Below, piece after piece: positions 1-28,312 of a stretch of DNA of 28,312 nt; position 1 is the stretch's first letter; every line of letters begins with the position of its first letter. Under the pieces are notes generated by a model. The model ran no database searches. It was not told the DNA's origin and saw only the letters and a list, made by a program, of their open reading frames with translations. Made by a program: the position numbers and the translations under genes. The stretch comes from a virus, in the IMG/VR virus record IMGVR_UViG_3300008267_010527, positions 1 to 28,312 of that record, one strand, 5' to 3'.

Positions 1-293
1 AAGTGTTCACGATAGTCAGTATCCTTGAAAATGTCGTGATTACCGCGGATCAAGACCTTGTCACCATTTAACCTGCGCATGATGCCCAAGGCTTTACGGT
101 TAATAACAACATCACCCAGATGATATACTTTATCGTTGGGACGCACACGCTCGTTCCAGGCCCGGACCATAAACTCATCCATTTCGTCTGGATCGGTCCA
201 AGGACGCAGTTTGGTCACACCATCGTTACGGGTAAAGCGACATACACCAGCGTGACCAAAGTGAGTGTCGCTAACAAGAAATACTGCTGGCAT
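1..293 (-). CDS. Calcineurin-like metallophosphoesterase, C-terminus cut by window edge
   Basis: The first 97 residues are visible; the gene runs off the left edge. The metallophosphoesterase metal-binding signatures are in order: DTHFGH near residues 9-14, GDVV near 60-63 and GNHD near 84-87. Such proteins hydrolyse phosphomonoesters or phosphodiesters using two metal ions; the substrate cannot be told from the fragment. The ATG at 293 is preceded by a strong AGGAGG ribosome binding site with 5-nt spacing. It lies just downstream of the tRNA-Cys/Trp/Gly cluster, with no terminator visible between, so it is probably co-transcribed with those tRNAs. Small phosphoesterases of this type are common in T4-like phages. 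Confidence 0.85.
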   Translation of the reverse strand, partial: MPAVFLVSDTHFGHAGVCRFTRNDGVTKLRPWTDPDEMDEFMVRAWNERVRPNDKVYHLGDVVINRKALGIMRRLNGDKVLIRGNHDIFKDTDYREH

Positions 294-316
294 AGGTGCC
301 TCCTTTCTAAAAAATA

Positions 317-390
317 TGGAGCGGGGTGCGGGAATCGAACCCGCGACTCTAGCTTGGAAGGCTAGGGTAATACCATTTTACGAACCTCGC
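317..390 (-). tRNA. tRNA-Gly (anticodon TCC)
   Basis: Cloverleaf on the minus strand: acceptor GCGAGGT/ACCCCGC (one A-C mismatch at pair 4), anticodon arm CTAGC-CTTCCAA-GCTAG, T arm GCGGG-TTCGATT-CCCGC, discriminator T and an encoded CCA at 317-319. The U discriminator is usual for bacterial tRNA-Gly. It is the last of three tRNAs read from one promoter near 573-601. Confidence 0.93.
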
Positions 391-396
391 ATTGTT

Positions 397-470
397 TGGG
401 TCCGGGCCAGGGAATTGAACCCCGTCAAGCAGATTTGGAGGCTGCGGTGCTACCGTAACACTTGCCCGGA
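397..470 (-). tRNA. tRNA-Trp (anticodon CCA)
   Basis: The acceptor stem TCCGGGC/GCCCGGA pairs perfectly. D arm GTGT/GCAC. Anticodon loop CTCCAAA, identical to the E. coli tRNA-Trp loop, gives anticodon CCA. T arm CGGGG-TTCAATT-CCCTG. CCA is encoded at 397-399. Odd points are A at position 8, a C-T mismatch at the inner anticodon pair, and a C discriminator where bacterial Trp tRNAs have G. The assignment rests on the anticodon loop. Confidence 0.82.
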
Positions 471-476
471 ATAGAC

Positions 477-554
477 TGGAAGTGAGGGTGGGATTCGAAC
501 CCACGATTTTACAGTTTTGCAGACTGTTCCCTTGGGCCGCTCGGGCACCTCACT
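477..554 (-). tRNA. tRNA-Cys (anticodon GCA)
   Basis: Acceptor AGTGAGG/CCTCACT, anticodon arm ACAGT-CTGCAAA-ACTGT, T arm GTGGG-TTCGAAT-CCCAC, U discriminator (a cysteine identity element) and an encoded CCA at 477-479. First tRNA behind the promoter at 573-601. Confidence 0.93.
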
Positions 555-572
555 GTTTTGATTTGATATTGT

Positions 573-601
573 ATTATACCAGAAATACTATTTTTGGTCA
601 A
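573..601 (-). promoter_or_regulatory. Sigma70-type promoter for the tRNA-Cys/Trp/Gly cluster
   Basis: On the minus strand TTGACC (596-601), exactly 17 nt, then TATAAT (573-578). The -35 box overlaps the stop codon of the upstream gene. Predicted transcription start is near 566, about 12 nt before tRNA-Cys. The same architecture is found before the other RNA units at 2660-2688 and 3706-3734. Confidence 0.85.
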
Positions 602-1293
602 CCAATTTTTTGATAATCTAAAACAGTGGCGTTGTCAATGATAGAAATCCAACGATCTACTGTTTTTTGTTCTGCCAGATCGTCAAACGATAATAAATTT
701 TGCCAATATCGATATACTGACTCAGACAGATGTATATCAAATCTATCTGTGAATTCTTTTACATACTGCCAATCTGTTTTGATTTTTGTCATGTCTATCA
801 CTAGGTCAAACGGACTTTTATCAAGGGCAGCAGTCCACTGTAACCAATTCTCACTGGGTTGTAAACTTCCTGTTTTAAAATTTTTAATACAACAGGCACG
901 GTATGTGACCAGTGGATCAGAATTTTCTACCAAAATTTTGATTTGATTTTTAGTTAAAATATCTTGACAATCACTAGCATTCAAAGATTTTAGTCCAAGA
1001 TCGTGCGATGTACAAATAGTATTAACATTATTTTGAACTCGTTCAATATATGATGGGTGCAAGGTATTATCATTTTGACAAAACGCACTGGACGAAGTGC
1101 CGTTTTTAGGAGTCCGAAAACAACCATTATGGTCTATAGGGGGTGCATAAAATGTTGCCTCGTCATTGATATAATGACTAAGACGCCAGACCTTTAAATC
1201 TTTATCCCACGGTTTAACGTTGGTGGCATGTTCTAATAAGTTGGCAAACCCGTCCCCGCCGGCACCAGCATCAAAGTAAATCCAAAACTGCAT
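598..1293 (-). CDS. Phage protein of unknown function, 231 aa
   Basis: I do not recognise this family. The ATG at 1293 is chosen because GGAG lies 6 nt upstream of it; a TTG start further upstream would extend the protein by 10 residues without a ribosome binding site. The N-terminus (MQFWIYFDAGAGGDGFANLL) has a glycine-rich turn after a beta strand, loosely like the phosphosulfate-binding loop of sulfotransferases, but no second motif confirms this. The C-terminal half is rich in aromatic and charged residues. There is no signal peptide or membrane segment. It follows the FkbM methyltransferase gene with a 20-nt gap, so both may modify the same glycan; that is only context. The gene is visibly more AT-rich than the sugar operons. 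Confidence 0.8.
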   Translation of the reverse strand: MQFWIYFDAGAGGDGFANLLEHATNVKPWDKDLKVWRLSHYINDEATFYAPPIDHNGCFRTPKNGTSSSAFCQNDNTLHPSYIERVQNNVNTICTSHDLGLKSLNASDCQDILTKNQIKILVENSDPLVTYRACCIKNFKTGSLQPSENWLQWTAALDKSPFDLVIDMTKIKTDWQYVKEFTDRFDIHLSESVYRYWQNLLSFDDLAEQKTVDRWISIIDNATVLDYQKIG

Positions 1294-1313
1294 CAATGCT
1301 CCTGTCCTATAGA

Positions 1314-2066
1314 TCAAAAACAATAACGATAATCTTCTGCGCCAGCCACGTTGCTGAAATCCAGACCATCTATATAAAAATCACATCTTGATTTGTCATT
1401 GACCTGCAACAGGTTTTTGTTCATAAAAGTCAGCTCTAAGCAATCGGTTAGGCCTTCGGGTCCAATGTCCATGTGATTGTTGGCATGCAAATGCACAATT
1501 GAATAATGAGTTTGCAACATCTTGACAGCAGTTTCAAACTGCGTTCGATTGCCATTGCAAAAATGGAATTCCATGACCATGCCCGTGATACGATCGCGAT
1601 AGTTGATCAAGTCATTGATCAGCACATATTCACCGCCTTCGATGTCCATTTTGATAAAAACATTTTTTTCATCCTGGCGTGCCAGACAAGTGGCCAGGCT
1701 GGTTTGGCCTGATCCAGGACCTACATTTTCCACAAAGTGTTGTACTTGGCCCTGAAAAAAATCTTCATATTCTGTTTGCAAATCTATATGTCCACGCACA
1801 CCAACATTGTAGGCCACCTTTAACTGATCTTTGATCACTGTGCCATCATACATGTGTATGGGATCATGAGGTTTTTTTGCATGCCAATCCTGATCAAAAC
1901 TCCAGTTATCTCCCAATCCCAGGCTTATCAAGGCTTGAGATTGATTTATAAGATCCAGTGGTACAACATAGCCACCATCCATGAAGTTGCCCAGGCGTGT
2001 AAGAACAGGGCCATCAACCGGGCACAACCATTGCAGATTGTTGGGTAATTTATTAACTATTATCAT
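1314..2066 (-). CDS. FkbM-family SAM-dependent methyltransferase
   Basis: Residues 139-146 read KMDIEGGE, the FkbM-family signature (K-x-D-I-E-G-x-E), and a Rossmann-like strand followed by a glycine turn (ISLGLGDNW, 47-55) is placed for SAM binding. FkbM-type enzymes transfer methyl groups from SAM, usually to hydroxyls of sugars or polyketides. In a phage rich in sugar genes an O-methyl sugar is a likely product, but the acceptor is unknown. Length (250 aa) fits the family. There is no Shine-Dalgarno sequence; instead TATAAATA at 2072-2079 ends only 5 nt before the ATG, which suggests a T4-late-like promoter and a very short or absent leader. Confidence 0.85.
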   Translation of the reverse strand: MIIVNKLPNNLQWLCPVDGPVLTRLGNFMDGGYVVPLDLINQSQALISLGLGDNWSFDQDWHAKKPHDPIHMYDGTVIKDQLKVAYNVGVRGHIDLQTEYEDFFQGQVQHFVENVGPGSGQTSLATCLARQDEKNVFIKMDIEGGEYVLINDLINYRDRITGMVMEFHFCNGNRTQFETAVKMLQTHYSIVHLHANNHMDIGPEGLTDCLELTFMNKNLLQVNDKSRCDFYIDGLDFSNVAGAEDYRYCF

Positions 2067-2071
2067 AAAAA

Positions 2072-2079
2072 TATTTATA
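2072..2079 (-). promoter_or_regulatory. T4-late-promoter-like TATAAATA box
   Basis: The minus strand reads TATAAATA, the T4 late promoter -10 consensus, 5 nt before the ATG at 2066. If used with normal spacing the transcript would start at or next to the start codon. The motif is seen; its function is inferred. Confidence 0.45.
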
Positions 2080-2107
2080 GAACAAAGGACTCAACGTTTA
2101 ATTTATT

Positions 2108-2181
2108 TGGTTGCGGGTGACGGAGTTGAACCGCCAACTGGAGCTTATGAGACTCCCGAGATACCATTTCTCTAACCCGCG
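2108..2181 (-). tRNA. tRNA-Met (CAT), initiator-like
   Basis: Acceptor CGCGGGT/ACCCGCA leaves position 1 (C) unpaired against A72, and the D stem GAGA/TCTC gives A11:U24. Both are hallmarks of bacterial initiator tRNA-fMet. Anticodon loop CTCATAA, T arm GGCGG-TTCAACT-CCGTC, discriminator A, encoded CCA at 2108-2110. The three consecutive G:C pairs of classic initiators (29-31/39-41) are missing: the stem is GGAGT/GCTCC. It follows a structured leader at 2183-2285. Confidence 0.88.
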
Positions 2182-2182
2182 A

Positions 2183-2285
2183 TAGATAGCGAAGCACACT
2201 CGGTGGAATGTGCTTGGCTATCGCCGGTATTTTTCATCCTACAAGAAGGATTCCATCCACCAGGCCGCCCGTTTGTGTTAGTTAT
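2183..2285 (-). ncRNA. Structured RNA upstream of tRNA-fMet, unknown class
   Basis: This gene-free stretch folds well on the minus strand. A long hairpin at 2185-2222 has 6 bp (GATAGC/GCTATC), a C-C mismatch, 7 bp (AAGCACA/TGTGCTT) and a 10-nt loop TTCCACCGAG. A small hairpin (ATCCT/AGGAT) is at 2236-2251. Six loop bases (TCCACC) are complementary to GGTGGA at 2256-2261, so an H-type pseudoknot is possible. No uridine tract follows, so it is not a terminator. It could be a processed 5' leader of the tRNA, a cis-regulatory element or a small RNA; I recognise no known class. Confidence 0.5.
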
Positions 2286-2314
2286 AGTGTAACACAGGCC
2301 CTCGTTGCCTGCAA
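2286..2314 (-). promoter_or_regulatory. Weak candidate promoter for structured RNA and tRNA-fMet
   Basis: TTGCAG (2309-2314), 17 nt, TACACT (2286-2291) on the minus strand. Both boxes deviate from consensus. It lies in the gap between the 51-aa gene and the structured RNA, where a promoter would be expected. Confidence 0.3.
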
Positions 2315-2326
2315 CCACTTTGAAGA

Positions 2327-2482
2327 TCAATCTTTTGAAGGATGACCGATTATTTTCTTCACTGCTTCAATCTGTGCTATCATCACTTCAACCTGTGCCC
2401 GAGCACGTTCATATTTGGCTTCAAGCAAGGCCGCACGCTCTTCGGGTGCCAAAACGAATTTACTTTGTTTTATGTTTTCCAT
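2327..2482 (-). CDS. Small charged helical protein, 51 aa, unknown function
   Basis: A 51-residue ORF starts at an ATG preceded by AGGAG with a 5-nt gap. The sequence from about residue 11 to 44 (LAPEERAALLEAKYERARAQ and following) is alanine-, glutamate- and arginine-rich with heptad-like hydrophobics, so it is predicted to be one long amphipathic or coiled-coil helix. There is no membrane segment. Its ribosome binding site begins within a few bases of the uridine tract of a strong terminator (2493-2527), so transcription from the promoter at 2660-2688 must read through that terminator to express it. This is the arrangement of attenuator- or riboswitch-controlled genes. Function unknown; too short for the family to be recognised by eye. 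Confidence 0.7.
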   Translation of the reverse strand: MENIKQSKFVLAPEERAALLEAKYERARAQVEVMIAQIEAVKKIIGHPSKD

Positions 2483-2492
2483 GTTTTCTCCT

Positions 2493-2527
2493 AATAAAAA
2501 ACCCCGGAGTGTCTAGTTCCAGGGTTT
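2493..2527 (-). terminator. Intrinsic terminator/attenuator before the 51-aa gene
   Basis: The 10-bp stem AAACCCTGGA/TCCGGGGTTT (one T-G wobble) with a 9-nt loop is followed by TTTTTTATT on the minus strand. The 5' arm can instead pair with upstream GGTTCAGGG (2561-2569), forming a plausible antiterminator. Confidence 0.85.
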
Positions 2528-2653
2528 CGAATATCGTATGGTGTCTTATACTATTCAATGCCCTGAACCTCTTTCTTCACAAATTGTCCATAGAACCACA
2601 CTCCCATTTAGATTGGGTTGTGGTAAAAGATAGGTCACTTTGCGATTCAACAT
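2496..2653 (-). ncRNA. Attenuator-like leader or small RNA, about 155 nt
   Basis: The unit runs from the predicted start of a consensus promoter (about 2653) to the terminator U tract. Visible helices on the minus strand are ACTATT with AATAGT (closing stem), ACCT-AT-CTTT (2626-2635) with AAAGAGGT (2567-2574), and a hairpin ACCACA..CCC with GGG..TGTGGT (2595-2624). The AAAGAGGT arm overlaps the antiterminator segment at 2561-2569, so the two folds exclude each other. It is either a cis-acting switch for the 51-aa gene or a free small RNA. A 32-codon ORF starting near 2651 is present but has no ribosome binding site. Confidence 0.6.
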
Positions 2654-2659
2654 AATAGT

Positions 2660-2688
2660 ATTATACAGGTGTATTTATACTGTGTCAA
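2660..2688 (-). promoter_or_regulatory. Consensus sigma70 promoter of the leader RNA
   Basis: Perfect TTGACA (2683-2688), 17-nt spacer, perfect TATAAT (2660-2665) on the minus strand. Confidence 0.92.
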
Positions 2689-2703
2689 CCTGATCTGGTC
2701 AAC

Positions 2704-2730
2704 AAAAAAGGCACTCACGGTGCCTTTTTT
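2704..2730 (-). terminator. Bidirectional intrinsic terminator after the outer-membrane protein gene
   Basis: AAAAAAGGCAC and GTGCCTTTTTT form an 11-bp perfect stem with a 5-nt loop. The A and T tracts make it usable on both strands. It lies 17 nt after the stop codon at 2748. Confidence 0.92.
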
Positions 2731-2747
2731 GATCTAACAAAAAACTA

Positions 2748-3302
2748 TTAGAAATTTCGAGTGTAATTAACATTTATAGTTTTTTGATCTGCATCACCTT
2801 GCACACGATCATATCTTACACCAATTGTATCTTGTTTAGTAACAGCATAACCTACTCCGGCTCTCCAGGTTCTAGTGGTATCGTTCATGGCAGTGTTGAA
2901 TGGAGTGCGGAAACGCCACCCAGCGCGAGCAGTAAAGCCCGATGATCCCATTGGGACACTAACTCCAGGTTCCACGCTGTAGTATCCGTAACTGCCGGTG
3001 CTGATATATCGTTCGCCAATACCTGTGCGAGTATACAAGGTCGCAAACTTTGTTGGTAACAATCCAGTTACTCCGGCTTCAAGTCGAGTGCTGGCCAATG
3101 CATTGTTGCTATTTTGGTTGATTTGTAAAACTCCTACATCGCCAAGAAAGTTTTTGTTGATGTTTTCTCTGACTGCCAGGCTCCAACTGCTTTGATCTGC
3201 TGATTTGACATTGTCAACATTGCCATATTCAACCGTGGCTGATCCTGCGTGGACCGAACCTGTTGCGAACACTAAACTTAGAATAGTTAATAATTTTTTC
3301 AT
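2748..3302 (-). CDS. Outer-membrane beta-barrel protein with signal peptide
   Basis: The N-terminus (KK, then LLTILSLVFATGSVHA) is a classic Sec signal peptide with cleavage expected after Ala19. The mature chain of about 165 residues alternates polar and hydrophobic residues in short strands separated by Gly/Asn/Ser turns, and it ends in Phe in the pattern YTRNF, the C-terminal signal read by the BAM complex. This fits an 8-stranded outer-membrane barrel (OmpA/OmpW/Lom size class). A phage copy might alter the host surface during infection, for example by blocking further adsorption, or act as a porin; neither is shown. Start supported by AAAAGGAAA upstream. It has its own late-like promoter, a 5' hairpin and flanking terminators, so it is an independent unit. 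Confidence 0.85.
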   Translation of the reverse strand: MKKLLTILSLVFATGSVHAGSATVEYGNVDNVKSADQSSWSLAVRENINKNFLGDVGVLQINQNSNNALASTRLEAGVTGLLPTKFATLYTRTGIGERYISTGSYGYYSVEPGVSVPMGSSGFTARAGWRFRTPFNTAMNDTTRTWRAGVGYAVTKQDTIGVRYDRVQGDADQKTINVNYTRNF

Positions 3303-3327
3303 GCTTGAGATTTTCCTTTTAAAAGAA

Positions 3328-3348
3328 TGTTGGGTGAGTCACCCAACA
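3328..3348 (-). promoter_or_regulatory. 21-bp perfect palindrome in 5' UTR
   Basis: TGTTGGGTGA-N-TCACCCAACA, ten perfect pairs around one base, between the CTAAATA box and the ribosome binding site of the outer-membrane protein gene. At the RNA level it would form a stable hairpin close to the 5' end; at the DNA level it could be an operator. Confidence 0.7.
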
Positions 3349-3351
3349 AGT

Positions 3352-3358
3352 TATTTAG
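3352..3358 (-). promoter_or_regulatory. Late-promoter-like CTAAATA box for the outer-membrane protein gene
   Basis: CTAAATAA on the minus strand, just upstream of the palindrome and about 50 nt before the ATG at 3302. It resembles T4-type late -10 boxes; inferred. Confidence 0.45.
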
Positions 3359-3378
3359 TGGTTTTTGCAGTGACCAAC

Positions 3379-3404
3379 AAAAAAGCCTGATTTCTCAGGC
3401 TTTT
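3379..3404 (-). terminator. Intrinsic terminator of the tmRNA
   Basis: AAAAGCCTGA/TCAGGCTTTT stem of 10 bp, loop of 5 nt, followed by further T residues (TTTTTTGTT in all) on the minus strand. Confidence 0.9.
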
Positions 3405-3700
3405 CAGACTAGTTTGGGTAACAAGGCATAGTTGCCCCGGAGATCATGCCGCTAAGGCAAAGACCTCGTCATTAGATGCGTTTGCATAGTCATCGCCTAC
3501 TGTGTTGCCTCTTTCGCTATCTCACCATGTCGAAACCGATCGGGCCCATTAAAAAACACACTCCGAATACGTCTACTCGGCGATACCTGTAACAGGTCTC
3601 AATTTGCACCCTTGCGGCGTGTGAGTGTATTTTTTGGTGGACCCGGGGAGAATCGAACTCCCGTCCACAATGCCTTCACTACGAAGGAATTACAACAATA
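3405..3700 (-). ncRNA. ssrA: Circularly permuted (two-piece) tmRNA
   Basis: tmRNA rescues stalled ribosomes and tags their products for proteolysis. Here the tRNA-like 3' half comes first: T arm GGGAG-TTCGATT-CTCCC, acceptor strand CGGGTCC (3639-3645), discriminator A and CCA (3635-3637). An intervening loop (about 3548-3634) follows, then the 5' half starting GGGCCCG (3541-3547) with the conserved GGTTTCGAC. The two halves pair as a 7-bp acceptor stem containing G3-U70, the alanine identity element. The tag frame (3444-3485) reads GCA resume codon, then ANASNDEVFALAA and stop TGA. The ends of the mature pieces are not defined here. A consensus promoter and a terminator bracket the gene. Confidence 0.95.
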
Positions 3701-3705
3701 TCGTT

Positions 3706-3734
3706 ATTATACGACACACCTATTTATGTGTCAA
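3706..3734 (-). promoter_or_regulatory. Consensus sigma70 promoter of tmRNA
   Basis: Perfect TTGACA (3729-3734), 17-nt spacer, perfect TATAAT (3706-3711) on the minus strand. A CCGGATCCGG palindrome (3735-3744) abuts the -35 box and a 7-bp hairpin CCACGTT/AACGTGG (3752-3770) lies just upstream. Confidence 0.92.
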
Positions 3735-3773
3735 CCGGATCCGGCCCACCACCACGTTTAGAGAACGTGGAAA

Positions 3774-3842
3774 CTATAGTATCAATAAGAACACAACAGC
3801 TACTACAACTACACCAATGGCAAAACTGTAGTCTTGATTCAT
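3774..3842 (-). CDS. Tiny predicted membrane protein, 22 aa
   Basis: The ORF reads MNQDYSFAIG followed by an unbroken Val/Ala/Leu/Ile stretch to the stop, so it would be a single transmembrane segment with almost no soluble part. GGAGGG lies 7 nt before the ATG, and the start overlaps the stop of the preceding 27-codon ORF. Overlap, ribosome binding site and composition together argue for a real gene, though the length makes this uncertain. Function unknown; small phage membrane peptides may be lysis regulators or envelope modulators. Confidence 0.5.
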   Translation of the reverse strand: MNQDYSFAIGVVVVAVVFLLIL

Positions 3843-3922
3843 TCTGAATCCCTCCATGCCTTCAACTCGATCATGGCATACAGCAACAGGGCCACTGCAA
3901 CTATTGAAAACATGATCAACAT
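3839..3922 (-). CDS. Tiny predicted membrane protein, 27 aa
   Basis: The ORF is MLIMFSIVAVALLLYAMIEL followed by a polar tail (KAWRDSE). It is one predicted transmembrane helix with a charged C-terminus. It begins 2 nt after the stop of the 56-aa gene and overlaps the start of the 22-aa gene by 4 nt, suggesting translational coupling of all three. No strong ribosome binding site of its own. Function unknown. Confidence 0.5.
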   Translation of the reverse strand: MLIMFSIVAVALLLYAMIELKAWRDSE

Positions 3923-3924
3923 GA

Positions 3925-4095
3925 TTAATTATACCCTTTTACTGCCTTGCCGTCAATCCGAGGATTGCCTTTTGCATGGGCATCGATTATTTTATTACGA
4001 TCACGCTCTTCTGGCAACGGACCACAACCTAACCTTGCCCACTCATCTTCTGAGTAGTAATAACTTTCTACTGGCGTCTTTTTTTGTTGTTCCAT
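3925..4095 (-). CDS. Small hydrophilic phage protein, 56 aa
   Basis: Soluble, charged 56-residue ORF with a run of tyrosines and acidic residues near positions 11-18 (SYYYSEDEW) and a basic C-terminus. It starts 17 nt from the tRNA at 4112-4186. There is no clear Shine-Dalgarno, but a CTAAATA box ends 8 nt before the ATG (4104-4110), the same short-leader arrangement as at 2066, 5663, 5980 and 27446. First gene of a three-gene mini-operon with two membrane peptides. I do not recognise it. Confidence 0.6.
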   Translation of the reverse strand: MEQQKKTPVESYYYSEDEWARLGCGPLPEERDRNKIIDAHAKGNPRIDGKAVKGYN

Positions 4096-4103
4096 GGTGT
4101 AGA

Positions 4104-4110
4104 TATTTAG
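4104..4110 (-). promoter_or_regulatory. Late-promoter-like CTAAATA box
   Basis: CTAAATAT on the minus strand in the 16-nt space between the tRNA and the 56-aa gene, 8 nt before the ATG. Function inferred from recurrence. Confidence 0.4.
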
Positions 4111-4111
4111 T

Positions 4112-4186
4112 TGGTGGGCCGTGAAAGAGTCGAACTTTCTTCTGACGATTATGAGTCGCCGGCATCTACCGATATGCTAACGGCCC
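4112..4186 (-). tRNA. tRNA with CAT anticodon, probably tRNA-Ile2 (lysidine-type)
   Basis: Acceptor GGGCCGT/ACGGCCC, D stem GCAT/ATGC, anticodon arm GGCGA-CTCATAA-TCGTC, T arm GAAAG-TTCGACT-CTTTC, discriminator A, encoded CCA at 4112-4114. Position 1 is paired, so it is not an initiator. The anticodon stem closely matches E. coli tRNA-Ile2 (GGCGACTCATAATCGC), and C4-G69/C5-G68, recognised by TilS, are present. Elongator tRNA-Met is the alternative. Confidence 0.9.
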
Positions 4187-4203
4187 TGAACTACAGTTTA
4201 ACA

Positions 4204-4575
4204 TCAAGGCCTATAGTTGTCAAGAAACTGTTGCAGATTTCCATACAGGTTTACCATCACAGCTTCCTTGCTGCCAAAAAATACGATTTGCTTTGGAACA
4301 CCTTTGGTGGCATGTATGTAGTAGGGCATCTGCATCTTTCTGTCCAGATCCAGTATGGTTTCATGATTGAACAGCATGAGGTTGTCGATGGGATAACTGT
4401 AGTGTTCCAGTTCAAGTTTTTTCACAAAGGTGTCAAACCCTGTGCTGGTCAGGCGCATGCCTCCATTTTTTCTAAGATTAAACCACCAGGTCTTCATGGC
4501 AGTGTCAACACTGACAGCCAGATGTTCGGGCAACTGCGATACCAGTTCGGTGGTCAGACGCTGTTTGTCTCGCAC
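4204..4575 (-). CDS. Conserved-type phage protein of unknown function, 123 aa
   Basis: A soluble alpha/beta-type protein without signal peptide or membrane segment. It starts with GTG at 4575, inside the end of the upstream gene (22-nt overlap); ATG at codon 27 (MKTWWF) would give a shorter protein of about 97 residues. The C-terminal half (KQIVFFGSKEAVMVNLYGNL) looks like a compact sheet. I do not recognise a domain. It is the last protein gene before the tRNA/tmRNA island. CATAAATT stands directly before the GTG. Confidence 0.65.
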   Translation of the reverse strand: MRDKQRLTTELVSQLPEHLAVSVDTAMKTWWFNLRKNGGMRLTSTGFDTFVKKLELEHYSYPIDNLMLFNHETILDLDRKMQMPYYIHATKGVPKQIVFFGSKEAVMVNLYGNLQQFLDNYRP

Positions 4576-5663
4576 AATTTATGTTGATTTGTCAGCGATA
4601 AAAAATCAATTCGATCGTACGATCGTTCAAAAAACATATTTTTATTATGTAGTAATATACTCATATTATTATCCCAGTGCTTTTTCCATATATCAATGTC
4701 TAAATCTAGCAATCTTTTAACTTGTTGCTGGTAACTTTGATACCGCTGTTCATCGTCAACTACTGTATCATACGAATAGTCTATAAAATTGGGGAATTTA
4801 AACCCCAGCGAGGTTAAGTGGCTTATAACCCCGCTAGCACTAAACGGCAGTATAAAATGCCCTTTCAATAGCGGATCGTAAGTTTTTTCTGTCACAGCAA
4901 TGGTTGTTCCGTACTCGATAGTTTCGCCGTATATGCTAATAAATGTATTTTTATAATACTCGTTGTGCGGCGGCGCATACGCAAAATAGGATTGCGACGG
5001 ACAAACTTGTTTTTCAAGATCTTGGATATTATCAATGAAAGGAAAGTCGCTGTGCGAATATAAAAATTTTGATGGATTATCGTCGCTATTTCCAATATAA
5101 CCTAAATTTTGATATTGGACACTGTCTAATAACTCAACCAACCGTGGCCTAAATTTTAAATTCCTGGTTCTATGACTTCTATACGTTTTATTTGGCGCTA
5201 CAAAAATTTTAGATTTATTATTGGAGTCGGTTAAATTAACATCAACGTAGTTATTTTTATTATAATAACACCATTTTACGGTATTGTCTCTAAACGGATA
5301 GTTGTTGTAGTATGCTTTGGTGCGATTGAATAAAAAATCATTGTGTATAATTTTGTTAGATGCTTCTGTAGTACTGATTGTGTTTGATATTATAAAAAAA
5401 TTATCTGGTAATTTTTTTAAAGCATCAATACACCTTGAAATTTGATCTTCAAAATTATGAAAAATATCTAACATTATGTAAAATTTAGCTTTTACATTAT
5501 TGATTACTACGTCCCCAAAAAAATCGTTAAATTCACAAACTGCGATATCAATAGTTGGGTGAGAAATATCATTAGTAACAGTATAATCATTGGGATTATT
5601 TAAGTCAAAAAACATTTTTAAATCACGGGTAGAAGAACTAGGAATGTATATAGTCAACGGCAT
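4554..5663 (-). CDS. Glycosyltransferase-like phage protein, AT-rich
   Basis: The 369-residue protein has near its C-terminus TEKTYDPLLKGHFILPF (258-274), then a Gly/Phe-rich loop, FPNFIDYSYD and a basic tail. This resembles the nucleotide-sugar-binding end of GT-B enzymes of the GT10 (fucosyltransferase-like) group found in phages and bacteria. The N-terminal two thirds is not recognisable by eye. Role inferred: sugar transfer onto a phage or host glycan or modified DNA. The gene uses AT-rich codons (many AAT, TTT, ATA) compared with the GalE and dehydrogenase genes, a sign of a separate origin. GTAAATA lies 4 nt before the ATG and there is no Shine-Dalgarno. Confidence 0.7.
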   Translation of the reverse strand: MPLTIYIPSSSTRDLKMFFDLNNPNDYTVTNDISHPTIDIAVCEFNDFFGDVVINNVKAKFYIMLDIFHNFEDQISRCIDALKKLPDNFFIISNTISTTEASNKIIHNDFLFNRTKAYYNNYPFRDNTVKWCYYNKNNYVDVNLTDSNNKSKIFVAPNKTYRSHRTRNLKFRPRLVELLDSVQYQNLGYIGNSDDNPSKFLYSHSDFPFIDNIQDLEKQVCPSQSYFAYAPPHNEYYKNTFISIYGETIEYGTTIAVTEKTYDPLLKGHFILPFSASGVISHLTSLGFKFPNFIDYSYDTVVDDEQRYQSYQQQVKRLLDLDIDIWKKHWDNNMSILLHNKNMFFERSYDRIDFLSLTNQHKLCETNSV

Positions 5664-5667
5664 ACAC

Positions 5668-5674
5668 TATTTAC
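5668..5674 (-). promoter_or_regulatory. Late-promoter-like GTAAATA box
   Basis: GTAAATA on the minus strand 4 nt before the ATG at 5663, in a 29-nt intergenic gap. No ribosome binding site is visible between them. Confidence 0.35.
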
Positions 5675-5692
5675 ACCCTATCTATAAAAAGT

Positions 5693-5980
5693 TCAAGGAT
5701 AGATCTGGTCGCCGGACTTTAGCAACACCACAGTGAACTTGTCAGTGCGGAATTGTGTGTTGAGTTTGCGGGCCAGATTCTTGGCATGGCCTGGATTTGA
5801 GAATGAAACTTTTTTGTATTTGGGTCCTGGGTACTGTACCAGGAGATTGCTGGTTTTGAGATTGATAGGATCGCCATCGTAGAACACTGCCCAGATGCCC
5901 TCACTGGCCAACACCTGTTCAGTCTTGTAAGTTGATTTGTTGGCTAGTTCAACTAGCACTTGTGGCTTGGGGCGACTCAT
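5693..5980 (-). CDS. Small basic phage protein of unknown function, 95 aa
   Basis: 95 residues, soluble, basic (many Lys), with alternating beta-type segments (WAVFYDGDPINLKTSNLLVQ, FTVVLLKSGDQIY). No known catalytic motif is visible. The size and position next to the Rnh nuclease and other small genes fit a phage-specific accessory protein. ATAAATA at 5986-5992 lies 5 nt before the ATG and there is no Shine-Dalgarno, so it may be read from its own late-like promoter. Confidence 0.75.
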   Translation of the reverse strand: MSRPKPQVLVELANKSTYKTEQVLASEGIWAVFYDGDPINLKTSNLLVQYPGPKYKKVSFSNPGHAKNLARKLNTQFRTDKFTVVLLKSGDQIYP

Positions 5981-5985
5981 ACATT

Positions 5986-5992
5986 TATTTAT
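5986..5992 (-). promoter_or_regulatory. Late-promoter-like ATAAATA box
   Basis: CATAAATA on the minus strand, 5 nt upstream of the ATG at 5980. A second copy, CTAAATA, overlaps the stop codon of the upstream gene near 6006-6012. Confidence 0.45.
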
Positions 5993-6010
5993 GCAAAAAT
6001 ATATGTATAT

Positions 6011-6223
6011 TTAGAATGCGCCGCCGTCCATTTGCACAGTGATAACTTCGGGTTCTTGAGCCTGGGCTGCCGCATTTTCACGCAGAGCCTGCAGATCTAT
6101 CAGCATACGGGTGATATCTGCATGGAGATCTTTGGCATCTTGTATGCTCATAGTAAACTCTTTAGCACCGCGGGCTTCAAACCCACGCACTCGGTCAACA
6201 AACTTTTGTAGGTGTATGCTCAT
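6011..6223 (-). CDS. Small helical phage protein of unknown function, 70 aa
   Basis: Mostly helical: residues 1-55 (from MSIHLQKFVDRVRGFEARGA through the DLHADITRMLIDL segment) have heptad-like hydrophobics suggesting a coiled coil, followed by an acidic tail. The ATG at 6223 is chosen because AAGGAGG stands 6 nt upstream; a TTG two codons earlier is the only alternative. It overlaps the upstream gene by 29 nt. It has the size and composition of small marine T4-like phage proteins often found beside the Rnh nuclease; no function assigned. Confidence 0.75.
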   Translation of the reverse strand: MSIHLQKFVDRVRGFEARGAKEFTMSIQDAKDLHADITRMLIDLQALRENAAAQAQEPEVITVQMDGGAF

Positions 6224-6608
6224 CAGCAACCTCCTTGGTTAAAAATGGTCCATGATACGGATAGCGTTGTAACACTATGAGTTTGGGACCTTGCACGGTT
6301 TCCCAATGGCGCCCTTGTCGAACAGCATACCACCCTGCGGCATACCAACTCTTGCTCTTGACAGTTTGACCGGCAGTGGGATATCCATGAACTTCGTGGC
6401 CAGGTCGAGTCTTGGAAGTTTTTGGTATGTGTTCAAATTTGATATTGACTCGTTGTTGCAACATCCTGATAGTTTTGAACTGTGCCACTTGATTGTTGAT
6501 ACGCACCTGATAGCCATCCTGACAGGCCTCCACATTTCCAATCTTGCGATTGTCCTCTTGCAGGATCCAAAACTGTTTGTCAATTACTGGCTTAGCTACT
6601 ATGGTCAT
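6195..6608 (-). CDS. Phage protein of unknown function, 137 aa
   Basis: A soluble beta-rich protein. N-terminal part (FWILQEDNRKIGNVEAC) looks like a small sheet, and the middle has a Gly/Pro-rich segment (RPGHEVHGYPTAGQTVKSKS) leading into aromatic WYAAGWYAV. No cysteine cluster or known catalytic motif. It begins 17 nt inside the end of the Rnh nuclease gene and has an AAGGAG-type site upstream, so it is translated from the same message and may act with the nuclease. I do not recognise the family. Confidence 0.78.
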   Translation of the reverse strand: MTIVAKPVIDKQFWILQEDNRKIGNVEACQDGYQVRINNQVAQFKTIRMLQQRVNIKFEHIPKTSKTRPGHEVHGYPTAGQTVKSKSWYAAGWYAVRQGRHWETVQGPKLIVLQRYPYHGPFLTKEVADEHTPTKVC

Positions 6609-7602
6609 TGAGTACTCCTTGATATGTTTGATTCATCCATCGCCCAAAACTTTCAGCGTTTTCACTGCACTTGTTCAGTTCATACTTGCCGCAGAACTGC
6701 ATGAACCTTACTCCTACCTGTCCCACATCCTTGTGGCTGATCTGTTCACGTATGGCAGCATCTACTGTGACCTTGACGTCTTGGGGCTGCGCTGTTAGGT
6801 CAATTAGTGTTCTGTTGCGTTCATAATCATCTAACACCCTATGCTCGACACCATCTGGGTCAGCCCAGCGTTGTAGCATCATGTTGTTCCACGAGTATCC
6901 TTGCTTGGTCCGGTCTTCAAAGGCTTCTTGGAGGCCAACTTTGTTTTTAGTGCCCTTCGTCCGAACGCCAGGGAATGCCGAGAACACATTATCACTCGAA
7001 TCACCGCGCATACACTTCTCAAAGAGAAGCCATTGCGGATCTGGAATTGTCTTAGGCTCTTTTGTTTTCTTATCGATAACTGGTTTACCTTTGGCATCAA
7101 ATATTCCTTCTATGGTGTGTAATTCGTCTGTAATACCGTTGTATTGTTTAACATTAGATGCAAGCAACTGCACAAAGTCAGTGTCGCTCGAAATTACCAC
7201 ATGTTCGTCTTGGGGATGTAATGCAATCCAGCGAGCTATGATATCGTCGCCTTCTGCGGTAGGACACCGTACGACACTACAGTTGGTCCTCTCACTCAAG
7301 TATTTAGTCAGGGCATCATAGGTTTCCCAGAACATTTTGTCTTCTTCTAGTTCTGATTCTGTTAGAGCTTGTCTAGCTACAACACGGTTGGCCTTGTAGG
7401 GTTTATAATGATCCTTGCGCCAACTGCGCCCTTCCAAGGCAAACACCACATGATCAGCTTCGAAACGCCGGGCCATCTTGTTGGCAGCCATCAAGGTCAC
7501 ATGCAGGGCGAAGCCCACTTTCTCCCAGGTATCGGCCGCACGGAATGCGCCATGTCTGGCACGGAAAAACAAATTTGCTGTGTCAATCAGCACATACTTC
7601 AT
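6592..7602 (-). CDS. rnh: T4 Rnh-type 5'-3' exonuclease (RNase H/flap nuclease)
   Basis: In T4, Rnh removes RNA primers and flaps during lagging-strand synthesis, working with gp32 and the clamp. The 336-residue protein shows the FEN/5'-nuclease metal-binding acidic residues in order: Asp7 in VLIDTAN, the arch-region WRKDHYKPYKANR (61-73), AEGDDIIA (116-123), SSDTDFVQL (138-146) and GDSSDNV (200-206), followed by the PGVRTKG helix-hairpin-helix region that binds duplex DNA. Length is close to T4 Rnh (305 aa). ATG at 7602 has TAAGG upstream. The upstream neighbour is a SGNH-type gene with an 8-nt gap. This is the best single marker for a T4-like phage in the window. Confidence 0.93.
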   Translation of the reverse strand: MKYVLIDTANLFFRARHGAFRAADTWEKVGFALHVTLMAANKMARRFEADHVVFALEGRSWRKDHYKPYKANRVVARQALTESELEEDKMFWETYDALTKYLSERTNCSVVRCPTAEGDDIIARWIALHPQDEHVVISSDTDFVQLLASNVKQYNGITDELHTIEGIFDAKGKPVIDKKTKEPKTIPDPQWLLFEKCMRGDSSDNVFSAFPGVRTKGTKNKVGLQEAFEDRTKQGYSWNNMMLQRWADPDGVEHRVLDDYERNRTLIDLTAQPQDVKVTVDAAIREQISHKDVGQVGVRFMQFCGKYELNKCSENAESFGRWMNQTYQGVLNDHSS

Positions 7603-7610
7603 ATTGGGCC

Positions 7611-8300
7611 TTAAAAGAATTGGTGGTCAATACAGTATTGTAACATAAATTGGGCAAAAAATCTATGGGCATCCTTGCCAAAATGCCAGGTTCCTGGGTG
7701 CGGATCAAACCCATTCTGGCGCAACATGCTGTCAAAGGTCTGGCTGGGATCATAGGGTGCTATGTAGTTGGCATGCCAGTTTTGGTGTTTGGTCACTCGA
7801 CTAAAGTTGTTGTTGCCATTGACAAACACATGCGGTATGCGTTTTTGATCCAATTCCAAATGGAATGCCCAGATCAGATCATGTGCCTGTTGTGTTTTGG
7901 TTGGCCAATCCGTACCTATTACGTAGTTACGATATTTTTCTTGTAATTCTGCAGGCACTTGATCCTGTCCTGAAGCATTGACCTGATAGTAAACACCCTC
8001 GTGCAACCATTCTTCGCGTTCCCAAGTGCTCCATTGTATGATCAAGAGATCTGGGGTATTTGTGCTCAGCCATTCACGTGTGGTACGCAAGATACGATCA
8101 TTGGAGCTGGCACTTTCTGCATGACACGACAAATGAGCTCCCATGAGACGGGCAAGTCTGTTACCCCAACTCACGGCAAAATTGTCAGGATGTGGCAGGC
8201 GACCTAGCTCATGCAAATCGGGATCGTCCTCGGCAAACGCATAGGCATTGACTGCTTCGGCTGCGGCAGTATGACTGTCACCGTTGATGTATAGTATCAT
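7611..8300 (-). CDS. SGNH/GDSL-like hydrolase, paralog 1
   Basis: Starts MILYINGDSHTAA: a beta strand followed by G-D-S-H (7-10), the block I of SGNH esterases with Ser9 as nucleophile. NGNNNFS in the middle could be the block III Asn, and the C-terminal GTWHFGKDAHRFFA carries the D-x-x-H (block V). All three catalytic positions are therefore plausible. Substrates of this superfamily include acetyl groups on sugars; with so many glycan genes nearby, sugar O-acetyl hydrolysis or transfer is a fair guess. Overlaps the next SGNH gene by 4 nt. Paralogous with the genes at 8297, 24211 and 25612. Confidence 0.75.
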   Translation of the reverse strand: MILYINGDSHTAAAEAVNAYAFAEDDPDLHELGRLPHPDNFAVSWGNRLARLMGAHLSCHAESASSNDRILRTTREWLSTNTPDLLIIQWSTWEREEWLHEGVYYQVNASGQDQVPAELQEKYRNYVIGTDWPTKTQQAHDLIWAFHLELDQKRIPHVFVNGNNNFSRVTKHQNWHANYIAPYDPSQTFDSMLRQNGFDPHPGTWHFGKDAHRFFAQFMLQYCIDHQFF

Positions 8301-9025
8301 AAAAATTCCAGTAAGGTTTTAGCCATTAATAAATTTCCCTGTTCTAAAAAATGTCCTGAGGAATCTCGAGCACAGAAATCAAATTTTTTTGAATAAGTTC
8401 CATCGGGCCACCATACCCATGAATCATGATTCAGTGAGTTGATCAGACTTTGTAGATACTGTGTTGTTATTTGTAGACTTTCAGGAAATTGCACGGGTTC
8501 GTGTGCATAATACTCAAATGCAGATTTAGATATCTCATTTATCTTGCCAGATAGTATTGCTGGAAAATGGTTGTCGTGCAAGGCATTAAAAAACATATAT
8601 GGTATACCCATACTGGTCAGTAGTTTATCCATGGTTATCATGTGCCGTAATGTGTCTTTAAGAGATAAAAAATCATTATGACAGCAACGATAATAAATTT
8701 CATGTAACAAATTTGTATCAGGATTGTGATGTAAACTTTTGTCTTCTATTAGGCTACTGTGCGGGGTCATTCGTATGTATTGACCGTTGTAGCTAGACAA
8801 TTCATTGCGAACAAAACTAGTCCATCCTATTATAACTAAGTCGGGTTTCTTGTTGGTGTAAAGCCACTCCTGTGTGGTTCTTGCAATTCGAGAATTACTA
8901 CCTCCGCCGATTGCTAAATTTGTCAAAGGTTGGGATAACTCTTTTGATACTATGTTAGGCCATGCCTGTGCCTGATTTTCAAGATCCCAACATTCAGTAA
9001 AACTACAACCATTAACCAAAATCAT
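8297..9025 (-). CDS. SGNH-like protein, paralog 2 (GCS variant)
   Basis: Starts MILVNGCSFTE, where GCS replaces the usual GDS; Ser8 is kept. Residues 28-60 (SKELSQPLTNLAIGGGSNSR, then ARTTQEWL) share the GGGSNxRI pattern with the paralog at 24211. The C-terminal DSSGHFLEQGNLLMA supplies a His in the place of block V. It is clearly related to the other three SGNH-like proteins in this window but far diverged. Coupled by 4-nt overlaps to the cytidylyltransferase upstream and to paralog 1 downstream. More AT-rich than paralog 1. Confidence 0.72.
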   Translation of the reverse strand: MILVNGCSFTECWDLENQAQAWPNIVSKELSQPLTNLAIGGGSNSRIARTTQEWLYTNKKPDLVIIGWTSFVRNELSSYNGQYIRMTPHSSLIEDKSLHHNPDTNLLHEIYYRCCHNDFLSLKDTLRHMITMDKLLTSMGIPYMFFNALHDNHFPAILSGKINEISKSAFEYYAHEPVQFPESLQITTQYLQSLINSLNHDSWVWWPDGTYSKKFDFCARDSSGHFLEQGNLLMAKTLLEFL

Positions 9026-9552
9026 CGCGTTTGAACTGCGTAGTCTTCTGGATGTATGAGTGGATCTGGTTCAGCTGGTTCATTTTTTAACAAGCGTTCG
9101 CTTTCAGCCTGTGCCACACGTTTGCGCAGACTGCTGGAACTGAAACTGTGATCACGACCATTGAACACTATTTCAATACCACGTTGATAGCATTCGCGTT
9201 TGCCAGAAAAATCTTTGTCTTCATACTCTACACCCAGGATACGCACATCTACTGGCAGGATCAACAGCAGGTCTACCAGATCCTGTTCAGTTTGATAAAC
9301 CACTACCTCATCCACATATCTGCATGCAGCCAACTGTATCTGTCGTTCCACTATGCTCTGCACCGGACGATTCTTGGTGTCCGGGCGATCTATAGTGGGA
9401 TCTGTTTGCAAGCCACAAATCAAGTAATCACAGTGATTCTTGGCTTCGCTCAGCATAGCAATGTGACCAGCATGCAACATGTCAAAGGTACTGAATACAA
9501 TGCCAATCTTCTTGCCGTCGGCATGTAAGTGTTTGATATGATTGAATATCAT
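9022..9552 (-). CDS. Cytidylyltransferase-like nucleotidyltransferase
   Basis: Residues 16-30 (GIVFSTFDMLHAGHI) carry the HxGH motif (27-30) of the cytidylyltransferase family (TagD, RfaE-C, CoaD), which activates an alcohol phosphate or sugar phosphate with CTP or ATP. The second signature appears as SSSSLRKR (138-145), corresponding to the ISSTxxR motif. Length (176 aa) fits a stand-alone enzyme with a C-terminal tail of about 30 residues. Closest by eye to glycerol-3-phosphate cytidylyltransferase; the substrate is not determined. It would provide an activated precursor for the glycan genes. Overlaps both neighbours by 4 nt. Confidence 0.85.
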   Translation of the reverse strand: MIFNHIKHLHADGKKIGIVFSTFDMLHAGHIAMLSEAKNHCDYLICGLQTDPTIDRPDTKNRPVQSIVERQIQLAACRYVDEVVVYQTEQDLVDLLLILPVDVRILGVEYEDKDFSGKRECYQRGIEIVFNGRDHSFSSSSLRKRVAQAESERLLKNEPAEPDPLIHPEDYAVQTR

Positions 9553-9941
9553 GAAACTTCCGATCGACCATCGCCAATGTTGCGGCTCTTGATTACCCGA
9601 TCACGTTCGGGATTCATGGCTTCGTACTGTTCATAGGTCTCCATGACCACGTTGCGACAAACAGTGGTAAACCAACGATCCACGATGTCGGCATCAGTGT
9701 CTTTGGCGTTCATTTGATATCCAGCACGCACCAAATTGGCCACGAACTTTTCGTTCCAGTCCAGTTCAAAACTGCCCGATTGGAGATTTTCTGGATCAAT
9801 CTCCATGCTGAGTATGGTCACATAAGGCTCGCCACGTTCGGTGGCCAATTCTTTTTCTGATTTCTTTTTGGGTTTGGGTGTTTCTTTGACTTCGGGTTTC
9901 TTCTTACCAAAAGTGTTTTTTAACTTATCAAAAAATTTCAT
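9549..9941 (-). CDS. Conserved marine T4-like phage protein, 130 aa
   Basis: The N-terminus is very basic (FFDKLKNTFGKKKPEVKETP followed by more Lys and Pro), then an ordered domain begins at about residue 35 (GEPYVTILSMEIDPENL). This basic-tail plus acidic-domain layout is one I associate with a protein conserved among marine T4-like phages, but its function is unknown. No membrane segment. AAAGGAG stands 7 nt before the ATG, so it begins an expression unit after a 3-nt gap from the upstream gene. Confidence 0.8.
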   Translation of the reverse strand: MKFFDKLKNTFGKKKPEVKETPKPKKKSEKELATERGEPYVTILSMEIDPENLQSGSFELDWNEKFVANLVRAGYQMNAKDTDADIVDRWFTTVCRNVVMETYEQYEAMNPERDRVIKSRNIGDGRSEVS

Positions 9942-9944
9942 TTG

Positions 9945-10187
9945 TTACTCCTTTAATTGCCATATAATGTGCTCTTCTCGATCGTGCCAGCGTGTTTCAA
10001 ACACCGGTTCTCCTGGCCCTGTGTACATGGCACGTCCACGATAGGCCCAGGTACCGGGCCATAATCGCCGTCTAGAAATTTCACAACGATGAGGCCATTT
10101 CACACGACACAACTGCCATTCTGCACGTATATAAAACAGTGCATCTTCGTCAGACGTGACATGAATGTATTCTGGAATAGGACTCAT
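9945..10187 (-). CDS. Small phage protein of unknown function, 80 aa
   Basis: 80 residues rich in Trp (at least six) and Arg, with a beta-rich layout (EWQLCRVKWPHRCEISRRRL). No catalytic motif recognised. It overlaps the sugar-nucleotide dehydrogenase gene upstream by 4 nt (ATGA), so it is translated as part of that operon. Function unknown; the Trp/Arg richness could mean nucleic acid or carbohydrate binding, which is speculation. Confidence 0.75.
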   Translation of the reverse strand: MSPIPEYIHVTSDEDALFYIRAEWQLCRVKWPHRCEISRRRLWPGTWAYRGRAMYTGPGEPVFETRWHDREEHIIWQLKE

Positions 10188-11422
10188 TGCCGCCTGGTAT
10201 TTCCATAGTGTACGACAGTGACACCTGGCATGTCAAGTGGAATACAGCGCCACGGATCCACAATCACACTTCCGGGCCGGATGTCATAATAAAAATGATC
10301 AGCATGATCGCCAGTCACATTGCTGTATGTGACTGCACGATTGTGAGCCATCAAGACCACAGCTGGCCGATCAAAATTGTGCAACACATCCACAGTATCG
10401 TCGGCCAGAGGATCAATGTAGTAACAACGATGCCCTGTTTCAGCGACATAAAATCCCACCAAAGTGCTGTAACTGCCAATGCAGTAGGCCACATCGGGCT
10501 TGTAGGCCTTGCCGTGTATGACTATAGGCAAATTGTGTTTTTGTGCTTGTATGACCAAAAAATTTGCTAGGTTTTGGGCCTGGCATTCGCGTGCCTGCAT
10601 GATAGTATCAAACAGATCATAGCCAATGTCGTATTCTTCAGCCAACCAACGCAGGGCTATGTTATCACGAGGATGACATGCTCCAGCATCGCCCATGCCT
10701 GCGGTCATGTATTTGGGCCCCATGATGCGTTGTGTGCTGGCTGACAAAGCTGAAGTCACACAGTCCACATCGATATTGCCAATGCGTTGAGCAAAGTCCT
10801 GTATCATATTGACCAAACTCAGCTTGGCACTGATAAATGTGTTGTAAAAAATCTTGATACATTCGCACTCTTCCCAGGTGCCGGTTATGATTCTGGGACG
10901 GTTCTGCATCATGGGCTGATACACAGCCGCCAGTTCAGCGGCTACACCATCGTCTCTACCATCTTCGGTACCAATCATGATCATCTCAGGATTGACCATG
11001 TCCCACTTGACCGAGCCCATGGCTATGAGATAAGGATTGTACACAAAACTATGTTGTTCGTTCAGCAAGCCAGCCAACTGCTGTCTGCAGCTGCCAGGCA
11101 ATACTGTGCTGATAAGCACCACACGTTTGGCTGTGGTTGCATAGTGATTGATCTTGACCAAGGCCTGTTGTACTGCGTCATACAGGAAGTTCTTGGGCGG
11201 TAAATGACTGCTGGGCACACTGCCATCATACTCGGCCGCATGCGGAGTCGGTACTGCAATAAAAATCCAATCACTCAGTTGTACAACTTCCTGTAAGTCA
11301 CAAATTTCTATACTATCACTGGTCCTGGGTTCAATGTCGTAGCCACGTACTCGATAATGCTCGGCAAATACCTCGGCACAGTCCAGACCCAGTTTGCCTA
11401 GACCAATAAATCCAATGTTCAT
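10184..11422 (-). CDS. UDP-glucose/GDP-mannose-type dehydrogenase (full length)
   Basis: Oxidises a nucleotide sugar twice with NAD to the uronate. The 412-residue protein starts with a Rossmann fold (IGFIGLGKLG, 3-12). It has the substrate-side KIFYNTFIS (190-198, Lys190 and Asn194) and the catalytic cysteine in MGDAGACHPRDN (Cys249), a variant of GxGGxCxPKD. A C-terminal Rossmann-like domain follows (IVIHGKAYKPDV). The ATG at 11422 is chosen because it overlaps the queE stop by 4 nt; an upstream extension of 22 codons lies inside queE. It makes a uronic-acid donor for the glycan genes. A second, shorter member of the family is at 14340. Confidence 0.88.
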   Translation of the reverse strand: MNIGFIGLGKLGLDCAEVFAEHYRVRGYDIEPRTSDSIEICDLQEVVQLSDWIFIAVPTPHAAEYDGSVPSSHLPPKNFLYDAVQQALVKINHYATTAKRVVLISTVLPGSCRQQLAGLLNEQHSFVYNPYLIAMGSVKWDMVNPEMIMIGTEDGRDDGVAAELAAVYQPMMQNRPRIITGTWEECECIKIFYNTFISAKLSLVNMIQDFAQRIGNIDVDCVTSALSASTQRIMGPKYMTAGMGDAGACHPRDNIALRWLAEEYDIGYDLFDTIMQARECQAQNLANFLVIQAQKHNLPIVIHGKAYKPDVAYCIGSYSTLVGFYVAETGHRCYYIDPLADDTVDVLHNFDRPAVVLMAHNRAVTYSNVTGDHADHFYYDIRPGSVIVDPWRCIPLDMPGVTVVHYGNTRRQ

Positions 11423-12303
11423 TTGCCCCATCCGTTGCCCCAAAGGTCCACATGCAGTCTTGGACTGTAGTACCACCCCTGCTCGCAACAGATGTTGGCA
11501 ATACGCAACTTGTTACGGTCATAGGGCTCAACCACACCGCCTTGTGGCATCAAATAAATTACACCATCAAATCCAGCACGACGATATTCATCAGTGGCAC
11601 GTATGGCTTCTTCAATGTGAGCATCGGTTTCGACCACAAACTTCAAGTAGACCTGACCCCATTGTTGATAATCAACTACAACACTTGGAATAATTGCATC
11701 TTCCCACTTTTCGCCAGATGCACCAAGTTTGGCACTGACACTGAATGTGACTTCACGTCGTGGCAGTGTAAAAGGATCGCTGTCTTCGGTATTGCCATAC
11801 CAGCGGTCAAGATTGTCTTTGAAATCATCTGTCAGACGTTGGGTGCCATTGGTTTCAAAGGTAAGATTGCGCAGAGTTCGCATGCGCGGATGCAACAACA
11901 GTTCTCCATAGGCACGTTGCCAGCCCAACAAGGGTTCACCCCCAGTTATGACCAGGTGTACATCATTGCAGTTGTTTTGTATCCAGTCTTTGTTGGGTGT
12001 GAGTTCCAGCATCTTGTCCACCAATCGGTCTACTTCATAGTTAGGGCTTAGATGCTTGAATGCTGGATGCCAACTTGCATAACTGTCACAGCCGGTATCT
12101 ACCAGAGGTAGATTTTCAAATCTGTCGTACATGTGTACTACCTCAGCTACATCATCGGCACCTGAACTCTTTTCCCCCGGAGCACAACCAAACCCGCTAC
12201 AGGTAAAGTTGCAGCCATAGGTTCTCAAAAACACACTTGGGACACCTACAAAGCGACCTTCACCTTGTAAACTATAAAATACTTCACTGATTTTTATTTT
12301 CAT
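11419..12303 (-). CDS. queE: 7-carboxy-7-deazaguanine synthase QueE (radical SAM)
   Basis: Converts 6-carboxytetrahydropterin to 7-carboxy-7-deazaguanine, the third step of 7-deazaguanine synthesis. The N-terminus has the QueE signature FYSLQGEGRFVGVPSVFLRT (9-28). Cluster cysteines Cys31 and Cys35 (GCNFTC) are followed not by the usual CxxC but by an insertion of about 36 residues before TGCDSYASW (Cys72), which matches the canonical C-D-T/S-x-x-x-W. The SAM-binding ITGGEPLL (about 121-128) is intact. The ATG at 12303 is preferred: GAGAGG lies 6 nt upstream and it overlaps the upstream stop by 4 nt. Works with FolE (19459) and QueD (18218). Confidence 0.93.
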   Translation of the reverse strand: MKIKISEVFYSLQGEGRFVGVPSVFLRTYGCNFTCSGFGCAPGEKSSGADDVAEVVHMYDRFENLPLVDTGCDSYASWHPAFKHLSPNYEVDRLVDKMLELTPNKDWIQNNCNDVHLVITGGEPLLGWQRAYGELLLHPRMRTLRNLTFETNGTQRLTDDFKDNLDRWYGNTEDSDPFTLPRREVTFSVSAKLGASGEKWEDAIIPSVVVDYQQWGQVYLKFVVETDAHIEEAIRATDEYRRAGFDGVIYLMPQGGVVEPYDRNKLRIANICCEQGWYYSPRLHVDLWGNGWGK

Positions 12304-12875
12304 TCGCATCCTCTCGTGGCATATTCTGTACCGTGCAGTTTAAACCCATTTTGTAACAGCAATGGAATAGCAGTAGCACACTTACCAGTTAATTGATTCG
12401 TCTCATTATAATACGTATCATCCATGATTACAACTGATTGCTCATCTAAATATGGCAAACAATATTCTAATTGTAGTCGGTGTTCTTCTTGACAATTTTG
12501 ATTGTTCATTGTTACACCTCTTTGAGCATATGAATCAATTTGTCCTTGAATCCAGTCTGGAATATTTTCTGGCTCCCAGATCCAATCAAAGTTGTCAAGA
12601 TATAAAACTTTAATCTTTTTATTTAGGCCCGGTAACATATTTTTGCACCAATCACTTCCAGAACTTGTCACTATCCAGTTAATTTCTGGATGCTCTTGTT
12701 CTCTCTGACCGTGCTCAACATCAACGGAATAAAATTCTATATTGTGTTGTTTGGCCCACTCATACAACCACAAGGAACTGCCCTCTCCTCGTTCGCTACC
12801 AATTTCCAACGCAATGTTGTTTTGATCAACAGCAAGATTAAAATTTTCTAGTTTACTATAAGGTTTTGATCCCAT
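12300..12875 (-). CDS. Class I SAM methyltransferase-like protein
   Basis: LEIGSERGEGS (23-33) is a good motif I for SAM binding, VDVEH (51-55) is the acidic ribose-binding strand end, and VVIMDDTYYNE further on corresponds to the motif seen in Methyltransf_24-type proteins (VxxxDD). Length 191 aa. The substrate is unknown; it sits between a phosphoribosyltransferase and QueE, and its ATG directly abuts the upstream stop (TAAATG). It could act on a sugar or on a base. AT-richer than queE. Confidence 0.75.
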   Translation of the reverse strand: MGSKPYSKLENFNLAVDQNNIALEIGSERGEGSSLWLYEWAKQHNIEFYSVDVEHGQREQEHPEINWIVTSSGSDWCKNMLPGLNKKIKVLYLDNFDWIWEPENIPDWIQGQIDSYAQRGVTMNNQNCQEEHRLQLEYCLPYLDEQSVVIMDDTYYNETNQLTGKCATAIPLLLQNGFKLHGTEYATRGCE

Positions 12876-13406
12876 TTATTTCCACCAATCTTCCCAAGGA
12901 AATACAATCCATACCGGATCGTCTGATTTATTAATTGTTACAGCTGAATAATTTACATCCAATTTGCTTTTACTACTTTCGTTGTCGTACAAACAGGCCA
13001 CACGCACATTGTTGCCCCAGACTTCTTTCCAGCGCCGGTCTTTGGGGAAACAACTACTCATCCAGTCTTCGCGGATCCAGTTGAGGGTCGCTCCAGAATC
13101 ATTGATATCATCCACGATAAGAATGCGTTTCCTACCGTCATCGGATGTCATTGGATCAAAATCTCTGTGACCAAAAGCATCTTCGGCCATCCAAAGATTG
13201 CTTTCCTGCTCTGCACCATCACGTAGGCTTACTTTGAGACATTCCATTCTGCAACCGAGATATTGGCTGATCAGATTGGCCGGAACCAGACCGCCACGTG
13301 TGAGTCCTACCACATAGTCTGGACGCCAGGCGTCTATGTGTAGTTGTCGTAGAATTTCTTGCGTTTGGCATTCCACGTCCTGCCAAGTGTGATAGATTTT
13401 TTTCAT
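12876..13406 (-). CDS. Purine-type phosphoribosyltransferase
   Basis: Type I PRTase fold: VVGLTRGGLVPANLI (32-46) is the pyrophosphate loop region and RILIVDDINDSGATL (94-108) is the PRPP-binding motif. The family (Gpt/HPRT-like) joins a purine base to PRPP, making a nucleotide. In a phage making 7-deazaguanine bases, salvage of a (deaza)purine to a nucleotide is an attractive role but unproved. It starts a transcription unit: TTGCAA-17-TATAAT lies immediately upstream, only 5 nt before the ATG and without a Shine-Dalgarno. Confidence 0.85.
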   Translation of the reverse strand: MKKIYHTWQDVECQTQEILRQLHIDAWRPDYVVGLTRGGLVPANLISQYLGCRMECLKVSLRDGAEQESNLWMAEDAFGHRDFDPMTSDDGRKRILIVDDINDSGATLNWIREDWMSSCFPKDRRWKEVWGNNVRVACLYDNESSKSKLDVNYSAVTINKSDDPVWIVFPWEDWWK

Positions 13407-13411
13407 ACTTA

Positions 13412-13440
13412 ATTATACACTACTTGTGAAAAGATTGCAA
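13412..13440 (-). promoter_or_regulatory. Sigma70-type promoter before the phosphoribosyltransferase gene
   Basis: TTGCAA (13435-13440), 17 nt, perfect TATAAT (13412-13417) on the minus strand. The -10 box ends 5 nt before the ATG, so the message would be leaderless or nearly so. Confidence 0.6.
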
Positions 13441-14343
13441 CTATTTAGATCGATGTGCAACAATTTTGGTCATGCCTTCGGCAAAAGTCCTGGGTTGATA
13501 CTCGGGCCAAATTGTTCGTAGTTTGCTAATGTCAGGTCTGCGTGTGACCGTACTGCCGGGCAAGCCGGGTTTCAATGTCCACTTGGCCTCAGGGTGGCCC
13601 ATGGCCTTGGCAATGATATCAGCTGCATCTGGTATAGAAGTTTCTGCATCCGTGCCAATGTTGATCACTTGGCGTGTGGTATGATTGGCACAATAGATGG
13701 TGGCCGCGATACCATCTTCCACGTAACAAAAACTGCGAGTTTCATGGCTGCCGGTGACTTCGAACGTGCCCAAATCAATCTTGGCCATTTGATCAGCAAT
13801 AAAATGTCCAGCCTTGCTGTCCTCGCCATAGATGTTGAAATATCTGCAGATTACCCAGGGCAATTCGCTGTTGGTCAAATAGTTTTCGCTGGTGATTTTG
13901 GCCAGTCTATAACTCCAACGAGCATTGTGTATGTTCTTGACAACCACATCTGTGTTTTCTGGTGTAGGGCTTGTAGGATCGTCACTGACAATCTCACTGC
14001 TACTGGCATAGATCAATTTGTTCAGTTGTGTTTGTTGCTGTGCAAATTCAAATACTCGTACATCTGTGATAAAGTTGTTGGTCAAGACCTCGGTGGGACG
14101 TTCGTAAAAGTTCTTGGTACCGTTGATGGCTGCATAATGATAGATCTGATCAAAGTCTCGGGGCAATTGATCAAATGCTGTGGCCGACAACAGGTCTACT
14201 TTTGACCAAACATCACAGGGCGGAATTGTGGAACTACGGCTGTGATTATCTATGGCCCAGACTATATTGTCAACATCTTGCTTGAGTTGACGACAGATTT
14301 CTGTGCCCAACAGCCCACTTGCGCCAGTCACTAGTATTTTCAT
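13441..14343 (-). CDS. NAD-dependent epimerase/dehydratase (extended SDR)
   Basis: Extended SDR enzyme of 300 residues acting on a nucleotide sugar. The dinucleotide motif GASGLLG is at 7-13, the catalytic Ser is in YASSSEI (112-118), and the catalytic pair is Tyr145/Lys149 (SYRLAK). RYFNIYG further on is typical of sugar-nucleotide epimerases/dehydratases. The substrate cannot be read from sequence. It is the last gene of the coupled run that begins with queD and overlaps the preceding gene by 4 nt. A 34-nt gap with a promoter separates it from the next gene. Confidence 0.88.
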   Translation of the reverse strand: MKILVTGASGLLGTEICRQLKQDVDNIVWAIDNHSRSSTIPPCDVWSKVDLLSATAFDQLPRDFDQIYHYAAINGTKNFYERPTEVLTNNFITDVRVFEFAQQQTQLNKLIYASSSEIVSDDPTSPTPENTDVVVKNIHNARWSYRLAKITSENYLTNSELPWVICRYFNIYGEDSKAGHFIADQMAKIDLGTFEVTGSHETRSFCYVEDGIAATIYCANHTTRQVINIGTDAETSIPDAADIIAKAMGHPEAKWTLKPGLPGSTVTRRPDISKLRTIWPEYQPRTFAEGMTKIVAHRSK

Positions 14344-15113
14344 TTGTTGAATTTCTCGTTGTCGTTGATTACACTTTGAATTAGACCAACATCAATGTCC
14401 AGTCGCTTGATCAAATTGTTCCAGGCACTGGTATCCTTGGGCAAGCAGTGTCCGCCATAGCCACGTGTGTTTTTATTGGCCATCAAGTAGGCCTTGTTGA
14501 TACAATCACGTTTAGTTATAGCATTGTATACATTCATGTAGTTGGCACCCAACCGGTTGCACACTTCATAGGTGATGTTGGCAAATGTGACCTGCATGGC
14601 GTGATGCACATTGTTGAAATACTTGACCACTTCAGATTCAGTGGGACTCACACAAGACACCTGCTTGGGATAAGGACCGTGTATTTTTTTGATCGTTTCG
14701 TAGTCGGCTTCACGTGTGCTACCAATGATCAACAGATCATGATTGTGTATAAAGTCGGCTAACGCTGTCTTGGCACGCAAGAATTCTGGCACATTGCAGA
14801 TATGCAGTTTGGGAAACTCAGCACTGAGACGATCGGTAGTGCCAGGAATCACTGTGCTCTTGATAGCTATGAGTCCAGCATAGTCGGCTTGATCAAGCTG
14901 GCTGATGACCTGTTCTACGATACTGACATCACAGTCGCCATTGGGCAACTGATTGGTCGGCACACTGACAAACACCACGTCAGTGTTTAACACATCGGCC
15001 AATTCGCTTTCTGGATAGGCTGGATCAAAAAAGCTCATGTTGTGACCCAAATATTCCAGACCTTCATACACAGCGGATCCCACTGTGCCACGTCCTATGA
15101 TGCCAACTCTCAT
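14340..15113 (-). CDS. Short UDP-glucose/GDP-mannose dehydrogenase
   Basis: Rossmann motif GIIGRGTVG (4-12), PEFLRAKTA (109-117), KYFNN (164-168) and the catalytic cysteine in YGGHCLPKD (Cys223) are all present. At 257 residues it ends soon after the active site and lacks the C-terminal nucleotide-binding domain of the usual 390-450 residue enzymes. Either it is a compact phage form or it uses a partner for substrate binding; the reading frame itself shows no damage. It overlaps its neighbours by 4 nt on both sides. The full-length family member at 10184 keeps the C-terminal domain. Confidence 0.82.
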   Translation of the reverse strand: MRVGIIGRGTVGSAVYEGLEYLGHNMSFFDPAYPESELADVLNTDVVFVSVPTNQLPNGDCDVSIVEQVISQLDQADYAGLIAIKSTVIPGTTDRLSAEFPKLHICNVPEFLRAKTALADFIHNHDLLIIGSTREADYETIKKIHGPYPKQVSCVSPTESEVVKYFNNVHHAMQVTFANITYEVCNRLGANYMNVYNAITKRDCINKAYLMANKNTRGYGGHCLPKDTSAWNNLIKRLDIDVGLIQSVINDNEKFNK

Positions 15114-15526
15114 TTGTAATCTCCTGCAATGATTGATTCTACTCGGTATGTGTCGCTTTCGTAGTCCTCGCCACCTCTGGGACCTTCAGCAAAGGCAATG
15201 AATGTACAACCATGTTCACCTGCACGCATGGCATGTATTTCGTTGGGTTCGCTGATGATCATGTCGCCGTGTATGGCTGTGAACATGTGTGTTGGTTCAG
15301 CTGAATCTAGCGGTCGGCTGTAGTAGTTCAAACTGCCATTCAACACTAATGTATATTGTGTGGTCAATTTGTGATAGTGATTGCCACGCACAGCCTTGGG
15401 TGCGTTGGTTATGATGCAACCATGATTGATGGTGCGTGCATAGAACATGTCAGTGATGGTACCACGTTCATCGGTGAATTGTCCCAGGCCTCGTTCGGCA
15501 TTGTGATTGATATTGTAGTGTTTCAT
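15110..15526 (-). CDS. Cupin sugar isomerase-like (FdtA/WxcM type)
   Basis: Small single-domain cupin of 138 residues: FTDERGTITDMFYA (17-30) resembles the N-terminal strand of dTDP-sugar 3,4-ketoisomerases and RmlC-like proteins, and RGNHYHKLTTQYTLVLNGSL (47-66) is the cupin motif 1, with metal-ligand-type histidines His50 and His52. Role inferred: isomerisation or epimerisation of a 4-keto nucleotide sugar. It lies between the C-methyltransferase and the short dehydrogenase in one coupled operon, overlapping both. Confidence 0.75.
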   Translation of the reverse strand: MKHYNINHNAERGLGQFTDERGTITDMFYARTINHGCIITNAPKAVRGNHYHKLTTQYTLVLNGSLNYYSRPLDSAEPTHMFTAIHGDMIISEPNEIHAMRAGEHGCTFIAFAEGPRGGEDYESDTYRVESIIAGDYK

Positions 15527-16749
15527 AAGGAAAGAAATCTTGTGCGAGGATTGATATTTAGTATGACTTCACGCAGGGCTGAACTAATGTTCCAACTCAG
15601 CATGAGTGCGTAGGGATTTTCGTAACTAGCAAATTCTTCGTCGCTGACAATGGGTATGCGTGTGAGCGGAGTGTACTTGCCTTGCTTGTGACTGCTGGCA
15701 TCTGTGATACAACGGATCACTGTGGCATCAAGTCCATGCCAACGCAACCAAGTATTGGCCTTGGCAGCAGCACCCACACCAATTACCACAGCATTAGGTT
15801 CTTTTTCCAGCAGTTGATAAAAGCCACTCAGCCATTCAGCCCGTTGTCTTTGGAAGACACCCTGCAGGATCTGATAAAATTCTGGATTGAACAAGCCAAC
15901 CTGTGTTTCTCGTTGTATGGCCTCTTGTACTTTGGCTGGCATGTCAGCACCAGTGTCCAAGCGAGCAAACACTCGCAAACTGCCGCCATGATAATTGACC
16001 ACATCAAAATCTGTTATTTCGAGGCCAGCTTGTTTCAAAATATTCCAAGCACTTTTTATTGTAAAATAGGAGGGATGCTCGTGATAGACCATGTCAGTGA
16101 ATCGACCGCTTTCGATCATGCTCAACCAATAAGGCACTTCAAACACAAATATCCCAGTGGTACTCAGGACCTTGGACACAGCTCGGGCAAATGCCACAGG
16201 ATCGTTGGCATGATTGAACACATTGTTGGCCATGATCACATCAGCCAAGCCCATGCGTTGGGCTATGTCCTTGGCCACCGGCTCACAAAACAAGGCCGGC
16301 ATAACTTCTACACCGCGTTCTTTGGCAATACGACACATGTCCATGCTGGGATCAATACCGATGGCACGTGTACCATCTGCACGGAATTGATCAATCAAGT
16401 AGCCATCGTTGCTGCCAACTTCAATGGCCAACTTGATTGCACCCACACGAGATTGTACAGTGTTGGCGTACTCGTCCCAGTGGGTCCTGGCTGTTTGACT
16501 GTTGCTGGAAGTATAACTGTAATTGTAAAGACTGTAACGATCTTGTGCGTCACTGAGATATCTCAACTGTAACATGCCGCTGTCAGGATTCAACCAGACT
16601 TGCAAAGGAAACACCGGTTCACTGAGATGCAGTTGATCCGGTGCTATGAACGTGTCGGCATAGGCATGCTGGCCAAAATCCAAGACCTTGACCACTGGCT
16701 CACCGGTAATCAAGCAGGTTGTTATGAGTTGACTTTCAGTTATTTTCAT
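15523..16749 (-). CDS. Nucleotide-sugar C-methyltransferase
   Basis: The 408-residue protein has the three-part layout of NDP-hexose C-methyltransferases: an N-terminal small domain starting near Cys12, a central SAM domain with EVGSNDG (110-116) and GIDPS (131-135), and a C-terminal domain with a Rossmann-like VIGVGAAAKANTWL. The family signatures YHEHPSYFT (222-230) and YHGGSLR (253-259) are clear. These enzymes methylate carbon 3 of 4-keto-6-deoxy sugars. The N-terminal zinc cysteines are only partly kept. Together with the cupin and epimerase it indicates a branched or methylated deoxysugar. Confidence 0.88.
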   Translation of the reverse strand: MKITESQLITTCLITGEPVVKVLDFGQHAYADTFIAPDQLHLSEPVFPLQVWLNPDSGMLQLRYLSDAQDRYSLYNYSYTSSNSQTARTHWDEYANTVQSRVGAIKLAIEVGSNDGYLIDQFRADGTRAIGIDPSMDMCRIAKERGVEVMPALFCEPVAKDIAQRMGLADVIMANNVFNHANDPVAFARAVSKVLSTTGIFVFEVPYWLSMIESGRFTDMVYHEHPSYFTIKSAWNILKQAGLEITDFDVVNYHGGSLRVFARLDTGADMPAKVQEAIQRETQVGLFNPEFYQILQGVFQRQRAEWLSGFYQLLEKEPNAVVIGVGAAAKANTWLRWHGLDATVIRCITDASSHKQGKYTPLTRIPIVSDEEFASYENPYALMLSWNISSALREVILNINPRTRFLSL

Positions 16750-17603
16750 TGTTGTCTTACCATTTGTGGTTGGCCTGAGTCATCTAATGCTATTGCAAAT
16801 TGACCAGTTTGGCCATTGGGATCATTTTCTCTCATGCGTTGCCAAGGATCTTGTTTGCCAACCAAAACATTGTTGAAATAAGTCAGGTCCAGTTTCATCA
16901 GGTCCATATAGGCTGCCAATTTGCTTAGATCCGCTTGTCGCCATTGAGCAAAAGCAGTGTGATGAAAGTCTCGGGGATCGCTAGGGTTCCCTTCAAAATA
17001 CTGTTTGAGTTTGGCCGTTTCGTCGGCACTACGTCCGGTAAGGTCCGGGCGGTCGTGTGTTACATACACATCAATGATCTTCATGATGTCTAAAAAATAT
17101 GCCAGTTGACTGACCTCGGCATCCACCAACTGATGGCGGCTGAGATATCCTGTGATTTCACGCCATTCAGCTGGCATGATAGGAAAGATGCTGTAAGGAT
17201 GTTCGTTGTGCGCATGTACCTTTAACAGTCGAAATTCGCCTGTGCATTCTCTGATGCGTTGATCCCAATCGTGGGTTTCCATGATAGCATCATCACTCCA
17301 ACACATCAACCAATCTGCATCAGCATGGCCAGCTAACGTATCAAAGTAACGATTAAGCCCGGCATACCCCAAGGGCTCAAATTCAACGGCCATGTAATTG
17401 GCATTGACTTCATCCAATCTAGGCTGGATCACTGTGGTAAAATGTTTCTGGCCTATCAAATCATTGTTGTCAATGCCAATCAGGAACTGTATACTGTCAA
17501 GATCCTTGGCCAGATCCAATAGACCGAACACGCTGGCACTGAGACCATCAGTGCGTTTGTGTGTAGGCAATAATACTGCTATGTTGTATTCACGTTTTTT
17601 CAT
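16746..17603 (-). CDS. Glycosyltransferase, GT-A (family 2-like)
   Basis: IAVLLPTHKRTDGL (8-21) is the first strand of a GT-A fold, GIDNNDL (43-49) follows, and WLMCWSDDAIM (98-108) holds the DxD-equivalent SDD (103-105) that binds the metal-nucleotide sugar. The C-terminal half (about 130-285) is not recognised. It presumably transfers one of the sugars made by the neighbouring enzymes; acceptor unknown. It starts 14 nt inside the end of the SDR gene and overlaps the C-methyltransferase gene by 4 nt. Confidence 0.82.
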   Translation of the reverse strand: MKKREYNIAVLLPTHKRTDGLSASVFGLLDLAKDLDSIQFLIGIDNNDLIGQKHFTTVIQPRLDEVNANYMAVEFEPLGYAGLNRYFDTLAGHADADWLMCWSDDAIMETHDWDQRIRECTGEFRLLKVHAHNEHPYSIFPIMPAEWREITGYLSRHQLVDAEVSQLAYFLDIMKIIDVYVTHDRPDLTGRSADETAKLKQYFEGNPSDPRDFHHTAFAQWRQADLSKLAAYMDLMKLDLTYFNNVLVGKQDPWQRMRENDPNGQTGQFAIALDDSGQPQMVRQQ

Positions 17604-18228
17604 TGGGCACTAGAGTGATTTGTGTTAATTTGTTTTGCACAGCAGTTTCTATGACCTTGGCCACATCATCGGCCTCCAGACTGAGAGATTGTGCATATAT
17701 CTGTTCGATCTCCTGATCAGTCTTGGCGCCTTGATAGTTTTGTTTCAGCATGTTGGTCTTGATTTTGCCAGGACAGATTTCTGTAAACAAAATTTCAGGA
17801 AATTCACGTCTCAAGGTCTGCATGCTGTATCGCAGGGCGGCCTTGCTGGCAGTGTAAAAAATATTTAGGGCTATAGGATCTTCGATATTGTAACTGGTCA
17901 CAAACACAAATTGACCCTGTGATCGTTGTTTCACATACTGTTTGGCCAACAACAGGGCACCTGTAAAGTTTACTGAGACCTGCTGACTTTGATTTTCACA
18001 GGTGTTATTAAGCCATCCTAGATAGGCTCCAGCATTGGCACCAGCACAGTTTATGACCACATCATATTGGCCAAGATCGTATTGATCAATCTGTTCAAAG
18101 TTGCCAAGATCCAGTTCGGCACGAGCAGGAGCATACACTCGATTTTGATCGCTTAACCTACGTATCACAGCTTGGCCAACTCCACTGCTTCCACCTGTGA
18201 CTAGGATCTTCAAAGAATTATGCTTCAT
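17590..18228 (-). CDS. Short-chain dehydrogenase/reductase
   Basis: Classical SDR of 212 residues: TGGSSGVG (11-18) binds NAD(P), NCAG is at 60-63, and the catalytic triad is Ser112, Tyr125 and Lys129 (YTASK). The ATG at 18228 is chosen because the start then sits at residue 6 before the first strand and overlaps the queD stop by only 11 nt; upstream in-frame starts lie inside queD. The substrate is unknown; in this operon a keto sugar is likely. Confidence 0.85.
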   Translation of the reverse strand: MKHNSLKILVTGGSSGVGQAVIRRLSDQNRVYAPARAELDLGNFEQIDQYDLGQYDVVINCAGANAGAYLGWLNNTCENQSQQVSVNFTGALLLAKQYVKQRSQGQFVFVTSYNIEDPIALNIFYTASKAALRYSMQTLRREFPEILFTEICPGKIKTNMLKQNYQGAKTDQEIEQIYAQSLSLEADDVAKVIETAVQNKLTQITLVPNEKT

Positions 18229-18667
18229 AGACTGCACTGTTGGCTCCATGTTCGGCACATTCAACTCTGACGCAATAGCAACGATTGTTGGTCTTTATCT
18301 TGATCAGTTGATCTGCAAAGTTGAAAGCATGTTCGGCAAACTTTTCTGCACCCACACCTTCGAACATTCTGATCTCTGCCAGGCCCAGGGCTTGTAATTC
18401 TTCAAACTTGGACAAATAAGGATCTGCATGATCCAAGGCCAATTTGTGATCAAAGTGATCTTCCAGCCATGCTTTTAGTTCTTTGAGACTACCAAAGTCC
18501 ACGGCCCAATTTTTATTGTCTAATTGATCACAACCAAATGTGAATGTAAATGCCAGGCTGTATCCATGCAACAGATGACAGTGACTGTGATCGGCATTGG
18601 GTTGTCGAAATACTGCTGAAAGACCAATGTTGTGTCCGTAGTGTTTTGTTGAGTAATACTTTGCCAT
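18218..18667 (-). CDS. queD: 6-carboxytetrahydropterin synthase QueD (PTPS family)
   Basis: Makes 6-carboxy-5,6,7,8-tetrahydropterin from 7,8-dihydroneopterin triphosphate, the product of FolE. The catalytic region reads DHSHCHLLHGYSL (26-38): Cys30 is the catalytic cysteine and His34 one zinc ligand. The next ligand of the usual HGH is Tyr36, a departure from the family pattern. VDFGSLKELK (56-65) and the C-terminal VRVECAEHGANSAVY (133-147) fit PTPS proteins. Length 149 aa. AGGAG stands 8 nt before the ATG and a good promoter lies just upstream. First gene of the sugar operon that runs to 13441. Confidence 0.88.
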   Translation of the reverse strand: MAKYYSTKHYGHNIGLSAVFRQPNADHSHCHLLHGYSLAFTFTFGCDQLDNKNWAVDFGSLKELKAWLEDHFDHKLALDHADPYLSKFEELQALGLAEIRMFEGVGAEKFAEHAFNFADQLIKIKTNNRCYCVRVECAEHGANSAVYEA

Positions 18668-18686
18668 TGTTATTCTCCTATGTTAG

Positions 18687-18715
18687 ATTATAGCATAGGC
18701 GGCAGAATTTGTCTA
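18687..18715 (-). promoter_or_regulatory. Sigma70-type promoter of queD and sugar operon
   Basis: TAGACA (18710-18715), 17 nt, TATAAT (18687-18692), preceded by TGC as an extended -10, on the minus strand. It overlaps the tail of the damaged HIT reading frame. Confidence 0.75.
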
Positions 18716-19044
18716 GCGGGATGACGCCATAAGACCGCTGTAATACTATTTACGATAGTTACCTTTGCCGGGTATGGATACATCACCGTTTGGCCAGCGG
18801 CCTCACCTGAATTGTAACCAATGTTAAATCCATCACACAGACCTTCGTGTACCATAGCGTTGCCGTCGGCCAAGGCATCTTCCATAGCCCGGGCTATGTG
18901 ATTGGGATGGTCATCCTTGGGAACATACAATCTGTGACCTGGTGTACAGGGATAACGATCCAGAAAGACTATTGTATCAGATTTTACTTCTACTACATTG
19001 TCCCATGGTGCTATGCCCGCGGCTTGTGCTTCACGCAAGTTCAT
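18688..19044 (-). pseudogene. HIT-family protein with internal deletion and frameshift
   Basis: The first 90 residues look like an intact HIT (nucleotide hydrolase/transferase) domain: VVFLDR-type strand, YPCTPGHRLYVPK (31-43) and NIGYNSGEAAGQTVMYP (74-90). The catalytic HxHxH and the following IPR segment are absent. After MYP the frame continues as unrelated sequence to 18688, while another frame immediately reads IPGKGNYRK-stop (ending near 18742), the usual C-terminal end of HIT proteins. The simplest reading is a deletion of roughly 60-70 bp, not a multiple of three, that removed the active site. It could be a real pseudogene or an assembly fault. It starts 14 nt inside the glycosylase gene. 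Confidence 0.7.
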
Positions 19045-19462
19045 AAATTTCCTCTTTGAGATAACGAATCAGTTCTTTGTCTGTGGGTGTTACTCGGTAA
19101 TTGTTCTTGAAGAAGATTTCATAACTGTCCGACCCGTATTTTCCAATACCATACAGTTTGTCAGCTTGGTTGCCATCCCATTCTTCAAAATCCAGGGTCA
19201 TTTGTGTGAGCCGATCATAGCGACGATTGACCATGCCCAGACTCCAGATCACATCACGCACCTCGTCTGGAGTGGCCTGCAGGAATGAGTAAGGTGTAGG
19301 CCATTTACTCCAAAACACAGGTGCCACAGTCTTGACAGGTTTACGGCCTGTTTGGTTCAGCATGATCACAGCGGTCATGTGTTGCCAGGCCGCATTAACC
19401 CCCTCCAAGCCATCGGGCAACTGCTGTTGCACCATGAGATCATCGCGGAGTGGTTGGATCAT
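19031..19462 (-). CDS. MBD4-like HhH-GPD DNA glycosylase
   Basis: A 143-residue single-domain base-excision enzyme resembling the glycosylase domain of MBD4. MTAVIMLNQTG (29-39) matches the ATIFLNRTSG helix, PVFWSKWPTPYSFLQATPDEVRDV spans the next helices, LYGIGKYGSDSYEIF (103-117) is the helix-hairpin-helix, and VTPTDKELIRY (124-134) holds the catalytic Asp128. No iron-sulfur cysteines. MBD4 removes T or U from G mismatches; the phage substrate may be deaminated or damaged bases. Translated from the folE message (ATGA overlap), which links it to 7-deazaguanine synthesis. Confidence 0.85.
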   Translation of the reverse strand: MIQPLRDDLMVQQQLPDGLEGVNAAWQHMTAVIMLNQTGRKPVKTVAPVFWSKWPTPYSFLQATPDEVRDVIWSLGMVNRRYDRLTQMTLDFEEWDGNQADKLYGIGKYGSDSYEIFFKNNYRVTPTDKELIRYLKEEIYELA

Positions 19463-20292
19463 CTAGGAGCAAACTCTTGTTGCAGTTTGATATTGTCCAT
19501 GAAGTCTTTCTTGGTGCCAGGATCAGTACGGAATGCACCTTTGAGAACCGTGGTCTGGGTCAGGCTTGAGTGTGCCATGATGCCACGATTCTCACAGCAA
19601 CCGTGTGTGGCTTGGATATACACGCCAATGTTTTCGCTGTCAGTGGCTCGGGCAATCTCTCTAGCAATGTCGTTGGCTAGTTCTTCCTGGAGAGTGCCAC
19701 GCCTAGCGCACCACTGAGCAATACGAGTATACTTGCTAAGGCCAATAAGTTTGTTGGCAGCAATGATACCAATATAAGCCACCCCAGATACAGGCTGGTG
19801 ATGATGACTACACATACTACGCAATTCACTTCTAACAACCAACATTCCTTCATATCTGTCCTCACTATCGTTGGGAAAAGCAGTGGCATCGGGTCTGTGT
19901 TCATACCTACCTGCCATGATTTCATTGAAATACATCTTGGCCAGTCTATGTGCCGTGCCACGACTGTTGGGATCTGTTTCGCGATCAATCAACAGGCTGT
20001 CTAATACTTTTTCGAATGCCGCAGTGGCTTCGATGATCAACTGTTCACGCTCACGATCAGTTTTGATGAACTCACTGATGTTGTCGCCGGCCCAAAAACG
20101 TTTGCCACTAGCTCGCATGTTTTCTCTGATTACTTGGCTAAGTGGTCGACCTTGATCAACTACAGCATCTTCATAGCCGGGATGATATGGTGCTTCTGCC
20201 ACTATGCGGCTTTGTTTTAAGGTGTCAAATGTTTGTTGGCTGGCATTATTTTTCACTGCATTCTCTCTGTCTTCACTTGTAAATGTTGTCAT
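19459..20292 (-). CDS. folE: GTP cyclohydrolase I, FolE type
   Basis: Converts GTP to 7,8-dihydroneopterin triphosphate, the first step of both folate and 7-deazaguanine synthesis. Zinc ligands Cys161, His164 and Cys232 (MCSHHHQP, HGCCENRG) have the same spacing as Cys110/His113/Cys181 of E. coli FolE. GIIAANKLIGLSKYTRI is the conserved core. At 277 residues it carries about 50 extra N-terminal residues (rich in polar and charged amino acids) of unknown role. ATG at 20292 has AAAAGGAAA upstream; CTAAATA and TATAAT boxes stand before it. With queD and queE it supplies the deazaguanine pathway. Confidence 0.95.
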   Translation of the reverse strand: MTTFTSEDRENAVKNNASQQTFDTLKQSRIVAEAPYHPGYEDAVVDQGRPLSQVIRENMRASGKRFWAGDNISEFIKTDREREQLIIEATAAFEKVLDSLLIDRETDPNSRGTAHRLAKMYFNEIMAGRYEHRPDATAFPNDSEDRYEGMLVVRSELRSMCSHHHQPVSGVAYIGIIAANKLIGLSKYTRIAQWCARRGTLQEELANDIAREIARATDSENIGVYIQATHGCCENRGIMAHSSLTQTTVLKGAFRTDPGTKKDFMDNIKLQQEFAPR

Positions 20293-20303
20293 GGTTTCCT
20301 TTT

Positions 20304-20321
20304 ATTATACAGGTTATTTAG
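20304..20321 (-). promoter_or_regulatory. Promoter region of folE (CTAAATA plus TATAAT)
   Basis: CTAAATA (20315-20321) overlaps the upstream stop, followed by TGTATAAT (20304-20309) and a ribosome binding site. Either a late-type or an extended -10 promoter could start here; no clear -35 seen. Confidence 0.45.
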
Positions 20322-20905
20322 ATTTTTGCAAGATCAAATGGAATATTTCTCAAGTCTGGATAAACTCCGGGCTGTGCTTGTGGTTCATGATTGGACAACA
20401 AGTCCAACCCACGCCCACACAATTCCAGAGTAGGGCAGTAATGATAGCCCAGGATCAGTTCGGTTTCGTTCTGCCAGGGTATGTGTAGATCTCTTCCGTC
20501 ACTACGTTGGCGGCTGAACTTGCGGTAGGCTTCTGGGTCGTCCAACAGGATAGCACCTACCTTGCCCAACTGCATGGGTTTGGTCCAGCCAAAACTCAAA
20601 CACTGAAACTGTCCAGGTCTATACATGCCAGGTTGTAATCTACGGGCCGAATCCCAAATTCTAGTATTGCCAAATTGATACTCACCTGTCCAGATCTCAT
20701 CAGTGAATGCAAACTTGATGCCCAGGTGACGCATGAGCATGGGCACACTGAGATAGGTGTAGGCTGTAAAACTGGTTTGTCTCACAGCATCATATCTAAA
20801 GCAAAGTTCCAAGGCATGGGTGCAACCATCTGTGACCACCACATACGGAGCTCCGGTGTATTCAGCCAAGGCGGCCTCAAAGTCAAACAAGGCTCGGAAA
20901 CTCAC
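20318..20905 (-). CDS. Short DegT/DnrJ/EryC1-type aminotransferase
   Basis: PLP-dependent sugar aminotransferase fold. AEYTGAPYVVVTDGCTHALE (14-33) matches the N-terminal signature, IWDSARRLQPG (about 83-93) the cofactor Asp segment, and LSFGWTKPMQLGKVGAI (about 103-119) the Schiff-base lysine segment (SFhxTKxxxxGxGG). At 195 residues it lacks the C-terminal small domain of the usual 370-residue enzymes. It starts with GTG overlapping the amidinotransferase stop by 4 nt, so the two proteins are made together; a product with an amino group is the expected substrate of an amidinotransferase. Confidence 0.8.
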   Translation of the reverse strand: MSFRALFDFEAALAEYTGAPYVVVTDGCTHALELCFRYDAVRQTSFTAYTYLSVPMLMRHLGIKFAFTDEIWTGEYQFGNTRIWDSARRLQPGMYRPGQFQCLSFGWTKPMQLGKVGAILLDDPEAYRKFSRQRSDGRDLHIPWQNETELILGYHYCPTLELCGRGLDLLSNHEPQAQPGVYPDLRNIPFDLAKI

Positions 20906-22065
20906 AGTGACCTTTCTGGAAAATACGTATTCATGTTGCCAGATCTGTATAGATCAGCGGTAAGACAATGTATGCCACCGTCCCAAAAAAACTTGTGTCT
21001 AAAAGGAACTACATGAACTGTGATATCAAATTTATCTAATGCAGCAACTATCTGTTTGTTATAAGTGAACATCAATACATTTTTAGGATCAATGATCAAC
21101 ATGTTGACATCAAATATAGTTTCTTCTACATTGCCAGTCCAATGCTTTAGATTTGTTTCTACTAGATTGATTAGATCATCATCGTGTTCAAACCCAGGAA
21201 TCCACCAACGTCCTTGATTTTTATTTTTGAGTTGTGTGTATTGATCAAGCAGGTCTTGATTCATAGGCAACAACTGAACTACTTCCCAATCTGGATAAAT
21301 TTTACTGTAGTCATCAAGATATGGGGAACTTATAATCAATCCTGGACACACTGCACAATATACTCCGTCACTGTGTCCCTGAGTGTTGACAATGTGATTT
21401 CTAGTATTAACAAACTCTTGATCCAGTAGTTGTTGAAATTGAGTTAGATCTCTTTCGTAGGGATCAGTACCAAAATAACAATCTTTTCCAAGTTGAGTCA
21501 CTTGCGCCCCATTGACAAGATCATGAAAATTGTATTTGATTTGATTACCTTGAGACTCAATGCGATTTAAAATATGCTGGTAGCAATCTTTGACATGCAA
21601 TGGAACAATGGTGTTTTGATACTGATCAAATTTGTGTACAATAACACACTCGTTTTTAATCTCTGCTGGTAGTGCTTCAAACTCGGCCCAGGAAGTGCAG
21701 TCTGGCCAACTAGAGTCTCGAACATCCTTGTACATCTGTGCAATGTCTGCAGGATAATTTTCGTATTCGTTGAAATAGAATTTGTCACCAATCATGGCCA
21801 TGTAATCGCGTGGCGACATTGGTGGCTTGACATATTTGCCATCGACAAATTGGCACGCAGGCAAATCAGGGCGCAACACCTCTACTCCAAAACTTTGTAG
21901 TTTGGAAATTAAAAGTTGATAATCCTGTTCGGTTTCTTGGGCAATTGTTTCAAACAGATTGCGTACCCGAGGTTTGGTGATCCAACTATAAAATTCAGGA
22001 GGATAACTGCGGCCTACCACACACACTTGCAAAGGATCCCAGTGTTGATAGACCGACCATGTCAT
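20902..22065 (-). CDS. Amidinotransferase (glycine/inosamine amidinotransferase family)
   Basis: 387 residues, the size of arginine:glycine amidinotransferase (AGAT) and of StrB from streptomycin synthesis. The C-terminal DGGIHCLTADLYRSG (362-376) matches the catalytic GFHCWTCDVRRRG of AGAT with Cys367 as nucleophile. GHSDGVYC in the middle supplies His and Asp in the expected place, and MSPRDYMAMIGD is a family-like N-terminal motif. It would move an amidino group from arginine to an amine. Coupled to the DegT aminotransferase (20318) and to galE by 4-nt overlaps. Confidence 0.88.
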   Translation of the reverse strand: MTWSVYQHWDPLQVCVVGRSYPPEFYSWITKPRVRNLFETIAQETEQDYQLLISKLQSFGVEVLRPDLPACQFVDGKYVKPPMSPRDYMAMIGDKFYFNEYENYPADIAQMYKDVRDSSWPDCTSWAEFEALPAEIKNECVIVHKFDQYQNTIVPLHVKDCYQHILNRIESQGNQIKYNFHDLVNGAQVTQLGKDCYFGTDPYERDLTQFQQLLDQEFVNTRNHIVNTQGHSDGVYCAVCPGLIISSPYLDDYSKIYPDWEVVQLLPMNQDLLDQYTQLKNKNQGRWWIPGFEHDDDLINLVETNLKHWTGNVEETIFDVNMLIIDPKNVLMFTYNKQIVAALDKFDITVHVVPFRHKFFWDGGIHCLTADLYRSGNMNTYFPERSL

Positions 22066-23012
22066 TGATTATACCATGTCCAGGCATGACCAATCATGTC
22101 TTCTAGACTAAAATGCGGTTTCCATCCACTGACAGACATAAACTTGCCGGCATCAGCTGTGAGCATGGCTGGATCTCCTTCCCTGCGCGGACCTACATTG
22201 TATTCCAAATCTTTATGCGTGATTTTGATAGCACCATGTATGATTTGTAAATTGCTGTAGCCTTGATTGGTGCCCAAATTATAAACATCTGCTGGAATAG
22301 ATGCACCCATGGCCAAGACATGTGCTTCGGCTAGGTCTTCCACATGTATGTAATCTCGCACACAGGTTCCATCTTCGGTTTCAAAATCTGTACCATTGAG
22401 CACAAATGCACCGGTATTGTCTCTGATGGCCTCCAATACTCGTGCAATGATATGCGTGGTACCCGGCGCTTGTCCATGCCGTCCTTGGCTGTCTGCACCA
22501 CAGGCATTGAAATATCTAAAACTCACAAAATCCAGCCCATAAGCACGACGATATGATTTTAACAACCACTCAACCATCAGCTTGCTTTCACCATAAGGAC
22601 TGATGGGTTCGGTGGGATCAACTTCTTGACAAGGAGTCATTATAGGACTCCCGTAAGTGGCTGCCGAACTTGAAAAGATCAATCGAGGACGCGGTTCAAA
22701 TTTCAACAAGGCGTCACAAAGACGTTTGGTCTTGACAAAATTATTGTTGTAATAGTCTTCAGGATCGATCATGCTGGGGCCAACAAGACTGGTACCGGCA
22801 CAGTGTATCACAGCATCGGGTCTAAATTGTTCCATGGCCTGCAAGGCTATGTCGCCAGCAAAATCGCCAATCAACCATTTGGCGCCCGAATGCTCCAGAT
22901 GATCTGGAGCCTGTACACGATCAACCGCAAACACACTGTGGCCTTGATCCAACAATTTTAATACAGTTTGTCCGCCGATGTATCCGGCGCCGCCAGTGAC
23001 TATGACTCTCAT
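22062..23012 (-). CDS. galE: UDP-glucose 4-epimerase-like enzyme
   Basis: Extended SDR of the GalE type, which interconverts UDP-glucose and UDP-galactose (or the N-acetyl forms). GGAGYIGG is at 7-14, SSSAATYG (114-121) carries the catalytic Ser/Thr, Tyr140/Lys144 (SPYGESK) the catalytic pair, and RYFNACGAD plus DGTCVRDYIHVEDLA are GalE hallmarks. 316 residues, slightly shorter than the E. coli enzyme. Substrate specificity cannot be read by eye. Overlaps both neighbours by 4 nt. Confidence 0.9.
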   Translation of the reverse strand: MRVIVTGGAGYIGGQTVLKLLDQGHSVFAVDRVQAPDHLEHSGAKWLIGDFAGDIALQAMEQFRPDAVIHCAGTSLVGPSMIDPEDYYNNNFVKTKRLCDALLKFEPRPRLIFSSSAATYGSPIMTPCQEVDPTEPISPYGESKLMVEWLLKSYRRAYGLDFVSFRYFNACGADSQGRHGQAPGTTHIIARVLEAIRDNTGAFVLNGTDFETEDGTCVRDYIHVEDLAEAHVLAMGASIPADVYNLGTNQGYSNLQIIHGAIKITHKDLEYNVGPRREGDPAMLTADAGKFMSVSGWKPHFSLEDMIGHAWTWYNQ

Positions 23013-24214
23013 GATTCAACCTTTACCACCGGATACTTGGCATGGACCACATGGTCTCTGTAGCGATTGCCACTGCGATTCCAGATTTCTCCACGCCCAC
23101 TTAAGATTTCACATATACGATCAATGGTTCCATGATTCCACTCACTGATCAGGCCCATGTTGTGATGTGGTCGTTCCAACAATGCATACAGCTTGTGTTC
23201 AGCATCATCAATGCTCCAAGGCACATACAGTCGATCGGGATCATTGGCAAAGGTTTCAGGAAAACTGCGATAAGCTGGATATAACACATTGGCACCCAGG
23301 GTGTCTGCTTCGCTGACTGTGTTGCTTACCCAGTCCTGCAAGGCACAGTTGAACAAAACTCGAGTATCGTTCAACAATTCATAATAACGATTTTTATTCA
23401 AATTTTCGTAGATTTCCAAATAGCCTTTGTGTTGCAACTGTCTTGCACGTTCCACATATTCGGGATTGTTACTACGCAGTGGCCCACCCTGGAACACCGC
23501 AAAAGAAATGTTTCGGCCGTTCGGTTGTGATTTAATTTTTTCAACCAAATCCATAAAGAAACCAGGTTGTTTCTCTTGATCAAAGCGTGCGGCAAATCCC
23601 ACACGCATTTTTCTATCAGCAAATAGGCGTATGTTTTCTGCACCACCAATACGTTCCAGCACTTCGGTTTTGCCAAATGCCAGGCCACTGATATTGTAGA
23701 TTGGAGCCGACCATCCTGCAATACGCATGTGTGCTACCATCTCTTCATTGGTGGCCAATACACCAGTCACAAACTCATTGACCATTTTTTCATACAAGTC
23801 CATCCATTTGGCCATGCCCCATACATGCACAAAATCATCTGGATCAATAGCCTGTGCAAGACAACGCACCCAGACTTTTGGACGTCGATAATCTTCGATC
23901 TGGTCCATGATGTAGGGCAAGCTCTCGATGCCAGGCTGGAACATGTCTTCAAAATACACAACGTCTTCGCCGGTGACATCGCCATTACGCATCATCTGCA
24001 CCAGATTCATCATCTGGCTCATGGCAAAGTAACTGCGTCCATGTGCATCTAGTACCTGTCCTACACTGATGCTCTGTGAATTGTCAATGGTAGAACCTGG
24101 CACATAGATCACTTCGATACCACGGCGCTCAAATACACGCCGGTTCCATTCAGTTAGTTGTAGGGTGTAACGGGCTTCATATGATTCGAGACCCATGTAG
24201 AACAACTTTCTCAT
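23009..24214 (-). CDS. Glycosyltransferase, GT-B fold, phage type
   Basis: A 401-residue protein: the N-terminal half is helical around aromatic-rich WVRCLAQAIDPDDFVHVWGM, then RMVGFAARFDQEKQ-like residues (MRVGFAARFDQEKQPGFFMD) start the C-terminal Rossmann domain, and DWVSNTVSEADTLGANVLYP matches the E-x-x-x-x-G-x nucleotide-sugar-binding region of GT-B (GT4-like) enzymes. Sugar and acceptor unknown. Coupled by 4-nt overlaps to galE downstream and the SGNH gene upstream. Confidence 0.78.
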   Translation of the reverse strand: MRKLFYMGLESYEARYTLQLTEWNRRVFERRGIEVIYVPGSTIDNSQSISVGQVLDAHGRSYFAMSQMMNLVQMMRNGDVTGEDVVYFEDMFQPGIESLPYIMDQIEDYRRPKVWVRCLAQAIDPDDFVHVWGMAKWMDLYEKMVNEFVTGVLATNEEMVAHMRIAGWSAPIYNISGLAFGKTEVLERIGGAENIRLFADRKMRVGFAARFDQEKQPGFFMDLVEKIKSQPNGRNISFAVFQGGPLRSNNPEYVERARQLQHKGYLEIYENLNKNRYYELLNDTRVLFNCALQDWVSNTVSEADTLGANVLYPAYRSFPETFANDPDRLYVPWSIDDAEHKLYALLERPHHNMGLISEWNHGTIDRICEILSGRGEIWNRSGNRYRDHVVHAKYPVVKVES

Positions 24215-24924
24215 TTTTTATTAGTCCTTTCCAGTAATGATATTACATAATCAGCTATTTTCTTATGACCGTTTGAATTAGGATGACCTGTTTGATCTAT
24301 ATCTGTTTTTTTATCAAGTCGTTTGCTTGCAGCAGACTCTACATAATTCCATTCCTGACTATGAATTTTTAAATATTCAAATGCACGAACATATCTATCC
24401 CAATCATACGTATTTTTAGGAAAATACTTGCTGACAAAATTATGTATGTTTTCAGTTGAATGCAATATTGCATTATTTTCAATGCTGGTATCCCATATCT
24501 GCACCAAAAGATAACGACAATTATGATTTTGACAAAGCATGTGTATGGTCCAAATATCTCGATAGTACCGATAAAGACTATCAATCTCATTGTGACAATA
24601 TTTGAATATAAATTCTTTTATTGTATCATTTTTTTCACCAGTTTGATCATACAATGCCGTAATTGGGCCTATGCTCCACGACCCAAAATTTGGAGCCGGT
24701 ATGTGGTACCTATGAGATGCAGTTAATCCTATTACTATTAATTCTGGAGTTTGTTGCTGTATAAAAAGATTTTTTAAATTATCAACAATTCTCCCATTGC
24801 TACCACAGCCCATACTTTCATTCCGGCATTGCATACCAAGATGTTTTGCAACAATATTAGGCCACAGATCAGTTCGATGCAAATCCTGATCCCATGTCCA
24901 ACTATCTCCATTTACATACATCAT
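24211..24924 (-). CDS. SGNH-like protein, paralog 3
   Basis: Starts MMYVNGDSWTWDQDL with GDS (6-8), then shares WPNIVAKHL and GCGSNGRI with paralog 2 at 8297. The C-terminal GHPNSNGHKKIADYV offers the block V His. About 237 residues. Likely an esterase or acyltransferase-like enzyme acting on glycans; substrate unknown. AT-rich compared with the glycosyltransferase next to it. Start either of two adjacent ATGs; TAAGG just upstream. Confidence 0.75.
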   Translation of the reverse strand: MMYVNGDSWTWDQDLHRTDLWPNIVAKHLGMQCRNESMGCGSNGRIVDNLKNLFIQQQTPELIVIGLTASHRYHIPAPNFGSWSIGPITALYDQTGEKNDTIKEFIFKYCHNEIDSLYRYYRDIWTIHMLCQNHNCRYLLVQIWDTSIENNAILHSTENIHNFVSKYFPKNTYDWDRYVRAFEYLKIHSQEWNYVESAASKRLDKKTDIDQTGHPNSNGHKKIADYVISLLERTNKK

Positions 24925-24927
24925 ACC

Positions 24928-25155
24928 TTACACACGACGATATCCTGAGAATCTGCGGCTGTCTTCATCCCACATGTTTTTGGCATTTTTGCCTTGTGTG
25001 AACTTGTTGTACTGTTGCCAAGCATAGCTCTTGAAGTTGTAAAGATCTTCTTCACGGAATCTGTAACCAAAGTCCTTACAAAAATCCAAAAAGCGATCTA
25101 GTTCTTCCATGACCTGGATGGCTCGGGGGTTGGGACGGTATTCACGCTTGCCCAT
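24928..25155 (-). CDS. Small basic phage protein of unknown function, 75 aa
   Basis: 75 residues, helical and charged with an aromatic centre (FLDFCKDFGYRFREEDLYNF) and a basic tail (DSRRFSGYRRV). It has AAAGGA 7 nt before the ATG. Its stop lies 3 nt from the next start. The size and composition fit small conserved proteins of marine T4-like phages. No function assigned. Confidence 0.75.
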   Translation of the reverse strand: MGKREYRPNPRAIQVMEELDRFLDFCKDFGYRFREEDLYNFKSYAWQQYNKFTQGKNAKNMWDEDSRRFSGYRRV

Positions 25156-25165
25156 AGTGGTTCCT

Positions 25166-25615
25166 TTAAATTACAATTGATTGTGTTGGGAGAGTAAGGT
25201 TATAACTAATGCAGCATCCGTTCTCGCCGTCTTCGGATACTTCAATCACTACAGCACGACCTGGATACCGGTCGGCTATCTGTATATATAGGTCATCTGC
25301 CATCATCTCGCAACTTTTCCAATCAAGTTCTAAAACGGTATTCGAACCGCTATACAACGCTTCGAGCCATCGTTTGAACTGGATGAACTCGATGTCTCGG
25401 TCGTTGTGGAACACATCGATTGACACCCTGAAATGAAATATATGGCGATGAGGATTAGCAAGGAACGCGACATCATATTCTCCTGCTGTATTTAATCTAG
25501 GATCTGTAGCCGCCGCTGGATAGCAATGTATTCCTTCTTTCCTGAACGTTACCCAGATCTGTCTTTGTGCGGCTGTTTTAACACGTTCAATAGTGTCGCG
25601 TTGTTCTTGTATCAT
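25166..25615 (-). CDS. PTPS/T-fold-like phage protein of unknown function
   Basis: 149 residues. Several segments sit where 6-pyruvoyl-tetrahydropterin synthase/QueD proteins have theirs: HRHIFHFRV (56-64) like the HGHxYxV strand, EFIQFKRWL (76-84) like the DFxxLK helix, SCEMMADDL (101-109) like the T-x-E-x-L-A helix and VIEVSEDGENG (123-133) like the V-x-V-x-E-T end. The catalytic Cys is not in the usual place. I propose a T-fold protein, possibly a second member of the deazapterin pathway, but this is tentative; the sequence also resembles a protein conserved among marine phages with no known function. Overlaps the upstream SGNH gene by 4 nt. Confidence 0.7.
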   Translation of the reverse strand: MIQEQRDTIERVKTAAQRQIWVTFRKEGIHCYPAAATDPRLNTAGEYDVAFLANPHRHIFHFRVSIDVFHNDRDIEFIQFKRWLEALYSGSNTVLELDWKSCEMMADDLYIQIADRYPGRAVVIEVSEDGENGCCISYNLTLPTQSIVI

Positions 25616-26391
25616 AATAAGTCCTTAATTCTAGATTCAACATAATTGGCAAATATTGGACTGCCAGTTTCAGCATCATAATGAAATAGTGCAGGTCCTT
25701 TTGGAAGTTCGTTCCAAACAGAAAAATCTCTTGGGCGGACAACATTCTTTTCTGAGACCCATTCTATATCTTTTGAAAAATCCCATTGATACAAACTTTC
25801 AATAAAAAGTAAATATGGTATATTTGCTTGCTCTAACCTTCTACACGCATCACTGATAACCCAACTGTCTGTTTGTCTTTTGATTCCGCTATCATATAAG
25901 TTTAACATATATGACCGTAGTGCGTCAAGCTGTTCGATAGTTAATTTGTTATTGCCAATAAACATCAAGTTATTTAGGCTTTCCGAAATAATAGTTGGAT
26001 CTTTGATCCATGGATAAGTGCCACTGAGAGAATTAGTATGCAGTATGTTAGATATACCTCGAGATTTAACATATATCTCAGGTTGAGCTGTAAACCAGTC
26101 TTTCCAATTGAATGACTTTTTTAACTTGTTCCAGACAGAACTGTTTTGATTACTAATAATAGGAAACTCTCCTCTATCCGGAGTTGTGGTTCCTATAATA
26201 ACAAAATCAACGTTAAGTTCTATTGATTTATCTACTTGCAATCCAATAGCAAAGTTACTACATCCACAGCGAGCTAAACTTAACAATGTCCAATTATTTT
26301 CAGCACACATAACTTCACCAAAACTTTTACCCGGAAGATTTGTATCAGCAGAAAACCAACTATCACCACATATAGCAATAACCTTGTTCAT
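25612..26391 (-). CDS. SGNH-like protein, paralog 4
   Basis: Starts MNKVIAICGDSWFSAD with GDS (9-11), then LLSLARCGCSNFAIGLQ and a strand VDFVIIGTTTPDRGEFP as in the other three paralogs. The C-terminus (GSPIFANYVESRI) lacks an obvious block V His, so catalysis may be lost or use another residue. 259 residues, AT-rich. Translation overlaps the T-fold-like gene by 4 nt. Function presumably related to paralogs 1-3. Confidence 0.7.
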   Translation of the reverse strand: MNKVIAICGDSWFSADTNLPGKSFGEVMCAENNWTLLSLARCGCSNFAIGLQVDKSIELNVDFVIIGTTTPDRGEFPIISNQNSSVWNKLKKSFNWKDWFTAQPEIYVKSRGISNILHTNSLSGTYPWIKDPTIISESLNNLMFIGNNKLTIEQLDALRSYMLNLYDSGIKRQTDSWVISDACRRLEQANIPYLLFIESLYQWDFSKDIEWVSEKNVVRPRDFSVWNELPKGPALFHYDAETGSPIFANYVESRIKDLL

Positions 26392-26392
26392 T

Positions 26393-26710
26393 TTATTTTT
26401 GTAATAGTTCCATAGTTACGATTTTACCAATAGATTCGGCTAAGTTTTCTTCTTGGGTGATAATATGCAGTTTGATACGATTTTCGTCCTTCTTGTGATC
26501 ATACCAACTGGACTCTACTATTGTACCACCCGACACTGCCTGCACTTTGAACACAATAGGATCTGGAAGGTCAATACCACTTGGGCTGTCATCACATAGT
26601 TGTTCGTCACCCAATGAAACACTAATGTTTCCGCGACCTATCCTGCTGGGTTTGCTATCTTCAGCATCTATTAAAAAATGAAGCAGTCGTTGTCTTAGCC
26701 AGTGTTTCAT
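26393..26710 (-). CDS. Phage protein of unknown function, 105 aa
   Basis: A soluble beta-rich protein: residues 24-60 and 60-100 each form short strands with a GGTIVESSWYDHKKDENRIK turn. No catalytic motif recognised. Translated in the coupled run, overlapping the preceding gene by 4 nt (ATGA). Function unknown. Confidence 0.75.
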   Translation of the reverse strand: MKHWLRQRLLHFLIDAEDSKPSRIGRGNISVSLGDEQLCDDSPSGIDLPDPIVFKVQAVSGGTIVESSWYDHKKDENRIKLHIITQEENLAESIGKIVTMELLQK

Positions 26711-26934
26711 TCCGAATCTCTCATTTCACGAATCCACTCGTCCACACGTGTCTCGGCTTCGGCTTGACTCATAGCCGGCACAGTGATCAGATATGGTCGG
26801 CCAGGTCTGTGGCGGATGTCATAGCGTATGGTCCCGTTGAGGATCATGTCGTTTTCATCACGCAACACTGTGAACTCTTGCAAGTTCTGGGCGCGGTAAA
26901 TGGCTCGTTCCGCTAGTACTCTAACATCATTCAT
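26707..26934 (-). CDS. Small phage protein of unknown function, 75 aa
   Basis: 75 residues, charged; a helix (AERAIYRAQNLQEF) followed by a short sheet (NGTIRYDIRHRPGRPYLITV) and a C-terminal helix (QAEAETRVDEWIREM). No known motif. Overlaps both neighbours by 4 nt. Function unknown. Confidence 0.72.
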   Translation of the reverse strand: MNDVRVLAERAIYRAQNLQEFTVLRDENDMILNGTIRYDIRHRPGRPYLITVPAMSQAEAETRVDEWIREMRDSE

Positions 26935-27446
26935 TTGATTACCTCATCTTTGGTATATTTAGACCAGTCAGTGAATTGACTGTGTTTTTGTAAATCATGT
27001 AAGCTGTGGCACCACACTCCGGGATTGGTAGCACGGAAGTCTCGATCATCCAGTTTGAGTGTGGCATTGTATCCAAACTGTCGGATGTAAGGTAGTTTGA
27101 CACTGATCATAGGAATAAAGTTATGATATTCTACCAAGAAACTTTCCAACAAGCCTTCTGCTTGGGTAACATCAAGATCTAGTGTGCAAAGACAATTGGC
27201 ATCAAGACATGGGCGAATCATACCTTCCCAACTTCTCCACCCTTCCCCATCATTGGTATCTAATTTAGGAAAACTCTGATTGGCACCAAAATAGATATGT
27301 TTGCAATCATTGGCTAGAGCTGTGTCCATAACAGTGTCAGCATCGTGTACACCCACCACAAACAAGGTGCGGAGACCATATGCTGGCGAGTGTTCTACTT
27401 CGGTTCCAATAAAGAAACTTACTGCTTCATGCCCTTGTCGGTTCAT
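26931..27446 (-). CDS. Conserved phage protein of unknown function, 171 aa
   Basis: Soluble alpha/beta protein. The N-terminus (MNRQGHEAVSFFIGTEVEHS) and GANQSFPKL, FIPMISVKLPY and NPGVW segments look strongly conserved, and I associate them with a protein widespread in marine T4-like phages; its role is not known to me. The ATG at 27446 is chosen because an upstream start would lie inside the DfrB-like gene. TTAAATA stands 8 nt before the ATG and there is no Shine-Dalgarno. The repeated beta-strand spacing hints at a TIM-barrel-like fold, unproved. Confidence 0.75.
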   Translation of the reverse strand: MNRQGHEAVSFFIGTEVEHSPAYGLRTLFVVGVHDADTVMDTALANDCKHIYFGANQSFPKLDTNDGEGWRSWEGMIRPCLDANCLCTLDLDVTQAEGLLESFLVEYHNFIPMISVKLPYIRQFGYNATLKLDDRDFRATNPGVWCHSLHDLQKHSQFTDWSKYTKDEVIK

Positions 27447-27454
27447 TTTGCTGT

Positions 27455-27461
27455 TATTTAA
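27455..27461 (-). promoter_or_regulatory. Late-promoter-like TTAAATA box
   Basis: TTAAATAA on the minus strand overlapping the stop of the DfrB-like gene, 8 nt before the ATG at 27446. Confidence 0.35.
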
Positions 27462-27646
27462 TTGGTGGGTGGGAGCCAAAGCTCAAGAGCTCGTGCTGGA
27501 TAGATTTGAACCGACCCCTTTTCAGTCCAGCTTTCAACAGCATAGCCTTCTGGGGTTAGTTCAGTACTGTAAGTGCCTACTACAGTTCCATGCCATTGAC
27601 TGCCAGAAACTTTTTTGACAGTGTCTCCAAGTTTGAATGTGTTCAT
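27458..27646 (-). CDS. dfrB: Type II (R67/DfrB-like) dihydrofolate reductase homolog
   Basis: DfrB enzymes are tiny SH3-like homotetramers that reduce dihydrofolate with NADPH and are insensitive to trimethoprim. The 62-residue protein aligns with R67 from [19 protein letters not shown] (6-24) through [10 protein letters not shown] (30-39) to [12 protein letters not shown] (44-55). The active-site residues of R67 (Lys32, Gln67, Ile68, Tyr69) are conserved as Lys12, Gln47, Ile48 and Tyr49, and Trp38 as Trp18. It lacks the disordered N-terminal 20 residues of R67. Translated from the upstream message through a 4-nt overlap. A generic SH3-like binding domain is the alternative, but the VQIY motif argues for reductase activity. 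Confidence 0.85.
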
Positions 27647-28312
27647 TGTGCTTGTTCATGTTCGAGTTGGTCTAATCGGGCCTGTTGGTCCGGGCTAAAG
27701 TCTTGTTCTAATTGTACACTATCTTCTGTGTTGTCGTCAACAGTTTCGAACAAAGCATTGAACTGGCTGTGTGCGTTTTTGGCTTTCTTGCCTTTGAATC
27801 CACGTGTGCCCACAATGTCCATCCAGTAACGGTCGTAGTGTTCAATTATGGCCATGGCCTCAGCTCGATTGGGTGTGGCAAATATAGCATCCACAATGTC
27901 CTTGAATCGGGCATGATCACCATTTTGATTCCACATCATGGCTGGCCACGAACCTGAATCATACTCACGGTTGGCACGTTGTACAGCTTCGATATGCATC
28001 CAAACATTGTGCCCCATCAGCAGGGCATAGCTGAAACTATCCCACGACGTCTTGCCTTCCTTGCCAATCTTGTTGAGATCACCGGGCTTGTAGATACAAA
28101 TGTCTTTCATCTGTAACTGTTGACTGATTGGACTTTCATCAAAGTGATTGATCAAACCGTCGGCAATCACAGCAGGCCCAAACTGGCGTGTGTCTGCGGC
28201 ATACTTCTTGTCGTCTACAATGGGGCTCATACGATAGCACCATTTGTCGTTGTGTGGCAAATCAATATGATGATAAACTTGACCGTTGGCTGTGGCCAAG
28301 AACGGACTGGCA
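27643..28312 (-). CDS. Conserved phage protein, N-terminus cut by window edge
   Basis: The reading frame is open through the right edge (the visible part begins [20 protein letters not shown]), so the start is outside the window. Residues [20 protein letters not shown] and [20 protein letters not shown] look like conserved structural segments, and the end is acidic and Gln-rich ([15 protein letters not shown]), probably disordered. I do not recognise a named domain. Its neighbour across the DfrB-like gene (26931) is also a conserved unknown, and the three may form one functional unit. Confidence 0.75.

Follow-up and report, generated by a model that had tools for sequence, protein, structure and literature searches.

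The window analyzed here, which is the whole 28,312-nucleotide stretch of the virus record IMGVR_UViG_3300008267_010527, carries within an operon on its minus strand a short open reading frame (27458-27646, ATG to TAA), whose 62-amino-acid product is assigned by sequence and predicted fold to the DfrB (R67-type, DHFR_2) family. We consider it likely that this stand-alone protein functions as an enzyme of the R67 type, which uses NADPH to reduce dihydrofolate-like substrates, and that it has an accessory place in phage operons for DNA precursors or DNA modification. DfrB enzymes are intrinsically insensitive to trimethoprim and the family is known for trimethoprim resistance. Their endogenous function was stated to be unknown in 2023 (PMC9835603), and a widespread stand-alone phage form, with invariant pore residues and with coupling to genes for 7-deazaguanine modification, thymidylate synthase (thyA), DNA ligase and DNA polymerase, is a testable clue to their natural role. 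It opens the questions whether DfrB is a pterin reductase, whether it affects phage DNA modification and whether phages were the source of the integron genes.

DfrBs of phages are already known. Four contigs of the Han River virome contain dfrB2-like ORFs (Moon 2020, PMC7265639), eight dfrB candidates were reported in lytic phages (PMC12466917), and DfrB-H3 of Pseudomonas phage PS-1 and DfrB-H4 of Vibrio phage 1.030.O were described in 2023 (PMC9835603). The genes of the first two reports likewise are DfrB-like genes in (freshwater) phage contigs; the accessible parts of both sources list them as possible resistance genes and do not describe neighborhood or role. What seems to be new is the stand-alone phage form, the coupling pattern and the anatomy of the insertion, not phage DfrBs as such.

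The 62-Residue Protein Is a Conserved Relative of R67

The protein clearly passed the curated cut-off of Pfam family PF06442 (DHFR_2; 77.8 bits, E 5.8e-22, cut-off 25), and R67 (1vie) is its top PDB sequence match (E 3.3e-17). An AlphaFold single-chain model (pLDDT 89) contains an SH3-like barrel that is superposable on R67, and the top Foldseek matches are all R67 structures (TM 0.85-0.94, rmsd 0.9 Å to 1vie). The preliminary description, which had proposed an R67-type enzyme in a phage genome and a structural comparison with R67, is therefore confirmed by the family match, the 1vie match and the fold of the single chain. It had also pointed to a retained active site, and the residues named there, Lys12, Trp18 and the VQIY motif (Val46-Gln47-Ile48-Tyr49), indeed correspond to K32, W38 and V66-Q67-I68-Y69 of R67.

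A comparison with the integron-borne enzymes DfrB1 (R67, 1vie) and DfrB2/3/4/10 revealed a common SH3-like fold, the common pore residues K32, W38 and VQIY, and 64-68% identity over the core. In contrast to these proteins, the window protein is only 62 amino acids long without the disordered N-terminus, has Thr at the position of W45 and Glu at that of H62, and is encoded in a phage operon instead of a cassette. Glu at this position is found in 67/81 homologues, and W45 has been reported to be dispensable (PMC9835603). With 86.9 bits the protein did not reach the cut-off of 137 of the NCBIfam model for integron DfrB resistance proteins (NF000331), and we therefore regard it as a family relative and not as a named resistance protein.

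The search for other phage DfrB-like proteins that had been suggested beforehand yielded relatives in 26 GenBank phage records and in 89 IMG/VR loci on contigs of up to 367 kb, the latter fetched by DfrB-derived patterns and thus a sample selected for DfrB. Together with the Pfam and R67 matches, these relatives exclude a chance open reading frame. Two further loci were found in genome_contigs, and these two make up the bacterial sampling. The first IMG/VR loci (L002-L054) mostly contain stand-alone forms of 59-67 amino acids, and in the following ones DfrB is largely a domain inside longer, multidomain proteins. In two of these (L060:5452-6063 and L064:4180-4791) the same ORF continues behind the DfrB domain with a C-terminal portion of MazG-like appearance by eye; Pfam gave DHFR_2 alone. 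Across 81 distinct homologues K32, W38, V66, Q67, Y69 and P70 are invariant and I68 is kept in 80. The stand-alone clade has a median dN/dS of 0.034 with dS near saturation, indicating strong purifying selection.

Catalysis by the window protein is very likely. NADPH-dependent, trimethoprim-insensitive reduction of dihydrofolate has been demonstrated for some DfrB homologues (PMC9835603). As in R67, four of the 62-residue barrels would form a central pore, in which the equivalents of Lys32, Gln67, Ile68 and Tyr69 would bind NADPH together with the pteridine, so that the hydride passes directly from one to the other. The exchange Y69L abolishes the activity of R67, and Y49 is the equivalent position in the window protein. 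Overexpression of DfrB-H4 in E. coli conferred full trimethoprim resistance, up to 600 µg/ml, and its activity in lysate was below detection (PMC9835603). DfrB-H4 and DfrB-H3 have the phage origin and the core in common with the window protein, and DfrB-H4 has the same 10-residue segment, but both are multidomain proteins (218 and 167 amino acids) of smaller phages, encoded near DNA methylase genes and not near a 7-deazaguanine set.

The frequent embedding of the DfrB domain in multidomain phage proteins counts against our preferred reading as an accessory reductase. It would fit a non-catalytic SH3-like tetramer that binds proteins of DNA metabolism or acts as their scaffold, with dihydrofolate reduction in the laboratory being incidental, and the authors of the 2023 study propose that the activity arose from a non-catalytic fold (PMC9835603). 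However, the residues K32, Q67 and Y69, which bind NADPH and dihydrofolate in the pore, do not vary in any of the 81 sequences, stand-alone ones included, a protein without further domains offers nothing for such a scaffold to bring together, and in one phage locus (L067) dfrB is coupled to thyA. We judge a purely structural role to be decidedly unlikely.

dfrB Is Inserted as a Single Gene Behind a DpdA-Like Gene

The start codon of dfrB overlaps the stop codon TGA of the preceding DpdA-like gene (ATGA, 27646-27643). The downstream neighbor on the same strand (26931-27446, minus) encodes a protein of 171 amino acids, and in many relatives without dfrB this gene follows dpdA directly, the matched ends being separated by about 1 nt. 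Two 12-nt near-repeats in direct orientation flank the inserted dfrB stretch of the window, an upstream copy at the insertion boundary (AGCACAATGAAC, 27641-27652, minus) and, 200 nt away, a downstream copy (AGCAAAATGAAC, 27441-27452, minus). dfrB is a clean one-gene presence/absence difference between the DpdA-like gene and its neighbor.

DpdA-like loci were fetched by tblastn regardless of dfrB, and the gene was present in 2/80 among the matches listed, from which known dfrB-bearing contigs were missing. A PF06442 scan of 35 larger dfrB-less records, run without a positive control, gave 0/35, in agreement with the tblastn count. That the dfrB state is in the minority among the relatives suggests a gain, and as most of them lack it, dfrB is accessory and not a core step of the modification pathway. 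The pathway running without DfrB in most relatives is also a point against our reading of DfrB as an accessory enzyme of such operons, as is the presence of other small genes at the dpdA junction in some of them.

In the loci L097-L176 the junction behind the DpdA-like gene is empty or contains dfrB or another small ORF (coiled-coil-like in L099), and this variable site appears to accommodate small accessory genes.

No integrase is present among the annotated genes of the window and no inverted repeats were found in the 500 nt examined around dfrB. Together with the ATGA overlap this bears out the earlier view that the gene is part of an operon and not of a cassette.

The Neighborhood Encodes a 7-Deazaguanine DNA-Modification Set

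The gene preceding dfrB (27643-28312, minus) is cut by the contig end, and its 3' part encodes the C-terminal 222 amino acids of a TGT/DpdA-like protein. Full-length relatives have 516-581 amino acids with an invariant GDSGGFQ motif, and for a model of these relatives (pLDDT 68) TGT/arcTGT structures were the only PDB matches at E<=0.001. As no TGT/DpdA family match was obtained in Pfam, NCBIfam or PHROGs, the name DpdA-like is based on the fold, the motif and the neighboring genes. Pseudomonas phage PA5oct and its relatives (H87-H97; 286-kb Pseudomonas jumbo phages) encode a "hypothetical protein" that shares about 35% identity with the DpdA-like protein, and these proteins are probably unannotated TGT-type transglycosylases.

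The window also encodes, all on the minus strand, a GTP cyclohydrolase I (FolE, 19459-20292; PF01227, E 1.6e-38), a QueD-like 6-pyruvoyl-tetrahydropterin/6-carboxytetrahydropterin synthase (18218-18667; PF01242, E 9.4e-15; phrog_2389, E 3.8e-39) and a QueE-like radical SAM protein of the 7-carboxy-7-deazaguanine synthase type (11419-12309; phrog_2076, E 7.2e-49), for which the NCBIfam QueE models gave E values down to 2.7e-10, below cut-off. QueC was not detected in the window and only one weak match occurred among 50 records, which are fragments. QueF was not found either, as the QueF matches proved to be FolE. For this reason DfrB was rejected as a QueF substitute, and to our knowledge R67 chemistry has no nitrile-reducing cysteine. 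The window has FolE, QueD, QueE and a DpdA-like protein with the TGT fold in common with the known phage systems for 7-deazaguanine DNA modification (DpdA/DpdA2, FolE, QueD, QueE, QueC; Hutinet 2019, PMC6884629). The window lineage differs from that set in the missing DpdA/TGT family match, in that QueC and QueF were not found and in the inserted accessory DfrB. The text of that study does not mention DHFR, and our literature search found nothing linking DfrB to 7-deazaguanine genes.

In 37/47 related loci dfrB directly adjoins the DpdA-like gene, folE, queD or queE, compared with 78/317 (25%) of the small ORFs other than dfrB at these loci. Small-gene families that often adjoin pathway genes mostly keep one partner, whereas dfrB has four, in at least three gene orders. 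Three separate placements would have a probability of 0.25 cubed, about 0.016, which is a rough value because the loci are related. In many related loci dfrB shares a 1-nt stop/start overlap with the FolE, QueD or DpdA-like gene, and in a 367-kb record it lies within 2.4 kb of folE. It is conceivable that DfrB acts within the 7-deazaguanine route as the reductase of a dihydropterin, for instance of oxidised 6-carboxy-tetrahydropterin, which it would re-reduce at the stage between QueD and QueE. In that case a pterin would be the natural substrate and dihydrofolate reduction a side activity. The four partners, the gene orders and the overlaps speak for such a function, as do the proximity to folE, the missing QueF and the single weak QueC match. 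However, most phages of the group run the pathway without DfrB, this linkage is not seen in the stretches inspected around relatives from other phages, and we know of no NADPH step that the FolE-QueD-QueE chemistry would require. We consider this specialized role unlikely. Under our preferred reading as a reductase of dihydrofolate-like substrates, DfrB of the window lineage would act within the FolE-QueD-QueE-DpdA set.

Coupling to DNA-Metabolism Genes in Other Phages

Overlaps of dfrB with genes of DNA metabolism also occur elsewhere. In L067, a distant phage, it overlaps the start of a thymidylate synthase gene (thyA; PF00303, E 8.8e-95), close to which a dCMP deaminase is encoded. In L065 it lies in a DNA-polymerase-A module and overlaps the end of the gene for an ATP-dependent DNA ligase, and in MW202697 it overlaps a DNA polymerase gene. 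A role of DfrB in DNA-precursor or DNA-modification metabolism is most likely. As an accessory gene, dfrB is inserted in phage operons for these functions and coupled to them in translation, and during infection its product may raise the supply of tetrahydrofolate and/or tetrahydropterin. In L067 the thyA-coupled DfrB would serve dTMP synthesis.

FolA and ThyX were absent from the 49 DfrB-bearing records and ThyA was present in 3/49, mostly fragments; that ThyA occurs in these three alone also weighs against the reductase reading. FolA and ThyA were likewise not found in the dfrB-less relatives, so a replacement of phage FolA by DfrB in the window lineage was discarded, as no displacement is seen. 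An association of DfrB with ThyA across records (3/49 vs. 0/35) was dismissed too, the cases being too few and mostly fragments. The expectation that the enzyme supports nucleotide synthesis fits the thyA-coupled relative L067, but is not supported for this phage: no thyA or folA was seen in the window, and the genes linked to dfrB are the 7-deazaguanine set.

Integron DfrBs and a Possible Phage Reservoir

In two trees built from 56-57 alignment columns, DfrB1/4/10 group with the phage-module copy of L065 (support 96/96 and 94/87), and owing to this small number of columns the grouping is suggestive only. Pseudomonas plasmids carry in their class 1 integrons an unnumbered DfrB that shares 76% of its residues with the window protein and 79% with the phage copy of L023; its placement was unstable, and the pTmex position shifted between the trees. 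A single clade of integron DfrBs is neither supported nor rejected (p-AU 0.19). The genes of this unnumbered DfrB (L177:6001-6162, L178:4974-5177) lie on the strand opposite to the adjoining cassette genes and their products are nearer to phage DfrBs than to DfrB1-4.

The grouping of DfrB1-type enzymes with a copy from a phage makes a phage reservoir plausible. The proposal of an environmental reservoir made in the preliminary description agrees with this grouping and with the 76-79% identity, which leave the direction of transfer undecided. DfrB may have evolved, or may persist, in phages as a dihydropterin/dihydrofolate reductase for base-modification and precursor operons, and integrons may have captured it from such phages at least twice (DfrB1-type and unnumbered Pseudomonas form); we regard this scenario as rather unlikely.

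The reverse route, an integron origin of the window gene, was rejected, as there is no cassette and the identity to DfrB1-4 is 64-68%. The sequence family itself would be in line with a trimethoprim-resistance gene that the phage took from integrons and that is selected as such. This is highly improbable given the same level of identity, the deep diversity of the phage copies, the strong purifying selection with nearly saturated synonymous sites, the lack of cassette features and the location of the copies next to replication and modification genes.

Other Features of the Window

A permuted tmRNA gene is located at 3353-3731 on the minus strand (tag GDDYANASNDEVFALAA; Rfam beta_tmRNA 111.8 bits, tmRNA_permuted 95.2 bits), and five tRNAs are found besides it within the first 4.2 kb. 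This suggests a betaproteobacterial host or origin. Across the region 10184-24214, genes for sugar-nucleotide enzymes and methyltransferases follow one another in a long series, including UDP-glucose/GDP-mannose dehydrogenases, epimerases, a C-methyltransferase and a DegT aminotransferase, which possibly function in glycan or surface synthesis.
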